This document shows positions 1 to 64,000 of a DNA stretch of 64,000 nt, in pieces. Every line of letters starts with the position of its first letter. The first letter of the stretch is position 1. The translations under genes and the position numbers were made by a program. The notes under the pieces were generated by a model that saw only the letters and a list, made by a program, of their open reading frames with translations, was not told the origin of the DNA and did not search any database. The DNA lies in IMG/VR virus record IMGVR_UViG_3300047548_000491, positions 35,914 through 99,913 of that record; one strand, 5' to 3'. The stretch is from a virus.

Positions 1-11
1 GGTGGTTATAA
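1..11 (+). CDS. 3' end of an upstream LRW-family gene (partial)
   Basis: Only the last codons are inside the window: the frame reads (R)-Trp-Leu-stop, with the TAA at 9-11 sharing its last base with the ATG of the next gene. This is the same ending (Arg-Trp-X-stop) and the same stop/start overlap seen through the following array, so the array very probably begins before this window. Nothing else of the gene can be seen. Confidence 0.5.
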
Positions 12-265
12 TGGAACAAGGTAGCTTTACATATAAAACAACTAATTACTATGGTAGTCAACGAAAGATTCACATCGTATCTTGGAAAGGTAAGGGTGAA
101 GTTGACGGGGATGAAATCCGAAAGTGGTGTATTGAAAACTTCGGAAATCCAGGTTATCAGGAAGAACATTCTCAAGCTCGATGGCTAGATGATATTAAAG
201 ATTCGGGTGAAATCTATCTGTGTAAAGATGAAGATTTGACCTTTTTCTTACTCAAGTGGACATGA
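11..265 (+). CDS. small LRW-family array protein 1
   Basis: An 84-residue protein of unknown function, first complete member of the array. It has the two family marks: a helix-like block with Lys-Trp-Cys and Phe-Gly (residues 38-45, KWCIENFG) and an end of the form acidic-Asp-x-x-Phe-Phe-Leu-Leu-Lys-Trp-Thr. I chose the ATG at 11 rather than the GTG at 2 because it overlaps the upstream stop and lies six bases after GGTGG at 1-5, which can act as ribosome binding site. It overlaps the next gene by 4 bases. No signal peptide or membrane segment is visible, so it is probably a soluble cytoplasmic protein. Confidence 0.8.
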   Translation: MEQGSFTYKTTNYYGSQRKIHIVSWKGKGEVDGDEIRKWCIENFGNPGYQEEHSQARWLDDIKDSGEIYLCKDEDLTFFLLKWT

Positions 266-471
266 TGTACGATGATTTGACCCATAGGGTATTTCTAAAA
301 TGTCCAACTACAGACACAGATACAGTTGACAGGTGGTGTTACGAACATTTTGGTGAACAGGGTGACAAATGGGATGCTTGGTTCGCAGATGATAGTCTCT
401 GGAATTATGACCAAATTTATGCTTTCGTTAACCACGAAGATGCAGTACTTTTTACTCTAACTTGGGTATGA
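262..471 (+). CDS. small LRW-family array protein 2
   Basis: A 69-residue protein of unknown function. The family block DRWCYEHFG is at about residues 23-31 and the end is EDAVLFTLTWV, so the usual Leu-Arg-Trp has become Leu-Thr-Trp. The middle is rich in Trp and Asp. Either ATG 262 (ATGA overlap with the upstream stop) or ATG 265 could be the start; the AAGTGG at 254-259 suits both. It ends in an ATGA overlap with gene 3. Soluble, acidic. Confidence 0.78.
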   Translation: MMYDDLTHRVFLKCPTTDTDTVDRWCYEHFGEQGDKWDAWFADDSLWNYDQIYAFVNHEDAVLFTLTWV

Positions 472-701
472 GAAGATTACATTTTGATGGCTCTACTTGG
501 CATGATACCAAACCCGGTTGGCATGAAATTGAATTGAATTTGAACGGTCAACCAAAACGCTATCGTGAAATACTAGAATGGCTGTATAATACTATAGACA
601 AGCCGGAAAGGCATTGTAGGTGGTTCCAAACGTCTGTTGGAATCAAAATTAAATTTAGGTACGAACGAGATTTTATTATCGCAACATTGAGGTGGACATG
701 A
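468..701 (+). CDS. small LRW-family array protein 3 (divergent)
   Basis: A 77-residue protein of unknown function. The first family block is degenerate (EILEWLYNTI, with Leu in place of Cys), but the end is typical: ERDFIIATLRWT. The ATG at 468 overlaps the upstream stop as ATGA. Its last codons TTG-AGG-TGG contain GAGGTG, complementary to the 16S rRNA tail, five to ten bases before the next ATG. The last codons therefore seem to serve both as protein code and as ribosome binding site for the following gene. Confidence 0.76.
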   Translation: MRRLHFDGSTWHDTKPGWHEIELNLNGQPKRYREILEWLYNTIDKPERHCRWFQTSVGIKIKFRYERDFIIATLRWT

Positions 702-1051
702 GAGTAGGTGTTTGGTATCGTACAGAATTACAACAACCCCCTAAGTCAGGTTACTACCTTAGCTACAGAGGATGGGGTATCGCTGGCAAGGCAGATGACG
801 ACAGCGATTGGGGTTATGTCTATTACGATAAGAAAATAAATGAGTGGCGTGATTATCAAAATGTTAGCAGTAGCTATGCTATTGTCTATTACTGGACTGA
901 CGCTACGCCTGATGATTGGGTAAATCAAGACCCACCCGGTGTCACATTACATAAAGTAAAAGAAGAACACAATGTAGCACTGGAAGATGCGTGGAAGAAA
1001 GTTCAGGAGGCAATCGACCAGTACAACATGATTAAAGAGTTGGTGCGATGA
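698..1051 (+). CDS. DUF551-like small protein inside the array
   Basis: A 117-residue protein that does not carry the LRW ending. The layout of an early Trp, a PP-x-SGYYL stretch, a Trp/Tyr-rich middle with WGYVYYD, then YYWTDATPDDW and a Pro-Pro near the end resembles DUF551-type phage proteins (function unknown). The C-terminal 35 residues look like a charged helix. It starts in an ATGA overlap with gene 3, after the GAGGTGG of that gene, and ends in an ATGA overlap with the next gene, so it is translated within the array. Family assignment is by pattern only and is uncertain. Confidence 0.6.
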   Translation: MRVGVWYRTELQQPPKSGYYLSYRGWGIAGKADDDSDWGYVYYDKKINEWRDYQNVSSSYAIVYYWTDATPDDWVNQDPPGVTLHKVKEEHNVALEDAWKKVQEAIDQYNMIKELVR

Positions 1052-1422
1052 CAATACAATTACACGACTATCAATTGTGCGTTTTAGAACACTTAAAGGG
1101 ATGGAAGCCGGGCGAAATGATGCTTATCTCTACTCCTAGACAAACTGGTAAAACTTATCTCAATCAATTATTCGGTAAAATGAGTAACAGACAAATTTTT
1201 ATGATGGGACCAGAACCTAAGTATAAATTCAGTCGTGCCAACTGGTATCAAGCAGAATTTGACTGGCGAAAGTATGATGAAGTTGAAGAATGGTGCGAAC
1301 AACAGTTTGGGCCGCACCCACAGAGACCAGATGCGTGGAGTCGCTGGTGGCATAAGTTTGAGAATAGCATTCTGTTCCGTGACGAAAAAGACTATGTATT
1401 GTTCATGTTGAGGTGGTCGTGA
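1048..1422 (+). CDS. P-loop fragment fused to an LRW-family domain
   Basis: A 124-residue protein with two parts. Residues 1-65 contain LHDYQ followed by a Walker A-like stretch STPRQTGKT (29-36), which resembles the start of the ATPase of large terminases of the gp17 type (T4 has SRQLGKT) or of a helicase. Residues 66-124 are a normal array domain with EEWCEQQFG (80-88) and DEKDYVLFMLRWS at the end. No Walker B, sensor or nuclease region follows, so it cannot be a full ATPase. It may be a recombination product between a terminase-like gene and an array gene. Start by ATGA overlap; the stop shares one base with the next ATG. Confidence 0.75.
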   Translation: MTIQLHDYQLCVLEHLKGWKPGEMMLISTPRQTGKTYLNQLFGKMSNRQIFMMGPEPKYKFSRANWYQAEFDWRKYDEVEEWCEQQFGPHPQRPDAWSRWWHKFENSILFRDEKDYVLFMLRWS

Positions 1423-1664
1423 TGTTTATTCACACATACCAACAACAGGAGGATTGGAGAGATCCCGTACCCTGGTTTGTTGCTGCATTTACGACACCTA
1501 AGGAAAATCGTAAAGAGATTACCAAATGGTGTTACAAAACTTTTGGTGCCCCTAGTATGAATCATCTTACTAAACAGATTCGTTGGAAAGATAGTATTCA
1601 ATACGGTGAAATATATTTCAGTAATCAAAAAGACCTGGAGTGGTTTGTACTGAGGTGGTCATGA
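1422..1664 (+). CDS. small LRW-family array protein 5
   Basis: An 80-residue protein of unknown function, one of the most typical members: TKWCYKTFGAP in the middle, a Trp-rich link with GEIYF, and NQKDLEWFVLRWS at the end. The ATG at 1422 shares one base with the upstream TGA (TGATG) and lies after GAGGTGG in the last codons of the gene before. It ends in an ATGA overlap. The predicted order strand-helix-strand-strand-helix would fit a small ferredoxin-like fold, but that is inference. Confidence 0.8.
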   Translation: MFIHTYQQQEDWRDPVPWFVAAFTTPKENRKEITKWCYKTFGAPSMNHLTKQIRWKDSIQYGEIYFSNQKDLEWFVLRWS

Positions 1665-1867
1665 CTATGCACAAAGTTGTTTATGCTCAAACTACAGATG
1701 GCACACTGTCTGCGTATCAGCGTAGCTATAAAGACCACCTAGTAGACGAATGGCTTAAAGAATATTGTAAAGGCCCTTACTATCATAACCCGGGCTGGAC
1801 TACAGAAAAGTTTATTGAGTTTGAACGCAATGAAGATGCGTTTTGGTTTGCGTTAAGGTGGTGTTGA
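1661..1867 (+). CDS. small LRW-family array protein 6
   Basis: A 68-residue protein of unknown function. VDEWLKEYC replaces the usual EWC block, and the end is NEDAFWFALRWC. ATG 1661 gives the ATGA overlap with the upstream stop, and ATG 1667 is a second possibility. The last codons contain AAGGTGG, again placed as a ribosome binding site for the next gene, whose ATG shares one base with this TGA. Confidence 0.78.
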   Translation: MTMHKVVYAQTTDGTLSAYQRSYKDHLVDEWLKEYCKGPYYHNPGWTTEKFIEFERNEDAFWFALRWC

Positions 1868-2109
1868 TGAATAACATTTCAGTTCATAATCTTATCGACA
1901 ATCATATTATCAACTATCTTAGAGAGATTGATAAGCCCAGTAGAACATATTGGCCCTATCTAATTCAGCTAAAATCTTGGGCTGACGTAAGCCCTGCTGA
2001 AAGATTCTGCTATACCCACTTCAAGAGTCGAAACTGGAGAAATATCAGCGCCGATTTTTATTTCAAACATAAAGAAGATTATGAATGGTTTATGTTAAGG
2101 TGGTCTTGA
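1867..2109 (+). CDS. small LRW-family array protein 7
   Basis: An 80-residue protein of unknown function. It has an N-terminal extension of about 35 residues before ERFCYTHFK, then DFYFKHKEDYEWFMLRWS, the canonical ending. TGATG overlap at both ends. The variable N-terminal part compared with its neighbours suggests that only the C-terminal 45 or so residues form the conserved core of this family. Confidence 0.8.
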   Translation: MNNISVHNLIDNHIINYLREIDKPSRTYWPYLIQLKSWADVSPAERFCYTHFKSRNWRNISADFYFKHKEDYEWFMLRWS

Positions 2110-2288
2110 TGGAAACAAATATTGTATATAGAGCTATGGCAGCAGGCAACTGGGATGAAAAAGTCGAATGGTGCAGAGAAAACTTGTATCCTGGAGGACA
2201 CTATGAACCAAAATGGTATATGCGTTATCCTTGGATAGAATTTGATGATGAAAAAGAATATATCTGGTTCAAGTTGAGGTGGGAATGA
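2109..2288 (+). CDS. small LRW-family array protein 8
   Basis: A 59-residue protein of unknown function, the shortest complete member seen in the array. It keeps VEWCRENLY near residues 18-26 and DEKEYIWFKLRWE at the end, so it may define the minimal domain. TGATG overlap upstream, ATGA overlap downstream. The last codons TTG-AGG-TGG carry GAGGTGG just before the next start. Confidence 0.8.
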   Translation: METNIVYRAMAAGNWDEKVEWCRENLYPGGHYEPKWYMRYPWIEFDDEKEYIWFKLRWE

Positions 2289-2485
2289 GCCTAATTGACG
2301 ATATCGATGATTTGATGTGGCCAGTATTTGTCAAGTTTGATAAAGCATTGGTTCCTGACGAATGGTACGAACTAGATTGCTGGTGTAATCAGCAGTTTGG
2401 TAAAGATGGTTGGTGGCTTGAGAAAGGTGTCATGCGTCTTAGAAAAGAAGAACATGCTACAATATTCTTACTAAGATGGGGTTAA
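2285..2485 (+). CDS. small LRW-family array protein 9
   Basis: A 66-residue protein of unknown function with LDCWCNQQFG and EEHATIFLLRWG. The Trp-Trp-Leu stretch between them matches the Trp-rich linker of other members. ATGA overlap with the upstream stop. Its LRW codons are CTA-AGA-TGG, without a good ribosome binding site. The next gene appears to start at the ATG inside this sequence, ten bases before this stop, so the junction differs from the rest. Confidence 0.77.
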   Translation: MSLIDDIDDLMWPVFVKFDKALVPDEWYELDCWCNQQFGKDGWWLEKGVMRLRKEEHATIFLLRWG

Positions 2486-2685
2486 TAGTTACAAAGTACA
2501 TTTATGAAAATTTTGATACCGACGCCGCGGTAGAGTGGGCCATAGAAAATTGTCCTAGTTTTGAAAAGTACATGATAATAGAACTAGACTGGGAAGAAAA
2601 AGAAGATTTGGGTTGTTGGTTTAAATTTGAGGTATATTTTGGTGACGAAAAAGATGCAATGTTTTATTCATTGAGGTGGGCGTAA
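2476..2685 (+). CDS. small LRW-family array protein 10
   Basis: A 69-residue acidic protein of unknown function with VEWAIENC (Cys moved downstream), a VYFGDEKDA stretch and an FYSLRWA ending. The only ATG in frame near the upstream stop is 2476, giving a 10-base overlap; no clear ribosome binding site precedes it, so translation may depend on coupling. It ends with TAA directly followed by the TTG of the next gene, after GAGGTGG in its last codons. Confidence 0.75.
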   Translation: MGLIVTKYIYENFDTDAAVEWAIENCPSFEKYMIIELDWEEKEDLGCWFKFEVYFGDEKDAMFYSLRWA

Positions 2686-2904
2686 TTGATTGAAGTGACA
2701 TTAGAAGATAAATTACCTAGTGAGTTTTTAGAAATTGTTAGAGAAATTAAAGACAAAGGGTATGTTCAGGGAACTGACTTTGACTTTGCTTACCATCCAC
2801 CCAAATTTGATAACTTTTCAGGGGATGCAGTGTATAATAGATGCGTCATATTCAAATTTTATAAAGAAGAAATTGCAACATGGTTCAACCTAAAGTATCT
2901 TTGA
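2686..2904 (+). CDS. divergent LRW-array protein 11 (TTG start)
   Basis: A 72-residue acidic protein of unknown function. The frame opens right after the upstream TAA with TTG, six bases after GGTGG, so TTG is the likely start. The family marks are weak: no WC block, and the end is EEIATWFNLKYL. The lost LRW codons mean that it also lacks the ribosome binding site that other members supply to the next gene, although the TGATG overlap is kept. Likely a decayed or strongly diverged copy. Confidence 0.65.
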   Translation: MIEVTLEDKLPSEFLEIVREIKDKGYVQGTDFDFAYHPPKFDNFSGDAVYNRCVIFKFYKEEIATWFNLKYL

Positions 2905-3152
2905 TGGATGAAATAATCAAAGAAAAATTAGAAGAAATGGAAAAAAGTATAGACAACGATGTGATGAGGTCTTGTCTAGTCGAAGGTGGATGGACAGAAA
3001 TTAAATTTCATTATCACAGTGGTAAACACGCAGTTGATGTGTTAGAATGGTGCGGTGAAACGTTTAAAGAAAATCAATGGTCGAGACTGAATGGTTACTT
3101 TGTATTTCGCAAGAAAAAAGATGCTGAATGGTTTATGTTAAGGTGGCTATGA
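2904..3152 (+). CDS. small LRW-family array protein 12
   Basis: An 82-residue protein of unknown function with a charged helical N-terminus (residues 1-25), LEWCGETFKE, and FRKKKDAEWFMLRWL at the end. The ATG at 2904 shares one base with the upstream TGA and has no visible Shine-Dalgarno, so translation is probably coupled. Its own last codons TTA-AGG-TGG lie just before the next ATG (ATGA overlap). Confidence 0.78.
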   Translation: MDEIIKEKLEEMEKSIDNDVMRSCLVEGGWTEIKFHYHSGKHAVDVLEWCGETFKENQWSRLNGYFVFRKKKDAEWFMLRWL

Positions 3153-3490
3153 AAATCATATGGGGAAGAAGCATAGGATGGAATATTTCCTATAATAATT
3201 ACAGAAGCATACTGAAATACGCCGGCGATAATAATTTCGATATCACCCATAAAAATATTAAAATGGAATATACTATAATAGAAAACGGTGCAGACTGCTA
3301 TCCCTGGATGGAATACTTTGCGATATTACCTAGAAAAACAGTGACAGGTAAACGCATATGGTGGCAGAAAGCATATAAGCGTAAAGTATGGGTAGTGTGG
3401 GGCATAGGCTTTCACATGGAACCACATGTACAATATGCAACAGCCTTTGATTTGTTAATGTATGACAACAACTATAACACTAAAAGGTAA
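3149..3490 (+). CDS. Trp-rich protein, paralogue of the protein at 22695-22919
   Basis: A 113-residue protein of unknown function without the LRW ending. Its C-terminal half (PWMEYFAILPR, GKRIWWQKAYKR, then TAFDLLM) lines up with the protein at 22695-22919 (PWEQWFAWYPV, GNRIWLKTVYRR, then VFDILK), so the two are paralogues 19 kb apart. It starts by an ATGA overlap with array protein 12 and overlaps the next gene by 29 bases. Basic and aromatic-rich with no membrane segment. Function not recognisable. Confidence 0.7.
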   Translation: MKIIWGRSIGWNISYNNYRSILKYAGDNNFDITHKNIKMEYTIIENGADCYPWMEYFAILPRKTVTGKRIWWQKAYKRKVWVVWGIGFHMEPHVQYATAFDLLMYDNNYNTKR

Positions 3491-3683
3491 TTTAACTGGT
3501 GAACAAGAACAATGGCTCGCAAAGAATATCGGGCCTAGGATGCATTACATTCACAATAGTATAGGTGGTCAAGGTTGGATAGCAAGACACGAATGGAAAC
3601 CTGGAATGGTTTCTAAGTATTGGAATCTTTCTATTGAAGATGACCGTCTCGCTACATTTTTTGTACTGATGTTCCCGCAATGA
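3462..3683 (+). CDS. distant array protein 13
   Basis: A 73-residue protein of unknown function. EQWLAKNIGP and IEDDRLATFFVLMFPQ are placed where array proteins have EWCxxxFG and EDAxWFxLRW, so it may be a distant relative that lost the consensus. The ATG at 3462 lies 29 bases before the upstream stop. It ends in an ATGA overlap with the next gene. Confidence 0.65.
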   Translation: MTTTITLKGNLTGEQEQWLAKNIGPRMHYIHNSIGGQGWIARHEWKPGMVSKYWNLSIEDDRLATFFVLMFPQ

Positions 3684-4024
3684 TAGAAAATCATCCTTTT
3701 AAAATTACAGAGTACGACAGGTTTGTAACTGTGACTTGGCCTGCTTTTCATGACATACGAGACAAAATGACTAAAGTAAAATTAGTTGAGGCAGCATTTC
3801 AGCAATCTAAAGCAGTTGAGGTCGGGTTTGTATTAGAACTCAATAACAAAGAATATGATATCATGTGGATCAATTCTTTTCTTAGTTTAACTCAAAATGA
3901 TTATGTGCATTATGTACAAGACATGTATGTGATTAGAGGTGTTGCTTATAGAGATAAGCAAGACGCAGAAAAGTTATATAATTGGTTAGAAGGAAAGTAT
4001 ATATGGCAGCTATTAAAGGACTAG
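3680..4024 (+). CDS. hypothetical array-end protein
   Basis: A 114-residue protein of unknown function. The end (YRDKQDAEKLYNWLEGKY and on) again has an acidic-Asp-Ala helix, as in the family, but no LRW. The N-terminal half has strand-like segments (FVTVTWPAF, VGFVLEL). ATGA overlap upstream. It overlaps the next gene by 22 bases, and that start is served by AAGGAAAG inside this gene. Confidence 0.65.
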   Translation: MIENHPFKITEYDRFVTVTWPAFHDIRDKMTKVKLVEAAFQQSKAVEVGFVLELNNKEYDIMWINSFLSLTQNDYVHYVQDMYVIRGVAYRDKQDAEKLYNWLEGKYIWQLLKD

Positions 4025-4257
4025 GAAGTTTTCAACCAATGATTGAGTATGTTGATGTGGTTCGTAATAACACGGATTACACCTCAAAGAAAACGTATAT
4101 CCCTAAGCCCAATGATTCAGATGAACACATTAGATGGTGCCGCAGAAATTTAGGAGCTAGGGGTGATGGTTGGGACTTTGCAGGTTCTGGTAAAACGTTG
4201 ACTATTTTTATTTGGTCACACAAATTGCAATTTATGTATGAAATGTGGCAACAATAG
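4003..4257 (+). CDS. distant array protein 14
   Basis: An 84-residue protein of unknown function and last member of the array. IRWCRRNLGARG matches the WC-xxx-FG block well, while the end (QFMYEMWQQ) has lost LRW. An AAGGAAAG at about 3991-3998 precedes the ATG at 4003. Its TAG shares bases with the likely GTG start of the sugar kinase gene, so the accessory genes that follow are probably translated from the same mRNA. Confidence 0.7.
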   Translation: MAAIKGLGSFQPMIEYVDVVRNNTDYTSKKTYIPKPNDSDEHIRWCRRNLGARGDGWDFAGSGKTLTIFIWSHKLQFMYEMWQQ

Positions 4258-5081
4258 TGAAGAATAAAATAGGTATTGATATCGGCAAAACCAAAACTGA
4301 ATGCTGTGTCATTTCACTTAACAACGAAGTGTTGTTTCGTGAAAGATTACCTACAGGTACCGTCTTTAATGAAATAAAAGAATTGTATCAAAAGGCTATC
4401 AAATACACAGATACAACGAATCACACCATCGGTGTGTGTATGCCGGGAAAATTAAGCAACGTTAGTGGGTTAATGATTAATTCTAGTATTGAATTTTTGA
4501 ATAATACTGACTTTGTAAAAAATCTACAACTTGTTTTAAACCATGATTTTAAAACAGCAAATGATTCACAATGTTTTGCATTAGCAGAAGCATTACTAGG
4601 GGCAGGGAAAAATTATAATATTGTTTATGGCTTAATATTGGGCACTGGCGTGGGCGGGGGCATCGTAATAAACGGTAGAAGTACACAAAGCGAGTTTGGT
4701 CACACTAGTCTAGATAGTTCAAACAAAATACTATGTAGATGTAAGAGAATTGGTTGCGTTGAAACATGGCTCAGTGGCTCAGGTGTCGATGTATGGGCAA
4801 AAGAATTGTTAGGGATCGATATGTCTACTGTAGACTATATGAAAGATCCCAAAGTAAAGCAGATATACTTTGAAAAGTTTGGATTAGCTCTATCTAATTT
4901 AATTCAAACAGTTAATCCAGAATGTATTGTAATCGGTGGTGGAATCAGTAATAATAGTGAAGTATATTCCGTAGGTGTAGAGCGCATCAAACAAAAGTTG
5001 TTTGATGATGAATTGTCTATACCTGTAGTCAAAGCAGAACTAGGAGATAGTGCAGGCGTTATAGGTGCTGCACTTTTATAA
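4257..5081 (+). CDS. ROK-family sugar kinase
   Basis: A kinase of the ROK family (glucokinase, fructokinase, N-acetylhexosamine kinase), which uses ATP to phosphorylate a free hexose. Visible motifs in order: IGIDIGKTKTE (first phosphate loop), GLILGTGVGGGIVINGR (second phosphate loop), EFGHTSLD, the CRCKRIGCVE zinc-binding pattern of ROK proteins, and VIGGGIS near the end. Length (274) is close to the lower end for ROK kinases. GTG 4257 (TAGTG overlap) puts the first motif at the usual distance from the start; GTG 4245 is possible. The following epimerase and cytidylyltransferase genes suggest a sugar-activation route; the sugar is unknown. Confidence 0.85.
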   Translation: MKNKIGIDIGKTKTECCVISLNNEVLFRERLPTGTVFNEIKELYQKAIKYTDTTNHTIGVCMPGKLSNVSGLMINSSIEFLNNTDFVKNLQLVLNHDFKTANDSQCFALAEALLGAGKNYNIVYGLILGTGVGGGIVINGRSTQSEFGHTSLDSSNKILCRCKRIGCVETWLSGSGVDVWAKELLGIDMSTVDYMKDPKVKQIYFEKFGLALSNLIQTVNPECIVIGGGISNNSEVYSVGVERIKQKLFDDELSIPVVKAELGDSAGVIGAALL

Positions 5082-5083
5082 TT

Positions 5084-5653
5084 ATGGCAAATGATATAAT
5101 GATTGACCTTGAAACACTTGACACGACACCGTATTGTGTAATTCTCACAATCGGTGCAGTCAGGTTCGATCCTAGAGGTCAAGGAGTGGTTGAACGATTA
5201 GAACTACGTCCTACGATTGAGGATCAAACAGAAATTCATAATAGAATAATTGATGATGACACATTACGGTGGTGGTCTACACAGAGCCCTGATGCACTTG
5301 AAGAAGCATTGGGAGACAGGGGACGTACATCATTTAGAGAGTGCATGGAGGCCCTTTATAAGTTTTGTTGGAACCGTCGTGCTGTTTGGGCTAATGGTTC
5401 TGCATTTGATATCGTAGCATGTGAAACAGGTATGCGTCAGACATTGACTGATTATCCTAATCCTATTCCGTGGCCATTCTGGACAGTTAGAGATACACGA
5501 ACACTGTATGAAGTAGCAGGTGTTAGTTTGAAGGATAAGAAATACGGTAGCAAAACAACGCACAAAGCAGTCGAAGATGCAGAACACCAAGCGATTGTTG
5601 TGCAAGACGCATACATGAAATTGATGAAAGCAGGATTGGCAACACCGCGATGA
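5084..5653 (+). CDS. DEDD 3'-5' exonuclease, Rv2179c-like
   Basis: A 189-residue exonuclease of the DEDD superfamily, of the type called Rv2179c-like (Pfam PF16473 by pattern). IMIDLETLDT near the start gives the first Asp-Glu pair, LRWWSTQSPDA is typical of this subfamily, NGSAFD supplies the next Asp, and THKAVEDAEHQA the last His and Asp. Such enzymes remove nucleotides from RNA or single-stranded DNA ends with two metal ions. It starts 3 bases after the kinase gene and overlaps the epimerase gene by 4 bases. The substrate cannot be told from sequence. Confidence 0.85.
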   Translation: MANDIMIDLETLDTTPYCVILTIGAVRFDPRGQGVVERLELRPTIEDQTEIHNRIIDDDTLRWWSTQSPDALEEALGDRGRTSFRECMEALYKFCWNRRAVWANGSAFDIVACETGMRQTLTDYPNPIPWPFWTVRDTRTLYEVAGVSLKDKKYGSKTTHKAVEDAEHQAIVVQDAYMKLMKAGLATPR

Positions 5654-6111
5654 AAACATACGGTGAATTATTACCTGGCTTAAAGATCATTGAACATACA
5701 AAGTACAATGATAATAGAGGTAATTTTTGTGAAACATGGAAGATAACAAATGATGGGATGCGAGGATCGTTCCGTCAATTGAACACTGCAACATCTAAAC
5801 AAAATGTCATTCGTGGTATGCACAGACAAGACCAATCTAAGTTGATTATGCCTGTTTATGGTAGAATATTTGACGTTGCACTAGAACCTGAAACTGGTAA
5901 GTGGTTTGCGATTGAATTAGACAACACCTCAGGTTTATTAGTACCACCAGAATACGCACACGGTTACATGACATTAACTGAAAACACGATAGTGCAGTAT
6001 ATTGTAGACATGCCCTATAATAAAGACGTTGAAGAAAATTTCAAATGGGATCAATATAACATCGCTTGGCCAATCGTTGTTACACCCATACTATCAGAGA
6101 AAGACAAATGA
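5650..6111 (+). CDS. RmlC-like dTDP-sugar 3,5-epimerase family protein
   Basis: A 153-residue cupin related to dTDP-4-dehydrorhamnose 3,5-epimerase. It has the family features DNRGNFCETW, FRQLNTATS, VIRGMHRQDQ (with the catalytic-type His), VYGRIFDVALEPETGKW, then VPPEYAHGY. Such enzymes invert carbons of a nucleotide-linked keto sugar. It is shorter than RmlC (about 180 residues), so it may act on a different sugar. ATGA overlaps on both sides tie it to the exonuclease and the cytidylyltransferase, and the pair with the latter suggests work on an activated sugar. Confidence 0.82.
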   Translation: MKTYGELLPGLKIIEHTKYNDNRGNFCETWKITNDGMRGSFRQLNTATSKQNVIRGMHRQDQSKLIMPVYGRIFDVALEPETGKWFAIELDNTSGLLVPPEYAHGYMTLTENTIVQYIVDMPYNKDVEENFKWDQYNIAWPIVVTPILSEKDK

Positions 6112-6599
6112 AAGTAGGATTTAATTGTTCAAGTTTTGATTTGTTTCATGCTGGGCATGTTACCATGCTTAAAATGGAAAAAAAGTTATGTGACTATCTA
6201 ATTGTTGCACTTCAAGTTGATCCTACTATTGATAGGCCTGGCATCAAAAATAAACCTACACAATCTGTCTATGAACGATACGTACAATTGCAGTCATGTA
6301 AATATGTAGACGAGATACTAGTATATTCTACCGAATATGACCTACTTCAATTATTGATGACCCAAAAGATCGACATTCGTTTTTTGAGTGAAGAATATCT
6401 TAACAGAGATTTCACGGGCAAGCAATATTGCATTCAAAATGGAATCGAGTTATACTATCACAAACGTGAACATGATTATAGTTCAACCGAGTTGCGTAAC
6501 AGAATATATATGTTAGAAAAACTCAAGCGTGAAACAACTCAACCAGAAACAGAGATACCGCAACACAGTCCTGAATTGGTTAAAAAGAATGAAATTTAA
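6108..6599 (+). CDS. cytidylyltransferase-like protein (HxGH family)
   Basis: A 163-residue nucleotidylyltransferase of the kind represented by glycerol-3-phosphate cytidylyltransferase. FDLFHAGHVTML holds the HxGH motif and YSSTELRNRI takes the place of the ISSTxxR motif near the end. It should join a phosphorylated substrate to a nucleotide, releasing pyrophosphate. Start by ATGA overlap with the epimerase gene. The last 25 residues are a Pro/Glu/Gln-rich tail beyond the domain. With the kinase and epimerase it could form a short nucleotide-sugar route. Confidence 0.85.
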   Translation: MKVGFNCSSFDLFHAGHVTMLKMEKKLCDYLIVALQVDPTIDRPGIKNKPTQSVYERYVQLQSCKYVDEILVYSTEYDLLQLLMTQKIDIRFLSEEYLNRDFTGKQYCIQNGIELYYHKREHDYSSTELRNRIYMLEKLKRETTQPETEIPQHSPELVKKNEI

Positions 6600-7170
6600 T
6601 AGTGACATTGACATTGATTTTAGTAACCGTGATGATATACTAAAGCATATCAGGCACATACCTGCAGCCATGCGTAATGTTAATCCAATTCGTAAACATG
6701 CGACTGGAATCTATGTGACAGACATTCCATATGATGCAGTGAATGACATGGCTAACATTGATTATGTAGAAGCAGAGGATCGTGGATATATTAAGTTAGA
6801 TATGCTTAATGTGCATGTATATAATCAAGTCAAAGACGAAATGCACTTAATCGAGTTGATGCGTGAGCCTGACTGGAATAAGTTAAAAGATCGAGAATTT
6901 GTTGAAAAACTGATACACTTGTCAAATCACTACAATAGTCTTTGCAAAATGCCAGAACCAGTTGACAGTATTCCTAGACTAGCTATGTTTTTGGCTATTA
7001 TTCGTCCAGGAAAAAAGCATTTAATTGGTCTGCCCTGGAAAGAAGTAGCTAAAACTGTATGGGAAAAAGGAAGTGACGGGTATAGCTTCAAAAAAGCACA
7101 TGCAATTGGGTATTCTTGGTTAGTAGCAGTTCATATGAACTTGCTTACAGAATCTTCTTCACAAGGGTAA
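6589..7170 (+). CDS. DnaE-like palm half with catalytic aspartates
   Basis: A 193-residue protein that matches pieces of the bacterial C-family replicase (DnaE). SDIDIDFSNRDDILKHI (5-21) corresponds to the DnaE stretch beginning PDFDVDF with two catalytic Asp. RKHATGIYVTD (35-45) corresponds to the KHAGGVVIAP region. YIKLDMLNV (67-75) corresponds to VKFDFLGL with the third catalytic Asp. IIRPGKK fits the RPG motif and YSFKKAHAIGYSWL fits the YGFNKSHxxAYxL motif. The polymerase start before SDIDIDF, including the GRGS motif, is missing here and is found in the gene at 42326-42832. The ATG at 6589 overlaps the upstream gene by 11 bases; a longer reading frame from 6529 exists. Activity is unknown. 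Confidence 0.8.
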   Translation: MKFNSDIDIDFSNRDDILKHIRHIPAAMRNVNPIRKHATGIYVTDIPYDAVNDMANIDYVEAEDRGYIKLDMLNVHVYNQVKDEMHLIELMREPDWNKLKDREFVEKLIHLSNHYNSLCKMPEPVDSIPRLAMFLAIIRPGKKHLIGLPWKEVAKTVWEKGSDGYSFKKAHAIGYSWLVAVHMNLLTESSSQG

Positions 7171-7525
7171 TTGATTTTCTTTTAGATTTCTTTTTACTGA
7201 GTTCAAGCATACTACATATAGGTCCGTGTAATACTGTCAAACTCTTATTGTTAAATGTTCTTAAGTAGGGCTTAAAGATAGCCCAGTCTTCTTTTAGAAA
7301 CATATTAATGGGTACTAATCTGTTTGATTCCCACCACCAAACATCCCCTAATAACAAAAATTGCTCTCTTAACTCTTGTTGTGCTATAGATCCATAATCA
7401 TATATAGTGGTGACTAAATCATCACGGTTTTGTACTATACCAACATAATCTTGGCCAGCATAGGAACAAACGGTGATGAATGGGTGATTTTCTGTTAGTT
7501 TTTTAAAGAAATCGTTATGAAGCAT
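7145..7525 (-). CDS. hypothetical late protein on the minus strand
   Basis: A 126-residue protein of unknown function, the only minus-strand gene in the first 16 kb. It has a Trp-Trp-Trp stretch (GDVWWWES) and a very basic C-terminus (KKKSKRKS). ATG 7525 follows a late-type GATAAATA on the same strand by about 17 bases, which supports it being a real late gene. TTG 7534 is an alternative start. It overlaps the 3' end of the polymerase-like gene tail to tail by 26 bases. The family was not recognised. Confidence 0.65.
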   Translation of the reverse strand: MLHNDFFKKLTENHPFITVCSYAGQDYVGIVQNRDDLVTTIYDYGSIAQQELREQFLLLGDVWWWESNRLVPINMFLKEDWAIFKPYLRTFNNKSLTVLHGPICSMLELSKKKSKRKSITLVKKIL

Positions 7526-7542
7526 AAAAATCAATTACCAAA

Positions 7543-7550
7543 TATTTATC
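7543..7550 (-). promoter_or_regulatory. late promoter octamer (minus)
   Basis: Read on the minus strand this is GATAAATA, the late octamer found before many genes of this window, and it lies 17 bases before the ATG of the minus-strand gene ending at 7145. It is back to back with the plus-strand octamer at 7575. Confidence 0.6.
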
Positions 7551-7574
7551 AAATCTCGTTACCCAATATATTTT

Positions 7575-7582
7575 TATAAATA
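7575..7582 (+). promoter_or_regulatory. late promoter TATAAATA
   Basis: Exact copy of the T4 late promoter octamer TATAAATA, 17 bases before the GTG start at 7600. It forms a divergent late pair with the minus-strand octamer at 7543-7550. Confidence 0.75.
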
Positions 7583-7599
7583 TATAAAAGGAGCAAACT

Positions 7600-8370
7600 G
7601 TGTATTCAACAAGTGTTTATTTTTATATCCCAAGACAAACTGTTGTGGTTTACAGTGGCAATTCTACTAGGAGGTATGCGATTGTGTATGCTAAGAATCT
7701 AACATTGAACAAGGGCGTGGATAATAAAATCCAATTTCAGTTCTTAAACCAAGAACAAAAACCATTTGATATTACAGGTAAGAGTATTACCTTTAGACTA
7801 TTAGATGAAAGTGGAAGTGAAATCTTATTGCAAAAAGGAGTATTACCTACACTAGCTTTAAAGGGAATATGTGAATTAACAACTACTGCAAGCGAAATTG
7901 AAGATATTAACCCACAGTATTGTTCATATAGTTTAGAAATCTCTGATAATGATTATGATCTTCCGGTATTTGTTAGTTCAGAAGCCTCTGCAAGAGGGGC
8001 AGTTAGTGTTGTAGACAGTGTGTTTCCTAGTTTTGTTCCTGCAATAAATGTAGAAATCCCCACACATTTGTTGCCTAATACTATCGCTAATACAAGCACT
8101 GTAAATTATTCAACTAGCATTATTAACACCAAAGATAATCCTATGCTAAGTATTCAGTGCTATCTTGACAGCTATAGTGGTACTGTCGAGATATATGGAT
8201 CCACTATTTATAGCCCGGATTTGTCTGCAATAGGATATCAAATATCCAATAATGGTCCTTATACCACTGAATCTGGTTCTAAAGGCTATAGTATTTCAGG
8301 ATATCACCCGTATGTGCAATTAAAATTTACCAGCACTGAGGGTAATGTCACCAAAGTATTAGCCAGATAA
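7600..8370 (+). CDS. putative virion protein, possible baseplate/fibre accessory
   Basis: A 256-residue protein that starts with GTG, chosen because AAAGGAG lies at 7588-7594 and the late octamer upstream. The N-terminal half has a beta-rich layout (IQFQFLNQEQ, ITFRLLDESG, SYSLEISDN) like baseplate upper-protein or Ig-like modules of phage tails, and the C-terminal part is Ser/Thr/Tyr-rich as in virion adhesins. No catalytic motif. It stands alone between a late promoter and the early promoter of the primase gene. Specific family not recognised. Confidence 0.6.
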   Translation: MYSTSVYFYIPRQTVVVYSGNSTRRYAIVYAKNLTLNKGVDNKIQFQFLNQEQKPFDITGKSITFRLLDESGSEILLQKGVLPTLALKGICELTTTASEIEDINPQYCSYSLEISDNDYDLPVFVSSEASARGAVSVVDSVFPSFVPAINVEIPTHLLPNTIANTSTVNYSTSIINTKDNPMLSIQCYLDSYSGTVEIYGSTIYSPDLSAIGYQISNNGPYTTESGSKGYSISGYHPYVQLKFTSTEGNVTKVLAR

Positions 8371-8372
8371 TA

Positions 8373-8401
8373 TTGATTTATTCTAGTAAGAAGTATACAA
8401 T
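8373..8401 (+). promoter_or_regulatory. sigma70-like promoter of the primase-helicase pair
   Basis: TTGATT at 8373-8378 and TACAAT at 8396-8401 are 17 bases apart, a good match to a host sigma70 promoter. The primase ATG is only 6 bases after the -10 box, so transcription should begin at or next to the start codon. Confidence 0.72.
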
Positions 8402-8407
8402 ATAAGA

Positions 8408-9379
8408 ATGTTCGACATTCTAGGTTTAATTCCGGGTAAAAAGAAGCATACAAACAGCGGGTGGACTAGCTTTAACGCAGTCTGCTGTAGCCATCGCGGC
8501 CATAATCCAGACAGAAGAATGCGAGGCGGGCTACGTATTGATGGAAATAATTGGGTGATGCATTGCTTCAACTGCGGATATAGTTGTAGCTTTATGCTCG
8601 GTAGGAGTATAAATGCAAAAACCAGACAGTTCCTTATTTGGTGCGGAGTAGATAGTGAACAAGTACAAAAATGGAGTTTAGAAAGCCTTCAGAAAAAAGA
8701 TTTGCTTCAACTATACCTAGAACAGAAAAAACGCTTTACGATTAAATTTAAATCTAAGAGGCTGCCGGACAATTCTGAACAAATTACTGAACAAGGTACT
8801 CATAAGTTCTATGTAGATTATTTGAAAAAGCGCAAAATAGACTATGAAAAATATGTTCTCTATTGCAACCCTTCCGGTGGTCAACGTAAAAAATATGGTA
8901 TTATAATTCCCTACACATATAAAGGAAAAATAGTAGGACACACTACAAGGTTTCTGGATAACAAAAGTCCTAAATATATCAATGAACAACAACAAGGCTA
9001 TGTCTTTAATATTGACATGCAGAAACCAGAATGGAATGTATGCATTGTAACTGAAGGTATTTTTGATGCAATGGCAATCGATGGTGTTGCACTGATGCAT
9101 GACGATATTAGTAATGAGCAAGCAATACTACTAAGTACACTAAACAGAAAAATTATTGTAGTGCCGGATTTTGACAAAACTGGTTTGAAAATTACAGATA
9201 GGGCGTTAGAACTTGGATATCATGTCAGCTTACCCAACTGGGGTCCTGATATTAAAGACGTTAACGATGCAGTAGTAAAGTATGGTAAGCTCCCTACATT
9301 ATTGGCAATACTTGAAAACGCAACGATGAGCAAGATAAAAATTGAAATGAGGAAGAAACAGATTGCTAAAGGATTATAA
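8408..9379 (+). CDS. 61: DNA primase, gp61-like
   Basis: A 323-residue primase of the T4 gp61 type, which makes RNA primers together with the helicase encoded next. Residues 25-60 form a zinc-finger region with CCSHRGH and HCFNCGYS. The TOPRIM part holds VTEGIFDAMA (about residues 215-224), VVPDFDKTG with the metal-binding Asp pair, and DVNDAV. The length agrees with gp61 (about 340). It lies directly after a sigma70-like promoter, has no visible ribosome binding site, and overlaps the helicase gene by 17 bases, so the two are expressed together early. Confidence 0.92.
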   Translation: MFDILGLIPGKKKHTNSGWTSFNAVCCSHRGHNPDRRMRGGLRIDGNNWVMHCFNCGYSCSFMLGRSINAKTRQFLIWCGVDSEQVQKWSLESLQKKDLLQLYLEQKKRFTIKFKSKRLPDNSEQITEQGTHKFYVDYLKKRKIDYEKYVLYCNPSGGQRKKYGIIIPYTYKGKIVGHTTRFLDNKSPKYINEQQQGYVFNIDMQKPEWNVCIVTEGIFDAMAIDGVALMHDDISNEQAILLSTLNRKIIVVPDFDKTGLKITDRALELGYHVSLPNWGPDIKDVNDAVVKYGKLPTLLAILENATMSKIKIEMRKKQIAKGL

Positions 9380-10790
9380 TATTGATGTACAGACCCTATT
9401 TCTGCGTATGTTAGTAACAAACGCAGAATTGTTTACAAGGGTTACAAACATCATGAATCCACAAAACTTTGATAAGTCTCTCAGACCTGTGGCTGAGCTA
9501 CTTAAGGAGCACAGTGAAAAATACAGTGTGTTACCTTCTCCTGAACAAATCAAAGCAACGACTGGAGTTGAAATTGATGTAGTACCAGAGTTAAACGAAG
9601 GTCACTCTGAATGGTTTTTAGATGAATTTGAAAAATTTACTAAGCGCCAAGAACTTGAACGTGCTATCCTTCAAGCAGCCGATATGCTTGAAAAGGGTGA
9701 TTACGGTCCTGTTGAAAAGATGATTAAGGACGCTGTACAAATCAGTTTACAAAAAGACATGGGTACAGATTACTTTGCTGACCCCAAGACACGAATTAAT
9801 AAGTATTTCAATGCAGGTGGGCAGGTTAGTACAGGATGGCCACAACTTGACAGACTACTATATGGTGGTTTTAGTCGGGGTGAACTAAACATCTTTGCAG
9901 GTGGTTCTGGTTCAGGTAAGTCTTTGGTTATGATGAATATTGCATTGAACTGGTTGAACGTAGGTCTAAGTGGTGTTTACGTTTCACTAGAACTTTCAGA
10001 AGAACTAACATCATTGCGTACTGATGCGATGTTGACCAGTATGAGTACCAAAGATATTCGCAAAGATATTGATTCTGCTGAATTGAAGATTAAAATGATG
10101 AGTAAGAAGTCTGGTCAATATCGAGTTAAAGGTATGCCTGCACAATCTAACGTTAACGATATTCGTGCTTATTTGAAAGAAGTACAAATTCAGACAGGAA
10201 TCAAAATTGATTTTGTGATGATTGATTATTTGGATCTGGTTATGCCCGTGTCTGTTAAAGTAAATCCCAATGATCAGTTTATCAAAGACAAGTATGTTTC
10301 AGAAGAATTGCGTAACTTAGCAAAAGAGCTAGGCATTTTAATGGTAACTGCATCTCAGTTGAATCGTAGTGCTGTAGAGGAAATTGAGTTTGATCATAGT
10401 CACATTGCAGGTGGCATTTCAAAGATTAACACTGCGGATAACGTCTTTGGTATATATCGTACTAGAAGTATGATGGAGCGAGGAAAGTATCAGATTCAAT
10501 GTATGAAATCTCGTAGTAGTACAGGCGTAGGTCAAAAAATCGATTTAGACTATAATATGGAAACTATGCGTATTACAGATGATGATCCTGAAGGATACGC
10601 AGACCAGCAAGCAAAGTATAAACAGCAACCTAGTGCAAATGACATAATGAGTAAATTGAAGCCGCAAAGCACTATAACAACAAACGATCAGGTTCAGTCT
10701 TTTGTCCAACCAGAAGCAAAACGAGTAGTAGGTGATGTTCAGGGTGCTAAATTAAAAGCACTATTGAATACGATTCAAAAAGATAAATAA
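9363..10790 (+). CDS. 41: replicative DNA helicase, gp41/DnaB-like
   Basis: A 475-residue hexameric helicase of the DnaB/gp41 class that unwinds DNA at the phage replication fork. An N-terminal helical domain is followed by the RecA-like core with Walker A GGSGSGKS (about residues 180-187), GVYVSLELSEE, and VMIDYLDLV as Walker B. TASQLNRSA and MKSRSSTGVGQ come later. The last 80 residues are a Gln/Lys-rich tail. The frame opens with TTG 9363 inside the primase gene; ATG 9408 would cut 15 residues, so the exact start is uncertain. Confidence 0.93.
   Translation: MLKDYNIDVQTLFLRMLVTNAELFTRVTNIMNPQNFDKSLRPVAELLKEHSEKYSVLPSPEQIKATTGVEIDVVPELNEGHSEWFLDEFEKFTKRQELERAILQAADMLEKGDYGPVEKMIKDAVQISLQKDMGTDYFADPKTRINKYFNAGGQVSTGWPQLDRLLYGGFSRGELNIFAGGSGSGKSLVMMNIALNWLNVGLSGVYVSLELSEELTSLRTDAMLTSMSTKDIRKDIDSAELKIKMMSKKSGQYRVKGMPAQSNVNDIRAYLKEVQIQTGIKIDFVMIDYLDLVMPVSVKVNPNDQFIKDKYVSEELRNLAKELGILMVTASQLNRSAVEEIEFDHSHIAGGISKINTADNVFGIYRTRSMMERGKYQIQCMKSRSSTGVGQKIDLDYNMETMRITDDDPEGYADQQAKYKQQPSANDIMSKLKPQSTITTNDQVQSFVQPEAKRVVGDVQGAKLKALLNTIQKDK
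10782..10789 (+). promoter_or_regulatory. late promoter octamer GATAAATA
   Basis: GATAAATA overlaps the stop codon of the helicase gene and lies 19 bases before the ATG at 10809, separating late expression of that gene from the early helicase mRNA. Confidence 0.55.
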
Positions 10791-10808
10791 TAGTAGGACA
10801 TATTTATT

Positions 10809-11048
10809 ATGCAAAGAAAAACTCGTAGCTTACTAGAGGAATTAGAGTCCCTAGGACAAAATCGTGATACTAAGCATATCATCGAAAACCGAGCCCAACA
10901 TATCATCACTAGTGCTATAAATTTGCTAGAAATGATCAATAAATATTACGATCCTGACAAGGCCCAGATCCTAGAGCGTAAACTTTTAAACGCAATCAAG
11001 ACTAGAGATCAAGAAAAATTCAGCAAATCCATCAAAAAAGATAGTTAA
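10809..11048 (+). CDS. small helical hypothetical protein
   Basis: A 79-residue charged, almost entirely helical protein (LLEELESLG, ITSAINLLEMI, ILERKLLNAIKTRD). No known motif. It follows a late octamer, so it is probably a late or head-related product. No membrane segment or signal. Confidence 0.7.
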   Translation: MQRKTRSLLEELESLGQNRDTKHIIENRAQHIITSAINLLEMINKYYDPDKAQILERKLLNAIKTRDQEKFSKSIKKDS

Positions 11049-11084
11049 AAATCTATCTGCAAACCCAACTTTTTTTGCAAAAGG

Positions 11085-11092
11085 CATAAATA
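11085..11092 (+). promoter_or_regulatory. late promoter octamer CATAAATA
   Basis: CATAAATA 43 bases before the ATG at 11136. The resulting leader of about 37 bases carries AAAGGAAA as ribosome binding site. Confidence 0.65.
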
Positions 11093-11135
11093 AAAGTAGA
11101 GCCTATATGGCTCAACTATTTAAAGGAAAATTAAA

Positions 11136-11525
11136 ATGGCACAACAAACTAAAGTTCACGGTGATTTCAAAGGCGTAGCTAACTATGACGTTCGTGATTA
11201 TACAGTAGGTTCTCTAAATGCAGTTACTTCTGCTCAAACAGTACAACCACAAGGTCCTAAGCTAGACTTTGGTACTATCACTTTCACAGGTGCAGCAAGC
11301 CCATCATTAGCTGACATCAAGACAGCTATTGACACAATCCAACAATTAGCAGTTGTTTATGTATATGAGTATACTGAAGTTGGTGACAATACTGACACTC
11401 TAGCAGTTGCAGTATACCCAACAGGTGCATGGGATTTCGCAAACGGTGGTTCTTTAGACGCAGCTTTAACTTCTGCTCTAGGATATGCTGTTACTACAGC
11501 CGCTACAGCAACATTCACTAACTAA
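11136..11525 (+). CDS. putative abundant virion protein
   Basis: A 129-residue Ala/Thr/Val-rich protein without charged clusters, beta-rich, with a good ribosome binding site (AAAGGAAA), its own late promoter and its own strong terminator. This monocistronic layout is typical of products made in high amounts, such as a head decoration or tail protein. The C-terminal half (LGYAVTTAATATFTN) would suit a packed beta structure. No family recognised; the role is inferred from its regulation only. Confidence 0.65.
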   Translation: MAQQTKVHGDFKGVANYDVRDYTVGSLNAVTSAQTVQPQGPKLDFGTITFTGAASPSLADIKTAIDTIQQLAVVYVYEYTEVGDNTDTLAVAVYPTGAWDFANGGSLDAALTSALGYAVTTAATATFTN

Positions 11526-11543
11526 TTTAAAACTTAGTCTAAA

Positions 11544-11570
11544 AACCCGAGAATATTCTCGGGTTTTTTT
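11544..11570 (+). terminator. rho-independent terminator
   Basis: A perfect 22-base palindrome (arms AACCCGAGAAT) is followed by seven T. It ends the mRNA of the 11136 gene, and the next late promoter begins six bases later. Confidence 0.9.
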
Positions 11571-11575
11571 ACCTC

Positions 11576-11583
11576 TATAAATA
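11576..11583 (+). promoter_or_regulatory. late promoter TATAAATA, leaderless type
   Basis: Exact TATAAATA with only five bases before the ATG at 11589. A start point at the usual distance falls on the start codon. Confidence 0.75.
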
Positions 11584-11588
11584 TCATT

Positions 11589-12047
11589 ATGAGTTATAGA
11601 ATAAGATGCTATACGTTATTTGATATCACGCAAACCGGAGTTTTGATTAGACGACCCCCGATAAATTTGTCAGACGACCAAAGAGTCGATTGGGAAAATC
11701 GCAGAAATTCACAGTCTAATTTTGACACGGTTGTTCAGGTGATAAATCTAAGAAGCCAACCTGAAGAAATGTCAATAACTACCTCGTCTTACATCAACTT
11801 CAAAGAATTTCAAAACTTTGGATTTATGTATGAAGATGAAGAAGATCAAATGTGTTGGCAATTTGATTTTTCGATTAGACATAAAAGTGTATTTGACGAC
11901 GGAGTAAGTGAACTAGGAGCATTATTCGATGATTGCGAAGGTGTACCTATGATTAAACACGGTATAAAGTGGGAGAAACTTGCATCATTTTTAGATACAT
12001 CCCCTGAATTTCGAAATATTTATTTTGAGGTACTATCAAATGAGTGA
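11589..12047 (+). CDS. conserved T4-like phage protein, function unknown
   Basis: A 152-residue acidic protein. Its start (RIRCYTLFDITQTGV) and middle (YEDEEDQMCWQFDFSI) resemble a protein I associate with T4-like cyanophages, but I cannot name a function. The ATG lies five bases after a late octamer, without a ribosome binding site. It overlaps the next gene by 8 bases. Confidence 0.7.
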   Translation: MSYRIRCYTLFDITQTGVLIRRPPINLSDDQRVDWENRRNSQSNFDTVVQVINLRSQPEEMSITTSSYINFKEFQNFGFMYEDEEDQMCWQFDFSIRHKSVFDDGVSELGALFDDCEGVPMIKHGIKWEKLASFLDTSPEFRNIYFEVLSNE

Positions 12048-12513
12048 GCAAAACATGTTTGACATTCTTAAAAAGATGTTAGATAAAACTAATATCACCG
12101 AACTTTCAGAAAAATTGGTGTTAACGACTGAAAGCGGTTATGAATTATTTGGAAAATACGTAATAACACATGTAAATAATCAGTATATAGTTTCTGCTCA
12201 TAAGAGGCACCTGTCACAATCATTTTATACATTAAAAAATGCAGTAATATGGACTACCTTATACGCTAATAATAAGATATCAGATTCTAAAAGAATTTTA
12301 GATTTAGATGTTGCCTTAGAAGGTGCAAACTTTGAAATAAAATTACATGATACTTTAGCCAAAAAAGCTAAATCGTTAGAAGCTAAATCAATCCATGCAA
12401 CCAAAGTTGTAGAAAATAAACACCGAAAATACCTTATAAATCGTGAATTAGCTGAATATGAGGAGAGAGTCAAGAAATGGCAATATACTCAGTTCTCTAA
12501 GATAACTGCCTAA
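12040..12513 (+). CDS. conserved hypothetical protein, helical
   Basis: A 157-residue protein of unknown function. ATG 12040 (overlapping the upstream stop by 8 bases) is preferred to 12025. The C-terminal half is a long Lys/Glu/Ala-rich helix, probably a coiled coil (about residues 95-150). The N-terminal half has strand-like YELFGKYVITHVNNQYIVSA. Late operon with the gene before; role not recognisable. Confidence 0.7.
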   Translation: MSEQNMFDILKKMLDKTNITELSEKLVLTTESGYELFGKYVITHVNNQYIVSAHKRHLSQSFYTLKNAVIWTTLYANNKISDSKRILDLDVALEGANFEIKLHDTLAKKAKSLEAKSIHATKVVENKHRKYLINRELAEYEERVKKWQYTQFSKITA

Positions 12514-12529
12514 AAATAATTTAGAAAAA

Positions 12530-12537
12530 GATAAATA
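12530..12537 (+). promoter_or_regulatory. late promoter octamer GATAAATA
   Basis: GATAAATA 26 bases before the ATG at 12564. It drives this and probably the next gene. Confidence 0.7.
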
Positions 12538-12563
12538 CATAATCAGTACTCTAGGACAATACT

Positions 12564-13280
12564 ATGAAACTAACCGAATTTAACGCAAAACCATTACAAG
12601 TCACTAAGAAGGCTCTAAAAGAGCATTTCAATACTGACATGAAATTAGATGGAATGAGTCTATATGACACACAAAGAATGATGAGAAAAGTAAGCACATT
12701 AATGGCTGAAATGCGTCAGTCTTCAAATGGGTTGAATACAGAAAACAATCCGGCATATTTAAAACTAGTGTTCATGGAACAGGCATTAACTCATCACTAC
12801 GGTGAACTTAAAGCTCTACCAATGTACAATACTAGAATGGTAGTAGAAAATGAAGAGGTTGAAAAATCTCAAGTTATTCTTGCTGCACAAGAAATGGTCG
12901 ATTCAATTCAAAAAATGGTTGAGCAAGTTTCTGATATGTTAGTCAAAGAGCTACCTGCAGTTGTAGACGGCGTCAATAGTGAAGTCGGCACACAGCAAGG
13001 ACAGCAATTCAACACAACCATGACAGAAGCTCTATCTGGATTGCAGGGCGCATTGACACAAGCTAAATCAAGCATTCAAGGTGGTCTAGGTATTATCACT
13101 GGTCAAAGCAGCGATATGGCTGATATGGGTATGGGCGGTGAAATGGGCGGAGAAGCCGATCTAGGTGGCGAAGACATGGAAGATTTAGGTGGTGAGCAAC
13201 CTGACGCAGAATTGCCTGAGCTACCTGAAGAACCTGACGAAGACGAGACTGTTGCCGGCGTCGGCCGCGCAATGCGCTAA
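12564..13280 (+). CDS. acidic Gly/Met-tailed protein, possible head-internal or scaffold protein
   Basis: A 238-residue protein with three parts: MKLTE at the N-terminus, an alpha-helical body (residues 20-175, with an EEVEKSQVILAAQEMVDSI helix), and an acidic C-terminus rich in Gly, Met, Glu and Pro. The first five residues end in L-x-E, like a very short prohead-protease signal, and the body/tail layout resembles scaffold or core proteins. This is inference; no family was recognised. It starts after a late octamer and is followed 3 bases later by the 13284 gene. Confidence 0.65.
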   Translation: MKLTEFNAKPLQVTKKALKEHFNTDMKLDGMSLYDTQRMMRKVSTLMAEMRQSSNGLNTENNPAYLKLVFMEQALTHHYGELKALPMYNTRMVVENEEVEKSQVILAAQEMVDSIQKMVEQVSDMLVKELPAVVDGVNSEVGTQQGQQFNTTMTEALSGLQGALTQAKSSIQGGLGIITGQSSDMADMGMGGEMGGEADLGGEDMEDLGGEQPDAELPELPEEPDEDETVAGVGRAMR

Positions 13281-13283
13281 AAT

Positions 13284-13613
13284 ATGAGAATTTTTGAATT
13301 CGCAGGAGATGATCCTCTTCGTGTTAAATTAGCAGCAATTGCTAAACAATTACAAACACGAGCTATTGAAAAAGATCGTCCGATGGACACAGATGAGTTC
13401 CTGCGTTTTCTAAATGACAGTGGTATTAGTTTAGAATTATCCGACTTGTTTGATATAGTTCAAAAAGAACCACTGAGTAACATAGTTCAATCAGTGAACA
13501 AGGATCAAGTCATATTCAAAGGACAAAAAGGCGCCGAAACTACAGGGACTACGCCCGATAAATCAGATGCTGAAAAGGTTCGTCAGCAGATGGCTAGAAA
13601 AGCAATGAAATAA
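13284..13613 (+). CDS. conserved hypothetical late protein
   Basis: A 109-residue protein of unknown function. It begins MRIFEFAGD (I-x-E near the start, as in other putative head-internal proteins here), has a central acidic helical domain, and a Lys/Thr-rich C-terminal tail ending ARKAMK. It is cotranscribed with the 12564 gene and closed by a terminator. Confidence 0.65.
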   Translation: MRIFEFAGDDPLRVKLAAIAKQLQTRAIEKDRPMDTDEFLRFLNDSGISLELSDLFDIVQKEPLSNIVQSVNKDQVIFKGQKGAETTGTTPDKSDAEKVRQQMARKAMK

Positions 13614-13621
13614 CCAAATAG

Positions 13622-13657
13622 ATTGTACTATGTAGAAATATATAGTACAATTTTTTT
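13622..13657 (+). terminator. rho-independent terminator
   Basis: Ten-base arms ATTGTACTAT and ATAGTACAAT enclose a 10-base loop and are followed by seven T. The ATG of the nuclease gene follows directly, so that gene may need read-through or an unseen promoter. Confidence 0.85.
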
Positions 13658-14344
13658 ATGTATATTCCTGATAAATTCAAATATGTTGCTATTAATAGAA
13701 TTGACACTCCTGAGGGTCGAAGATACGCAACTCCCGACGGTGAAAAACTTCCTAGCGTTACAACTATATTAGACGCAACTAAATCTGAAGAATCTAAAAA
13801 AGCACTACAAGAATGGCGCAATAGAGTAGGACATAAACAAGCACAAGCAATTACTACAGAAGCAGCTGGCCGCGGCACACGAATGCATAAGTGGCTAGAG
13901 AACTATGTAAAGACAGGAGAAACAGGTGAGCCCGGAAGCAATCCATACAGTATCCAAAGCCATAAAATGGCGCAATCTATTATCTATCAGGGACTATCTA
14001 AATGTAATGAGTTCTGGGGTACAGAAGTTCCTCTCTATTTTCCTAAAGTATATGCCGGAACAACTGACTTGGTTGGCGTTCATGACGGTAGTCCTGCTAT
14101 CATGGATCACAAACAAGCTAACAAACCAAAGAAAAAAGAATGGATCTCTGATTACTTTATTCAATTAGCAGCCTATGCTAACGCACACAATGAAGTACAC
14201 GGGACTGACATTCGAAAAGGTGTCATTTTCATGTGTACCGCAGATAATAAATACCAAGAGTTTATAATTGAGGGTTCTGAGTTCGACCACTGGACTAATG
14301 AATGGTTTAAACGTGTAGAGAAATTCTACATGCAGTTCTTATAA
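13658..14344 (+). CDS. PD-(D/E)XK exonuclease, MGME1-like
   Basis: A 228-residue nuclease of the Cas4/RecB-like superfamily, close in pattern to MGME1-type exonucleases of T4-like phages. LPSVTTILDAT near residue 31, RGTRMHKWLENY (His 77, Glu 81), AGTTDLVG (Asp 137), IMDHKQA (Asp 150, Lys 152) and DYFIQLAAYA make up the active site set. Such enzymes trim single-stranded DNA ends in replication or recombination. It lies alone between a terminator and a late promoter; no promoter of its own is clear. Confidence 0.85.
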   Translation: MYIPDKFKYVAINRIDTPEGRRYATPDGEKLPSVTTILDATKSEESKKALQEWRNRVGHKQAQAITTEAAGRGTRMHKWLENYVKTGETGEPGSNPYSIQSHKMAQSIIYQGLSKCNEFWGTEVPLYFPKVYAGTTDLVGVHDGSPAIMDHKQANKPKKKEWISDYFIQLAAYANAHNEVHGTDIRKGVIFMCTADNKYQEFIIEGSEFDHWTNEWFKRVEKFYMQFL

Positions 14345-14349
14345 TTCGA

Positions 14350-14357
14350 GATAAATA
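14350..14357 (+). promoter_or_regulatory. late promoter octamer GATAAATA
   Basis: GATAAATA 24 bases before the ATG at 14382, followed by an imperfect repeat (TATAATC, GATTATA) in the leader. Confidence 0.68.
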
Positions 14358-14381
14358 GTATAATCAAATAAAGATTATACT

Positions 14382-15620
14382 ATGGCTATCGTACAAATAT
14401 CTAAAGTTCAAGCAAGAACAGGCGCAAACGTTGATTTACCACAATTAGATGTGGGGGAATTAGGTTACGCAACGGATGAAGGTAAATTATATATCGGAAA
14501 TGATCCAGCAGAACCACTGCCGACCATTGATGGTAAATATATTTCTGAAATTCTAACGACTACATCATCACTTGACTTTTCAAGATTAAACGGTTCTGAT
14601 AACGTGTCAATGGACATGACTAGCGTAAGTTCAGGTGAGTTATTAGGAATTAGTGTATCTGGGAATATTGCTACAGTAGTTAATGTAGGTGGTGATGCCG
14701 GCGGCGAGATTAACTTAGGGGATGCTAGTAACGTCAAAATTTCAGGTAACGGTGTCGTTGGTGGCTATGTCCTAGCAAGTGACGGAAATGGTGGACTAAC
14801 TTGGGTAACTAACGGTGTTTTAAAATCAGTTATTCAGTCTATCGGAAACGCAAGTGGTACGGCGTTGTTTACTACGCAAGGTGATCACTTATTCGGTACT
14901 GGTACAATTTGTTCAGTAACAAATATTCAGCCATCAGGTGTCCAGGGTATTATTCAAGTATCAGGGGTTGACGATAGTAATAAATTTTATGTTAACCGCA
15001 GATCAAGTAATACATTCTCCTTGCACAAAGCTGCCAATGCAATGGCGGGTAATTTACCATACGATATTCAATTCGCTAACTATACTGCAAATAGTGGTTC
15101 AATAGTTGGCATGATAACACCTAGTGGAAACATAAGTATTGCCGGTACTAGCAATACTCAACTATTTTTTAATGACACTGGAGCTACAATAGGTGGTAGT
15201 AGTAATCTAACATTTAACAAAACCACATCAGTTTTAACGCTAATTGGTAACATAACAACCACTAATGCTAATTTAGGTAATGCTGCAACTGCGAATTATT
15301 TCATTGGTTCGTTTAGGGGTGCAGTTGGTAATGCAGCGACCGCTAACGCCGGAACTTTTACTACAGTAATAGCTAACAATAGTACAGTTTCAGGAAATAT
15401 TGATGTAGGTGGAAATTTAGATGTAACTGGAAACATTACATTTGATTCTAGTTCAGGTGCTAATGTTACTGCAACCGGATTTATGCAGCTTCCTGTATAT
15501 GCCGACGATACAGCACGTGATGCAGCTATCTTATCCCCTTCAGAGGGTATGATGATTTTCAATCAGTCCGGCGCCAAGTTTCAAGGATATGACGGTACTG
15601 ATTGGGTAAATCTCAATTAA
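14382..15620 (+). CDS. tail fibre / adhesin with Mtd-like N-terminus
   Basis: A 412-residue virion protein. The start (VQARTGANVDLPQLDVGELG, then LYIG) has the pattern of the N-terminal domain of the major tropism determinant and related fibre proteins. The middle is Gly/Ser/Asn/Thr-rich with beta-helix-like repeats (ITTTNANLGNAATANY), and the end (MMIFNQSGAKFQGYDGTDWV) is typical of fibre C-termini of this phage group. It should sit on the tail or capsid surface and bind the host. Monocistronic after a late octamer. No reverse transcriptase or template repeat is nearby, so it is not a diversity-generating target here. Confidence 0.8.
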   Translation: MAIVQISKVQARTGANVDLPQLDVGELGYATDEGKLYIGNDPAEPLPTIDGKYISEILTTTSSLDFSRLNGSDNVSMDMTSVSSGELLGISVSGNIATVVNVGGDAGGEINLGDASNVKISGNGVVGGYVLASDGNGGLTWVTNGVLKSVIQSIGNASGTALFTTQGDHLFGTGTICSVTNIQPSGVQGIIQVSGVDDSNKFYVNRRSSNTFSLHKAANAMAGNLPYDIQFANYTANSGSIVGMITPSGNISIAGTSNTQLFFNDTGATIGGSSNLTFNKTTSVLTLIGNITTTNANLGNAATANYFIGSFRGAVGNAATANAGTFTTVIANNSTVSGNIDVGGNLDVTGNITFDSSSGANVTATGFMQLPVYADDTARDAAILSPSEGMMIFNQSGAKFQGYDGTDWVNLN

Positions 15621-15623
15621 ACA

Positions 15624-15631
15624 GATAAATA
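15624..15631 (+). promoter_or_regulatory. late promoter octamer GATAAATA
   Basis: GATAAATA just after the stop of the fibre gene; it drives the 15714 gene with an unusually long leader of about 75 bases. Confidence 0.7.
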
Positions 15632-15637
15632 TATAAT

Positions 15638-15713
15638 ACACTCTTAATTCTGAGAGTTTATGCGGTCCCCGCCGCGTAGTGGCTAGAACCCACAACTAAC
15701 AAGGAGAAAACAA
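15638..15713 (+). promoter_or_regulatory. GC-rich structured 5' leader
   Basis: Most late leaders here are 10 to 30 bases and AT-rich; this one is about 75 bases and contains a GC-rich core (15661-15693). Possible hairpins are GCGG/CCGC (15662-15672) and GTGG/CCAC (15679-15693), ahead of the AAGGAG at 15701. It could stabilise the mRNA or control translation. Confidence 0.4.
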
Positions 15714-16574
15714 ATGGGACGCCCAATTAAAGCAAATAAATGGAATGGATCAACCAACATCGACTATGGTTATCCTAACGACGGTACTACCGATAATGGC
15801 TACGATACAGATAAACCAGGTGTAGTAATCGGAGACCCTGAGGATAGATGGGAAATTGTACAATCATATGTATGTATTAAAGTAAATGGATTAGGAACTA
15901 TCACTACTGATTCCACTGCCACCACAGTTACCGGTACAGGTACAAACTTTACTGGACTACTTTTAGGCGGTGCTAAACTTTACACATCTGCAGGAGTGTA
16001 TATCGGTACCGTTGATTCAGTAACCGATGACGGTGAACTAGAATTAGCAGCAAACGCAGAAGTGGATGTTACTGACAGTGCCTTCTACTATGGTGATGCA
16101 GACAGTGAAGGTATAATTCTTCGTCAAAAAGGTAAAAGAAAGTTTTTAGTAGCTAGAAGGGACAATATCCAAGATGAATATATCGTAGCAGGCAATACAT
16201 ATTTCATTGATACTGTCGGTAATACTGATTGGGAAGCATTAGGAGCCGGAGTAGGCGCAGGGTACGGAAAAGTGTTTACTGCTACTGCAAACGGTACAGG
16301 TCTTGGAACAGACGGCTCAGTGTACAATGTAGGTATATGCTCATTAGTCGATACCACTGATTCAACTGAATTAGAGCCCGGAGAAATGTACATTTCTTAC
16401 TACGATCCAGTACAAGACGATACTTATGCTGCAAGTGAACTTACTAACCATTGGTTAAGACCGTGGGGTGCTCAAGCTTCCGCAACCAAGTATGTTGCAC
16501 AATTGACTGACTCTAGTTCAACACCTGATCCAGCTACAGGATATACAAGTGTTGACGTTAATGATTGGGATTAA
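15714..16574 (+). CDS. putative abundant virion protein
   Basis: A 286-residue Gly/Thr/Asp/Ala-rich acidic protein starting MGRPIKANKW. The middle has beta-type repeats (TTVTGTGTNFTG, VFTATANGTGLGTDGSVY) and RQKGKRKFLVARRDN is the one basic patch. A strong ribosome binding site (AAGGAG), a dedicated late promoter with structured leader and a dedicated terminator suggest high expression, as for a head decoration or tail surface protein. No family recognised. Confidence 0.65.
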   Translation: MGRPIKANKWNGSTNIDYGYPNDGTTDNGYDTDKPGVVIGDPEDRWEIVQSYVCIKVNGLGTITTDSTATTVTGTGTNFTGLLLGGAKLYTSAGVYIGTVDSVTDDGELELAANAEVDVTDSAFYYGDADSEGIILRQKGKRKFLVARRDNIQDEYIVAGNTYFIDTVGNTDWEALGAGVGAGYGKVFTATANGTGLGTDGSVYNVGICSLVDTTDSTELEPGEMYISYYDPVQDDTYAASELTNHWLRPWGAQASATKYVAQLTDSSSTPDPATGYTSVDVNDWD

Positions 16575-16592
16575 TAAATCTCATTTGACAAC

Positions 16593-16619
16593 AAAAAAGC
16601 CGCATTATGCGGCTTTTTT
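16593..16619. terminator. bidirectional rho-independent terminator
   Basis: GCCGCA/TGCGGC stem with six A before and seven T after, lying between the convergent 16574 (plus) and Nudix (minus) genes. It can stop transcription from both sides; the stop of the Nudix gene lies inside it. Confidence 0.88.
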
Positions 16620-17018
16620 TATTAGTACTTTTAATTTTTCTTGTACTATATCAAAGTTAATCGTATTGAACAATCCCGGATGTAATGGTTTAGGGTATTG
16701 TCCTGATTCTACCCAAGCATATCCGCAATGCTCATCGTTTAATTTAGGAATAAATTCATCTTCAATTTCACAAAAGAATGTGTGATACACAAATGAATGA
16801 TTAATAAATTTTTGAATAGGTATTAATTTAGCTTTAAGGGGGAAGTAACCTATTTCTTCTTCACACTCTCTTTGAATACCTTCAATCAAAGTTTCATTAT
16901 CTTCTATTTTGCCACCAGGAATTCCCCAATTACCTGGATTCTTTTTATCTGTTCTTAGTAGGAACAAGAATCTTTCAGTATTTTTTGAATAAAAGAAAAC
17001 GCCGGCTGAAGTATTCAT
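16605..17018 (-). CDS. Nudix hydrolase
   Basis: A 137-residue Nudix hydrolase. The Nudix box is complete: from Gly 36, GKIEDNE, then RECEEEIGY at 50-58, which fits G-x5-E-x7-RE-U-x-EE-x-G-U. Such enzymes split nucleoside diphosphates linked to another group, for example damaged dNTPs, NADH or capped RNA ends; the substrate cannot be told. It is the last gene of a minus-strand group with gp15 and gp14, so it is probably expressed late. Confidence 0.88.
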   Translation of the reverse strand: MNTSAGVFFYSKNTERFLFLLRTDKKNPGNWGIPGGKIEDNETLIEGIQRECEEEIGYFPLKAKLIPIQKFINHSFVYHTFFCEIEDEFIPKLNDEHCGYAWVESGQYPKPLHPGLFNTINFDIVQEKLKVLIKKAA

Positions 17019-17036
17019 ACTATCATTTATCTTAAT

Positions 17037-18410
17037 TTAGATAACGATAGAATAATCTCCTTCACCATACCATCCCTCATATGATTTCATCCACATTCCT
17101 TCTGCATATCTATATTGAACTCTAGTAGTTAAGTTTAATACATATTGCACATCCGTTAATAATGTACTGTCAAAACTGACAAACCAATTGGTTCCATCAT
17201 ATTCAATAATATCATTCGCAACAGCAACTAAATCACCCCACGCTATTGTTCCCGGGAAGTTAACATCATTGCTACCTATGTCTTCTACTATCAAGTAGCG
17301 TTGCCCTGCTTCTGCGGGCGGTAAGTTATTGCCCGGACTTTTTTGTTGAGGATTAATGATACTATCTACTGGTTCTAACGTGTTCTCCGGTAAAGTATCC
17401 GGGTCAATATTGTATATTAGTAATCTGTCATCTGTCGGATTAAATGTAATAGTGCCTGCAATTTCAGTACTCATATACGGATTCTGTAACCATATCTGAC
17501 TTATTCCCGGTCTTACAGTGCCGTATACTTGCAAAACACTTTGCCAATACACACTAGTGTTTGGATTAGTCGGTAAATCAGTTGATGCATTATTTGGATT
17601 GAATGGTTGATTAGCAGGTAGAATTTGAAGACTATTTCCAACTAATAATAACTTGTATCCATATGGAGTAATCTTTTGTCTGGTACCTAATAATAAATCA
17701 TCATCTTGCATGTCCGATATTGCTTTACCCTTAAAGATACTTGCAATAATCTTGTGAATAACACCCATCTTTGTAATTTTAGCACTAGAACTAATCCAGA
17801 TTGGCATGTAGAATTTCCAAGACAGTACATCTATCGGATTTCCTGAACCTTGAGGTATCTGTCTGCTAGTAAAAGTTAATCCATCCTGGTATACTACGCT
17901 TAGAGATGTCCAGTCAATAAAGTTATCTGTACTTTGTAATTCCATACTCGGGTTAAACAACACACCTAACTGTTCAATCAATTCTAATTTTTGCAAATAG
18001 TTAGTTGTCCAGAAATCCACTGTGATACGTAATGTATACGGTACTGGCATGATTCTTTGTACACCAAACGCCTCGCCTTGGGTAGTTTCATATGTTCCTG
18101 TTTCTTGATTGAATGTACGCTGACGTACAGATAATTTGTCGATAAAAAATGGGTCTTGTGTTCTTTTTTGATCGTATTCTAAACCGCTAATGTAATATGT
18201 AATTAACGGAGCACTAGGTAAACTGCTAGCACTGTTGCCTGCAATTTGCGTAGCTGCCATTCTACTGCTATCACCGTACATGATAGGTACCCTAACAAGA
18301 ATATTATTACCTGCAGGATCCTTACCTTTAGTAACTTGCCAGTTGCTAAAAATACGTGCGAACTGAAGTAAAAAACGCTTTATCTGATTGTCATAAAAAT
18401 AATTTGCCAT
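17037..18410 (-). CDS. 15: tail sheath stabilizer and completion protein, gp15-like
   Basis: A 457-residue protein whose first 200 residues match the gp15 pattern: YFYDNQIKRFLLQFARIFSN, VRVPIMYGDSSR, FNPSMELQSTDNFIDW and LSWKFYMPIWI. gp15 forms the hexameric ring that closes the tail tube and sheath. T4 gp15 is 272 residues; here about 180 extra C-terminal residues carry Trp/Tyr-rich stretches (YRYAEGMWMKSYEGWYGEGD) like those at the ends of surface-exposed virion domains. It lies 8 bases after gp14 on the minus strand. Confidence 0.85.
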   Translation of the reverse strand: MANYFYDNQIKRFLLQFARIFSNWQVTKGKDPAGNNILVRVPIMYGDSSRMAATQIAGNSASSLPSAPLITYYISGLEYDQKRTQDPFFIDKLSVRQRTFNQETGTYETTQGEAFGVQRIMPVPYTLRITVDFWTTNYLQKLELIEQLGVLFNPSMELQSTDNFIDWTSLSVVYQDGLTFTSRQIPQGSGNPIDVLSWKFYMPIWISSSAKITKMGVIHKIIASIFKGKAISDMQDDDLLLGTRQKITPYGYKLLLVGNSLQILPANQPFNPNNASTDLPTNPNTSVYWQSVLQVYGTVRPGISQIWLQNPYMSTEIAGTITFNPTDDRLLIYNIDPDTLPENTLEPVDSIINPQQKSPGNNLPPAEAGQRYLIVEDIGSNDVNFPGTIAWGDLVAVANDIIEYDGTNWFVSFDSTLLTDVQYVLNLTTRVQYRYAEGMWMKSYEGWYGEGDYSIVI

Positions 18411-18418
18411 TGTCTTCC

Positions 18419-20323
18419 TTAATCTGGAACTATACTGAATAATGTACTTAGTGGTTGCTGTGACGGAACTACAGTACCGTCAGTTAGCACTAGTGTCTGT
18501 TCATTATTAATGAACGAAGACAATTGATTTTGTTCGCTAGGTATCGTAGAGTCAAACGCAACACCTGCTCTATTGCTAATACCAATTCTTACCCATAGTG
18601 TGCCATCCCAACGATATAGTAAGTTAGGTAGATAGTCAACTCGTAAGAAATAATCACCTACGTTAGGATTTACTGGGAATGTAATACCTGATCCAACCGG
18701 TAATCCGTTAGGAGCAGTACCGTCACCTATTAGATACCCATCTGTGTATCCAAAATCTCTAGGACTTACCCTCGCAATAAACACAAATCTAGGATCACTA
18801 TCCGCTCTAAAATCCATTTGTTGTGTAACAGTATATGTAAAGCTAGGTGCAATTTGAATAGCAGTTCCTGCAGGCATGAGCTGAAGTGTAGGATTGTTAA
18901 CTGTAATAACGCTGTTTACAAAATCTACACTCACTACTCTAGTATCTGGTGGGAATACAGATAATACTGTACCGTTGGAAGTCGTTAACGTTGCAGCAAC
19001 ATCTACTTCTGGCCAAGGATCTTGCTGAGGTGTAAATGCTTGGCAAGGTATTACTGTACTTCCTATAGGGACTTCTAATGAAGTTAATTCAAATGATGGG
19101 AAATTATCAGCAGTCGAGTAGGTATTATCAGCAGTGCCGTAAGGTCCTGTAATATCACCCATTGATTTTGCTGTTAATACTAGTGTTCCATCAACTTGAC
19201 CTGAACCAGTCTCCGTCCTTTCAGGAGCTAATTTCCCCGTGCTTAATGACAAGTTAAGAAACTTTCTTAGAGCATCACTTTCATTAGATGTTAATTTTTC
19301 TAATTTTTTTCTTGCTTCTGCACCAATACGCAACACTGGACTAGGGACTCTATATAAAGGACTAGTGACCATGAAAACTTCAGCCCTAATTGGTTCTGGG
19401 TTTCCGGGTGTTATTACTACGTTTACTGGTGGTGCTGGTTGATTATTTTCATATGTAGGTACTAGGTATAACTGACTTCTATCATATCCTGCTTGAGGTA
19501 GAATACGTCTAGCTTCTTCTATTACTGCGTTATTGATTTCAATGTTTTTGTTATAACGACCTAAGATATCACGTAGATTGTCCGCAGGATCTAGTTCCCA
19601 ATAATTAGGATCAGTTGGTGCGATTCCTGCTGGTACAGGACCTTTTGGTCTATATGTTTTGTCCCCGTATGTTACAGTATATCCAGGTACATATGTTTTA
19701 GTAGGATCCCAGTCACCTAGATAATTGTCTTGGTCTATTGGTTGACTTAGAATGTTACTAAATTCTTGACTGTCAACCAATGGTTCGCACTTGATTCTCC
19801 AAAGATGTGGGTACCAAGTTTGACTGAAACCCTCACTTGCATAATTTGCATCAGTAATTTGATAATATCTACGTAAACCTACAGGGATAGATTCATTTAA
19901 TGGATGATAATCAGTTAAATGTGGTAATTCAAGTACATCACCTACCATTAACTTGCGCCCAATTAAATCTATCATTTCGTTATAATGTACAGTAATGAAA
20001 ATAATATCGTTATTTAAAAATAATCCAAATTGACTTAAATCAAAATCTAAATTTTGTACATTATAATGACCGCGAATTCTGTAAATACTAGTTTCATATT
20101 TTCTGTCACGGTTTTCCAGGAATAATAAATCTTGAATATTAGTGGGGTCTAATTGGTCATATTGTGGTAATGTAGCATCTTGACTGGGTCCAGTATTAGG
20201 TACACCTAAATATTTGTGAATATATAAATCCGTGCCTCCCACGACTAATTGTTCTTTGACTATTCTATCTAAGAACTTATAATCCTTAGTTTTTTCGGGA
20301 CGATATAATGATATTCTAGGCAT
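18419..20323 (-). CDS. 14: neck protein, gp14-like, with carbohydrate-binding-like insert
   Basis: A 634-residue protein whose start (MPRISLYRPEKTKDYKFLDR, then GGTDLYIHKYLG) and LLFLENRDRKYETSIY region match the gp14 neck proteins of marine T4-like phages. The T4 protein is 256 residues. The extra length includes a segment from about residue 204 (YLGDWDPTKTYVPGYTVTYG through PNYWEL) that looks like a CBM5/12 chitin-binding module, and a C-terminal LLYRWDGTLWVRIG motif. The neck joins head and tail, so these inserts would be displayed there. First gene of the minus-strand late operon. Confidence 0.8.
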   Translation of the reverse strand: MPRISLYRPEKTKDYKFLDRIVKEQLVVGGTDLYIHKYLGVPNTGPSQDATLPQYDQLDPTNIQDLLFLENRDRKYETSIYRIRGHYNVQNLDFDLSQFGLFLNNDIIFITVHYNEMIDLIGRKLMVGDVLELPHLTDYHPLNESIPVGLRRYYQITDANYASEGFSQTWYPHLWRIKCEPLVDSQEFSNILSQPIDQDNYLGDWDPTKTYVPGYTVTYGDKTYRPKGPVPAGIAPTDPNYWELDPADNLRDILGRYNKNIEINNAVIEEARRILPQAGYDRSQLYLVPTYENNQPAPPVNVVITPGNPEPIRAEVFMVTSPLYRVPSPVLRIGAEARKKLEKLTSNESDALRKFLNLSLSTGKLAPERTETGSGQVDGTLVLTAKSMGDITGPYGTADNTYSTADNFPSFELTSLEVPIGSTVIPCQAFTPQQDPWPEVDVAATLTTSNGTVLSVFPPDTRVVSVDFVNSVITVNNPTLQLMPAGTAIQIAPSFTYTVTQQMDFRADSDPRFVFIARVSPRDFGYTDGYLIGDGTAPNGLPVGSGITFPVNPNVGDYFLRVDYLPNLLYRWDGTLWVRIGISNRAGVAFDSTIPSEQNQLSSFINNEQTLVLTDGTVVPSQQPLSTLFSIVPD

Positions 20324-20343
20324 GATTAAATCCGTTTACTTAC

Positions 20344-20351
20344 TATTTATG
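20344..20351 (-). promoter_or_regulatory. late promoter octamer (minus) for gp14-gp15-Nudix
   Basis: CATAAATA on the minus strand, 20 bases before the gp14 ATG. It is divergent from the sigma70-like promoter at 20375, so early and late transcription leave from the same short region in opposite directions. Confidence 0.7.
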
Positions 20352-20374
20352 ACAAAAGTATTACCGTAATTCTA

Positions 20375-20403
20375 TTGACAATAATTGGACATGGCTATAC
20401 AAT
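20375..20403 (+). promoter_or_regulatory. sigma70-like promoter
   Basis: TTGACA at 20375-20380, a 17-base spacer, and TACAAT at 20398-20403: the best host-type promoter in the window. It precedes the operon beginning at 20428, which also has AAGGAG before its ATG. Confidence 0.85.
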
Positions 20404-20427
20404 ACATACATTGTTTAAGGAGAAGTT

Positions 20428-21591
20428 ATGGCAACCCGCAAGCCTAAAAAGACAGCCGATCATTTTATCAAAGCACTAAATCCCCGAGACCCTGATACAA
20501 AGTATATGGGGGACGAGCCGTTCTTTGCCCTCCAGCCTGATTCAGGTTATCGTGGGGTAGCACTTGCACGTAGCTTCAATTGGTATAACCGTTTTTATAG
20601 CAAAAAAGATGCTAAAGAATTGATTTCTCAATATCTGGAACATCACGACCGGCATGATGACGCTAAAAAAATGCGTAAGGTCGATGACAAAGAATTCCTA
20701 ATGACACTGTGTTGGCTTGCAAGAATGACTTTGCGCGGCCTTGAACTTACCGAACATGAAGAAGCCACATTGGAAAATGAAATTAGTCGATTGCTGAAAT
20801 TGGTTGCCAAACCAGTTGTAGTTGAAAAAGTAGAAGACAAGCCTGTGATTTCTCGCCCCAACATTCAGGATATTATGCGAGACAAAGCACGTGAGGCTGC
20901 AGGCGAACTTGAAGGTATGTTTGATGAATTTGTTGCTACTGGAAAGGTATCTGACAAGACAGTTGATGTGGTTGCAAGATTCAATGTGATGCCTCAACAC
21001 ATTCCACTGATTGTTGAATTCTGGAAGCGTAAGCAGGAAGAATTTGAAGTCCTGCAAGAAGGTAATGATAAAGATATCAAAGAAGCATACAGTTTTCTGG
21101 GCAAAATTCAAGTACGAAACATTCTGAAATTTATTGATCAGGTACTGGGTGATTTGAATAGTTACATTTCTATTAAGAAAGCAAGCAAAGCTCCTCGTAA
21201 GAAGAAGGCTGTACCGATCGAAAAGGTTGTAGCTAAACTTAAGTATCTCAAAGAATTTAAAGACCCTGCAAACAAACTGGATCTCGTCAGTGTACATCCT
21301 ACTAAATTGCATGGTGCAAGTGAGGCGTGGGTTTATGACACTGCGAAACGTAAACTCCACCACTACATTGCGGATGAGTACAGCAAAACCTTCACTGTCA
21401 AAGGTAATACTATTCTCGGCTTTGATACAAACAAATCTGAGATTAAAACACTGCGTAAGCCCGGTGAACAAATCAAAGAAGTAATGGGTTCAAAACCCGC
21501 GGCTCGCAAATTCTTTGCAGATATTAAAGCGGTTGCTACTACACCCAATGGTCGCTTTAATGAGAACATGCTGATTTTGAAGGCGTTTTAA
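20428..21591 (+). CDS. conserved phage protein, early operon, function unknown
   Basis: A 387-residue soluble charged protein. The N-terminal half (residues 1-170) is helical with YMGDEPFFALQPDSGYRGVALARSFNWYNRFY style phage-conserved aromatic residues. The centre has a Lys-rich stretch (KKASKAPRKKKAVPIEK), and the C-terminal part (about 270-387) is beta-rich with IADEYSKTFTVKGNTILGFD. I recognise no enzyme motif. The strong early promoter and ribosome binding site point to a takeover or replication role; codon use has more G/C-ending codons than the virion genes. Confidence 0.7.
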   Translation: MATRKPKKTADHFIKALNPRDPDTKYMGDEPFFALQPDSGYRGVALARSFNWYNRFYSKKDAKELISQYLEHHDRHDDAKKMRKVDDKEFLMTLCWLARMTLRGLELTEHEEATLENEISRLLKLVAKPVVVEKVEDKPVISRPNIQDIMRDKAREAAGELEGMFDEFVATGKVSDKTVDVVARFNVMPQHIPLIVEFWKRKQEEFEVLQEGNDKDIKEAYSFLGKIQVRNILKFIDQVLGDLNSYISIKKASKAPRKKKAVPIEKVVAKLKYLKEFKDPANKLDLVSVHPTKLHGASEAWVYDTAKRKLHHYIADEYSKTFTVKGNTILGFDTNKSEIKTLRKPGEQIKEVMGSKPAARKFFADIKAVATTPNGRFNENMLILKAF

Positions 21592-21592
21592 T

Positions 21593-21817
21593 ATGATTAC
21601 AGGAGCCCTTTGGTATACAGGTAGCCACTGCATTGGTATTGTTCAAGTCGTTCAAGGCCACCAAGTAGAAGAATATCGACAAACCGGCGAAGCAGAATTT
21701 AAGTACTACATTGGTGTAGGTTTGGGTCAGGAAGAAAAATCTGATGCCCAGTATATTGCAGATTACGGCATGCCTTTTGACAAGGTCGCAGGTGATTCGT
21801 TATTCAGAGTAAATTAA
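21593..21817 (+). CDS. small hypothetical early protein
   Basis: A 74-residue protein of unknown function that starts 2 bases after the previous stop. The first part is strand-like (ALWYTGSHCIGIVQVVQGH), then an acidic helix. Member of the early operon from 20375. Confidence 0.65.
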   Translation: MITGALWYTGSHCIGIVQVVQGHQVEEYRQTGEAEFKYYIGVGLGQEEKSDAQYIADYGMPFDKVAGDSLFRVN

Positions 21818-21827
21818 GGAGATAAAA

Positions 21828-22058
21828 ATGAAAGTTAGTAAAACAGATATGATTGTAAAAGATGAAAAAGCATTTAGGTTGCGTGTACGTCACTGGAAGG
21901 CAGATAACCCATCTGATCTAAATGCTATTGAATTTGTTCAGGAATGCATCGGTAAAGACGGCGAAGTTGACTTCACTTCAACTTACCAGTACAATCTAAC
22001 CAATGATGATTTAAAACAATTGGCCATCACAATGTCCAGACTAGCAGAAAGCGCATAA
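21828..22058 (+). CDS. small hypothetical early protein
   Basis: A 76-residue protein of unknown function preceded by AAGGAG at 21817-21822. FRLRVRHWKADNP and YNLTNDDLKQLAITMSRLAES are the visible blocks (a strand then a helix). The stop is directly followed by the ATG of the MazG gene. Confidence 0.68.
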   Translation: MKVSKTDMIVKDEKAFRLRVRHWKADNPSDLNAIEFVQECIGKDGEVDFTSTYQYNLTNDDLKQLAITMSRLAESA

Positions 22059-22472
22059 ATGACACAACAAATTGATTTAAACAAATATCAGGACTTTGTC
22101 CAAGCAGTTACCAGTGACGCAAGCAACGACTTTGCGGCTATGGTTAAACGACTACAAGAACTTGATGACCAACCCAACCTGAACATCAGTCTACTGATGA
22201 CTGCTGGTATTGGTCTAGCAAGTGAAGGCGGCGAGTTTAACGAAATCATTAAAAAGATGGTCTTCCAAGGTAAGCCATTCAATGAAGAAAATCGCTTTCA
22301 CATGAAGCGTGAACTAGGTGATATCTTTTGGTATTGGACTAATGCATGTAGGGCACTTGGATATGACCCTAACGAGGTGATTGCTGAGAATGTAGGCAAA
22401 CTTGAAGCACGATATCCAGGAGGCTCATTCGATGCGTTCTATTCAGAAAATCGCAAGGCCGGGGACCTCTAA
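22059..22472 (+). CDS. mazG: MazG-like nucleotide pyrophosphohydrolase
   Basis: A 137-residue protein of the MazG type, all-helical enzymes that cut NTPs or dNTPs to monophosphate and pyrophosphate. The metal-binding set is visible as SEGGEFNEI (Glu 56, Glu 59) and KRELGDIFWY (Glu 85, Asp 88). Phage MazG proteins have been proposed to shift host nucleotide pools or the stringent response. Translation is coupled to the gene before with no gap. It overlaps the next gene by 41 bases. Confidence 0.88.
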   Translation: MTQQIDLNKYQDFVQAVTSDASNDFAAMVKRLQELDDQPNLNISLLMTAGIGLASEGGEFNEIIKKMVFQGKPFNEENRFHMKRELGDIFWYWTNACRALGYDPNEVIAENVGKLEARYPGGSFDAFYSENRKAGDL

Positions 22473-22698
22473 AGTGCATCCTTGGGACGAAAACCTGACG
22501 TTGTTCACCCCCGAAGAATTTGACCAATTGCCTGATGGGACTGAATTATATTCAATCATGCAGGGTGATAAACCTGTAATCAAAGGTAAAGATGACATTG
22601 ACATGGATACACGATTCGGGCACATTGCTTATGGAGTTAATGATCCATGGAATCATCCCTTGAAGGACTTGTTCTTGATGTTCAAACTCAAGCAATGA
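22432..22698 (+). CDS. small hypothetical protein
   Basis: An 88-residue acidic protein of unknown function. ATG 22432 is preferred because a perfect AGGAGG lies at about 22420-22425, inside the MazG gene. FTPEEFDQLPDGTELYSI and VIKGKDDIDMDTRFGHIAYG are the main blocks, reminiscent of small SH3-like beta proteins. It ends in an ATGA overlap with the next gene. Confidence 0.7.
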   Translation: MRSIQKIARPGTSKVHPWDENLTLFTPEEFDQLPDGTELYSIMQGDKPVIKGKDDIDMDTRFGHIAYGVNDPWNHPLKDLFLMFKLKQ

Positions 22699-22919
22699 AC
22701 TTCAGCCCAGCTCCCAAGTATCATACTTGGAACGATTATGTTGCGAGAAAGATTGTGAAATCTCCCTGGGAGCAGTGGTTTGCGTGGTATCCTGTCAAAG
22801 TTAATGGAAATCGAATCTGGTTAAAGACAGTATACCGCCGATGCATCAACACATATGTTGACATGGATAATTGGAAAAGATACGAATACGGTAATGTATT
22901 TGATATACTGAAAGACTAA
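22695..22919 (+). CDS. Trp-rich small protein, paralogue of the protein at 3149-3490
   Basis: A 74-residue protein of unknown function. PWEQWFAWYPVKVNGNRIW, then YRRCINTYVD and YEYGNVFDILKD, repeat the order PW-xx-(W/Y)FA, G-x-RIW, YxR, FD(I/L)L of the 113-residue protein in the array region. It starts in an ATGA overlap and is the last gene of the early operon, ending in the hairpin at 22919. Confidence 0.7.
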   Translation: MNFSPAPKYHTWNDYVARKIVKSPWEQWFAWYPVKVNGNRIWLKTVYRRCINTYVDMDNWKRYEYGNVFDILKD

Positions 22920-22948
22920 CTCCTGATAAATACACTATCAGGAGTTTT
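22919..22948 (+). terminator. terminator-like hairpin with embedded late promoter
   Basis: Ten-base arms ACTCCTGATA and TATCAGGAGT with a 7-base loop, then TTTT. The 5' arm and loop contain GATAAATA (22925-22932) and the 3' arm contains AGGAG, the ribosome binding site of gp13. Read-through mRNA would fold and hide that site, whereas mRNA started from the embedded promoter would begin inside the 3' arm and leave it free. Confidence 0.8.
22925..22932 (+). promoter_or_regulatory. late promoter octamer inside a hairpin
   Basis: GATAAATA, 18 bases before the gp13 ATG, lying across the 5' arm and loop of the hairpin at 22919-22948. Confidence 0.72.
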
Positions 22949-22950
22949 CC

Positions 22951-23712
22951 ATGGCTAATCAGCGACTACAAGATTTAAAAGATGAATTGTTCAAAAATTT
23001 AAGATTTCGTCTAGGTGATGGTATGGTTGATGTTGAACTTGACCCAGAGCATTACGAAGCTGCATACAATTACACCATTAAACTATATAGACAACGAGCA
23101 CAAAACGCAACGCAAGAATCATATACTTTGATGGAAATTCATAAAAATAAAGATGTGTATGTCCTGCCTTCAGAATTTATCAACGTAAGACAAGTATTTA
23201 GAAGAACAGTGGGTTTAGAAACAGGTCCTGCGGCAAGTTCTTTTGACCCATTTTCTAGTGCGATTCTTAACACGTATTTGTTAAACTATAACTACGCAGG
23301 TGGTCTAGCAACATATGATTTTTATGCCCAGTACATCGAATTAGCTGCTAGAATGTTCGGTGGATACGTAATTTACACGTTTAACCCTGTAACCAAAGAA
23401 ATTAGAATTGTAAGAGACCCTAAAGGATCAGGCGAAAAGATTCTAATTTGGGCTGATATTATTCGTCCAGAAGAACAATTATTACAAGATCCAGGGGCAG
23501 GGGTTTGGATTGGTGACTATACACTTGCGGTGCTTAAAGGCATATTAGGCGAAGCCCGTGAAAAATTCGCTAGTATAGCTGGTCCAAGTGGCGGAACTTC
23601 TTTAAATGGTGCTTCGCTCAAAGCAGAATCAAAAGCAGAACAAGAAAGATTAATTGAGGATCTAAAACGCTTTGTAGATTATAGTCAACCATATTCATTC
23701 GTTATTGGTTAA
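22951..23712 (+). CDS. 13: neck protein, gp13-like
   Basis: A 253-residue protein matching gp13 of T4-like phages: an N-terminal helical part (RFRLGDGMVDVELDPEHYEA), a central aromatic part with LNTYLLNYNYAGGLATYDF, and the C-terminal WIGDYTLAVLKGILGEAREKF, DLKRFVDY and SFVIG end. gp13 and gp14 form the neck that seals the filled head for tail joining. T4 gp13 is about 310 residues. In T4 it is next to gp14 and gp15; here those are on the other strand 2.6 kb upstream. Late promoter and ribosome binding site lie in the hairpin before it. Confidence 0.82.
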   Translation: MANQRLQDLKDELFKNLRFRLGDGMVDVELDPEHYEAAYNYTIKLYRQRAQNATQESYTLMEIHKNKDVYVLPSEFINVRQVFRRTVGLETGPAASSFDPFSSAILNTYLLNYNYAGGLATYDFYAQYIELAARMFGGYVIYTFNPVTKEIRIVRDPKGSGEKILIWADIIRPEEQLLQDPGAGVWIGDYTLAVLKGILGEAREKFASIAGPSGGTSLNGASLKAESKAEQERLIEDLKRFVDYSQPYSFVIG

Positions 23713-23719
23713 ACTGCTC

Positions 23720-23766
23720 TTTATTTTAAGACACTCCTGTAATACAATAAGTACTGCAGGAGTTTT
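23720..23766 (+). promoter_or_regulatory. hairpin with embedded promoter before the dNMP kinase gene
   Basis: Arms ACTCCTG (23733-23739) and CAGGAGT (23757-23763), followed by TTTTCTTTTT, repeat the arm sequence of the 22919 hairpin. The loop holds TACAAT (23743-23748) with a poor -35 (TTTATT) 17 bases upstream. Transcripts starting about seven bases after TACAAT would keep CAGGAG free as ribosome binding site, while read-through RNA would hide it. Confidence 0.6.
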
Positions 23767-23772
23767 CTTTTT

Positions 23773-24405
23773 ATGATTATAGGTGTTACCGGATTGATCG
23801 GCAGCGGCAAAGATACTATCGCCGATTATTTAGTTACCCATCATGGGTTTAAGCGTATAAGTTTTGCAGCTAGTCTCAAAGATGCAGTATCGTCAGTATT
23901 TGGTTGGGACCGAGAATTACTAGAAGGAACGACTAAATCAAGTCGTGAATGGCGAGAACAAAAAGATGAATGGTGGAGCAACCGTCTAGGTAGAGAAATT
24001 ACACCACGCTGGGTACTGCAATTTTGGGGCACAGAAGTTTTACGTAATCATTTTCATAATGATATATGGGTTGCGAGTGTAGAAAACAAATTGCGCCAAG
24101 CAAAGGATGATATTGTAATCACAGATTGCAGATTTGCTAATGAGGTCAATGCTATAAAAGATGCAGGCGGTCTAACGATGCGTGTTTCACGCGGGCCCGA
24201 TCCAGAATGGTATCAATATGCAACTGATTATAACAAAGGACCTGATGGAAATTCCATGTGGTCTATTAGTAAAACTAAATTAGATAAATTTGGTATACAT
24301 GCCAGCGAATATTCTAGCGTTGGCTTGATGTATGACTATTACGTTGATAATAACGGCTCAATTGATGATTTGCATAATAAAGTGAAATCAATAGTCAACC
24401 TCTAA
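23773..24405 (+). CDS. 1: deoxynucleoside monophosphate kinase
   Basis: A 210-residue P-loop kinase of the T4 gp1 type, which turns dNMPs into dNDPs for phage DNA synthesis. Walker A is GLIGSGKD (7-14). ISFAASLKDAVSSVFGWDRELLEG, LQFWGTEVLR and ITDCRFANEV are the usual substrate and LID blocks of this family. Length is near that of other phage dNMP kinases. It overlaps the convergent HNH-like gene by 18 bases at the 3' end. Confidence 0.9.
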   Translation: MIIGVTGLIGSGKDTIADYLVTHHGFKRISFAASLKDAVSSVFGWDRELLEGTTKSSREWREQKDEWWSNRLGREITPRWVLQFWGTEVLRNHFHNDIWVASVENKLRQAKDDIVITDCRFANEVNAIKDAGGLTMRVSRGPDPEWYQYATDYNKGPDGNSMWSISKTKLDKFGIHASEYSSVGLMYDYYVDNNGSIDDLHNKVKSIVNL

Positions 24406-24735
24406 ATCACCCCTGCGCCAAGTTACTTCCTTTCGTTTTACTACTTCTACGCAATTAAGACACACCGTTCTTAAGTTGACGTAGTTATTATTTTCTAGAT
24501 TACCATCTATGTGGTATACAGTCATCTGAGAAGAAAATAGACTCTTAAACCCGCATACGTCACATGTGGGTTTTTTCTTGTATCCTGCCCTTTGCCAAGT
24601 AGGAACGCTGGGTTTCTTCTTAGCTTTCTTGCGCCCGCACTCATCACATATGCTGCGATAGTATGTTTTTCCTTTGCGGATGTAATTAACTGCACAAAGA
24701 TTCTTGTTACAAGTCTTACATATTGGTCTTTTCAT
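24388..24735 (-). CDS. HNH-like zinc protein
   Basis: A 115-residue basic protein with paired cysteines C6/C9, C30/C33, C58/C61 and C92/C95, and YHIDGNLENNNYVNLRTVC (from residue 74), which has the His-Asn-His/Asn layout of HNH nucleases. It may be a nuclease or a DNA-binding remnant. It lies on the minus strand between the dNMP kinase and sheath genes. A TTAAATA late-like sequence (24740-24746, minus) is just before its ATG. Small free-standing HNH proteins are common mobile passengers in T4-like phages. Confidence 0.75.
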   Translation of the reverse strand: MKRPICKTCNKNLCAVNYIRKGKTYYRSICDECGRKKAKKKPSVPTWQRAGYKKKPTCDVCGFKSLFSSQMTVYHIDGNLENNNYVNLRTVCLNCVEVVKRKEVTWRRGDLEVDY

Positions 24736-24793
24736 ACAGTATTTAACAAAACACCTTTAAAGGTATGGTTATTGGCTGTTTTTATAAATTTTC

Positions 24794-24801
24794 GCTAAAT
24801 A
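24794..24801 (+). promoter_or_regulatory. variant late promoter before the sheath gene
   Basis: GCTAAATA 53 bases before the sheath ATG, one base off the core ATAAATA. The leader begins near a small AGGG/CCCT hairpin (24813-24826) and has AAAGGAAA before the ATG. Confidence 0.5.
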
Positions 24802-24853
24802 TTATTACGTATAGGGCGTTAACCCTCAAAATCATAACATAAAGGAAAACAAC

Positions 24854-27800
24854 ATGGCACTAGTATCACCAGGCGTAGAAGTTACAATTATTGATGAAAG
24901 TCAATATTTACCTCCTGCCTCATCATCTGTCCCCTTCGTTCTATTAGCAACTGCACAAAATAAAGCGAACGCTACCGGGACAGCAATTGCGCCAGCGACT
25001 ACAGCCGCTAATGCAAACAAATTATACACAGTAACAAGTCAGCGTGACTTAGTAAACTTATTCGGTAATCCGTTCTTTTACAAAACTTCGAATAATACCC
25101 CTATTCAGGGATATGAACTAAATGAATATGGTCTTTTGGCTGCATACTCATTGCTAGGTGCTACTAATCGTTGCTTTATCTTACGTGCTGACATTGACTT
25201 GGCTAGCTTAGTAGGTACATTATCTCGTCCAACAGGAGCTCCTGCTGACGGTACTTATTGGTTAGATACAACAACTACTACCTGGGGTATCTATGAGTTT
25301 AATCAATCTACTGGTAAATTCACTAATAAACTACCACTAGTTATTACTGACGCTAACCAAATGTCTGGCGGCGCGCCACTAACATCATTGGGTACGATCG
25401 GATCATACGCACAATATGCTGAATTGAATTCAGAAACTGGTGTTTATAGTAACCCTACATTCTTCTATAAGAACATGAACAACTCATGGGTTGTCGTAGG
25501 TAGTCAAGACTGGAAAAATTCAATACCTACTGTAACTACTGTTGCTCCTACAGGTGCATTACTTAGTGGAACAGAATACTCATTCACTATTACGTTTAAT
25601 GGAACTACCGGCAATGCTCAAGTAATAACGTTTGACGGAGCTACTGGCATTTACGCTATTCAGAATGCAATTCACAATGCAGGTGGATATTTAGATGCTC
25701 AAGTTGTAAACAACACACTTCAAATTTATTACTCTAATCCAGATCCTGATTCTTTCATCAATATTACTGACGGAGCAAATACACCATTAGCTACATTATT
25801 TGGAGCAGCAGCACCAGTTAATCTCAACTATTTTAACCCATTGATGGTTACTAGTCCATCATCTCAGATGCCTTTATGGACAGTTGGCCAATTAACTTCT
25901 AGACCTACTGGATCTGTTTGGGTTAAATCAAGTGTATCTGGTAATGGTTTGAATCCTGCTCTCAACGTTTATCGTAGTAGTTTAGCTAGTTGGGTAGGCG
26001 TAAATGTATCTTATTATGACTTATCTGGAAATGCAATCTTTGCGTTAGATTCAACTGGTGGCCAATCAATACCAGTAGGCACTGTTATCATGTCTGGTGC
26101 ACCTGCAGGCTTATTAAGAAGAAAAGCTACAGGTAGCACAATTGTAACTGGCTCTACTACTTCGCCAGAACCAACTGTAGGATCCGTATTGTATGCTACT
26201 GTATCAACTCCGGGTGTTCCTGCTGCATCGGTCCATCAAATTACTATGACCGGTTCAACAGGATCTTCGTTTGTAGTTGATTGGCTTGCAGCCGATATCC
26301 CTAATACAGATGCATATTTGACTACTAATGGAGCAATTCAAATCGAACACACCGCCGGCGGCGACATCTATTTAACTGATGTTAATCCTACAACAGGTAT
26401 TAGTTCGGGACTTCTTGCTGAAATAGGTTTTGACACAGTATCTAACCCAGATGTACTAGTTGGTTTTGCTCTAAGTAACTACAACACATTCCAGTACACT
26501 GACATTGGCGGCGCAGTATTCTCTGTAACTATTGAAAGAGATTACTATTCTGTTTCTGCTAACTTAGGATCCGGTAACTACTCTAGTTCTGGTACTACTC
26601 AGGTAGTAATACCAGGAACTGATTTAGGTGGTTCATCTCCTGCAAATGATATTACAATTAACATTGAAGGTGGTTCATCTCCTACTTGGACATTCATGTC
26701 CGGCACACCTAACATTAAATATGTTTCAACTTTATCTAATTGGGAATGGTTGTCCTACACACCAAATGAAGGTCCACTAGCAACAAACCCAGCAAACGGA
26801 ACTAATTGGTACTACAGTACAATTTCTGAAGTTGACATTATGGTAAACCAAAATGGTGCTTGGAAAGGGTATCGTGAAGTATCTTACGATAGTAATGGTC
26901 ACCCCCTACCAAGCGGTGTTAACACAACTGATCCTAACGGTCCGATTCTTGCAACCGATGAGCCAACTACTCAGAGTGACGGTACTGCTCTAGTGTACGG
27001 TGATCTATGGATTGACACTAATGATTTAGAAAACTATCCAATGATTTATCGTTGGCAATTGGTTGATGGTCAAGATCAATGGGTACAAATCGACAACACA
27101 GACCAAGTCAGTCAAAACGGTGTTCTATTTGCAGACGCACGTTGGGGCACTTCTGGTAGCGTAGATCCAGTAAATGATCCGATACCTGAAATCGTTGATT
27201 TGCTAGAAAGCAATTATCTAGATTTAGATGCACCTAATCCAGTTGCGTATCCACAAGGTATGTTGTTATGGAATACCCGTCGTTCTGGATATAACGTAAA
27301 GCAGTTTAGAACTAATTACTTTACAAGTGCTAACTATCCAGGTGAATCATTACCTACATTCTCATACACATGGGTAAGTGTAAGTGGATTGAATACTAAT
27401 GGATCAGCTTACATGGGCCGCAAAGCTCAGCGTAATATGGTTGTACAAGCCATGAAAGCTGCAATTGGTACTAACCAGACAATTCGTGAAGAAGATACAT
27501 TCTTCAACTTAATGGCTACACCAAACTATCCTGAGTTGCAACCTGATATGGTCGTTCTAAACAATGACCGTAACAACACTGCTTACATCATTGGTGATAC
27601 ACCATTGCGCTTACCAGATCAAGCTACTGCATTGACTAACTGGGCTACAAACGCTGCAGGAGCATCAAGCACAGGTGAAGATGGATTAGTTACACGTAAC
27701 GAATATATGGGTCTATTCTATCCAAGCGGTATCACTGTAAACCCAACAGATGGTTCTGCAGTGGTGGTACCTGCTTCACATATGATGCTTCGTACATTCT

Positions 27801-28363
27801 TACGCAATGATACTATTGCTTATCCTTGGTTAGCACCAGCTGGTACTCGTAGAGGTAATATCGACAATGCAACAAACATTGGTTATTTAGACGCAACTAC
27901 TGGCGAGTTTGTAGCTATCAAGAATCGTTTAGGAATTCGTGACGTATTGTACACAAACCAGATCAACCCACTAGCATTCTTCACAGGTGTTGGCTTGTTG
28001 AACTATGGTAATAAGAACAGCAAGGATACACAGTCTGCACTAGATCGTATCAACGTAGCTCGTTTAGTTTGCTATGTACGTGAAAGACTGCAAGTTCTTG
28101 CTCGTCCGTTCGTATTCGAACCTAACGATTCTGTAACACGTAATCAAATTGCAGGTGTGGTACAGTCATTGTTTATAGATTTAGTCGCTAAACGTGGCCT
28201 ATATGACTACCTAGTTGTATGTGATGAATCTAACAATACTCCTGCACGTATCGACAGAAATGAATTGTGGATCGATGTTGCGATTGAGCCAGTGAAAGCT
28301 GCTGAATTCATCTACATCCCAGTTCGTGTCCTTAACACAGGGGAAATTCAAGGAGCCCAATAA
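24854..28363 (+). CDS. 18: tail sheath protein, gp18-like, enlarged
   Basis: The contractile sheath protein. N-terminal SPGVEVTIIDES and LVNLFGNPFFYK, and the C-terminal core (RQIREEDTFFNL-like region, RMMLRTFLRNDTIAYPWLAP-like region, LFIDLVAKRGLYDYLVVCDE, VAIEPVKAAEFIYIPVRV) match T4-like sheath proteins. It is 1169 residues against 659 in T4. The extra 500 or so residues (about 120-750) contain several modules with motifs such as DGTYWLDTTT and YGDLWIDTNDL, which look like exposed beta domains on the outside of the tail. Good ribosome binding site and ending in a strong terminator. Confidence 0.93.
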   Translation: MALVSPGVEVTIIDESQYLPPASSSVPFVLLATAQNKANATGTAIAPATTAANANKLYTVTSQRDLVNLFGNPFFYKTSNNTPIQGYELNEYGLLAAYSLLGATNRCFILRADIDLASLVGTLSRPTGAPADGTYWLDTTTTTWGIYEFNQSTGKFTNKLPLVITDANQMSGGAPLTSLGTIGSYAQYAELNSETGVYSNPTFFYKNMNNSWVVVGSQDWKNSIPTVTTVAPTGALLSGTEYSFTITFNGTTGNAQVITFDGATGIYAIQNAIHNAGGYLDAQVVNNTLQIYYSNPDPDSFINITDGANTPLATLFGAAAPVNLNYFNPLMVTSPSSQMPLWTVGQLTSRPTGSVWVKSSVSGNGLNPALNVYRSSLASWVGVNVSYYDLSGNAIFALDSTGGQSIPVGTVIMSGAPAGLLRRKATGSTIVTGSTTSPEPTVGSVLYATVSTPGVPAASVHQITMTGSTGSSFVVDWLAADIPNTDAYLTTNGAIQIEHTAGGDIYLTDVNPTTGISSGLLAEIGFDTVSNPDVLVGFALSNYNTFQYTDIGGAVFSVTIERDYYSVSANLGSGNYSSSGTTQVVIPGTDLGGSSPANDITINIEGGSSPTWTFMSGTPNIKYVSTLSNWEWLSYTPNEGPLATNPANGTNWYYSTISEVDIMVNQNGAWKGYREVSYDSNGHPLPSGVNTTDPNGPILATDEPTTQSDGTALVYGDLWIDTNDLENYPMIYRWQLVDGQDQWVQIDNTDQVSQNGVLFADARWGTSGSVDPVNDPIPEIVDLLESNYLDLDAPNPVAYPQGMLLWNTRRSGYNVKQFRTNYFTSANYPGESLPTFSYTWVSVSGLNTNGSAYMGRKAQRNMVVQAMKAAIGTNQTIREEDTFFNLMATPNYPELQPDMVVLNNDRNNTAYIIGDTPLRLPDQATALTNWATNAAGASSTGEDGLVTRNEYMGLFYPSGITVNPTDGSAVVVPASHMMLRTFLRNDTIAYPWLAPAGTRRGNIDNATNIGYLDATTGEFVAIKNRLGIRDVLYTNQINPLAFFTGVGLLNYGNKNSKDTQSALDRINVARLVCYVRERLQVLARPFVFEPNDSVTRNQIAGVVQSLFIDLVAKRGLYDYLVVCDESNNTPARIDRNELWIDVAIEPVKAAEFIYIPVRVLNTGEIQGAQ

Positions 28364-28388
28364 ATGAAGCCCGAAAGGGCTTCATTTT
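28362..28388 (+). terminator. rho-independent terminator
   Basis: Eleven-base-pair stem with a GAAA tetraloop directly at the end of the sheath gene (arms AAATGAAGCCC and GGGCTTCATTT), followed by a short T tract. The tube gene has its own late promoter right after. Confidence 0.82.
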
Positions 28389-28394
28389 ATAAAA

Positions 28395-28402
28395 GATAAA
28401 TA
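28395..28402 (+). promoter_or_regulatory. late promoter octamer GATAAATA
   Basis: GATAAATA 20 bases before the tube ATG; AGGAGAA follows as ribosome binding site. Confidence 0.75.
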
Positions 28403-28422
28403 TATATAACAGGAGAAATAAT

Positions 28423-29052
28423 ATGGCAACAGCCTCTCAATCATTGTTCAACATGACCGTAGCATCTGATAATGCTACAAATAGTCAAGGCTTGTTGATG
28501 CCAAAATTACAATATCGCTTCAGAGCTTTATTTTTGAATTTTGGAGTTGGCGGTGCAACAACTGAACTTACTAAGCAAGTTATTGATATCGCTAGACCTA
28601 GTCTATCATTTACTGAAATACCAATTGATATTTACAACAGTAAAATTTACCTATCAGGTAAGCACGAATGGGCTGCTACTACAATCAACTTACGTGATGA
28701 TGCACAAGGTAACGTAGCTAAGTTAGTAGGTCAACAGATTCAAAAGCAAATGGATTTCGTAGAGCAAGCAAGTGCTGCTACTGGTCAGGACTATAAGTTC
28801 CAGATCAACTATGAAGTTCTTGACGGTGGAAATGGCTTACTCACACCTACAGTTTTAGAAACTTGGGAATTGTATGGGTGCTTCGTACAACAAGCTAACT
28901 ATAATACAATGAACTATTCTACCAATGAACCTGCAACAATTTCGTTAACTGTACGTTACGATAACGCAATTCAGAGTCCGTTGACTTCTGGTATCGGTAC
29001 TAACGTCGGTCGTGCATTCGGTGGCGGTACTGTAACAGGTATCGGTTCTTAA
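28423..29052 (+). CDS. 19: tail tube protein, gp19-like
   Basis: A 209-residue protein that follows the sheath gene as in T4. The motifs YRFRALFLNFG, IARPSLSFTEIPIDIYNS, KHEWAATTINLRDD and ETWELYGCFVQQANY are those of T4-like tube proteins, whose hexamers stack to form the channel for DNA. T4 gp19 is 163 residues. Its own late promoter and ribosome binding site suit high expression. Confidence 0.92.
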   Translation: MATASQSLFNMTVASDNATNSQGLLMPKLQYRFRALFLNFGVGGATTELTKQVIDIARPSLSFTEIPIDIYNSKIYLSGKHEWAATTINLRDDAQGNVAKLVGQQIQKQMDFVEQASAATGQDYKFQINYEVLDGGNGLLTPTVLETWELYGCFVQQANYNTMNYSTNEPATISLTVRYDNAIQSPLTSGIGTNVGRAFGGGTVTGIGS

Positions 29053-29064
29053 TTAGGAGCCTAA

Positions 29065-30222
29065 ATGGCAGGTTTTTTTCAAGACCTTTTAGGGGACGCT
29101 ACCAAAGCGTTCTTCGGTAATGACTACTTGCGTGATTATACTCACGCAAGTCTTACCTTTAGATCCAACGCATACCAATACTCACCCAAGTTTAAGTTTT
29201 TATTTCATGTTTATTTTGATATAAACACAGAGTATATTTCTACACAATTTCCTCAAGGAAGTAACTTTGGATTAGCTGTTAAAAACATACAACTACCTAA
29301 GTACACTGTTGATGTTACAACACTTAATCAATATAATAGAAAACGTCTAGTGCAGACGAAATTAAAATACGATCCCATCAACATAGTATTTCACGATGAT
29401 AACGGTAATTTAATTAGAAATTTATGGAATGCATATTATACATACTACTATAAAGACGGATTACAAATAGATTCGTTTAGTAACGTCACTGCAGGTCCTC
29501 CTAATCCAAAATTTGATTTAAATAAGAGAAATGTGTATGATAGTAGTATCTCAGGAAACGATGATTGGGGATACATCGGAGAATCTAGTAGAACACCGGT
29601 GACCACAGCAGGATCTGCGTTGGGTCAGACGAAAGCTCCGTTCTTCAGAGCTATTAATATATACGGTTTTAACCAACACAATTTTGCATTGTATCGACTT
29701 ATCAATCCTATGATTGAAAGTTTTAGCCACGACACCTACGACTACTCACAATCAAACGGTGTAATGGAAAATCAAATGTCAATTGCGTATGAAACTGTAA
29801 ATTATTTCCAAGGTGCAATTGACGGTAGAAGACCTGATCAGATTGTTAAACAATTTGGTGTCGATGGTCAATATGATAGAACATTGAGTCCTATCGCACG
29901 TCCGGGATCGAATGCCGCAATATTAGGTCCGGGTGGTTTATTAGATGCAGCAGGTGGTATCTTAGAAAATTTAGAAAGCGGAAACATTTTAGGTGCAATC
30001 CAGAAAGCAGGAGCTGCAAAAAATACTTTTAAGAACCCTCAAAATATAGTGAAGATAGCAACTGCAGAGGCGTTGGGAATGGCTAATACAGCATTACAGG
30101 GTTCACCTAACAGAAATACTCAGTTCACATTCCCAACTGAAGCAGCAACATTTATCAAGGGTGTTCCTGGACAAGTACAACAGGGTGTCCAGCAAATGTT
30201 GAAAAAGCCACCAACTGTATAA
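29065..30222 (+). CDS. tube-like baseplate protein (gp48/gp54 class candidate)
   Basis: A 385-residue protein with an N-terminal part similar in layout to tube proteins (KFKFLFHVYFDIN, LAVKNIQLPKYTVDVTTLNQYNR, PINIVFHDDNGNLIRNLWNAYYTYYYKDG) followed by a Gly/Ala/Asn-rich helical C-terminal part. In T4 the proteins that start the tube on the baseplate (gp48, gp54) have a tube-like fold, and the position right after gp19 agrees. Which one it is cannot be told. It starts 12 bases after gp19 with GGAGCC. Confidence 0.7.
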   Translation: MAGFFQDLLGDATKAFFGNDYLRDYTHASLTFRSNAYQYSPKFKFLFHVYFDINTEYISTQFPQGSNFGLAVKNIQLPKYTVDVTTLNQYNRKRLVQTKLKYDPINIVFHDDNGNLIRNLWNAYYTYYYKDGLQIDSFSNVTAGPPNPKFDLNKRNVYDSSISGNDDWGYIGESSRTPVTTAGSALGQTKAPFFRAINIYGFNQHNFALYRLINPMIESFSHDTYDYSQSNGVMENQMSIAYETVNYFQGAIDGRRPDQIVKQFGVDGQYDRTLSPIARPGSNAAILGPGGLLDAAGGILENLESGNILGAIQKAGAAKNTFKNPQNIVKIATAEALGMANTALQGSPNRNTQFTFPTEAATFIKGVPGQVQQGVQQMLKKPPTV

Positions 30223-30228
30223 TAAATA
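30221..30228 (+). promoter_or_regulatory. late promoter AATAAATA, leaderless type
   Basis: AATAAATA with five bases before the ATG at 30234; it overlaps the stop of the previous gene. Confidence 0.55.
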
Positions 30229-30233
30229 CTTTT

Positions 30234-30596
30234 ATGGCACAACTAATTGACGCACCTAGAAATAATCTAGATAACACTGTTAGAATTTATGACCAGTTTT
30301 ACAACTTTGATTTAGTTGTTGACGGTGGTCAATTTGATTTGGTTTATTCGTATTTCTTAAAGATCACTGGTAATAAAAATACAGCTAACAATTTCACCGG
30401 TATAATGTTTAGAATTTCTAACATTACTGGTGAAAATGTATTGTCATTACTTGATCAAATGAAGAACACAAGTAATCTTACAACTAGTAATCTTCTGACT
30501 TATTACTTAAACAGCTTAAGAAGTAAAACTACTTTGTACGGAATAGCCAATTTTCCTATACCTAATGAAACTGTTCAACGAAACGTAGTACAATAA
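30234..30596 (+). CDS. hypothetical virion-region protein
   Basis: A 120-residue protein of unknown function between the baseplate candidate and gp4. It has an Asn/Thr-rich middle (FTGIMFRISNITGENVLSLLDQM) and a helical C-terminal part. It may be a baseplate or completion factor, given its neighbours. No ribosome binding site is visible; the start is placed five bases after a late octamer. Confidence 0.65.
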   Translation: MAQLIDAPRNNLDNTVRIYDQFYNFDLVVDGGQFDLVYSYFLKITGNKNTANNFTGIMFRISNITGENVLSLLDQMKNTSNLTTSNLLTYYLNSLRSKTTLYGIANFPIPNETVQRNVVQ

Positions 30597-30597
30597 T

Positions 30598-31035
30598 ATG
30601 GCTAATTGGGCACAAGGTATCTATACTCCTAAAAACCCTGACAAATACATAGGAAAACATAAGCCTAAGTATCGCAGTGGTTGGGAGTTTACCTTTATGC
30701 AATTTTGTGACAATAACGCATCTGTTCTTAAATGGGCAAGCGAGGCAATATCCATACCTTACATGCATCCATTGACTGGTAAAAGAACTAATTACATACC
30801 AGACTTTTTCATAATCTACCAGAATAAATTTGGAAAACAATTAGCAGAAATAGTTGAGATTAAACCCAAAAAGCAAAGTTTGATTGAAAGCAGAGTAGCA
30901 AGTGCTAAGGACAGGGCAGTTGTTGCAATAAACCATGCTAAGTGGGCCGCAGCTATGGCCTACTGTAAACAAAACGGGTTTACATTCAGAGTTATCACAG
31001 AAGACGATTTGTTTAGAAACGGTAAACGCAAGTAA
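30598..31035 (+). CDS. 4: head completion protein, gp4-like
   Basis: A 145-residue protein matching T4 gp4: GIYTPKNPDKYIG, YRSGWEFTFMQFCDNN, VLKWASEAISIPY, YIPDFFI and IVEIKPKKQ in that order. The Glu, Asp and Glu-x-Lys set is that of a PD-(D/E)XK nuclease fold, and gp4 acts at the filled head before the tail is joined. Length is close to T4 gp4 (150). It starts one base after the previous stop. Confidence 0.88.
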   Translation: MANWAQGIYTPKNPDKYIGKHKPKYRSGWEFTFMQFCDNNASVLKWASEAISIPYMHPLTGKRTNYIPDFFIIYQNKFGKQLAEIVEIKPKKQSLIESRVASAKDRAVVAINHAKWAAAMAYCKQNGFTFRVITEDDLFRNGKRK

Positions 31036-31041
31036 TAAATA
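31034..31041 (+). promoter_or_regulatory. late promoter octamer AATAAATA
   Basis: AATAAATA overlaps the gp4 stop codon, 21 bases before the ATG at 31063. Confidence 0.55.
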
Positions 31042-31062
31042 CTACTATTACTTAATCGTCAA

Positions 31063-31554
31063 ATGACAAAAAAACTTTCAGAATTATTTGATTTACCTGA
31101 ACCCGACGAACCTGATAATCTCAATGAACAGATTATCGAAAGTGCTGAGGTCCGAGAAATTACTCAAGAAGCCTTTTCTAATTTAGAAAAAATAGAAAAT
31201 GCGTTGCCACAAGTTAAGGGTTTAGAAGCTGCTGACGGCGAGATGGATGATCTTGCTCAATTAGCACAAGACAGTTATAAAGATTTAATGGATCTTGGTA
31301 TGCAAGTTGACAGTCGTTTTGCTAGTGAAATCTTTGGTGTAGCCGGTACTATGTTAGGACATGCTATTACAGCTAAAACAGCAAAGATTAATAAGAAATT
31401 AAAAATGTTAGACCTTCAATTAAAGAAGGCCCAACTAGATCAAAAAGCACTCTCACAAACTAAAGAAATAGAAAATACACCTGTCGGAGAAGGTCAACTG
31501 TTAGATAGAAACGAATTGCTCAAGCAAATTCTAGCTAACAAAAAATCCGACTGA
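31063..31554 (+). CDS. 16: small terminase subunit, gp16-like
   Basis: A 163-residue acidic protein with the layout of T4 gp16 (164 residues): an acidic Pro-rich N-terminus (LFDLPEPDEPDNLNEQ), a central helical hairpin (DSRFASEIFGVAGTMLGHAITAKTAK and a Lys/Leu-rich helix) that in gp16 builds the oligomer, and an acidic tail. It would regulate the packaging motor. The large subunit gene, which follows gp16 in T4, is not here. Pattern-based assignment, moderately sure. Confidence 0.68.
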   Translation: MTKKLSELFDLPEPDEPDNLNEQIIESAEVREITQEAFSNLEKIENALPQVKGLEAADGEMDDLAQLAQDSYKDLMDLGMQVDSRFASEIFGVAGTMLGHAITAKTAKINKKLKMLDLQLKKAQLDQKALSQTKEIENTPVGEGQLLDRNELLKQILANKKSD

Positions 31555-31556
31555 TT

Positions 31557-31564
31557 GATAAATA
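31557..31564 (+). promoter_or_regulatory. late promoter octamer GATAAATA
   Basis: GATAAATA 18 bases before the ATG at 31583; it drives 31583, 32179 and 32409. Confidence 0.72.
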
Positions 31565-31582
31565 ATATATAGGAATAACAAA

Positions 31583-32182
31583 ATGAAGAACCTACGTCAT
31601 TATCTAACAGAAAGTGCTAGAACGTATAACTACACCATCAAAATTCTTGGTGACGTTGACAGCAAGTTTATGGACATGTTTAAATACAATCTTACAAAGT
31701 TTGATCCAGTAAAGATTGATGATCCAAAGACTACCCCTATTCAAAAAACTGTTGCTGGATTTCCTGATGCAGAGAACAATAGCTTAACTATTATTAGAGC
31801 AGAATTTAGATATCCAGCAACAGAGCCAATGATTCAACAATGTGCTCAAGCATGCGGATGTAATATCAATCGTGTAAGAATGTTTACAACTGATTTTGCA
31901 GATTCAGTCGAGCACGAAGCAAAACAATATCAAAATGAGGTTGATGATAGTCCTTTATTGTTAGATTCTGAATTGTCAGATAGCGGGAAAGAAGCTAGCA
32001 AAGAATACGCAAACCAATATCTAGATAGAGTTGTTCCTAAGAAACCTAGTGTTGATATCCCGTTCGCCGCAAAGCCTACTCCTATCGCACCTAAGAACAA
32101 CAAAGAAGAAAGTCATATGAGTCCGATGAGTAAAATTACTCGTCCTCAAAAACCAGCTACAGGAGCTAGTAAGGCAAAATGA
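31583..32182 (+). CDS. putative internal head protein with capsid-targeting-like start
   Basis: A 199-residue protein of unknown function. The first ten residues MKNLRHYLTE followed by Ser look like the T4 capsid-targeting sequence MKTYQEFIAE, same length and same x-E end, which the prohead protease removes. After it come a beta/alpha domain (YNYTIKILGDVDSKFMDMF, SLTIIRAEFRYPATEP) and a long polar Pro/Lys-rich tail. It starts a late operon that overlaps by 4 bases with the next gene. The packed-in-head role is inference. Confidence 0.65.
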   Translation: MKNLRHYLTESARTYNYTIKILGDVDSKFMDMFKYNLTKFDPVKIDDPKTTPIQKTVAGFPDAENNSLTIIRAEFRYPATEPMIQQCAQACGCNINRVRMFTTDFADSVEHEAKQYQNEVDDSPLLLDSELSDSGKEASKEYANQYLDRVVPKKPSVDIPFAAKPTPIAPKNNKEESHMSPMSKITRPQKPATGASKAK

Positions 32183-32409
32183 TTGATTTTACATCTTCAC
32201 AGTTGAGTTGGATACTCATCGGTGCTTGTAGTATCGGTGGCACCGGTTATATTACCATTGATAACAAAATCAATGATATGGACGTAAAAATGGCAATAGT
32301 TCAAACTAAAGCTGATGCAACTGAGAAGAAGTTGAATGAAATGGCTGTTCAATTAGACAGGGTTGAACAACTGTTAATAGCACAAAATACGAAAAAAGGA
32401 TCACGATAA
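32179..32409 (+). CDS. small membrane-anchored coiled-coil protein
   Basis: A 76-residue protein with one N-terminal membrane segment (about residues 9-27, LSWILIGACSIGGTGYITI) followed by a Lys/Glu/Leu coiled coil (33-70). The layout of one membrane helix with a coiled coil behind resembles spanin-like or tail-associated membrane proteins, but no lipobox or SAR feature is seen. ATGA overlap with the gene before; its stop shares one base with the next ATG. Confidence 0.65.
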   Translation: MIDFTSSQLSWILIGACSIGGTGYITIDNKINDMDVKMAIVQTKADATEKKLNEMAVQLDRVEQLLIAQNTKKGSR

Positions 32410-34604
32410 TGGATTTTAGAAATATGTTACAATCGTTAACCTCATTAGCTGAAGGTGAAACAAAAGATACCAAGACTGGTCGTGTACATAAAGGCAGTTA
32501 TGGTACTTCTTATGACGGTGACGATGATAAAAAAGAAAAGAAACCTGAAGTAAAGCGTGGTCGTGGCCGCCCTAAAAAGGACGCAGGTGAAGACGGCGAA
32601 GTAAAGAAATATGATACTAAAGGTCTACATGATGTGTTCGGTGGCGGTAAGAAACCTAAGAAAGAAGTCGGCAAGACTTCTAAGAAACACTCATTAAAAG
32701 AATACATTGAAGAAGTTGCTGATAGCAAAACTCAGTTAGATGAGGCAGAGCAGATTACTATTCAACCTGCACAACAAAATACACAGGTCATCAAGCAAGG
32801 TAATAAGACATTAGGTACAGTTACTAACCCACAATTAGCTCAGCAAATTAAGCAGTCAATAGGTAAGGGTGAAATGTCTTTAGCCGGTGATGAGTTAACT
32901 GACGAAGGTGTAATGGACACCATGAAGAAAGCAGGTTCTGCTGTTTTGAATAAATTAGGTCACGGTAGTGATGCTGAATTATTGAAGAAGTTACAAAAAC
33001 AAGCCGGCGCGCAAAATGCACAAGTTCACGGTAAGCCATCGATGGCATCTTCTAATACACAAAAGCCTGTAACAGAAAAAGCTCCTGAAGGTTGGGAAGG
33101 TACAGTTAAAGCGATGAAGAAGCACAAGGATGAGATTGATAATCCTTGGGCTCTAGCACACTACATGAAGAACAAAGGTTATAAGAGTCATAAAAAGGCT
33201 GAAGAGATGACTGAATCTTTTAAAATGGAAGACGGCTCTCTTTTGACTGAGGGTTCTTTAAGAAGTTTAGTTCTCTGTTTGATGGATGATCTAAGAAATG
33301 GTCCTGAAGGTTATAATATCTTACCTGCAGTAGAAATGCAAGATCGTGCAAAAGCACAGCGAACAATTGATAAAGTATTACAGCACGGTGATCGTTATAA
33401 GCGTTTAGCTGGAACATTAAAAGGTCATTTACGTGATGCTGCCTTAGAAGAATTTGGATTCACAGACTATGATGCCAGCTTAGAAGAAGCAGACACACGT
33501 CCTGAGCCAGAACTATTAGCACCTGTTCCTAGCAAAGAAGCGTTTAGAACTACTGGAATGGATAGCAAATTAGGCAATCCTAAAGAGTTTGTTCCTAGTA
33601 GAACGCAAGCTCCTGCAGCAAAGCCTGGTATTTTCAGAGCAGCTGGGTCAGTAGCTAGCAAATTAAATCCATTCAGAAAACTCGGAGAAAATAAAGAAAT
33701 GAAAGATACTCAATTAGAAAGCTGGGAACAGCATTTAAATTCATTATTAAATGAAGGTATTACTGTTACTAGCAGTACTGGACAGCAAGGCTCCCCAGAC
33801 TCAGTGAGTATAAATGCCACAGACACTGACGCACAAGAATTATTAGCAATTGTAAGACAAGCTGGTCTAGGTGTTTTTGGTAATCAAGAACAAGAGGTTA
33901 GTGATTACGGTGCTCCAATGAGTACTGGAAGTGAAGAACCAGCAGGACATGGAACAGACCCTGAGGTTTCACCTACTGTAGTTGGCGACGGTGACGATAT
34001 GATGGCATTAATCAAAAAAATGACAGGTATTGACACGAGTGGTTCTGAAGACTATGCTGATGAAGAAGGTGAAGAAACACACACATTAGAACCTGCAGAT
34101 TCTGATGAAAGTGAAGATGACACAGAAGAAAAAACTGATGAAGGTAATGCTTTCACCGGTGCCTTAGCAAAAGCAAAAGCTGATGGTGTGCAGCCCGGTG
34201 AAAAAATGAAAGTTGGTGGAAAAGAATATCCTGTCAAAGAAGAAGATGAAGTCGAAGAAGGTAACAAGTTTACTGGTAATTTAGCAAAAGCACGTGCCGC
34301 TGGAAAGAAAGAAGCTGACTTAGACGGCGACGGCGACATGGAAAAAGTGCATGAGGGTGAACATACTTGCAATGAATGTGGAATGTATGAGTCACAATGC
34401 GGTTGCGAAGAGCCTGTTGAAGAAGGATTCTCAAACGATGCGGGCGGTGACGCAATGGCCGATACAGAAATGGCAAAGTTAAAAGCACTCCTATCAATGG
34501 GAAATGATCTACACAAATTAAAAAGAAATCAAACTGTAGGTAACCCCACGCAAGTTGCATTTGAATCACAAATAAATGACTGGAAGAAGTTAAGCGGTCT
34601 GTAA
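32409..34604 (+). CDS. modular AT-hook protein, putative packaged head protein
   Basis: A 731-residue, very hydrophilic mosaic. Visible in order: a start with SLTSLAE-G (an x-L-A-E possible cleavage point at residue 15), an AT-hook (KRGRGRPKK, about 49-57), Lys-rich and Gln-rich linkers, a WEGTVKAMKKHKDEIDNPWALA module, acidic spacers, two copies of an EGN-x-FTG-x-LAKA-x-A module, DLDGDGDME, and a Cys cluster CNECGMYESQCGCEE. AT-hooks bind the DNA minor groove. Low complexity, DNA-binding and late expression fit a protein packed with the genome; this is inferred. Terminated at 34625. Confidence 0.68.
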   Translation: MDFRNMLQSLTSLAEGETKDTKTGRVHKGSYGTSYDGDDDKKEKKPEVKRGRGRPKKDAGEDGEVKKYDTKGLHDVFGGGKKPKKEVGKTSKKHSLKEYIEEVADSKTQLDEAEQITIQPAQQNTQVIKQGNKTLGTVTNPQLAQQIKQSIGKGEMSLAGDELTDEGVMDTMKKAGSAVLNKLGHGSDAELLKKLQKQAGAQNAQVHGKPSMASSNTQKPVTEKAPEGWEGTVKAMKKHKDEIDNPWALAHYMKNKGYKSHKKAEEMTESFKMEDGSLLTEGSLRSLVLCLMDDLRNGPEGYNILPAVEMQDRAKAQRTIDKVLQHGDRYKRLAGTLKGHLRDAALEEFGFTDYDASLEEADTRPEPELLAPVPSKEAFRTTGMDSKLGNPKEFVPSRTQAPAAKPGIFRAAGSVASKLNPFRKLGENKEMKDTQLESWEQHLNSLLNEGITVTSSTGQQGSPDSVSINATDTDAQELLAIVRQAGLGVFGNQEQEVSDYGAPMSTGSEEPAGHGTDPEVSPTVVGDGDDMMALIKKMTGIDTSGSEDYADEEGEETHTLEPADSDESEDDTEEKTDEGNAFTGALAKAKADGVQPGEKMKVGGKEYPVKEEDEVEEGNKFTGNLAKARAAGKKEADLDGDGDMEKVHEGEHTCNECGMYESQCGCEEPVEEGFSNDAGGDAMADTEMAKLKALLSMGNDLHKLKRNQTVGNPTQVAFESQINDWKKLSGL

Positions 34605-34624
34605 ATAACAAAACCGTACCTCAT

Positions 34625-34653
34625 AGCCCGAGTAAATTTACTCGGGCTTTTTT
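34625..34653 (+). terminator. rho-independent terminator
   Basis: A perfect 24-base palindrome with arms AGCCCGAGTAAA, followed by six T, 21 bases after the AT-hook protein gene. Confidence 0.9.
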
Positions 34654-34678
34654 ACGGGCATACTAAGAATAATAAAAC

Positions 34679-34686
34679 GATAAATA
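34679..34686 (+). promoter_or_regulatory. late promoter octamer GATAAATA
   Basis: GATAAATA 22 bases before the fibre ATG at 34709; AAGGTAGA follows as a weak ribosome binding site. Confidence 0.72.
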
Positions 34687-34708
34687 CTAGATAAGGTAGA
34701 CTATTGAT

Positions 34709-37700
34709 ATGGCTCAACAATACATAGACTTTGGTACATTTCCAAACGATCCATCGGCTGATCCGATTCGATCAGCATTTCAGAAAATAAACGAAAACTT
34801 CAATGAACTTTACGGTACTTTTTTCTCGTCCGGTGTTACATCTATTACCACTACTGGTGGTATTACAGCTCCGGCAGGAGGAACAGGGGACGTATTAATT
34901 GAGGGTAATTTCCCTAGAATTCAGATTATTACAGGTAGTAATTTAACAGTTGGAGCAGGTGCACCTAACACTACCCAGTCAGCAAATATCACTACCTTTT
35001 CTGTTCCGTTTTATTTAGATTTAGCTAATTCGATTAATACACAATCAGCTACTTTTACAACAGGTGTAACTACATCTAATCTTAGCGTAGGCAACGTAGT
35101 AACTAGCTCATTAATTCCCAATGCATCTACCGGTCAATTAGGAAATAGTACCAATAGATGGGGTAATTTATTTGTTACTTCTAATATAAATTTAGGAGCA
35201 GCAGCCAATAGTCAAACGATTAGATCAAACACTTCAGGTGTAATTCTAACTAATCTTTTTGTAACATCAAACACTGTAATAGGTAATGCTAACATCACCG
35301 GATTAGTTACTGCAGGCAATGCTACTGTGACAGGTCTAACGACTACAAATAATTTAACAGTAACTGGAAATTTGATCGGTAACTTAATTCCTGATCAAGA
35401 CGAAGTTTATAATTTAGGTAGCCCCACACGTAAGTTTAAAGAATTATTTCTTGCTGCGAATACTTTGACATTGGGTGCAGTTACAATATCAGCAGACTCA
35501 AATAGCATTATTGTTCCTAATTTATCAGTCACTGACACAATCAGTGTAGGTACGATAACTGCAGGATTTGTCGACGGTATAATAACTGCAACATCACAAC
35601 CATTAATTACTAGTTTGGGCGCATTAAGCAACTTGACTGTTGCTGGTTGTGTAGCGATTGGTAATACATTAATTGATTCTAACGGGGCAATCACAGTAGG
35701 TAGTACAGTTATTGATCCTTCCGGTAACATTATACTACCGGCTAATGGTACAATTACTGGAACAGTTATTACTCCACCGGGCGGAACAGTTAGTGCTCCG
35801 GGTTCTAATACACAAATCTTATTCAATGATGACGGTAACTTAGCAGCAGTTCCAGGACTACAATTCAACAAAGTAACTAGTTTATTAAGTATTTCAGGTA
35901 ATGTAGCAGGAGGAAACTTAGTATCTTCAGGTGCTCTATCAGTTACTGGTAACGGTAGTGTAGGCGGCACATTTAGTGCTACTGGAAATGTGAACGCTGG
36001 CAATTTAATTACCTTAGGTGTTTTAAGTGCTAGCGGCAATATTTCAGGCGGTAATATTTCAACTAATGGATTCTTACAAGTAGTAGGCAATGCTAGTTTG
36101 GGCAATATTACAACAACTAGAATAGATGGTACTATAGTTAGTGTATCGGGTAATATTTCAGGCGCTAACTTAATTGCTAGCGGTATAATGCGAGTAGACG
36201 GTAACGCAAACGTAGGTAACCTAACTACTAGTGGTTTAGTGTCAGCCGCAACAATAAATGCATCAGGAAATGTGTCTGCTGGTAATATTAGTGTTTCCGG
36301 ATCACTAGCAGTTGACACATTATCAGGAAATAACTTAAGTTCTAGTGGCAACTTAACTGTTACCGGTAATTCTTCTTTAGCAAATGCAATAGCTACAAGT
36401 CTATCTGCTATAGGTAATATTTCAAGTAGTAATTTAAATATTACCGGTAATTCTTCTTTAGCAAATGCAATAGCTACAAGTCTATCTGCTATAGGTAATA
36501 TTTCAAGTAGTAACTTAATCATCACTGGTAATTCTACACTAGCTAATGCATTGGCTGCGAGTCTTGCAGCTACGGGTAATGTTTCAGGTGGAAACATATT
36601 GACTGGTGGACTAATTAATGCTACTGGTAATATATTAGGTGGTAACTTATCCACCACTGGTGTAGTTTCTGCTACAGGTAATGTTTCAGGTGGCAATATA
36701 ACAACTACAGGGTTAATCACTGCGAATGGCACCATCGTCGGCGGCAATCTATCCACTGCTGGTGTAGTTTCTGCTACAGGTAATGTTTCAGGTGGAAACT
36801 TAACTACAAACGGATTAATTGTAGCTACAGGCAATGTCTCAGGTGGTAACTTATCTACTACAGGTGTAGTCTCTGCTACAGGTAATATATTAGGTGGTAA
36901 CTTATCTACTACAGGTGTAGTCTCTGCTACAGGTAATATATTAGGTGGTAACATTAATGCTAACGGTAGCGTTACAGGTAACTTGTTTAGTGCTAATTTC
37001 TTCAGCGGTGATGGAAACAGCATAACAAACTTGAATGCGTTAAATGCTAAGAATAAGATTGTGCCAACTGGTTTATTAATTGGTTCAGGAACAGCAACTA
37101 TAACTTTCTCTACGCAATCTTTTGCCCCGTTTGATATTGGACAAACAGTAAATGTTTCAAACATTTTACCAAGTGGATTAAACGGTTCACAGACCATTAC
37201 GTTCTGCAACGCAGACACATTAACATTTAGTACTGCACTAACCTCAAACGTTGGATTTGTGCCAGGTACATCAATAGTATCAGGTGACATTAAAGTTTCA
37301 AGTGCTATAAGTGCTGCTTCGGCAAATACTGCTAATTCTGCGAATACTGCTAACTCAGCAACGATTGCTGGACAAGTTACAGGTGCAACACAAGGAAACA
37401 TCACAAGTGTAGGAACTTTAGTAGGATTGACTGTTGCTCCAACTGGATCAATAACCGGTGCTAATACTATTTCAGGTAATTTTATTTCAGGTAATTTTGT
37501 TCTTGCAAGTGTTACTAGTGGCATCGTTGCTTCTGGTACTACTCAAAGCACCGCATATCCGTTGATTAGTCAATATAATGTTGTTTCTACTTCTAGTACA
37601 GGAACTGCTGATGGTGTACGTTTACCAACAGCTACAGTGGGTATGCAAGTTATTATCATCAATAATACTGCAAACAGTGTTAAAGTTTATCCAGCATCAA

Positions 37701-37819
37701 GTGCAAAAATAGATTCCCTAGCAACAAATGCATCATTCTCATTGGGTACAGGTGCAAGACTATTATTAGTAGCAACAGGGATTTCTCAGTGGTACACAAT
37801 GGTTGGTGTTTACGGTTAA
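34709..37819 (+). CDS. long tail fibre with tandem repeats
   Basis: A 1036-residue virion protein. The N-terminus (FPNDPSADPIRSAFQKINENF) is an attachment-type domain shared in pattern with other fibre proteins of this group. Residues 90-800 are dominated by 17- to 27-residue repeats of the form SATGNVSGGNLSTTG, as expected for a beta-helical shaft. The last part (about 920-1036) ends in a compact beta domain (VKVYPASSAKIDSLATNASFSLG, then LLVATGISQWYTMVGVYG) that should bind the host. DNA repeats inside it can change its length by recombination. Confidence 0.85.
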   Translation: MAQQYIDFGTFPNDPSADPIRSAFQKINENFNELYGTFFSSGVTSITTTGGITAPAGGTGDVLIEGNFPRIQIITGSNLTVGAGAPNTTQSANITTFSVPFYLDLANSINTQSATFTTGVTTSNLSVGNVVTSSLIPNASTGQLGNSTNRWGNLFVTSNINLGAAANSQTIRSNTSGVILTNLFVTSNTVIGNANITGLVTAGNATVTGLTTTNNLTVTGNLIGNLIPDQDEVYNLGSPTRKFKELFLAANTLTLGAVTISADSNSIIVPNLSVTDTISVGTITAGFVDGIITATSQPLITSLGALSNLTVAGCVAIGNTLIDSNGAITVGSTVIDPSGNIILPANGTITGTVITPPGGTVSAPGSNTQILFNDDGNLAAVPGLQFNKVTSLLSISGNVAGGNLVSSGALSVTGNGSVGGTFSATGNVNAGNLITLGVLSASGNISGGNISTNGFLQVVGNASLGNITTTRIDGTIVSVSGNISGANLIASGIMRVDGNANVGNLTTSGLVSAATINASGNVSAGNISVSGSLAVDTLSGNNLSSSGNLTVTGNSSLANAIATSLSAIGNISSSNLNITGNSSLANAIATSLSAIGNISSSNLIITGNSTLANALAASLAATGNVSGGNILTGGLINATGNILGGNLSTTGVVSATGNVSGGNITTTGLITANGTIVGGNLSTAGVVSATGNVSGGNLTTNGLIVATGNVSGGNLSTTGVVSATGNILGGNLSTTGVVSATGNILGGNINANGSVTGNLFSANFFSGDGNSITNLNALNAKNKIVPTGLLIGSGTATITFSTQSFAPFDIGQTVNVSNILPSGLNGSQTITFCNADTLTFSTALTSNVGFVPGTSIVSGDIKVSSAISAASANTANSANTANSATIAGQVTGATQGNITSVGTLVGLTVAPTGSITGANTISGNFISGNFVLASVTSGIVASGTTQSTAYPLISQYNVVSTSSTGTADGVRLPTATVGMQVIIINNTANSVKVYPASSAKIDSLATNASFSLGTGARLLLVATGISQWYTMVGVYG
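36360..36513 (+). repeat. 81-base tandem repeat in the fibre gene
   Basis: Two copies with 73 identical bases each (36360-36432 and 36441-36513), period 81 bases, that is 27 codons. In frame, so loss or gain of a copy keeps the protein open. Confidence 0.85.
36850..36951 (+). repeat. 51-base perfect tandem repeat in the fibre gene
   Basis: Two identical 51-base copies (36850-36900 and 36901-36951) encode NLSTTGVVSATGNILGG twice. Further imperfect copies of the same unit extend upstream to about 36590. Confidence 0.88.
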
Positions 37820-37830
37820 TAGGAGTTTTT

Positions 37831-38454
37831 ATGATTACAGTAGATATTTTACAAAAAATATGCCCAAAGACGAAAACGGCAGTATTAGAAAGATATGCGT
37901 TACCTCTTCACGAAGTAGCAGAGTACTACGATATGTACAAAAATCCAAAACGTGCGGCTGCCTTTTTAGCACAAATCGCACACGAGTCAGGTGGATTTAA
38001 TTTTGTAACAGAAAATTTAAACTACAGTGCTAAGGGGTTGATGACTACTTTCAAAAAGTATTTCCCAACAGAAGAATTAGCAAAGCAATATGAGAGAAAG
38101 CCTGAAAAGATTGCTAATCGTGTTTATGCTAATCGAATGAGTAACGGAGATGAAAATAGTGGTGATGGCTGGAAGTTCAGAGGTCGTGGATTAATACAAT
38201 TGACAGGCCGAGCTAACTATACACGGTTTGCCGAAGACTTAGGCATTAGCCTTGACGAAACGGTTGCATATTTAGAAACTCCTGCAGGCGCAGTTTCTAG
38301 TGCAGGATGGTTCTGGGATAACAATAACTTAAATCAGTTATGTGATAAAGATGATTTCGTGACTCTTACGAAAAGAATTAACGGTGGCACTATTGGTTTA
38401 GAAGATAGAAAACATCACTATCATATTGCATTAGAGGCATTAGGCGTTCACTAA
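37831..38454 (+). CDS. endolysin, GH19 chitinase/lysozyme-like
   Basis: A 207-residue enzyme of glycoside hydrolase family 19, which in phages cuts the glycan strands of peptidoglycan. AAFLAQIAHESGGF holds the first catalytic Glu (52), ENLNY the region of the second (61), and FRGRGLIQLTGRANY is the family signature. No signal peptide or membrane segment, so a holin would be needed (a candidate is at 47914). ATG 37831 is chosen because AGGAG lies just upstream; a longer frame starts inside the fibre gene. Confidence 0.9.
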   Translation: MITVDILQKICPKTKTAVLERYALPLHEVAEYYDMYKNPKRAAAFLAQIAHESGGFNFVTENLNYSAKGLMTTFKKYFPTEELAKQYERKPEKIANRVYANRMSNGDENSGDGWKFRGRGLIQLTGRANYTRFAEDLGISLDETVAYLETPAGAVSSAGWFWDNNNLNQLCDKDDFVTLTKRINGGTIGLEDRKHHYHIALEALGVH

Positions 38455-38455
38455 C

Positions 38456-40606
38456 ATGTCACAACTATTATGGAATACACCTGCAGGTAATATAGGTACT
38501 TATCCTAGTCGATTGCCTATAACTTACACATTTTCTGCCATTGCACCTACTGTGGGAGACAGTGTAGAATACATTCTATTAAACGGAGTATTGCCTATTG
38601 GTGTAAGTCTTCTCAGTAACGGACAGTTAACAGGTGTTATTGGTAGCATCGCTGAAGAAACCGTATATAGTTTTACGATACGTGCTAAAGATAGTTTTAA
38701 TTCTATATCAGATAGAACATTCTCGTTGACCGTATCAGGTGTAGGTATACCTGTTATTTCAACTCCTGACGGTCAAATAGCTAACACATTAGATAGTGTG
38801 TATGTTGATAAGACCATTAATGTCACAAACTATGCTAATATACCTTATATTATTAAACTGTCTGGTGGAAGTCTTCCGCCTGGGTTATCAATATCTAATA
38901 CAGGTAGAATAACAGGATATGCAGAACCACCTATTTTAACCAATGGTTCACCTACTACTAAAACATACGAATTTGCATTACAACTAATTAGTGAGTACGG
39001 TGTCGATGGTGGAATTTTCAATATAGTAGTTCGAAATCAATTGTTAACAAAATCCCCACACCAGATCAATCCTGTAATTTTAAATAGTTACCCATTGGAA
39101 TTGCCTATTAGTACTACTGATCCTTATTATTCTTATTATTTGGTTGACACTATAAATCTAGGTACAACTAAATCCGGTGAGTACTTCAACTTTAAATTTA
39201 TAGGTTATGATTTTGAAGATGATAGTTTGACATATTCTTTCGGTTCTTTACCACCGGGATTAACTGGAAACAGTACTACTGGTTGGATTACGGGAGTACC
39301 GATCATTGCATCTAATACGATAATAGAGTATGGTTTTACTGTTGTAGTATATAAAACATTATATCCTAGTATTAAGTCCTCTATCCAGCGATTTGTTATT
39401 CGAGTTTCTAACGAAGTTGATGAAACAATTACATGGAATACTGATTCGGATTTAGGTACATTACTAAATGGGGAACTAAGTGATTTGTATGTTGATGCAA
39501 CTGGATTTGGCAATCTTTCCTACGAATTAGTATCCGGTAGATTACCTGATAATCTATCTTTGTTATCTAATGGTAGCATTATTGGAAAAGTATCATTTGA
39601 GCCTGAATCTTTTCTAACTATGGTTGGTACTAAAATAACATATGCATTTACAGTTAAAGCATTCTTAACGGACAATCCTATCGTTTCTTCAACAAAAGAA
39701 TTTACTTTAACAACAGACAAACAGTTCTTAGAGCCAACTGAAAGTGTTTATTTGAAAGCGACACCTGATCTGCCTGGTCGTGCTATTATTCAATCATTGT
39801 TGACTGACACCTCTATAATTCCTAACGAATATTTGTATAGACCGGAAGATGTTTATTTTGGTAAAGCGTCGGATATTAGAGTTGTAGTGACATATGGAGT
39901 TAATGCTAGTAAATTAACAACGTATTTGGACACATTGAACACAAACTTTTATTATAGAAAAATAGTATTAGGTGAATTAAAAACTGCGATTGCAACAAAT
40001 GAAAACAACGAAACACTGTATGAAGTTGTCTATTCTGAGATAGTAGACGGCTTAATAACACCCGACGGAGTGTCAATACCGGATGAGATAGTTTGGCCTA
40101 GAAAAATAAGTTTGAACCAAGGTGATTATTATACTTCCAATACCTCTATATATAATAGCTCGACAGAAGTATTCACTAGTGCTAGTCCTGGATTTGTTCA
40201 AAAACTGTATCCAGCAAGTTTACAGAATATGAGAAATAAAATAATTTCTACTATTCCGTATAATAACAGTCAAACATTTTTACCACTTTGGATGACTAGT
40301 CAGCAGGCTGATGGTAGTACATTGGGATTTAAGCAAGTTTGGGTAATATGTTACACGTTGCCCGGAAAGTCACAGGAAGTTTTGAACAATATTAATGATT
40401 CCTGGCCATACAAACTTAACCAAATTGATTTCTCAATTGATCGTTTTATAGTAGATAAGAGCGCAACATACAATTATAACTTGTATCCAGGTATTCCTAG
40501 CTGGAGTTCATTACCAGGTGCAACGCCAACACCTGATCCGTTGGATACATATGATTTACCTGTGCTGTTTTCGAACACAAACATTTTACCTAACAGTAAT
40601 CAATAA
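38456..40606 (+). CDS. Ig-like repeat virion protein (He_PIG type)
   Basis: A 716-residue secreted-type beta protein without signal peptide. The first 420 residues contain at least four repeats with the He_PIG pattern, for example GGSLPPGLSISNTGRITG and FGSLPPGLTGNSTTGWITG. The C-terminal 270 residues differ (YLKATPDLPGRAIIQ, VTYGVNASKLTTYLDTLN) and may attach to the baseplate. It lies between the endolysin and a fibre-like protein, and should be a fibre or baseplate periphery component. It starts one base after the endolysin stop. Confidence 0.78.
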   Translation: MSQLLWNTPAGNIGTYPSRLPITYTFSAIAPTVGDSVEYILLNGVLPIGVSLLSNGQLTGVIGSIAEETVYSFTIRAKDSFNSISDRTFSLTVSGVGIPVISTPDGQIANTLDSVYVDKTINVTNYANIPYIIKLSGGSLPPGLSISNTGRITGYAEPPILTNGSPTTKTYEFALQLISEYGVDGGIFNIVVRNQLLTKSPHQINPVILNSYPLELPISTTDPYYSYYLVDTINLGTTKSGEYFNFKFIGYDFEDDSLTYSFGSLPPGLTGNSTTGWITGVPIIASNTIIEYGFTVVVYKTLYPSIKSSIQRFVIRVSNEVDETITWNTDSDLGTLLNGELSDLYVDATGFGNLSYELVSGRLPDNLSLLSNGSIIGKVSFEPESFLTMVGTKITYAFTVKAFLTDNPIVSSTKEFTLTTDKQFLEPTESVYLKATPDLPGRAIIQSLLTDTSIIPNEYLYRPEDVYFGKASDIRVVVTYGVNASKLTTYLDTLNTNFYYRKIVLGELKTAIATNENNETLYEVVYSEIVDGLITPDGVSIPDEIVWPRKISLNQGDYYTSNTSIYNSSTEVFTSASPGFVQKLYPASLQNMRNKIISTIPYNNSQTFLPLWMTSQQADGSTLGFKQVWVICYTLPGKSQEVLNNINDSWPYKLNQIDFSIDRFIVDKSATYNYNLYPGIPSWSSLPGATPTPDPLDTYDLPVLFSNTNILPNSNQ

Positions 40607-40612
40607 TAAATA
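40605..40612 (+). promoter_or_regulatory. late promoter octamer AATAAATA
   Basis: AATAAATA overlaps the upstream stop codon, 17 bases before the ATG at 40630. Confidence 0.6.
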
Positions 40613-40629
40613 TATTACGGAATACAAAT

Positions 40630-41421
40630 ATGAGCGCAATAAACACTAACAGTATCGATGCTAATTACCCTGTGCCGGGCGTTAATAATAGCACACAGGG
40701 TTTTAGAGATAACTTTTCAAGCATTAAGAATAACTTAAATACGGCAGGATCTGAATTAACAGACTTGCAATCCAAAGCAATATTAAAGTCACCGTTGACT
40801 GGTACATTGTTGAATAATGATATGGCTGGTGCTCCGCTAAGCAATGCACTAGTAAATGGATTTAGAGCCAAGACATATAATTTAGGTGAAAATTTATCAG
40901 GAACAGTAACTGTTAATGTCAGCAAAGCTGATGTGCAGTACGGTACAATACAGTCAGATTGCACTATCAACTTTGGTGGCTGGCCACCTACAGGAACTAG
41001 GGCAAGTGTCGAACTACATTTAACTATTGCTAATCCTAATGTAACAATTACATTACCGCCCACTACAGTTAACGCAGGTGAAATAACTTCAGGTATGCGT
41101 GATAGTGTTAAATTGTTGGAAAATTATTATGCTACCGGTACTACCGCTTCATATAGTAATTTTATCACTACCCCATATCAAGTAACTGAATTGGTATTGC
41201 AATTTATAACACTTGATTGTGGCGCCACGTTAGATGTGATTCCTGTGAATCGAAACCAACGTAGTTCCCAGTTATCAATTAGGACTCCTACTAGTATAGG
41301 ACAACCTGGAGACTTTCCTGGACAAATGTGTATGGATCAAAATGGGTACGTTTACTTTTGTGTAGGTCAATATGACGGTGAAAACGTTATTTGGGGTAAA
41401 GTAACATTATCCGGAATTTAA
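40630..41421 (+). CDS. fibre-like virion protein
   Basis: A 263-residue protein. The N-terminus (NSTQGFRDNFSSIKNNLNTAG) is an attachment-type domain that resembles the start of the long fibre at 34709 (IRSAFQKINENFNELYG). The rest is beta-rich, ending MCMDQNGYVYFCVGQYDGEN and IWGKVTLSG, typical of the C-terminal cap of fibre proteins. It is probably a short fibre or a fibre tip. Late promoter just upstream. Confidence 0.72.
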   Translation: MSAINTNSIDANYPVPGVNNSTQGFRDNFSSIKNNLNTAGSELTDLQSKAILKSPLTGTLLNNDMAGAPLSNALVNGFRAKTYNLGENLSGTVTVNVSKADVQYGTIQSDCTINFGGWPPTGTRASVELHLTIANPNVTITLPPTTVNAGEITSGMRDSVKLLENYYATGTTASYSNFITTPYQVTELVLQFITLDCGATLDVIPVNRNQRSSQLSIRTPTSIGQPGDFPGQMCMDQNGYVYFCVGQYDGENVIWGKVTLSGI

Positions 41422-41440
41422 TAAACCGATAATTGTTGCA

Positions 41441-41448
41441 TATAAATA
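41441..41448 (+). promoter_or_regulatory. late promoter TATAAATA, leaderless type
   Basis: Exact TATAAATA with five bases (TCAAT) before the ATG at 41454. Confidence 0.75.
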
Positions 41449-41453
41449 TCAAT

Positions 41454-41690
41454 ATGCAACACCCATTCATAAACGATCTTAGTGGTAAGTCTATGGAAGA
41501 CTTGCAAAACACAATCCAAGAACTAACCAAAAAATTAAATTTTGTATATAGGACTCAGAACGGTCCTATGATATCGCAAATCCAAATGGTTTTAGAAAGT
41601 TACAAAACTGAGTACACCAAACGAATGGATGATATCTACAAAAAACAAAACTTAACAAATAAAATTAACATTTCCAACGATAATAAATGA
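41454..41690 (+). CDS. conserved small helical protein
   Basis: A 78-residue protein of unknown function (FINDLSGKSMEDLQNTIQEL, then helices), probably all-helical. A longer frame from 41433 lacks support because it would start before the late promoter start point. ATGA overlap with the next gene. Confidence 0.7.
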   Translation: MQHPFINDLSGKSMEDLQNTIQELTKKLNFVYRTQNGPMISQIQMVLESYKTEYTKRMDDIYKKQNLTNKINISNDNK

Positions 41691-42286
41691 CAGCCCGAGT
41701 ACAGCGAAACTTTGAGTTTGTGGCAGGTGTATTCATTGACAATGAGTTGCACATGAATGTATACGACATAGAAGTCAATTTCTTCATTGAAACTGACAGC
41801 ATCTATGAACAAAATATTGCCCTTGACAGAATAAAATATTTGTTTATTGAAAAAATAGAAAATGCAATTTTTATAAATGAGACAGAATCGGTAATTTTTG
41901 AGAAAATATCTAATTTAGGTTTAAAATGTGTGCAACTACCAGAAGATCCGTACGATCAAATTTTGGGAATCGCATTAATGGCAAAAATAGATTCTGTTAT
42001 AGAAGACCGTTTAACTGTTTCTGATATAAGAATTTCTAGTAGGATGAGCGATGGTGTGAGCTATCTACACAGTATGGAAGAAAGTAGGGGTCCGCTCAGC
42101 GAAAAAGGTTGGTGGAATGATTCAAGCCCGAATACATCAACTAAACCCACAAAAAATAAAAAGGTTGTGAAGTTAAAAGAAATAACTACTAGTTGGGATG
42201 ACTTACTGCTTGGTTGGCAACCACCGATAAAAAGACCCGATTCTGACGTTATTATGGTAGACTTTGATTCTAAAACGGATAAATGA
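41687..42286 (+). CDS. conserved hypothetical phage protein
   Basis: A 199-residue protein of unknown function. The first 130 residues form an alpha/beta domain (AGVFIDNELHMNVYDIEVNFFIET, IALDRIKYLFIEKIENAIFIN, QILGIALMAKIDSV). The last 60 are a disordered Lys/Pro/Ser-rich linker and a short acidic peptide with WDDLLLGW, which could be a protein-binding tail. Coupled to the 41454 gene by an ATGA overlap and therefore late. Confidence 0.7.
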   Translation: MTARVQRNFEFVAGVFIDNELHMNVYDIEVNFFIETDSIYEQNIALDRIKYLFIEKIENAIFINETESVIFEKISNLGLKCVQLPEDPYDQILGIALMAKIDSVIEDRLTVSDIRISSRMSDGVSYLHSMEESRGPLSEKGWWNDSSPNTSTKPTKNKKVVKLKEITTSWDDLLLGWQPPIKRPDSDVIMVDFDSKTDK

Positions 42287-42289
42287 TAT

Positions 42290-42318
42290 TTGCTTTTTTG
42301 TAATAAGTCTGCTAAACT
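42290..42318 (+). promoter_or_regulatory. possible sigma70-like promoter
   Basis: TTGCTT (42290-42295) and TAAACT (42313-42318) at 17-base spacing, with the ATG 7 bases after the -10 box, the same geometry as the promoters of the primase and J-protein genes. Box matches are only moderate. Confidence 0.45.
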
Positions 42319-42325
42319 AGTAGCA

Positions 42326-42832
42326 ATGAAAACTGACCAGTATAGCCGACAGATTTTATCAGAAGATGATTTGTGTGACATTTTCCTACGAAATCCAGAA
42401 CACAAACTATCAACGGTATTAACCGATACAGTAATACATTTTCATCCAGATTTAGAATTAAATAATACTTTTCATACAACAGAACCTACTACACAAACTA
42501 TCAGCGTGTCAGAATTTGATGATATAAATCAATCAACATGGTTTATGCCTGATGAATATAAGTCAATGGATATTGCTAAATATCTTTTAGATTTATGCAC
42601 CTCAGATGAAGAATTACAGCGTGTAGGTAAAGAACTTATTCTTTATCAAGAAAGGAATATGTTTCCCTTGCTTAGATTCTGCAAATACTTGGTAGACACA
42701 ATGAGAGCTAATAATGTAGTATGGGGAGTAGGTAGGGGAAGCAGTGTTAGTAGTTATGTACTGTTTTTGCTAGGAGTACATAAGATAAATTCAATATATT
42801 ACGATTTGGATGTAGAAGAATTTTTAAAATAA
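42326..42832 (+). CDS. DnaE-like palm half with GRGSS motif
   Basis: A 168-residue protein. Its second half matches the DnaE region just before the catalytic aspartates: WFMPDEYKSMDIAKYLLDLC, then LQRVGKELILYQERNMFPLL in place of the tyrosine/RLxYEL region, VVWGVGRGSSVSSYVLFLLG (GRGSS at 136-140, the GS motif of the pol-beta-like palm) and YYDLDVEEFLK in place of FDLLFERFL. It stops there, just before the stretch that in DnaE continues to PDFDVDF, which begins the other half at 6589-7170. The N-terminal 70 residues are not recognised. ATG 42326 is preferred to TTG 42290. No PHP domain. Confidence 0.78.
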   Translation: MKTDQYSRQILSEDDLCDIFLRNPEHKLSTVLTDTVIHFHPDLELNNTFHTTEPTTQTISVSEFDDINQSTWFMPDEYKSMDIAKYLLDLCTSDEELQRVGKELILYQERNMFPLLRFCKYLVDTMRANNVVWGVGRGSSVSSYVLFLLGVHKINSIYYDLDVEEFLK

Positions 42833-42848
42833 ACGATGTTTTTCAATA

Positions 42849-42856
42849 ATTAAATA
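42849..42856 (+). promoter_or_regulatory. variant late promoter ATTAAATA
   Basis: ATTAAATA 22 bases before the ATG at 42879, one base off the core; followed by CAGGAGAG as ribosome binding site. Confidence 0.45.
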
Positions 42857-42878
42857 CTTATTTAACAGGAGAGTTGCT

Positions 42879-43181
42879 ATGCCATTACATAGAACAGCAC
42901 AAGGTAAAATGATAGATATGTCATCTATCGTTGCAAAAAATGAGAAAGTCAGAGCAGTGGGTAACATGAATGTTAATGCACGAGGAGATATTCTCGACAG
43001 CAATAACAAAGTTATCAAAGACAACAACAAAAGAGTAAAGGCTAATTATCAAAAAGTCGTTAGCAAGGCACCGGCAAAGCCAGCACCCTCGCAGCCCGCC
43101 CCAGTTAAGTCTCAACCAGTAGAACAATTAACTAAAGAAGAAAGAGAAATTTTTGATGATGATGAGGATTTTGAAAAGTGA
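42879..43181 (+). CDS. conserved small phage protein with acidic tail
   Basis: A 100-residue protein. The N-terminal half (PLHRTAQGKMIDMSSIVAKN, RAVGNMNVNARGDILD) is a pattern I associate with T4-like cyanophages, function unknown. It is followed by an Ala/Pro/Lys linker and an acidic C-terminus (EREIFDDDEDFEK). Acidic C-terminal peptides of this kind can bind a sliding clamp or polymerase, but nothing here proves it. ATGA-type overlap with the GroES gene. Confidence 0.7.
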   Translation: MPLHRTAQGKMIDMSSIVAKNEKVRAVGNMNVNARGDILDSNNKVIKDNNKRVKANYQKVVSKAPAKPAPSQPAPVKSQPVEQLTKEEREIFDDDEDFEK

Positions 43182-43549
43182 AAAAAGCAGCATTTGACCC
43201 GCATAAGATATCCAAAAGCAAATTCAAACCATTAGGTGAACATGTAATTGTTTATGATATGGTATTTGACGAACGTATTACTAGAAGCGGAATCATCATA
43301 CCCAACGATGACATGAAATCTCAAGGAATCAGACCACGCTGGGCACAAATCTATGCTGTAGGACCTGATCAGAAAGACCCTGAATTAGTACCCGGAAAAT
43401 GGATTTGCGTCAGCCATGGTCGCTGGACGAGAGGAGTACAAATTGAAGATGAAACGGGTAAACACACTATACGCCGAGTTGACATTAATGATATACTGTT
43501 AGTCAGTGACGAACCCGTCAATGACATGACAATGAGTGATAAGGTATAA
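43178..43549 (+). CDS. 31: GroES-like co-chaperonin, gp31 counterpart
   Basis: A 123-residue co-chaperonin. KFKPLGEHVIVYDMVFDERITRSGIIIPNDD is split by the usual mobile loop, and QIYAVGPDQKDPELVPGKWICV follows the GroES order of strands. T4 gp31 replaces host GroES so that GroEL can fold the major capsid protein; the same task is likely here. It lies in a polycistron with the 42879 and 43552 genes. Confidence 0.85.
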   Translation: MKKAAFDPHKISKSKFKPLGEHVIVYDMVFDERITRSGIIIPNDDMKSQGIRPRWAQIYAVGPDQKDPELVPGKWICVSHGRWTRGVQIEDETGKHTIRRVDINDILLVSDEPVNDMTMSDKV

Positions 43550-43551
43550 TT

Positions 43552-43863
43552 ATGAAATGGTTTTACAAATGGCTAGGGTCTAAGATTCACGATTCTCAAT
43601 ATAGTGACGAGGCAATCCCTCAAATATTAGGAACCACTAAAGCCAATAGAGCAAGAAGAAGTTTGGTCAGTGAATCCGAGGATTTAAGTTCAGAACCCAT
43701 TACGTTTAAAATGTTCAAGGCAAGCGGCGGCTGGGCAATTGAGTTTAGACAATACGACAACCGAAATGATAGAGTTGACGTTAATTTATATGTAGTGAAT
43801 GATGAACAAGAATTAGGAAAGCATATTTCACAAATTATTACTATGGAGGCATTAAAAAGATGA
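43552..43863 (+). CDS. conserved hypothetical protein
   Basis: A 103-residue protein of unknown function: a basic Trp/Lys-rich N-terminus (KWFYKWLGSKIHD), a linker, and a beta-rich domain with GGWAIEFRQYDNRNDRVDVNLYVV split by charged residues, ending in a helix. ATGA overlap with the next gene; operon with GroES. Confidence 0.7.
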   Translation: MKWFYKWLGSKIHDSQYSDEAIPQILGTTKANRARRSLVSESEDLSSEPITFKMFKASGGWAIEFRQYDNRNDRVDVNLYVVNDEQELGKHISQIITMEALKR

Positions 43864-44546
43864 GTTATTCAGATACATTGATATATCGCAGTGCGGCTCA
43901 AATCAACGAAGCAATGGGTCGTGTGTATGGCTACATGGGACTTGCTACATTGGTAAGTTTGTTTGTAAGCTATGTAGTAGGTTCCAGTCCAGAACTTGTG
44001 CAATTTTTCTTCACGGGGTGGATGAAGTGGGTAACTATTCTTTCTCCACTTGTAGCAGTTGTATTAATTACGATTGCATTGAATAGTAATCCCCCGAAAG
44101 AAATGGCACTGTTTATGCTAGTACTCTTTGCTGGCATCATGGGCTTGAGTTTTGCAGTAATCTTTGCTGTCTACACAATGGCAAGTATTGTTAGCGCATT
44201 TATGGGGTCAGCAGTGCTATTTGGAACTATGAGCATTTATGGTTACTTTACTAAACAAAGTTTAGATAGTCTGGGCAAGTTTCTATTTGTAGGCTTGATT
44301 GCAATTGTGATTGCTAGTATAATCAATCTTTTCATAGGAAGCACAGTGGGACAGATGGTAATTTCTGCACTTGCAGTTATTATCTTCTTGGGACTTACAG
44401 CCTATGATACACAAAAAATCCGTGAACAATTAATGGATTCTAGTGACTCGACTGTTGCAGAAGTCTCCGGAGCATTAACATTGTACCTAGATTTCATTAA
44501 TATATTCTTGTCGTTGTTACAACTTTTTGGCAATAAGAAAGACTAA
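43860..44546 (+). CDS. Bax inhibitor-1 / YccA-family membrane protein
   Basis: A 228-residue integral membrane protein with about seven hydrophobic segments, the last ones containing LGLTAYDTQKIREQL and TLYLDFINIFLSLLQLFG, the signature of the BI-1/YccA/YbhL family. Bacterial members sit in the inner membrane and act on calcium leak or on FtsH-dependent proteolysis. A phage copy may protect the membrane or inhibit FtsH during infection; that is inference. It lies between GroES-linked genes and the clamp loader gene, with no gap to the latter. Confidence 0.88.
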   Translation: MSYSDTLIYRSAAQINEAMGRVYGYMGLATLVSLFVSYVVGSSPELVQFFFTGWMKWVTILSPLVAVVLITIALNSNPPKEMALFMLVLFAGIMGLSFAVIFAVYTMASIVSAFMGSAVLFGTMSIYGYFTKQSLDSLGKFLFVGLIAIVIASIINLFIGSTVGQMVISALAVIIFLGLTAYDTQKIREQLMDSSDSTVAEVSGALTLYLDFINIFLSLLQLFGNKKD

Positions 44547-45470
44547 ATGAAGAATCAACTTTGGGTAGAGAAATACAGACCGCAATCAGTAAAAGAGTAC
44601 GTCTTTGTAAATGACAGTCAAAAGCAACAAGTAGAAGGCTGGATTAAAAACGAATCTATTCCTCACTTGTTGCTCAGTGGTGATCCTGGTACAGGTAAAA
44701 CTACACTAGCAAAAGTTCTTATACACGAACTTGGTATTGAAGATTATGATGTACTAGAAATTAACGCAAGTCGTGAAAACTCTGTGGATGTAGTCAGAGA
44801 CAAAATAGTTGGCTTTGTACAAACAATGCCTTTTGGTAAGTTCAAAGTCGTGTTGCTAGACGAGGCTGATTATTTGACTCCGGCAGGTCAGGCGGCGTTG
44901 CGTAATGATATGGAAGCATATCATGCGACTGCTAGATTTATTTTGACTTGTAATTATCAGCATAGAATTATTCCTGCGCTAAAAAGCAGATGCCACGAGT
45001 TTCACATCAGTAAAACAGACAAAACTGAGTTTACAGCTAGAGTAGCTACTGTTTTAGTGACTGAAAATGTAGAATTTGATTTAGATACATTGGATAGTTA
45101 TGTTGGAGCTACTTATCCTGATTTGCGTAAATGTTTGAATCAAGTTCAAGTAAATAGTAGTAGTGGTAAATTATTAGCGTCAGTTAATCAAACTAACAGT
45201 GAAGATGAACTATTGATTGAAGCAACTAACTGCTTTAAGAGTCAAAAAGTATTTGAGGGAAGGCAATTGTTGTTGCAATATCTAAGTTTGTATCCTACAC
45301 GCATCGAAGATGTATACAGATGGATGTATAATAACTTAGACTTGTGGGGTAACACTAATGAAAAACGTGATGCTAGTATTATCATTATTAGAAATGGTTT
45401 AGCTAATTTGAGTTTAGTGGGTATTCCTGAAATTTCACTAGCAGCCACTCTGATAGAGTTAACCAGTTAA
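44547..45470 (+). CDS. 44: clamp loader large subunit, gp44-like
   Basis: A 307-residue AAA+ protein of the T4 gp44 type, which opens and loads the sliding clamp. WVEKYRPQSVKEYVF at the start is the RFC/gp44 signature, Walker A is GDPGTGKT (about 45-52), Walker B LLDEADYL, then FILTCNYQHRII and KSRCHEF with the arginine finger. Length is close to T4 gp44 (319). The small subunit gp62 is not recognised next to it; the 45479 protein is too short and unlike it. Confidence 0.92.
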   Translation: MKNQLWVEKYRPQSVKEYVFVNDSQKQQVEGWIKNESIPHLLLSGDPGTGKTTLAKVLIHELGIEDYDVLEINASRENSVDVVRDKIVGFVQTMPFGKFKVVLLDEADYLTPAGQAALRNDMEAYHATARFILTCNYQHRIIPALKSRCHEFHISKTDKTEFTARVATVLVTENVEFDLDTLDSYVGATYPDLRKCLNQVQVNSSSGKLLASVNQTNSEDELLIEATNCFKSQKVFEGRQLLLQYLSLYPTRIEDVYRWMYNNLDLWGNTNEKRDASIIIIRNGLANLSLVGIPEISLAATLIELTS

Positions 45471-45478
45471 GGATTATT

Positions 45479-45733
45479 ATGAGATACATGTTAATTACAT
45501 ATTATAAAAAAGCCGGTGGTCAGATTGACGAACAGGTTGAAATTTCTAGAAATTTAAAACCTAAGGATCATTCTACTTGTAATGTTATTATGGACTTCAA
45601 AGAAAAGAAAGTCGAAAAATGCGTGATTGAAGGACAAACACTAACAAAAGAGTGGAACCAACTACGTGATTATTACTTTAAAGTATATCCTGATGTAGTT
45701 GAAAAAATAGAAAAACTTATGAACGAGAGCTAA
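45479..45733 (+). CDS. small conserved hypothetical protein
   Basis: An 84-residue protein of unknown function with strand-like MLITYYKKAGGQIDEQVEIS, NVIMDFKEKKVEKCVIEG, then a helix. It directly follows the clamp loader gene after AAGGATT and ends in a shared terminator. It may belong to replication by position only. Confidence 0.68.
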   Translation: MRYMLITYYKKAGGQIDEQVEISRNLKPKDHSTCNVIMDFKEKKVEKCVIEGQTLTKEWNQLRDYYFKVYPDVVEKIEKLMNES

Positions 45734-45757
45734 AAAGGGGCGTTAAGCCCCTTTTTT
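45732..45757. terminator. bidirectional rho-independent terminator
   Basis: GGGGC/GCCCC stem with five A before and six T after, between the convergent 45479 (plus) and PhoH (minus) genes. Confidence 0.88.
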
Positions 45758-46547
45758 ATGAGTATAATTTTAAAACGTGCTCAATAATTTTATGCCGTTG
45801 AACATCTTGCAGTTCAAACTCGCATAACTGCAACCCTGGAATCACCCCCTTTCTCAATCGATTTTGTAAGTCTAGTAGCCCATTGTCGGCTGTTTTTCTA
45901 TCGGCTTGCTCAATGTCACCAGTAATTACAATCTTACTGCCAACGCCGATCCTAGTCATAATCATTTTGAGTTGACCAGGGGTTGCATTTTGAGATTCGT
46001 CTAATATTATATAACTATTTTTAAAGTTTCGACCTCGGCAAAATGCTAGGGGTGCAATTTCCACTATTTGTTCGTCTAGCATGCGGGTGATTTCACGCAT
46101 TGTATAATATTCACGTAACACATCTAACAACGGTCTTGTCCAGGGTTCCATCTTTTGATTTAAGTCACCGGGTAAGAAACCGTGTTCTTCTTCCTCTACA
46201 CCTACTGCAGGTCTTGATAAGATGATCCTATCAACTTCACCTTCTTTTAGTGCTTTGATGGCTGCTTGCATAGCTAGATAAGTCTTGCCTGTTCCAGCAG
46301 GACCGCTAACTACTACAATATCAGTATCAGCATCAGTTAATGCGGAGATATATTTTTTTTGATTAATTGTCTTTGCGCTTAAATTAACCGGTCTAGAGTT
46401 AGATTTAGTGCGACTATGATCAAAATTAATAGTTTTTGATTCTTTCGTGTAAAATGTGGGTGTGTCTTCGTAATTGTATTTGTCGGTTTGTGTGTATCGT
46501 GTGTCTATTTGTTGTTTGCGTAAAGCGCCTGTTTTTCTCTTTCCCAA
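45756..46547 (-). CDS. phoH: PhoH-like ATPase
   Basis: A 263-residue P-loop ATPase of the PhoH family. Walker A is SGPAGTGKTYLA (about 80-91), followed by ILSRPAVGVEEEEHGFLPGD, YIILDESQNATP as Walker B, and VITGDIEQAD. PhoH is common in aquatic phages; it has been linked to phosphate starvation and RNA metabolism, but its task is unsettled. The frame begins with TTG at 46547, supported by AAAAGGAG six bases before it. Single minus-strand gene between plus-strand operons. Confidence 0.88.
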   Translation of the reverse strand: MGKRKTGALRKQQIDTRYTQTDKYNYEDTPTFYTKESKTINFDHSRTKSNSRPVNLSAKTINQKKYISALTDADTDIVVVSGPAGTGKTYLAMQAAIKALKEGEVDRIILSRPAVGVEEEEHGFLPGDLNQKMEPWTRPLLDVLREYYTMREITRMLDEQIVEIAPLAFCRGRNFKNSYIILDESQNATPGQLKMIMTRIGVGSKIVITGDIEQADRKTADNGLLDLQNRLRKGVIPGLQLCEFELQDVQRHKIIEHVLKLYS

Positions 46548-46705
46548 AATATACTCCTTTTATTGTGAAAGCCGAGTTCTCATAACACTCAGAGATATTT
46601 AAAACCTCATAACAAGCCTAAACTAGTAGAGTTTTAACGCATTTTTTAATGATAAATATTAGGCTAAGGGTTTTGTTCAAAGCATTTACGTATTCATACA
46701 TATTT

Positions 46706-46713
46706 GATAAATA
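46706..46713 (+). promoter_or_regulatory. late promoter octamer GATAAATA, near-leaderless
   Basis: GATAAATA seven bases before the ATG at 46721. The 174 bases between PhoH and this gene also hold a second GATAAATA at 46651-46658 and otherwise no recognised signal. Confidence 0.65.
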
Positions 46714-46720
46714 CAATACT

Positions 46721-47329
46721 ATGAGCAAACTAAAAGCCGACGACTTTTTTAACAATATTGATTTCCCTAGCATTGTTGATACTATCAAGGGTGTGTATTC
46801 CAGTGACGGCGCAATGAGCGCATTATTGGACTTCGAGCGAGTTCTTGACGAAAGTGATCTATACGCATACAAGAATTGGGACTTAGGGGAATTAGTATCC
46901 GGTCCTGATGTGAAACGCTACACTGTTTCTTGCATGTTTATGTACCCACTAAAATTAATGCCTGATCCAAGAGGTGCATTAAGATTACTAGGAGTAGGGT
47001 GCAATCTACAATTTAAGAAAACTAAAATAAAAGTACCGGTTGCTATTAAAGATCCAGGGGACTATAAAGCGGGAACCCACTTTCCGAAAATGACGGAAAA
47101 AGAAATCTGGTTAGTAAGAATTGAAATCCCCAAAACTCTAATGGATGATATTCGTGAAGGATCTATTGATTTAGCAGGTCAAAGCATTGACTTAGAAGAA
47201 TTAGATAATGCATATGAGGAAGATTTAGATAAAGAATCTGCACAAGGACAAGAAGACCAGGCGCAACAGCCTCAAGGAATGCAGCCAGCCCCAGCAGCCG
47301 GCACCCCACCAGCATTGCCAGGATTATAA
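46721..47329 (+). CDS. conserved phage protein, probable virion or head component
   Basis: A 202-residue protein of unknown function. Blocks such as IDFPSIVDTIKGVYSSDGAM, LLDFERVLDESDLYAYKNWD, GPDVKRYTVSCMFMYP and MPDPRGALRLLG look strongly conserved in style. The C-terminus is a Gln/Pro/Ala-rich tail. ATG 46721 is chosen because the longer frame begins before the late promoter start point. It is cotranscribed with 47331 and the holin-like gene. Confidence 0.7.
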   Translation: MSKLKADDFFNNIDFPSIVDTIKGVYSSDGAMSALLDFERVLDESDLYAYKNWDLGELVSGPDVKRYTVSCMFMYPLKLMPDPRGALRLLGVGCNLQFKKTKIKVPVAIKDPGDYKAGTHFPKMTEKEIWLVRIEIPKTLMDDIREGSIDLAGQSIDLEELDNAYEEDLDKESAQGQEDQAQQPQGMQPAPAAGTPPALPGL

Positions 47330-47330
47330 T

Positions 47331-47903
47331 ATGAAACAGATACTAGTTGAAGGTTTTGACTATCACGATTTAGTAGGTCAAATTTTCCCAGAAATATCAG
47401 TAGATGAGTATTCTGCAAAAATGGGATCAGATGACAACATTGTCACACTTGCATTTACTGTTAAAGGTAAAGCCGTAGGTGAAGATTTGTCTGATTGGTT
47501 TGAACGCGGTTATATATGGGTATTAGATGCACAAGTGAGTGAGGGAGAAATCACTCCGGGAAAATACTTAGTGTTCGTTGAAATTGATAGAAGAATGGCT
47601 GTACCTGAAAGAATTGTTCAGCTTATAGAAGATTTAGAAACATTGACAGACATGCCTCTTTCTGAATGGACTATTGAGGTAGATGATGAAAAACACAAAA
47701 ATCCAACAGTTGAAGTGTTGAAATCAAAAATAATTTTGAGTCCTCATCAGTATAGAGAAAAGTACGGTACAGAAGAAGAACAAGAAAAAAAAGATGACAA
47801 TAAGATTGATGAAATGAAAAATCTATCAGGATTAGATCCTAGCAAAAAGTTTAAAGAACCTGATAGTTTATTAAAAGATTTTATTGCAAAAGCAGGACTA
47901 TAA
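47331..47903 (+). CDS. conserved hypothetical protein with I/L-x-E start
   Basis: A 190-residue acidic protein of unknown function. It begins MKQILVEGF, with an L-V-E that could be a prohead-protease site. An alpha/beta domain follows (IVTLAFTVKGKAVGEDLSDWFE, YLVFVEIDRRMAVPERIVQL), then a Lys/Glu-rich helical tail ending in LLKDFIAKAGL. One base separates it from the gene before; it likely works with that gene. Confidence 0.68.
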   Translation: MKQILVEGFDYHDLVGQIFPEISVDEYSAKMGSDDNIVTLAFTVKGKAVGEDLSDWFERGYIWVLDAQVSEGEITPGKYLVFVEIDRRMAVPERIVQLIEDLETLTDMPLSEWTIEVDDEKHKNPTVEVLKSKIILSPHQYREKYGTEEEQEKKDDNKIDEMKNLSGLDPSKKFKEPDSLLKDFIAKAGL

Positions 47904-47913
47904 GGAGAAAAAG

Positions 47914-48501
47914 ATGCCACAAACTTTACTAGCTAGAAAATCAGGTTCACAAGATATGGCAATTGCCACAGATGATGAAGCACATCAACAACTAGCAACA
48001 GATCCTTCTATTCCACAATTTCCTGAAAGTAATAGTTTTGGAGCATCAAATGGATTCAATGTATCATCAAGCAACACTTCAGCATTTGGCTCTTCTCCGT
48101 CAGCAGGATTCGGCTCCTCACCCAGCTATTCCGCACCATCAAGTAGCATTGGCGGAAGCATGTCTGGAAGCGTACCTCAACCAAATCTCACCCAAGCAGG
48201 TTCAAATGCCGCCCAGGGTGCAGACGTATTAGTTCAGCACGATAAAGAAAGTTCAGACTGGATAAACAAAAAATGGCGTCCTGCAATGGGATGGATGTAC
48301 ATGTTAACATGTACTGTTGACTTTGTTGTATTCCCAGTTTTATGGTCGCTATTGCAGGCATTGAGTAAAGGTTCCGTCACAAGTCAGTGGCAACCACTTA
48401 CATTGCAAGGTGCAGGATTGTATCATATTGCAATGGGTGCTGTATTAGGTATCGCAGCATACGGTCGAACAAAAGAAAAACTCGAAGGCGCTGCAAAATA
48501 A
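47914..48501 (+). CDS. holin-like membrane protein
   Basis: A 195-residue protein. Residues 1-110 are a Ser/Gln/Gly/Ala-rich, probably disordered cytoplasmic part. The C-terminal 85 residues contain two clear membrane segments (GWMYMLTCTVDFVVFPVLW and LYHIAMGAVLGIAAYG) after WINKKWRPAMG, the pattern of the three-segment holin family of gene transfer agents. AAGGAG precedes ATG 47914. It may form the hole for the GH19 endolysin encoded 10 kb upstream. The long N-terminal part is unusual for a holin. Confidence 0.65.
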   Translation: MPQTLLARKSGSQDMAIATDDEAHQQLATDPSIPQFPESNSFGASNGFNVSSSNTSAFGSSPSAGFGSSPSYSAPSSSIGGSMSGSVPQPNLTQAGSNAAQGADVLVQHDKESSDWINKKWRPAMGWMYMLTCTVDFVVFPVLWSLLQALSKGSVTSQWQPLTLQGAGLYHIAMGAVLGIAAYGRTKEKLEGAAK

Positions 48502-48533
48502 ATATTGACACTTGCACAATAATGTGCTAACAT
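48497..48533 (+). promoter_or_regulatory. overlapping late octamer and sigma70-like promoter
   Basis: AATAAATA (48497-48504) is directly followed by TTGACA (48505-48510), a 17-base spacer and TAACAT (48528-48533). The J-protein ATG is 6 bases after the -10 box. The sigma70-like element looks functional; the octamer may be chance or give late expression with a leader. Confidence 0.68.
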
Positions 48534-48539
48534 CAATAT

Positions 48540-49322
48540 ATGACCGATTATTACCAAACTTTGGGTGTAGCGAAAAATGCTACACCGCAAGACATTAAAA
48601 AGGCATACCGTCGTTTAGCAGGAATACACCATCCAGACAAAGGCGGTGACACTTCCAAGTTCCAAGAAATCCAAACAGCATATGAAACGTTGAGCGATCC
48701 AAAAAAGAGACAAGAGTACGACAACCCTAGTTCGTTTGGTCCTTTCAATGATCGGCACGGGTTCCATTTTAACTTTAATGGGTTTAACATTAATGATCTT
48801 TTCGGAGCAGCGTTTAGTCAAGGATTCAGACAACCTCAAATGCCTAGTTACCGCACGACTGTACTGGTTACTTTAGAACAAGCATATTCGGGTTCAGAAC
48901 AAACATTGCAATTCAATGCAGATGGGCAGCGACAAGTCGTAAAAATTCAAGTACCCAAAGGTGTCACTGATGGACAAACATTAAGGTATGAAAATCTTAT
49001 TAAAAATGCTATCTTACTAGTTGAATTTAGAATTCAGCCGCACCCTACATTCGAGCGTGACGGTTCTAATTTATATAGCATTCAAGATATCGATGTTTTG
49101 GATTTGATAATCGGAACTGAAATTAGATTTACTGCTATTTCGGGCAAAGTATTAACTGTAAAAGTGCCACCTAAAACACAGCCCGGTGCTAAGCTACGAA
49201 TTCAAAATGAGGGGATGCCAGTTAATAATGGTTTCGGAGACCAATATATCTTGCTAAAACCGTTCATACCTGATAAAATAGACAATCGAATTATTGATAG
49301 CATTTTGCAATCAAGAGCCTGA
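48540..49322 (+). CDS. DnaJ/CbpA-type J-protein
   Basis: A 260-residue co-chaperone. The J-domain (1-65) has HPDKGGD (31-37), needed to stimulate the ATPase of DnaK. A Gly/Phe-rich link (FGPFNDRHGFHFNFNGFNIN) follows, then the two beta domains of the C-terminal substrate-binding part (VTLEQAYSGSEQTLQF, VPKGVTDGQTLRYENL, RIQNEGMP). There is no Cys-rich zinc domain, so it is like CbpA. No DnaK gene is in the window, so it probably works with host DnaK. Transcribed with ClpA. Confidence 0.9.
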   Translation: MTDYYQTLGVAKNATPQDIKKAYRRLAGIHHPDKGGDTSKFQEIQTAYETLSDPKKRQEYDNPSSFGPFNDRHGFHFNFNGFNINDLFGAAFSQGFRQPQMPSYRTTVLVTLEQAYSGSEQTLQFNADGQRQVVKIQVPKGVTDGQTLRYENLIKNAILLVEFRIQPHPTFERDGSNLYSIQDIDVLDLIIGTEIRFTAISGKVLTVKVPPKTQPGAKLRIQNEGMPVNNGFGDQYILLKPFIPDKIDNRIIDSILQSRA

Positions 49323-49347
49323 GTGAGACATTATTTAAAGGAAGTTT

Positions 49348-51621
49348 ATGAATTCACCCGAAATTGAAGTAATTATTGAGCAAGCATTAAATTTGGCTAA
49401 AGAGAGGTCACACAAGTATTGTACACTTGAACATTTATTGCTTGCACTGATTACTCATCAGCCCTTTAAAAAGTGCTTAGATAGTTTTGGTGCAGATGTT
49501 GAAACACTAACCAAAGAAGTTACTCATTATATTGACACACTACATGCCATTGTAGTTGATGTTAGTAACGGAGAAGAAGTGCATCCTCGCAAAACTAATT
49601 CTCTCGAAAGAGTCATGAACCGAAGCATTACACAAGTATTGTTTACTGGTCGTAAAATGGTAACTACTATTGATTTGTATCTGAGTATTTCTAGCGAAAC
49701 CAACAGTCATGCACATTATTACTTGCTGAAATATGGTATCACAAAGCAAGAATTTGTAGCACACTGGCAAAAGAATTATAAAAATCAGGATGCAGAAACT
49801 AAACTTACTGATTCGCAAGCATCTGAAATTCTCGAAGAATACACAGTTAATCTTAGCGAACTTGCACGTAACCATAAACTAGAACCGCTTGTGGGTCGTA
49901 GTGAAGAACTGGACGACATTATAAATGTGCTAGCTAAGAGATTCAAATCAAACGTACTAATGGTGGGGGATCCAGGTGTAGGCAAGACCGCTATCGTAGA
50001 GGGACTAGCACAGCGTATTGCTGATGGTAAAGTACCTGAGTTTCTTAAGGACCATGAAGTATATTCAGTAGAAGTAGGTAACTTGCTTGCAGGTTCAAAG
50101 TATCGTGGAGATTTCGAAGAAAAGATCAAAGTAATCATTGAAGCACTGATTACAAAGAAAAAGGCTGTGTTGTTTATCGATGAAGCACATACTATGAAAG
50201 GTAGCGGGTCTTCAAATAACGGCAGTGTTGACTTTGCTAATATGATTAAGCCTGCAATCACAAAGGGTAATTTGAAAGTTATCGCAAGCACTACATGGGA
50301 AGAATTCTATGAGTCCTTCGAAAAGGATCGTGCATTGATGCGTAGATTCTATCGTGTGGGTGTAGATGAACCTGATCGTGATTCTACGGTTCGCATTTTG
50401 ACAGGGTTAAGTACTCGGTTGAATGACTTCCATGATGTGGATATTTCTCCTGACGCTATCACTGCGGCAGTAGATAGCGCAATTAGGTATTTGCATGACC
50501 GTAAAAACCCTGATAAGTCTATCGACTTGCTAGACGCCGCATGTGCAAAACAGCGTGTAGCTGATAACAAGGGTGCAGTCATTACTAAAGAAATGGTGTA
50601 TGACCAAGTTGAACGTATTGCAGGAGTTCCAGCAGATAAACTCAAGGATCAAACAGTTGATAAGATTCAACTATTGGAATCTAATATCAAAGATAAATTG
50701 TATGGGCAAGAAGATACGGTAGATAAAGTTTTGGAACGTATTTATGTTAGCTTTGCTGGCATCGGAAATCAAAGTAAACCTATTGCAAGTTTCTTATTCT
50801 TGGGCCCTACTGGTACTGGTAAAACAGAATTGGCTAGACTGTTAAGTAAGAACCTAGATATGCCGCTAATCAAATATGACATGTCTGAATATTCTGAGAA
50901 ATTCAACGTTAGTGCTTTGCTAGGTGCACCTCCCGGATATGTTGGGTTTGGAGAAGGTAGTCTTGGTGGCGGCAAACTAATTAACGACTTGAGTAAAAAT
51001 CCGCACTCTATCTTGTTGTTTGATGAAGTAGAAAAAGCACACCCTGATATCTTTAATATTTTCTTGCAATTGCTTGACGACGGTAAAGTTACTGGTACTA
51101 ATGGTAAGTCAGTAAATGCAAAGAACTGTATTGTTATTATGACTAGTAACTTGGGAAGTCAAGATGCAGAAAGAAACAATATTGGCTTTGGCAGTCAAGA
51201 AAAATCAGGTGAAGATGATAAAGCCTTGAAGGACTTCTTCAAGCCTGAATTCAGAAATCGTATTGACTTGATTTGTAAATTCGGTAAACTTGATATGCTA
51301 GCAATCAAGAAAATTGTCATTAAATTTACTGATGATTTGAAGAAGTCATTGAAAGATACCCATGATATTACTCTTAATTTGCGTGAATCAGTTGTTGAAT
51401 ATCTCGCTGAAAAGGGTTATGATAAGAAGATGGGTGCAAGACCACTGGCTCGAAAGATCGATGAATTGATTAGGGTTCCATTGTCAAAGAAGATTCTTTT
51501 TGAACGTATTAAAAACGCAACTATTAACGTTAGCGTCGGGGATGATGACAAGATTGAATTCGAAATTCAACAAAAATTAACTGCTACGGTGAATGAAGAT
51601 GGGATTATTGAAGTCAGTTGA
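49348..51621 (+). CDS. clpA: ClpA-like AAA+ unfoldase
   Basis: A 757-residue Hsp100 protein with the same order as ClpA: N-domain (1-150), first AAA+ module with Walker A GDPGVGKT (about 209-216) and FIDEAHTM, and second module with LGPTGTGKTELAR (about 480-492) and LLFDEVEKAHPD. No long middle domain, so not ClpB. NIGFGSQ at about 611-617 is in the place of the ClpP-binding loop of ClpA (IGL/IGF type), so it may feed substrates to host ClpP. AAAGGAAG precedes the ATG. It overlaps the next gene by 28 bases. Confidence 0.93.
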   Translation: MNSPEIEVIIEQALNLAKERSHKYCTLEHLLLALITHQPFKKCLDSFGADVETLTKEVTHYIDTLHAIVVDVSNGEEVHPRKTNSLERVMNRSITQVLFTGRKMVTTIDLYLSISSETNSHAHYYLLKYGITKQEFVAHWQKNYKNQDAETKLTDSQASEILEEYTVNLSELARNHKLEPLVGRSEELDDIINVLAKRFKSNVLMVGDPGVGKTAIVEGLAQRIADGKVPEFLKDHEVYSVEVGNLLAGSKYRGDFEEKIKVIIEALITKKKAVLFIDEAHTMKGSGSSNNGSVDFANMIKPAITKGNLKVIASTTWEEFYESFEKDRALMRRFYRVGVDEPDRDSTVRILTGLSTRLNDFHDVDISPDAITAAVDSAIRYLHDRKNPDKSIDLLDAACAKQRVADNKGAVITKEMVYDQVERIAGVPADKLKDQTVDKIQLLESNIKDKLYGQEDTVDKVLERIYVSFAGIGNQSKPIASFLFLGPTGTGKTELARLLSKNLDMPLIKYDMSEYSEKFNVSALLGAPPGYVGFGEGSLGGGKLINDLSKNPHSILLFDEVEKAHPDIFNIFLQLLDDGKVTGTNGKSVNAKNCIVIMTSNLGSQDAERNNIGFGSQEKSGEDDKALKDFFKPEFRNRIDLICKFGKLDMLAIKKIVIKFTDDLKKSLKDTHDITLNLRESVVEYLAEKGYDKKMGARPLARKIDELIRVPLSKKILFERIKNATINVSVGDDDKIEFEIQQKLTATVNEDGIIEVS

Positions 51622-52321
51622 TGATGTTCCTGGTATTAATTATTACGAATACCGTGATAATTTATACTACAACAATTATGAATATCGTTTGAGGGCAACA
51701 ATACCGTGTATTAAATATACTTGGTATTGTAAGAATCCCGAAGAACTGGATAAAAAAATTGAGGGCAAATTCAATAGATATGGCAATGTTCGTAAAGAAG
51801 ATAAGCAAGATGTTATTGATAACTTACCGGCTTTAAAGTTTATAGTCAAATTACAAAAAGAAAAAAAGAAAAAGCAAATTGGTATTCGTATTGAAAGTGA
51901 AACAATTGCGGTTTTTTCTAATGATATAGCTATTCTAAAAGATATTGCTACGGAATTAGGAACTCGATATAAATGTAACTACACTCAGGTAAAAACAAGT
52001 CAATATGCTGGTATCAAACATTTTGTAAATGATCCTCCCCATAAATACCGTGTATATTTGAAGTCAAAGCGAGTAGAAGATAACTTTCACATTGAATTTC
52101 GTAAAATGTGTGAAAGGCAACCAGGACTACACCCTAGTCCTGCTCTTAAAAGATGGTTGTACAACGACGGAAAACGCTATGGAATCTGGTATTTCCGTTG
52201 GGCTAGTTCAGCACATTTTATTGATTATGACGATGAAAGTACACTCAGTTACCTAGCACTTATGTACGGCGAAATCTTAGGTAAAAAGTACAAATTAGAA
52301 AAGCGTCCTGATAATATCTAA
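51593..52321 (+). CDS. conserved hypothetical protein
   Basis: A 242-residue protein of unknown function. The N-terminal 60 residues are Tyr/Asn-rich, then a Lys-rich helix (KLQKEKKKKQIGIRIE), and a C-terminal block RWLYNDGKRYGIWYFRWASS with HFIDYDDESTLSYLALMYG. The start ATG 51593 or 51599 lies inside the ClpA gene, so translation is coupled. It may be an adaptor for ClpA by position; no sequence proof. Confidence 0.68.
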   Translation: MKMGLLKSVDDVPGINYYEYRDNLYYNNYEYRLRATIPCIKYTWYCKNPEELDKKIEGKFNRYGNVRKEDKQDVIDNLPALKFIVKLQKEKKKKQIGIRIESETIAVFSNDIAILKDIATELGTRYKCNYTQVKTSQYAGIKHFVNDPPHKYRVYLKSKRVEDNFHIEFRKMCERQPGLHPSPALKRWLYNDGKRYGIWYFRWASSAHFIDYDDESTLSYLALMYGEILGKKYKLEKRPDNI

Positions 52322-52325
52322 AAGT

Positions 52326-52333
52326 GATAAATA
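52326..52333 (+). promoter_or_regulatory. late promoter octamer GATAAATA
   Basis: GATAAATA 24 bases before the ATG at 52358. It appears to drive the run of genes from 52358 through the enzyme cluster. Confidence 0.7.
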
Positions 52334-52357
52334 CTCTATTACTATAGGGTATTTACC

Positions 52358-52525
52358 ATGGCAAAGATTGTAGAAGACGTATTAGTCGTTAAATTCAGCA
52401 AAATCGTTAAAGATGCAGACGCAGATAATGGTGGTTTAGTCAATAATGACATTCAAGCAGCATTAGAGCAAGTCGCCCAAGAATTAGTGGGTGACGGTGT
52501 CGTTGTAGAAGTGGAACGAGCATAA
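52358..52525 (+). CDS. 55-residue conserved small protein
   Basis: A short acidic protein (MAKIVEDVLVVKFSKIVKDA at the start, then LVNNDIQAALEQVAQELV and VVVEVERA), with a strand-helix-strand look. The length, late promoter, and TAATG overlap with the next start support it as a real gene. The function is unknown; I recall similar small proteins in T4-like phages of aquatic bacteria. Confidence 0.72.
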   Translation: MAKIVEDVLVVKFSKIVKDADADNGGLVNNDIQAALEQVAQELVGDGVVVEVERA

Positions 52526-52881
52526 TGTCACAAGCCACTACATTAATACTATTACCACAGACTTACTACCAAAATAACAACGTAAATGTTGTGGGTGAGA
52601 AGGTACAAGCTGCTGCGTATTATTTAGGTAATCAAGATTTACAAACTTTAAGCTGGAGTCTTAATTCGTTTTACGGAGTCATAGACATTCAAGCCACACT
52701 TGCATCAGACCCAACTGCAAATTCTGATTGGTTCAACGTTCATCAGATTTCAGGCAACAATACTACTACAAATAGTTTTGCAAACTTAACTGGTAATTAT
52801 GTTTGGCTAAGAGCGAAAGTTAGTTTTAATAACAGCACCGGAAATCCAGGTGTAATTCAATACGTTAAAGTGAGTTATTAA
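52525..52881 (+). CDS. small beta-rich virion protein candidate
   Basis: A 118-residue Asn/Ser/Thr-rich protein that looks like one beta-sandwich (LSWSLNSFYGVIDIQATLAS, YVWLRAKVSFNNSTGNPG, VIQYVKVSY), as in decoration or fibre tip domains. It shares one base with the 55-residue gene and is followed one base later by the nucleotidyltransferase gene. Function inferred from composition only. Confidence 0.68.
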   Translation: MSQATTLILLPQTYYQNNNVNVVGEKVQAAAYYLGNQDLQTLSWSLNSFYGVIDIQATLASDPTANSDWFNVHQISGNNTTTNSFANLTGNYVWLRAKVSFNNSTGNPGVIQYVKVSY

Positions 52882-52882
52882 T

Positions 52883-53644
52883 ATGAAATTGTTTGAGGGC
52901 GGAAACATTTGGCCTGATGTTGTAACTAATTTTGATCCAGGTGTAGTTGGGAAACCACTCACCGCCGCCACACAAAAATATCTAGAACCATTAGGTGCAA
53001 CAGTTCACACAATAGGTAGCGCATGGAAGCCTAGATTTGATAAAGACGGCAACGTTGTTCCTAGCAATGACTTAGATGCTATGGTCGATCTTGCTGAATT
53101 ACAAAAAGCATTTAACACTACTGATGCTAAAACAACAAGACAAGCATTAGATGATTATCTACAGAAACAAGGTCTAAAGACTTATAAAGCAGGGGTAACA
53201 GTTCACACTAGAATGCCGTTAGGTGGAAAGTTTTATCAAGCTGACTTAAAGGTTGTACCGAACGCAGCCAAAGTTGCACAATTTCATAGACACGAAATAC
53301 CTCAAGGCAGTCAATACAAAGGTGTCAACAAGCAACTTGTAATGAACGCACTTGCTAGCAGTCAACGTATGCTATGGAGTCCCGATGAAGGATTGTATGC
53401 AAGAGATGCTAATGGTAAGAAAGCTGAATTATTAAGTGATGACTGGGATACGATTGCTCAGTATTTACTAGGCAAAGGTGCAACAGGAAATGATTTAGGC
53501 AGTGTTGAATCTATCATGGCAAAGATTCCTGATCCTAAGCGTAGAGAAGAAATAATGAATATGGCACGTTCAGGTCATAGTTGGCAAGCTGCAACTCCTA
53601 ATGTGACTGAATGGTTCCGTAGAGCAATGGATATGTTAAAATGA
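52883..53644 (+). CDS. nucleotidyltransferase-fold protein 1
   Basis: A 253-residue protein with the pol-beta-type nucleotidyltransferase pattern: TIGSAWKP (Gly-Ser at 45-46), NDLDAMVDL (Asp 63 and 65) and FYQADLKVV (Asp 121). Such proteins move a nucleotide onto RNA, protein or antibiotic. It begins MKLFE-G, with an L-F-E that may be a prohead-protease site. ATGA overlap with the ligase-like gene, so they are made together. The substrate is unknown. Confidence 0.75.
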   Translation: MKLFEGGNIWPDVVTNFDPGVVGKPLTAATQKYLEPLGATVHTIGSAWKPRFDKDGNVVPSNDLDAMVDLAELQKAFNTTDAKTTRQALDDYLQKQGLKTYKAGVTVHTRMPLGGKFYQADLKVVPNAAKVAQFHRHEIPQGSQYKGVNKQLVMNALASSQRMLWSPDEGLYARDANGKKAELLSDDWDTIAQYLLGKGATGNDLGSVESIMAKIPDPKRREEIMNMARSGHSWQAATPNVTEWFRRAMDMLK

Positions 53645-54765
53645 AAATTCAAACACTATTAGAAGCTGCTGGACAAGTTGGGCGTAAGTATCAACACATT
53701 GAAGATTTAGTAATAGCTAATGGTAGTGCAGGTGGACTACATGCAGTTGAACGCATGAAGCACATGGTTGACAATTACGATTCAATTGAACTTAAGTGGG
53801 ACGGTATGCCAGTAGTATACTGGGGCCGTGATGAAAAAGGTGTCTTTAGAATGATTCCTAAGAATGCTTGGGCTTACTTAAAGTCAGGCAAGACACAAAC
53901 TAGTTCAGGTGCAAGTACAATCATGAACAGCCCCGATGACGTTTATAAATTTGTTATGGGCACAGGAGACGGTGGAGAAGGTCGTGCAGGATTTGCAAAG
54001 CAATTTGCTAGCTTGTGGCCACTGTTCGAAAAGATAAGCCCTAAGCAAGGCTTCCTTGAAGGTGGTTTATTATTCTTCCCTGGTTCAATGCCTGTAGTTA
54101 ATAAAAACACAAATACATACGATTTCAAACCTAATATTACTACATTCCATGTACCAGTAGATAGCAATTTGGGTAAGCGCATTGCTAATGCTAAGATGAT
54201 GGTTGCTGCCACTGGTTACTATACACAGATGGGTTCAAGTGATGAACAGCGTTATCCGGATGCACAGAAACTAAGCACACCTGATGTTATTGTACAAGGC
54301 ACAACGTATGTTGAAGAAATGCCAGGTGTTAGCACAGCAGGTCTAGACAGAATTGAACAGTTCATAAGGACAAACGCTCAAAAAATTGACAACTACTTAG
54401 CACCTAAGAAGGGATTAAGTAATCCAGGTGGTGAGTTATACACTTATCTAAATAAACATTTACGCACAACAGGTCTGTTGAAAGACTTTCCTGCTTGGGC
54501 ACAACAGAATTTAAGTGCAGGTAAAGCACAAGCAATGTTAGCAGATACTGAAGGGTTAAAAGCTACATTGGGAGCAGTAGAAGCATTGTCTAATGAAAAG
54601 ATGAAGATTATCAAGTCATTAAGTTTGGGACTTCACGGTGGTATCATGCAAACTAATCCTGAAGGATACGCACAAGCACATCCTGAGATTAATTTCAAGT
54701 ATGATCTGCCTGGACAATTCTTAAAACTTATTGACCAACTAAATTGGAAGCCAAGAGCATTATGA
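53641..54765 (+). CDS. ligase-superfamily-like KxDG protein
   Basis: A 374-residue protein. SIELKWDGMPVVYWGRDEKG (from residue 48) resembles motif I of ATP-dependent nucleic acid ligases, with Lys 52 as the possible nucleotidyl acceptor (K-x-D-G). GFLEGGLLFF (Glu 140) may take the place of motif III/IV. The C-terminal 150 residues are helical. It begins MKIQTLLE-A, a capsid-targeting-like peptide. Overlap of 4 bases on both sides ties it to the two nucleotidyl-transfer genes around it. A true ligase activity is not proven. Confidence 0.65.
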   Translation: MKIQTLLEAAGQVGRKYQHIEDLVIANGSAGGLHAVERMKHMVDNYDSIELKWDGMPVVYWGRDEKGVFRMIPKNAWAYLKSGKTQTSSGASTIMNSPDDVYKFVMGTGDGGEGRAGFAKQFASLWPLFEKISPKQGFLEGGLLFFPGSMPVVNKNTNTYDFKPNITTFHVPVDSNLGKRIANAKMMVAATGYYTQMGSSDEQRYPDAQKLSTPDVIVQGTTYVEEMPGVSTAGLDRIEQFIRTNAQKIDNYLAPKKGLSNPGGELYTYLNKHLRTTGLLKDFPAWAQQNLSAGKAQAMLADTEGLKATLGAVEALSNEKMKIIKSLSLGLHGGIMQTNPEGYAQAHPEINFKYDLPGQFLKLIDQLNWKPRAL

Positions 54766-56606
54766 AACGTACAGGGAACAGCAAAGTAGCAGTAGTAGGT
54801 TGGGGCCGTGGAATGGGCCATACTGGTCATATGTATCTAGCTGATGCAGTGATTCAACAAGCGGCCGATATGAAAGCTGACCCTTATTTCTTTATTAGCA
54901 AAACAGTTGGTAAAGATGATCCCATCTATCCAGAAGAAAAAGTAAAAATCTATCAAGCTGTATTCCCTAAATACGCAAACATCTTCATGCCTCAAGGTAA
55001 CTTGAATCAAGCGTTAACAGACTTATCTCAATTAGGTTATGACGGTGTCGTAGTTGTCGTCGGTGCAGATCAAAAACAAGCATTTCAATACTTAGAGAAA
55101 CCAAACAAAGAAGGTGTACCTGTATACCAAACAATGGGATTCAAAAAGCTAAGAGTTATTAGTAGACAAGAAACCCGTAGTAAGTTTGCCAATGAAGAAG
55201 GCCCTCGTGCTACTCCAATGCGTGAGATTCTAATGAATCCAAATGCAAGTGAAGAAGATAAATTTGCAGTATGGCGTAGAGACATGCCAAAGAATTTACC
55301 TGATAAACAAGTGTTAGACTTGATGCAAAAAGCAGAACAGCGCATGAGAGCTATTCCAGTTAAGAATAAGAAACTTAAAGAGTTCATTACTAAATTACGT
55401 CCATTGCTTAAAGAAGCGAACACAGCACAAAGATTGAAAGTGTTAAAGTTAATCAAAGAATCAATGGCACACAAAATTGATGAGACATTAAATAGAGATG
55501 GATATCATGTTAGCGTACAGAAAGGCAAGTTTATGCCTAGTAAGTTCGGAGAAGATAATTATAACTATTTACATGACTTAATGAATAGCAGCGAAAGCAG
55601 CGGTAGCCCTATGTTAGTCACCATTGATGATAAGAAACTTGCACGTGAAATTGCTGCAATGTACGGCGCTGATGTAGAAGAAACTGGTTTAGGAACATAT
55701 AGAATTGTTCAAAGAAAAGGCTCAACACCACAACAAGTTAAGACACCAGAGTTATCCACTGTAAATGAATTCGCACCCAGTGATGATAAAAGACCAGATG
55801 CTGAATATGAAGTATATCTATGTTCAGGATTAGACGACCAATTTAAGTGGGAAGGTGATCCACTATTACGCACAAATAACTTAGGCAAAGCACACACTGT
55901 TGCTTATGAACTATGGAAAAAACATCCCAACAGAATGTTTATGATTTGGCAAGACAAGACTCAAGGTAGTCGCGGTGGATATGGACCTAAGGGGTCTGTT
56001 CTTGAACCTAGTGAAGAAGAATTGAATGAATTTGCAGCAGGTGGTGATTTCAAACCACCTGCTCCCCCAAAACAAAAAAGTAACGATCCTTGGGGCAATG
56101 ATGACCGTAGCAAGATTATACAAGCAGTTGGGCAATTATTAAAAGCCGGTAACAAAGTAGATTGGAAAGTCCCGGGACAAATGGGACATGTTGTTAGAGT
56201 TAGTGATGACAGCGTAACAATGAAGCGTTGGGGCAAACCGTATAGCAAGATCCATTATTCGTTGATGCTTACAGACGACCAAGATGACAAATATGAAATT
56301 CAACTGGTCAAACCCGGCTATTACAAAGTTGTCACTTCAGATCCTGATTGGCAATTAGATGAAGGTCCATACGAGTATCAGCCACCGGGAGCCGGTGCTG
56401 CACAGACAAATAATGTACTGCGTCAAATGAACCAAAATTCAGGTAAGTTTGTTTGGAAAAAGCCAAACCAAATCGGTGGAAGTTTTACTGAACAAGAATT
56501 ATTATCAAAAGGTTTTAAGAAATCACAATATAATTCTTGGGGCGGAACACAAGAAATGTGGAACCGTCTACTAAACATACGTGAAGATTACCTAGACGAA
56601 AAATAA
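54762..56606 (+). CDS. HxGH nucleotidylyltransferase-like domain fused to phage modules
   Basis: A 614-residue fusion. Residues 1-130 have a Rossmann-like start (VAVVGWGRGMGHTGHMYLAD) with HTGH at 20-23, as in NMN adenylyl- or cytidylyltransferases, and VVVVGADQKQAFQYL. A helical part follows to about 230. Then come small modules separated by NEF-A sequences: TVNEFAPSDDKRPD near 335 and EELNEFAAGGDFK near 420. The modules include EYEVYLCSGLDDQFKWEG and QMGHVVRVSDDSVTMKRWG. The (V/L)-N-E points would suit cutting by a prohead protease. ATGA overlap with the ligase-like gene. Confidence 0.72.
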   Translation: MKRTGNSKVAVVGWGRGMGHTGHMYLADAVIQQAADMKADPYFFISKTVGKDDPIYPEEKVKIYQAVFPKYANIFMPQGNLNQALTDLSQLGYDGVVVVVGADQKQAFQYLEKPNKEGVPVYQTMGFKKLRVISRQETRSKFANEEGPRATPMREILMNPNASEEDKFAVWRRDMPKNLPDKQVLDLMQKAEQRMRAIPVKNKKLKEFITKLRPLLKEANTAQRLKVLKLIKESMAHKIDETLNRDGYHVSVQKGKFMPSKFGEDNYNYLHDLMNSSESSGSPMLVTIDDKKLAREIAAMYGADVEETGLGTYRIVQRKGSTPQQVKTPELSTVNEFAPSDDKRPDAEYEVYLCSGLDDQFKWEGDPLLRTNNLGKAHTVAYELWKKHPNRMFMIWQDKTQGSRGGYGPKGSVLEPSEEELNEFAAGGDFKPPAPPKQKSNDPWGNDDRSKIIQAVGQLLKAGNKVDWKVPGQMGHVVRVSDDSVTMKRWGKPYSKIHYSLMLTDDQDDKYEIQLVKPGYYKVVTSDPDWQLDEGPYEYQPPGAGAAQTNNVLRQMNQNSGKFVWKKPNQIGGSFTEQELLSKGFKKSQYNSWGGTQEMWNRLLNIREDYLDEK

Positions 56607-56656
56607 TTCGCACCCTCGTTACTGATGTAAATATTTGCATCATTAATGAGGACCTT

Positions 56657-57643
56657 ATGGCAACAAAGAAAACAACCAAACCTGCTGCAAAAGCAGCTAC
56701 TAAAGCAGTAAAATCTGTACCCGTCGAAAAGGTACAAGAAATCAAAGAAGAAGCACAACAAGCTCCTGCAACTCCTACTCCAGGACAAGTTCAAGTTAAC
56801 GTAGATTATCTACGAACAACTAAAGTTCATATCGCTATGCCCTGCTATGGTGGCATGTTGACTGAATCAACATTTATGAGTTTCATTAAATGGGCTAACA
56901 CTGCCCGCCAGCTTGGTATCGACTGGACTCTCGAAACCATGGTAAATGAATCTCTCATCAGCCGTGCCCGTAATACATTAACTGCTAAATTCTTGGAACA
57001 AGAAGGTGCAACTCACTTGTTCTTTGTCGATGCTGATATCGGTTGGGAACCATGGCACTTGCTAGTTTTATTGAACCGTGATGTTGACGTTATCGGTGGT
57101 TTATACCCAATGAAGACTATGCCCATTAAGTGGGTTGTTAATGGATTCGAGGGTGCAGAAGAAGGTCCTGACGGACTACAAGAAGTTTCTAAAGCGGGTA
57201 CTGGATTCTTGCTAATGAAGCGTCATGTATTTGAAAAGATGAACAGTCACCCTGCTGTTAAGCAATATAAGAACGATATTGGTCTAGATCCTAAGTACGA
57301 CAAGCACTTGAAGACATATTTTGACACTGCTGTTCGTCAAAGTCGTTACTACAGTGAAGACTGGACTTTCTGTGAAAACTGGCGTGATTTAGGTGGTAAA
57401 ATCTACGTTGACAAGCGTGTATTACTACGCCACAGCGGTTCTTATGTATTCTGTATGGAAAATCAAGACAGTCTATTGAATACAATTGGTCCGATGTATG
57501 TTGAAGAATTGAAGAAGAAGCAAGCGCAGGTTCCTGCAGTAGCGACTCCTGTTGATGCTAAATCTGTTAAGAAACCAACAAAAGCTCCAGCAAAGACCCC
57601 AGCAAAAGCAACTAAGAAAGCTGCTAGCAAAAAGACTGGTTAA
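56657..57643 (+). CDS. GT-A glycosyltransferase with histone-like tails
   Basis: A 328-residue protein. The core (about 55-280) is a family 2-like glycosyltransferase: VHIAMPCYGG, NTLTAKFLEQEGATHLFFVDADI with the DAD metal site (125-127), GGLYPMKTMP, TGFLLMKRHVFEKM and SEDWTFCENWRDLGGKIY. It is flanked by Lys/Ala/Pro tails (residues 1-40, TKKTTKPAAKAATKAVK; and 290-328, KKPTKAPAKTPAKATKKAA) like histone H1 ends. The tails suggest binding to DNA or RNA, so DNA glycosylation is an open possibility. GAGGA precedes the ATG. Confidence 0.82.
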   Translation: MATKKTTKPAAKAATKAVKSVPVEKVQEIKEEAQQAPATPTPGQVQVNVDYLRTTKVHIAMPCYGGMLTESTFMSFIKWANTARQLGIDWTLETMVNESLISRARNTLTAKFLEQEGATHLFFVDADIGWEPWHLLVLLNRDVDVIGGLYPMKTMPIKWVVNGFEGAEEGPDGLQEVSKAGTGFLLMKRHVFEKMNSHPAVKQYKNDIGLDPKYDKHLKTYFDTAVRQSRYYSEDWTFCENWRDLGGKIYVDKRVLLRHSGSYVFCMENQDSLLNTIGPMYVEELKKKQAQVPAVATPVDAKSVKKPTKAPAKTPAKATKKAASKKTG

Positions 57644-57661
57644 AGTTATCTAACCTTAACG

Positions 57662-57689
57662 AAGAGGCTGTCATATGACAGCCTCTTTT
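57662..57689 (+). terminator. rho-independent terminator
   Basis: A perfect 26-base palindrome with arms AAGAGGCTGTCAT, followed by TT and then the late promoter. It ends the glycosyltransferase mRNA. Confidence 0.82.
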
Positions 57690-57697
57690 CATAAATA
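57690..57697 (+). promoter_or_regulatory. late promoter CATAAATA, leaderless type
   Basis: CATAAATA with four bases before the ATG at 57702, immediately after the terminator palindrome. Confidence 0.65.
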
Positions 57698-57701
57698 CAT
57701 T

Positions 57702-58790
57702 ATGCTTTTAAAAGAATTAGATAATTTTAAATTAAGTGATGCCCTATATTTTCACAAAAACCTGAATCCTGCTATTTTTGACGGGGATAATATGAACCCT
57801 GAAGTAAGGGAGCAGTTATTGACTATTGCTCAGGATTTTATAGAACATTTAGGCATATCCAACTTAGAAGTTAAAGATATTACTATCTCGGGAAGTAATG
57901 CTGCATATTCCTACACTCGTCACAGTGATCTTGATTTACATATATTAGTTGACATGAATCAGTTCAACAACGATGACGTATATAGAGAATTGTTTGATGC
58001 TAAAAAGACTATATATAACGACCAACATGATATCAAAATAAATGACATTGACGTTGAATTATATGTACAAGACACAAATCAGCCCGTGATTAGTTTGGGA
58101 GAATATTCAGTATTAAACGATAAATGGATTCGTCTGCCTAGAAAACACAGAGCAAATTTTGATCAAGCAGCAACTAAGTTAAAGTTTGAGAAAATTGCGA
58201 AACTAGCTGAATACGCCATTAAATCTAACAACTACGAAAAGATTAGTAGTGTTCTAAAGACTATCAAAAAGTATCGACAAGCCGGATTAGACTTAAATGG
58301 TGAGTTTGGCCCTGAAAATTTAGCATTTAAAGCATTGCGTAGTAAGGGTATTATTAAAAAGTTATATGAAAAATTAGATGACTTGCATAGTCGAGAATTA
58401 AGTTTACCTGAAGATGCTCAATCTGGTTCCTTAAACAAACCTACGTTAAACGTAGTTGATTTAGCTAGGTTACATAAAGTAACTAAAGAACATATACAGA
58501 ATCAACTTAAATTAGGCATCAAAGTTGAAATGGAACATACAAGTAAATACGAAGTTGCAAAAGAAATTGCACTAGACCATTTAAAAGAAGATCCTAATTA
58601 TTACTCAAAACTACATAAAGTTGGTCTAGAAGAATCTTCCGGGTATATCCCCAGTGAAAAAGAAAAAAATGATCCTAGATTTAAAACTGCACTAACAGTT
58701 GATGTAAAGCCTGATGCCATCGAAAAGAATGCAAAGGCTTTTGGCTTTAAAGTTACTAGGGCAGGTATTCCTCCATTGCTAAGAAAATAA
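57702..58790 (+). CDS. nucleotidyltransferase-fold protein 2
   Basis: A 362-residue protein with a pol-beta-type nucleotidyltransferase domain: ISGSNAAYSYTRHSDLDLHI (from residue 62) gives Gly-Ser at 64-65 and Asp 76/78, and IDVELYVQD the third acidic position. Helical regions follow, then a HTH-like stretch (KVTKEHIQNQLKLGIKVEMEH) and SGYIPSEKEKNDPRF with DVKPDAIEKNAKAFGF near the end. A longer frame from ATG 57675 lies in the terminator palindrome and upstream of the late promoter, so ATG 57702 is preferred. Substrate unknown. Confidence 0.78.
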   Translation: MLLKELDNFKLSDALYFHKNLNPAIFDGDNMNPEVREQLLTIAQDFIEHLGISNLEVKDITISGSNAAYSYTRHSDLDLHILVDMNQFNNDDVYRELFDAKKTIYNDQHDIKINDIDVELYVQDTNQPVISLGEYSVLNDKWIRLPRKHRANFDQAATKLKFEKIAKLAEYAIKSNNYEKISSVLKTIKKYRQAGLDLNGEFGPENLAFKALRSKGIIKKLYEKLDDLHSRELSLPEDAQSGSLNKPTLNVVDLARLHKVTKEHIQNQLKLGIKVEMEHTSKYEVAKEIALDHLKEDPNYYSKLHKVGLEESSGYIPSEKEKNDPRFKTALTVDVKPDAIEKNAKAFGFKVTRAGIPPLLRK

Positions 58791-58802
58791 TAAGGATAAG
58801 AG

Positions 58803-61190
58803 ATGGCAACAGATCCAAGAACAATAATAAATGATAATGAGGATGCTGCGTTAAATCCAAGTGGTGTGGTGCCAGTATCGGCCCCCAACACTAACGCCAC
58901 ACTGCAAACAGTAACAGTTCAATACACTACTCCTCCGTATTACGGAGTACAAGACTTGCAAATTATAAATGATCCAGGTGGCAATACTGACGGTGCAATT
59001 CAATTCAATGCTAGTAATAGATTCGGCGGTGACGGTAATCTTCGTTGGGATAACAAAAATAAAACATTAAATGTTTCGGGTAACATTAGACTAACAGGTG
59101 AGCTACAAGGTAGAATTTACACATCTACTGCCAAATTCAAACTATACGGCGGAGTAGCTAATTATGTTTTGAGTACAGACGGAAACGGTAACTTATCTTG
59201 GGTAGATGTTGCAGATTCAACGTACGGTAATAGTAATGTAGCAGCATACTTAGCTAATTATACAGGTAATGTTAATGCAAGTAATATTAATGTATCTGAT
59301 ACCGCGTATTTGTACAATATATCAAGCACAGGTACAGCGACAATTACTAACCTGGTGATTCATTCTACCGGGACTGCTAACTTAGGACCACTATCAAATA
59401 TTAAAATTTCAGGTGGCTCTAATGGACAATTTTTAAGTACAGACGGTAATGGTAACTTATCTTGGGTTAACATAAGCAATGCTAATTATGCAACTTATTC
59501 AGGAACTGCTAACGTAGCTAACAGCGTTTCGGTGGCAAATGTTACTGGTATAGGAAATATTGCAACTACTAACTATGATGGCAACGCAAGCAATGTATTA
59601 CATGGTGACGGTACGTGGAGTCCTACACCAACTAGCGTAGCTAATGCCAACTACGCTAATACTGCAAACATAGCGAATGTTTCTTATTCTATTGACGGTG
59701 CTAATGTCAATGGAACAGTAGCCAACGCAAACTATGCTATCTACTCAGGTACAGCAAACACTGCTAATTCAGTAGCAGTAGGAAACGTGACTGGCATCGG
59801 TAATATTGCTACATTAAATTTAGATGGCAATGCAAGCAACATACTATATGGTAATGGTGTATTTGCGGCTGCTCCTAGTGGCGGTGGGTATGGTAATAGT
59901 AATGTCGCATCTTTCCTAGCAAGTTTTGGATCTAATACAATCACTACTACAGGTAACGTAAGCGTTGGTAACATCACTGCTACTAACCTAGGTAATATAA
60001 GCAGCATAAACAAAGACGGCAACGCAAGCAATATTCTCTATGGTAATGGAGTATTTGCTGCACCCACAACACCGGCAGCTGCTGGCAGCAATACACAAGT
60101 TACATTTAATGATGCTAACGTATCAAATGGCAGTAGTAGTTTCACATATAATAAAACTACAGGTACATTAACAGTACTGGGTGTGGCTAATACTGGTATT
60201 AGTGCAGGTGACTTTGGTGTTGTAAGTACTGAATTACCAAATACAGTAGTAAGTTTCACAGCTAATGTTAACAGTTATACCCAAGTAACACTACAGAACA
60301 AGAATACAGGTGCTGATGCTACAGCAGATTATATATTGACCGCAGATAACGGCACTGATACAGTTAATTACTTAGACTTGGGTATTATTAATAGCGGTTA
60401 TGATGCTAATACTCCAACTAATAGTTTAGGAAACATAGTTTATGCTGCTGACAGTTACTTATATGCTCAAGGTAATGTGAGCAATACAAGTCAGCCAGGT
60501 GGTAACTTAGCAATTGGTACAACTGTTGCTGGCAAATCTGTTAAGATTTTTGCAGGTGGCACCAGTAACTCAAACATCGTTGCTAATATTTCTAATACAG
60601 GTGTTGCAGTTACTGGTAATTTAACTACCACAATTAATGTAATTGCTACAGGAAATGTTAGTGGAAGTACATTAATTTCTACGAACGCATCAGGAGACGA
60701 AGGTGGCGAACTTCAATTAGCTAAAGCACCAAACAGTACATTATCTGGTAATATTATTGTAGATTCCTACATAAACAGAGTACGAGTATTTGACGGGGGC
60801 GGCACAAATCGCGGAATGTATTTTGATATCGCTAATAGTCCAGCAGGCGTAGGTGCAGCAGTGGGTTATCGTGATATTCCTCAAGTTACTTTCTCAGGTA
60901 ATGCAACATTGGCAGCAACAGATGCAGGTAAACATTATTATTCTCAATTGTCTACTGCGAACACACTAACGATACCTAACAATGCAAGTGTTTCATTTAG
61001 TACTGGTGCAACTATAAACATTATAAATCAAGGAACAGGAAATATAACTATCGCTCAGGGAACAGGTGTTTCATTGTATTTGGCTGGTAATTCTACTAGT
61101 GCTAATAGAACACTCACTTCGTACGGTATAGCATCTATAACCAAAGTTTCAACTGATACCTGGTTTATATCTGGAGTGGGGTTGTTATAA
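58803..61190 (+). CDS. tail fibre protein
   Basis: A 795-residue virion protein. An N-terminal attachment region (about 1-110, with GGDGNLRWDNKNKTLNVSGN) is followed by repeats of the type VLSTDGNGNLSWV and GNASNILYGNGVFAA, a beta-helical shaft (GNVSVGNITATN), and a C-terminal cap (ITIAQGTGVSLYLAGNST, then SITKVSTDTWFISGVGLL). It is separate from but similar to the long fibre at 34709 in composition. AAGGATAAG lies before the ATG. The stop overlaps the next ATG by one base. Confidence 0.82.
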   Translation: MATDPRTIINDNEDAALNPSGVVPVSAPNTNATLQTVTVQYTTPPYYGVQDLQIINDPGGNTDGAIQFNASNRFGGDGNLRWDNKNKTLNVSGNIRLTGELQGRIYTSTAKFKLYGGVANYVLSTDGNGNLSWVDVADSTYGNSNVAAYLANYTGNVNASNINVSDTAYLYNISSTGTATITNLVIHSTGTANLGPLSNIKISGGSNGQFLSTDGNGNLSWVNISNANYATYSGTANVANSVSVANVTGIGNIATTNYDGNASNVLHGDGTWSPTPTSVANANYANTANIANVSYSIDGANVNGTVANANYAIYSGTANTANSVAVGNVTGIGNIATLNLDGNASNILYGNGVFAAAPSGGGYGNSNVASFLASFGSNTITTTGNVSVGNITATNLGNISSINKDGNASNILYGNGVFAAPTTPAAAGSNTQVTFNDANVSNGSSSFTYNKTTGTLTVLGVANTGISAGDFGVVSTELPNTVVSFTANVNSYTQVTLQNKNTGADATADYILTADNGTDTVNYLDLGIINSGYDANTPTNSLGNIVYAADSYLYAQGNVSNTSQPGGNLAIGTTVAGKSVKIFAGGTSNSNIVANISNTGVAVTGNLTTTINVIATGNVSGSTLISTNASGDEGGELQLAKAPNSTLSGNIIVDSYINRVRVFDGGGTNRGMYFDIANSPAGVGAAVGYRDIPQVTFSGNATLAATDAGKHYYSQLSTANTLTIPNNASVSFSTGATINIINQGTGNITIAQGTGVSLYLAGNSTSANRTLTSYGIASITKVSTDTWFISGVGLL

Positions 61191-62656
61191 TGGCTGGTAT
61201 ATTAATGCCCATTATGGCAATTGCTGGTCAAGGAGGTATTATAGTACCTAGTGAAATTCCAAACTTGAACCTTTGGTACGATGCATCCGTTAGTGACGCT
61301 GCGTATATACAATCACCGGGTGGTACTGCTCCCACTAACGGCGGTCCTGTTAAAGCTCTAATTGATAAAATGGGTTTTGGACGAAACGTTGACCAAGCAG
61401 CATCCAACCGTCAACCGCTTTGGCGCGCCAATCAACAAAATGGTTTAGGTACTATACAATTTGACGGAATTAATGATACTTTCACCTTAAATCCAATAGC
61501 ATGGGCTTTGAGTTTACCTGGACAGACTACTTTTATTGTTGTTAAATTAGCTGCACAAGCGAATCAAATGCACGTGATGGCAACTAATACGGGCGGTTTC
61601 ACATTTAACTTGAATGGTACTAACTGGGCAGTAGAAACTGGTGGCGGAATAGCATCAAGTAGTCAAGGCAGTGATACAACTAATTATCACTATATGGGTA
61701 TGATTTTTGATGGTAGTCAAACTAATGCAGATATAACTACTCAGAATAATTTACGGGTGAGGTTCAGATATGACGGAGTACCGCAAACACTCACGTTCAG
61801 TGCCAACGCCAATACCACTACATCAGCATCTGCAAATACATTAAACATTGGTTCAGATGACGCAGGAAACGCCAACTTCCTTAATGGATATATAGGCGAA
61901 ATGATGATCTGGACTAGAACATTAACTGCTACTGAAATTTCGCAAGTAGAAAACTATTTAAAGACTAAGTGGGGCATTACTAATCCAGTTACAAGTAATT
62001 TAGTGTTATCATATAATCCAGCAGTTTCTACAAGTTACGCAGGCTCCGGCACTACTATAAACAGTTTAGTATCACCTAACTTACCGGGTACATTAAGTAA
62101 CATTACATATACTACTCCTTATTTTAGCTATAATGGTAGCACCTCACAAGTAAGTATTGCAGACAATGCTGCACTAGAACCTGGATCAGGTAATTGGACT
62201 ATGGAAGTATGGTTCAATGCTGCTTCAACATCAGGAAGTACAGTTATTCTAGGTAAATTCAATAATGGTGGTATGGCAGCACATGTTTCTTATTCTATCA
62301 GAACTTCAAGTGCTAGTCTCTTTGCCCAGATAGGTGATGGGACAGGAGCATTTGTAAATTCTACTAGTTATACTTTCTCTACAAATACTTGGTATCAGGT
62401 TGTTTATGTTTGGCAAAACGGTGCAACTAAAACATTAACTACGTATATAAACGGCACAAATATAGGAACAGTATCTCATACTTTATCAAGTATACTAAAT
62501 TCAACAAATCCGCTGTATCTAGGACGTTACAACGGGGGTGAATACGCACAAAACTTTAACGGAAGAATTGGTATAACAAGATTGTATAATAGCACTTTGT
62601 CAGCAGCAGAAGTATTGCAGAACTATAATGCATCTAGGTCAACATACGGTCTATGA
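61190..62656 (+). CDS. LamG/concanavalin-like adhesin
   Basis: A 488-residue protein with two lectin-type beta-sandwich domains. The first (about 25-265) includes LNLWYDASVSDAAYIQ, IQFDGINDTFTL and NGYIGEMMIWTRTLTATEI. The second (about 275-488) includes PYFSYNGSTSQVSIADNA, NWTMEVWFNAAS and FNGRIGITRLYNSTLSAAEV. These are marks of the LamG/pentraxin-like fold that binds sugars. It is cotranslated with the fibre (TAATG), so it is probably the receptor-binding tip. A terminator follows. Confidence 0.85.
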   Translation: MAGILMPIMAIAGQGGIIVPSEIPNLNLWYDASVSDAAYIQSPGGTAPTNGGPVKALIDKMGFGRNVDQAASNRQPLWRANQQNGLGTIQFDGINDTFTLNPIAWALSLPGQTTFIVVKLAAQANQMHVMATNTGGFTFNLNGTNWAVETGGGIASSSQGSDTTNYHYMGMIFDGSQTNADITTQNNLRVRFRYDGVPQTLTFSANANTTTSASANTLNIGSDDAGNANFLNGYIGEMMIWTRTLTATEISQVENYLKTKWGITNPVTSNLVLSYNPAVSTSYAGSGTTINSLVSPNLPGTLSNITYTTPYFSYNGSTSQVSIADNAALEPGSGNWTMEVWFNAASTSGSTVILGKFNNGGMAAHVSYSIRTSSASLFAQIGDGTGAFVNSTSYTFSTNTWYQVVYVWQNGATKTLTTYINGTNIGTVSHTLSSILNSTNPLYLGRYNGGEYAQNFNGRIGITRLYNSTLSAAEVLQNYNASRSTYGL

Positions 62657-62687
62657 CAGGTAATTTTATAAACATAAATGCGATATT

Positions 62688-62710
62688 AAAAGCCCTTAAA
62701 GGGGCTTTTT
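62688..62710 (+). terminator. rho-independent terminator
   Basis: Stem AAAGCCC/GGGCTTT with a short loop and five T, 30 bases after the adhesin gene. Confidence 0.85.
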
Positions 62711-62737
62711 CATTTATAGCTGTTAAAAGATAAAAAC

Positions 62738-62745
62738 GATAAATA
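62738..62745 (+). promoter_or_regulatory. late promoter octamer GATAAATA
   Basis: GATAAATA 20 bases before the ATG at 62766. Confidence 0.7.
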
Positions 62746-62765
62746 CTCTAATAGCGGAATTTATT

Positions 62766-64000
62766 ATGAAAATAACCTCACTTTTAGAAGCAATGACGAC
62801 CCCCGGGAGCGATCCGGCATCTAATCAGAGCCAACAAGCACCTAGGTTTGGTCGTGATCCTCATGTTTTAGAAGATGATGAAAAATTAGATGAAACTACT
62901 ACATCAGGGGCGGTAGCATCAGTAGCCCAACCAATGGGAGCTATGCAACGCCGTGGAAAAGGTAGTATATTTTCGGGTGTAAAAACTAGCAAAAAATTTC
63001 CTAATAGCCAAGCTGTAAAAGAAGATGTAAATGAGGCTAAGGTTGAAGAAGTTAATCCTGTTGTAAATGCTATTGCACGCCGAATTCTTGGCCAACGTAT
63101 GGATTTATTGAAAAAATATGGACCTAAGTACGTAATGCAAGCAATTGATGATGTGTCTGATTCAGTCGGAGAAGTACAAGAAATAGGTTCAAGCGATGTG
63201 AGTGGTTGGGTAATTCAAGTAGAACGTAACTTGAAAAATAAACTTAATCAGTATGATAAACCAATGAGTGTGATAGATAATATTGAAGAAGCACAGAAAT
63301 GTCCGCATTGCAACGGTCCTATGTTCAGCGATTTATTGTTAGCTGAAAAGAAAGATGCTTGCTATCACAAAGTTCGCAGTCGCTACAAAGTATGGCCAAG
63401 TGCTTATGCATCGGGTGCATTAGTTCAGTGCCGTAAAAAAGGTGCTGCTAACTGGGGCAACAAGAGCAAGAACGAAGGTGTGGCGGAAGGCAAGGAAGAC
63501 AAGGTTAAGCAACTAAAGCAAGATTATGCTACAGCAGTTCATTGGAGTAAGAATGATACCAATCCGCATAAGCGTGAGGCTGCTCGTCAAAAGGCTGAAA
63601 AGATTAAGCGTCATTTAGAAACACAATACAAACAAGGTGTGGCGGAGGCGGCTGGATTATATGGTCCTTTCACCGTAACCATCAACACAGGTGAGCGTCC
63701 TAAATCAAGAACAAAAACCAAAAAGTTCCGTCGTGAAGATGATGCTATATTGTGGGCACAAGATTGGTTAGAAGATTTTTCACAATACCCATATGCCTCG
63801 GCCGAAGTCACAGATCCAGATGGCAATGTTGTTTGGACAACTGATGAAGAAGATAGTCCATGGGCACCTGCAAAACAGCAAGGTGTGGCGGAAGAAATAA
63901 TTCATGTAGGTCATCGTAATTCAAAAGGTGATTGGGTTAAGACTAGCACACATAGTAACTATGCTGATGCAGAAGCCGCAATGAAAGAATTAGAAAGACA
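62766..64000 (+). CDS. modular late protein with capsid-targeting-like start (partial)
   Basis: The frame is open from ATG 62766 to the end of the window (411 codons, no stop). It begins MKITSLLE-A, like the T4 capsid-targeting peptides. Then come a hydrophilic linker, a helical part (VVNAIARRILGQRMDLLKKY), two pairs of Cys (CPHCNGP, then YHKVRSRYKVWPSAYASGAL with C-R-K-K), and modules separated by GVAE: VKQLKQDYATAVHWSK, FTVTINTGERPKSRTKTKKF and HVGHRNSKGDWVKT. It resembles the modular proteins at 32409 and 54762 and may be packed in the head. The 3' end is not in the window. Confidence 0.72.
   Translation, partial: MKITSLLEAMTTPGSDPASNQSQQAPRFGRDPHVLEDDEKLDETTTSGAVASVAQPMGAMQRRGKGSIFSGVKTSKKFPNSQAVKEDVNEAKVEEVNPVVNAIARRILGQRMDLLKKYGPKYVMQAIDDVSDSVGEVQEIGSSDVSGWVIQVERNLKNKLNQYDKPMSVIDNIEEAQKCPHCNGPMFSDLLLAEKKDACYHKVRSRYKVWPSAYASGALVQCRKKGAANWGNKSKNEGVAEGKEDKVKQLKQDYATAVHWSKNDTNPHKREAARQKAEKIKRHLETQYKQGVAEAAGLYGPFTVTINTGERPKSRTKTKKFRREDDAILWAQDWLEDFSQYPYASAEVTDPDGNVVWTTDEEDSPWAPAKQQGVAEEIIHVGHRNSKGDWVKTSTHSNYADAEAAMKELER
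63476..63894 (+). repeat. three dispersed copies of a 13-base GC-rich repeat
   Basis: AAGGTGTGGCGGA occurs at about 63475-63487, 63634-63646 and 63880-63892, in the same frame, each encoding G-V-A-E at a module border. The identity at DNA level in an AT-rich genome suggests recombination or recent spread. Confidence 0.75.

Follow-up and report, generated by a model that had tools for sequence, protein, structure and literature searches.

A tandem array of small overlapping genes in a large phage, with conserved C-terminal codons that may double as ribosome sites and cassette joints

The window analysed here, a stretch of 64,000 nucleotides, comes from a large freshwater-type phage that has a run of about 16 small related genes. 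Small and mostly overlapping ORFs are tightly packed over positions 1-4257, where 17 genes were counted (Table 1; each is named by a w and its start in the window). An earlier note, made from the letters of this DNA, had described about 17 genes and at least twelve copies of one family. The first figure holds for the genes but not for the copies. The second agrees with the thirteen copies accepted by an iterated profile, eleven being recovered by leave-one-out searches. When the profile was rebuilt without each copy, the eleven seeds of the window (w11, w262, w468, w1048, w1422, w1661, w1867, w2109, w2285, w2476 and w2904) were re-found with E-values from 2.1e-13 to 8.3e-5; the best value among the 69 other window proteins was 2.2. 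The seed profile detects w2686 (E 0.23) and w3462 (E 1.2) weakly, and both were accepted only after iteration over relatives, while w4003 is still weak (E 0.21, seed profile). Membership of w698, w3149 and w3680 was not supported by the profile searches; the product of w698 matches phrog_23093 (unknown function) with an E-value of 6e-5. Pairwise identity to the first copy amounts to 20-41% in the window alignment. The P-loop-like stretch of w1048 gave weak matches to AAA and branch-migration-helicase entries (E 0.07 and 0.24). As the earlier note proposed, the array extends past the window start, with upstream copies at 16782-17925 of locus L006 (34781-35924 of record G000). Leave-one-out searches re-found two of these (E 6.7e-4 and 2.4e-7), and a further one scored 0.0046 in the seed search; u17683 reached 0.12 when left out, yet is accepted by the iterated profile.

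Table 1. Genes and an example junction of the array at the start of the window
Position	Strand	Length (aa)	Feature
11..265	+	84	family copy, MEQGSF..FLLKWT; orthologues in most arrays compared
262..471	+	69	family copy, ..FTLTWV; -4 overlap
468..701	+	77	family copy, ..ATLRWT; junction TTGAGGTGGACATGA
687..701	+		example junction TTG AGG TGG ACA TGA (Leu-Arg-Trp-Thr-stop), a Shine-Dalgarno sequence; next ATG overlaps the stop
698..1051	+	117	non-family gene within the array, ends ELVR; group 14 in relatives
1048..1422	+	124	family copy, N-terminal P-loop-like ISTPRQTGKT; junction TTGAGGTGGTCGTGATG
1422..1664	+	80	family copy; AlphaFold2 model pLDDT 86.8; junction CTGAGGTGGTCATGA
1661..1867	+	68	family copy, ..FALRWC; junction TTAAGGTGGTGTTGATG
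1867..2109	+	80	family copy, ..FMLRWS; junction TTAAGGTGGTCTTGATG
2109..2288	+	59	family copy, ..FKLRWE; array position differs among relatives
2285..2485	+	66	family copy, ..FLLRWG; AGATGG contains the next start
2476..2685	+	69	family copy, ..YSLRWA
2686..2904	+	72	diverged family copy, ..FNLKYL; group 7; TTG start; included after iteration only
2904..3152	+	82	family copy, ..FMLRWL; AlphaFold2 model pLDDT 94.8; junction TTAAGGTGGCTATGA
3149..3490	+		non-family gene within the array; group 11
3462..3683	+	73	diverged family copy, ..FFVLMFPQ; group 9; included after iteration only
3680..4024	+		non-family gene; group 16
4003..4257	+	84	weak candidate copy, ..YEMWQQ; closes the array

Further members were searched with two profiles, A2, built from 72 hand-picked rows (copies of the window and of loci L008-L026), and A3, built from 118 of 140 reference members. 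The family had been called undescribed, and it is indeed nameless in Pfam, PHROGs, NCBIfam, PADLOC and the PDB sequences. Assignment to a known named family was rejected, since the library scans and the PDB sequence search gave just scattered weak matches. With the 72 A2 members (E<=0.01), four PHROGs and two Pfam families were matched by one member each, at a best E-value of 0.0014, and the PADLOC models gave 0 matches. The 118 A3 members (E<=0.001) matched 0 PHROGs and 0 NCBIfam entries, and no family was returned by the PDB sequence search. Positions 1-5100 have no DNA match in GenBank phages. Single copies searched by tblastn in phage records gave E-values of 1 or worse or nothing, apart from one weak match to Sinorhizobium phage Phosso (E 0.4), which the profiles then confirmed. 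A Phosso copy used as tblastn query matched Phosso alone, and w2109 solely a contig identical to the phage of the window. Arrays of this kind are absent from the available parts of PMC11242549, PMC9723584 and PMC12619734. By profile, the isolates Phosso (32 matches at E<=0.001), Atu_ph07, PA5oct and Paride carry the family, and 13 other isolates have no member. Among stretches picked by the DNA pattern of the junction, the two profiles found members in 114 of the 120 from viruses but in 0 of 118 cellular control stretches that carry this pattern too. Since seven near-identical pairs are included in the 120, we also counted without them: at least one member is present in 107 of 113 stretches and at least three in 83, with 566 members in total. 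This opens up a big unnamed family of several hundred copies, which occurs also in isolates grown on laboratory hosts.

Structure prediction of single copies yielded a conserved fold for the two copies modelled, w1422 and w2904. Their high-confidence AlphaFold2 models, built from largely different alignments, have a beta-alpha-beta-beta-alpha core in common, so that the strand-helix-strand-strand-helix order guessed earlier is right for this core; the variable N-terminal part in front of a conserved C-terminal core is likewise seen in the family. Neither model has a PDB fold match at an E-value of 0.001 or better. Weak similarity was found to eIF1 (Foldseek E 0.16, prob 0.66), aIF1 (Z 4.7, rmsd 2.8, 65 aligned) and RRM domains (Z at most 4.3), together with middling core fits to ring-forming domains of secretins (Z 4.0-4.7). 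As these neighbours are weak and mixed, no fold name is claimed. The resemblance to eIF1, aIF1 and RRM would suit proteins that bind nucleic acids or act on translation, with a fold like eIF1/SUI1, KH-like or RRM, but we regard such a role as quite unlikely given the lack of a PDB match at this threshold. The mean net charge of twelve window copies is -2.75 (-4.5 for the other window proteins), and a negative mean does not indicate nucleic-acid binding. In BFVD, three uncharacterized and unnamed proteins of uncultured Caudovirales phages (A0A6J7WGK8, A0A6J5KVW6 and A0A6J5T1G0) were matched with E-values of 5.6e-4 to 6.8e-4, prob 1.00 and 24-28% identity; these are probably members of the family.

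Purifying selection is evident from a median dN/dS of 0.22 in 252 orthologue pairs of the family (pairs with dS >=3, fewer than 40 aligned codons or a length difference above 35% were excluded). Thus, the genes of the array are not junk. When the proteins were split, 0.23 was obtained for the N-terminal part and 0.14 for the core, with no pair above 1 (150 or 175 pairs, those below 55% identity or 45 codons being excluded). A reading of the array as neutral DNA, a passenger store of ORFans lacking protein function, is very improbable in view of these values and of the fold common to the copies, although turnover is high and the 'ORFanage' of S-PM2, according to the available part of PMC4503421, was lost in culture while plaques grew faster. 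The earlier note had also suggested diversification against variable targets. This idea finds no direct support, as selection between orthologues is purifying; the variety seen thus stems from gain and loss of whole genes and from old divergence.

Counts over loci refer to 13 loci with 145 family ORFs by profile, of which the gene caller retained 137; L006, L007, L010, L011, L014, L015, L022 and L023 duplicate other loci and were excluded here and from the codon and alignment-end counts. An LRW end had been described as fixed. This is too strong: L[RK][WYF] terminates the majority (103/137), but the rest differ, with ends such as LTW, LTCG, LLYQ or LMFPQ. The tail is often encoded as TTG AGG TGG NNA TGA (Leu-Arg-Trp-x-stop), the next ATG overlapping the stop, and at coupled joints GAGGTGG is the Shine-Dalgarno sequence of the following start. 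AGG encodes the motif arginine in 58 of 68 coupled versus 4 of 18 uncoupled copies, a contrast biased by start calls that favoured Shine-Dalgarno-like sequence. The contrasts with background are unaffected by this: AGG accounts for 62 of 537 arginine codons that precede the motif within these genes and for 7.3% of 632 in non-array window genes, and the motif leucine is TTG in 53 of 79 cases against 20.8%. In the pattern-found stretches, where coupling was judged from sequence alone and only members themselves lacking a pattern match were used, the AGG share of arginine codons was 116/169 in coupled and 35/71 in uncoupled members.

Could LRW be a conserved protein signal for folding or binding, with the ribosome site being incidental? 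In two alignments the motif residues F, L and W show no or almost no variation, and among the ends listed many Phosso copies retain F-K-L-x-W-like ends lacking AGG. However, codon choice departs far from background, and the arginine is loose where no Shine-Dalgarno sequence is embedded (4/16 Phosso ends versus 85/132 in the window clade), so that we consider this explanation rather unlikely. Both observations taken together suggest that the hydrophobic part is kept at the protein level, whereas arginine and codons are set largely at the DNA level. Much of the fixed appearance of the motif would arise because it doubles as the Shine-Dalgarno sequence of the next gene. Judged from these sequence comparisons, the LRW tail appears largely dictated by needs of the DNA, which is newly recognised here. 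At this point a general caution applies: a conserved C-terminal peptide of overlapping genes may stem from DNA constraints. As many Phosso copies do without an AGG joint in the ends listed, this joint is not needed for expansion.

Copy number varies among the related phages: 7-20 copies were counted in 11 of the 13 loci, five in a locus cut by a contig end and one in L013. The order of copies is changed among loci, with recurring flank genes where visible, and close relatives differ by entire genes. Arrays of relatives that sit between the same flanks have 7 to 17 copies. Merging of 44 alignment ends between close relatives left 37, and 19 of these are no more than 20 nt away from the end of a family gene, where 3.8 were expected and at most 11 occurred in 2000 random draws; these ends come from few contig pairs, including the near-identical L056 and L082, and are not independent. 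The other 18 lie more than 20 nt from any family gene end. At two places, a joint present once in L134 occurs twice in L130, with the extra genes of L130 in between (joint overlap 22 and 35 nt), and between L053 and L056 one copy is swapped for a longer gene at a joint. Gene ends best tolerate any phage recombination, so ends at joints are no proof that the joint sequence drives exchange.

Groups 6, 8 and 9 are present in 9 of the 13 loci, and for those a fixed role fits better than a free panel. This recurrence, the middling secretin fits and the statement, in the available part of PMC10666635, that co-directed gene pairs with an overlap frequently code for subunits of heteromeric complexes would favour a single mixed complex, e.g. 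a ring or filament, for which coupling sets the ratio of subunits. The range of copy numbers in the 11 fuller loci and the changed order speak against it, and we take such a complex to be unlikely. A further point against it is that the PA5oct record gives an ESI-MS/MS note for none of gp209, gp210 and gp237 but for 4 of the 13 other genes listed, although small proteins are easily missed.

Family, overlap architecture, codon bias of the ribosome sites, purifying selection and whole-gene turnover, with many ends at these joints, are established at the sequence level. As a whole they are probably best explained by a set of interchangeable gene cassettes with joints doubling as ribosome sites. 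Each cassette would provide a small accessory protein, consisting of the conserved core and a variable N-terminal part, and its last codons would also supply the Shine-Dalgarno sequence for the following gene. The joints being nearly identical DNA, joint-to-joint recombination could add, drop or swap a gene with frame and translation intact. It is plausible, if somewhat less than probable, that the products form a changeable host-directed panel serving take-over or counter-defence, and that an operon adjacent to replication genes yields them in coupled amounts. More tentatively, the array may be an integrase-free cassette system. The C-terminal end would then be shaped by its second use as a DNA joint, which supplies both the ribosome site and homology for recombination; the arginine of LRW would owe its identity to this use; and through crossovers in the gene tails large phages would assemble, lose and rearrange operons of small effectors. 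If true, this could give large phages a fast way to diversify their small accessory genes, each newcomer still being translated, and the idea is simple and testable.

Tandem gene arrays were described in the very large phages G and 121Q and interpreted as duplication (2017, PMC5646251, available in part). The window phage, on a contig of 260 kb, resembles them in being a large phage with a tandem array of paralogues; their copies are called 'very similar' in that part, whereas those of the window fall far short of this. The arrays of phage G, 121Q and S-PM2 are not supported as the same family by profile searches: A3 matched neither the phage G nor the 121Q record at E<=10, and A2 gave nothing in phage G and one match in 121Q (E 0.041, four internal stops), against 42 Phosso matches at E<=1 in the same search. 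The 'ORFanage' of cyanophage S-PM2, a T4-type phage, is comparable as a cluster of dozens of small overlapping genes of unknown use (PMC4503421, in part), but over 37 of its genes the family profiles gave no match (best E-values 17 and 21).

Repeated regulatory DNA between shuffled genes is also known from the PeSL promoter-stem-loop cassettes of T4-type phages (Arbiol 2010 and Comeau 2014, as cited in the available part of PMC4503421), but the repeated unit described here is a ribosome site within coding DNA. Promoter-like sites in positions 1-8500 show no excess over shuffles (37 against 34.0), in a scan whose reach does not include phage-specific promoters, and no terminator-like site was found on the coding (plus) strand upstream of 7268. 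In Cluster K mycobacteriophages, start-associated sequences (SAS), short repeats with a Shine-Dalgarno core, lie beside many starts of non-structural genes (PMC3203893, in part). The joints share with them a repeated element with such a core a few bases upstream of the start. The sequences differ, the 13-bp SAS consensus being GGGATAGGAGCCC in that part of the source and the AGG joints centring, by eye, around GAGGTGGNCATGA; and, unlike SAS as described there, the joint is itself translated, as the tail of a protein family, and it overlaps with the stop.

Within the window, the array occupies 1-4257 with 17 genes, most of them with -4 or -1 overlaps. In a leave-one-out profile test, 11 of the 17 were found again (E<=8.3e-5), and the best score among the 69 other window proteins was E 2.2. 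The array genes starting at 2686 and 3462 were recognized as family members only once the profile was iterated, the gene at 4003 matches the family weakly, and three of the 17 are non-family genes. As the earlier note had proposed, the array begins upstream of the window start: two copies there were also found again by leave-one-out profile, and the same upstream part has one weak copy (E 0.12), accepted after iteration, and another at E 0.0046. Twelve of the window copies have a high aromatic content (F+W+Y 18.8% vs 9.6% in other window proteins). Judged by eye from their sequences, the genes preceding the array presumably encode a clamp-loader small subunit and a helicase of UvsW-like type, and those adjoining its downstream end a kinase-like and an exonuclease-like protein. 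The phage probably comprises at least 260,148 bases, because stretches fetched from an IMG/VR contig of that length are identical to the window's record (99,913 bases, the window at 35914-99913) wherever they overlap. Its large terminase is nearest to jumbo phages of the PA5oct group (50% identity).

The conserved end of these proteins coincides with a ribosome site. At many joints, the last codons (Leu-Arg-Trp-x-stop) carry the Shine-Dalgarno sequence of the next gene, whose ATG overlaps the stop. Among the loci that protein similarity brought up, 79 copies have an L[RK][WYF] end and a next start at -4 or -1. The motif Arg is AGG in 58 of the 68 coupled copies that bear it, compared with 62 of 537 Arg codons earlier in these genes and 7.3% for window genes that are not part of the array; for the motif Leu, 53 of 79 codons are TTG (background 20.8%). 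These codons place GAGGTGG a few bases upstream of the next ATG. Uncoupled copies have AGG in 4 of 18, a contrast biased by the start calls, whereas the background contrasts are unbiased. Stretches found with a DNA pattern (described below) also contain members without a pattern match of their own; in these, AGG accounts for 116 of 169 Arg codons where an ATG overlaps the stop, and for 35 of 71 where none does. A second form of the joint, with the next start within the motif codons, is seen in 12 copies with a start at -10, seven of them reading AGA TGG. In Sinorhizobium phage Phosso, many of the ends printed are F-K-L-x-W or alike, with other codons. Only 4 of 16 Phosso ends have R at the Arg position, whereas the window clade has it in 85 of 132 (Fisher p 0.005). 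Because of this contrast in codons and Arg, the motif Arg and its codon are, judged from sequence, largely due to the DNA role, and F, L and W are protein-level features. The motif may be older and the ribosome site a later addition.

Protein searches of IMG/VR with array copies recovered the phage of the window itself as well as arrays on further contigs. Once repeat loci were removed, 137 called copies in 13 loci remained (counts by ORF in the Table); contig ends cut the arrays of L012, L017 and L019. Recurring flank groups enclose arrays ranging from 7 copies (L025) to 17 (L016), gene groups 6, 8 and 9 are present in 9 of the 13 loci, and L013 has a single copy in a different setting. Gene order varies: the genes next to METNIVYR differ between L016, L008 and L009, and the L026 array is rearranged. 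The P-loop-like N-terminal part of w1048 and two relatives reads as a fused or swapped part.

Positions of features and array copies by ORF in the compared loci
Locus	Position	Copies	Feature
L016		17	array of the window's phage
L008		15	array
L009		15	array
L012		9	array
L017		20	array
L018		12	array
L019		5	array
L020		10	array
L021		15	array
L024		11	array
L025		7	array
L026		8	array
L013	5968-6132	1	lone copy, ahead of genes reading as radical-SAM-like (by eye)
window	1048-1422		w1048, N-terminal P-loop-like STPRQTGKT
L008	5594-6001		w1048 relative, AGRQSGKS
L021	7732-8208		w1048 relative, SSGRQTGKS
L012	3930-4205		copy related to w1048, without P-loop-like stretch
window	4257-5081		kinase-like gene, by eye of ROK type, with the array on one side and the exonuclease-like gene on the other; ungrouped among compared relatives
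L008, L025			different gene of ~322 codons adjoining the array
L056	6646-7782 (reverse)		replacement gene, presumably radical-SAM-like
window	3149-3490		gene with TGKRIWWQKAYKRKV
window	22647-22919		distant gene with similar stretch (by eye), NGNRIWLKTVYRRC
window	15641-15716 (+)		Rfam freshwater-2 RNA (RF02980), 66 bits vs gathering 49.9, at start of gene called at 15714-16574
Phosso	near 3-14, 95-122, 166-177, 348-377, 405-408, 451-461 kb		family clusters

Comparison of locus pairs at least 85% identical gave 37 merged alignment ends within arrays. Nineteen are no more than 20 nt away from the end of a family gene (expected 3.8; maximum 11 in 2000 random draws) and 18 are farther off; no exact p-value is given, since the pairs are few and one event is often shown twice. 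Compared with L134, L130 has extra stretches of about 0.56 and 0.44 kb, each flanked by two joint copies (coding strand GTTTATATTGAGGTGGTCATGA, with a single mismatch in one copy); at both places the joint occurs just once in L134, bordered by the outer flanks of the two L130 joint copies. L056 differs from L053 in carrying, instead of one member, a longer gene that begins at the joint. The natural reading of these ends is that recombination would use the joint homology to exchange genes. Gene ends that simply tolerate breaks, with no role for the homology, would look alike. The array is quite likely a set of interchangeable gene cassettes.

Median dN/dS is 0.22 (252 family pairs) vs 0.125 (147 other pairs), rough values because dS is high. 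When the genes are split, the N-terminal part gives 0.23 (150 pairs) and the core 0.14 (175 pairs), with no value above 1 in either set. Because the content is changeable, the proteins small and replication-type genes adjoin, we favour the copies as a candidate panel of host-directed proteins, tentatively and at slightly less than even chances; cassettes and panel, stated together, are moderately probable. A role in the virion is weakly opposed by PA5oct, whose gp209, gp210 and gp237 carry no ESI-MS/MS note, whereas 4 of 13 other genes shown have one.

AlphaFold2 models of w1422 (pLDDT 86.8, pTM 0.73) and w2904 (94.8, 0.79) have the orders E-E-H-E-E-H and H-E-H-E-E-H; the alignments behind them overlap in w2904 and its orthologues only. 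Their common core, E-H-E-E-H, is the order the earlier note had suggested, and the preceding elements differ. PDB matches are weak for both (top Foldseek hits at E 0.16 and 1.2, highest Z scores 5.8 and 4.7), and three matches near 6e-4 among viral predicted structures are all uncharacterized phage proteins.

Scanning IMG/VR for the DNA pattern (F-x-L-R-W codons plus overlapping start) gave at least 120 virus stretches. Of the 120 listed, 114 hold at least one family member and 86 at least three, with 587 members altogether and at most 17 per stretch; with seven near-identical stretches removed, the figures are 107 of 113, 83 and 566. Since the pattern selected them, these stretches are uninformative on how often members lack it. 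The identical pattern gave at least 118 stretches in cellular genomes, and the 118 listed contain neither a second pattern match nor a family member at E<0.01 with either of two profiles. Profiles A2 (72 rows) and A3 (118 rows) have no row in common.

Among 17 isolate records, A3 found members in four: Phosso (PV764938.1, 469 kb; 47 matches at E<=1, of which 32 reach E<=0.001; 42 at E<=1 with A2, in agreement), Atu_ph07 (8 and 4), PA5oct (3) and Paride (3). Stops are crossed by two of the three Paride matches and by one of the three in PA5oct; A2 places this PA5oct match in gp237 without stops. At E<=1, 0.1 or 10, depending on the search, A3 had no match in P-SSM2, HTVC008M, T4, GAP32, SNUABM_19, XacN1, KVP40, S-CRM01, phiKZ, G, PaBG, S-PM2 and 121Q; A2 gave one in 121Q (E 0.041) spanning four stops.

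Searches of open-access literature turned up neither this family nor a ribosome site inside a conserved protein tail. The general kinds are known: tandem gene arrays in phages G and 121Q (PMC5646251; noted in review PMC13282480), a lineage-specific expansion of ~35 zinc-ribbon copies in phage G (PMC7824862), repeats bearing Shine-Dalgarno sequences in mycobacteriophages of Cluster K (PMC3203893), shuffling by PeSL in phages of the T4 type (as cited in PMC4503421) and translational coupling at ATGA overlaps (PMC6728339).

Eleven Pseudomonas phage records contain the PA5oct family copy gp210 at 99% identity or more. In Phosso the family lies in several clusters around the genome, and the matches in two stretches shown fall in genes annotated as hypothetical.
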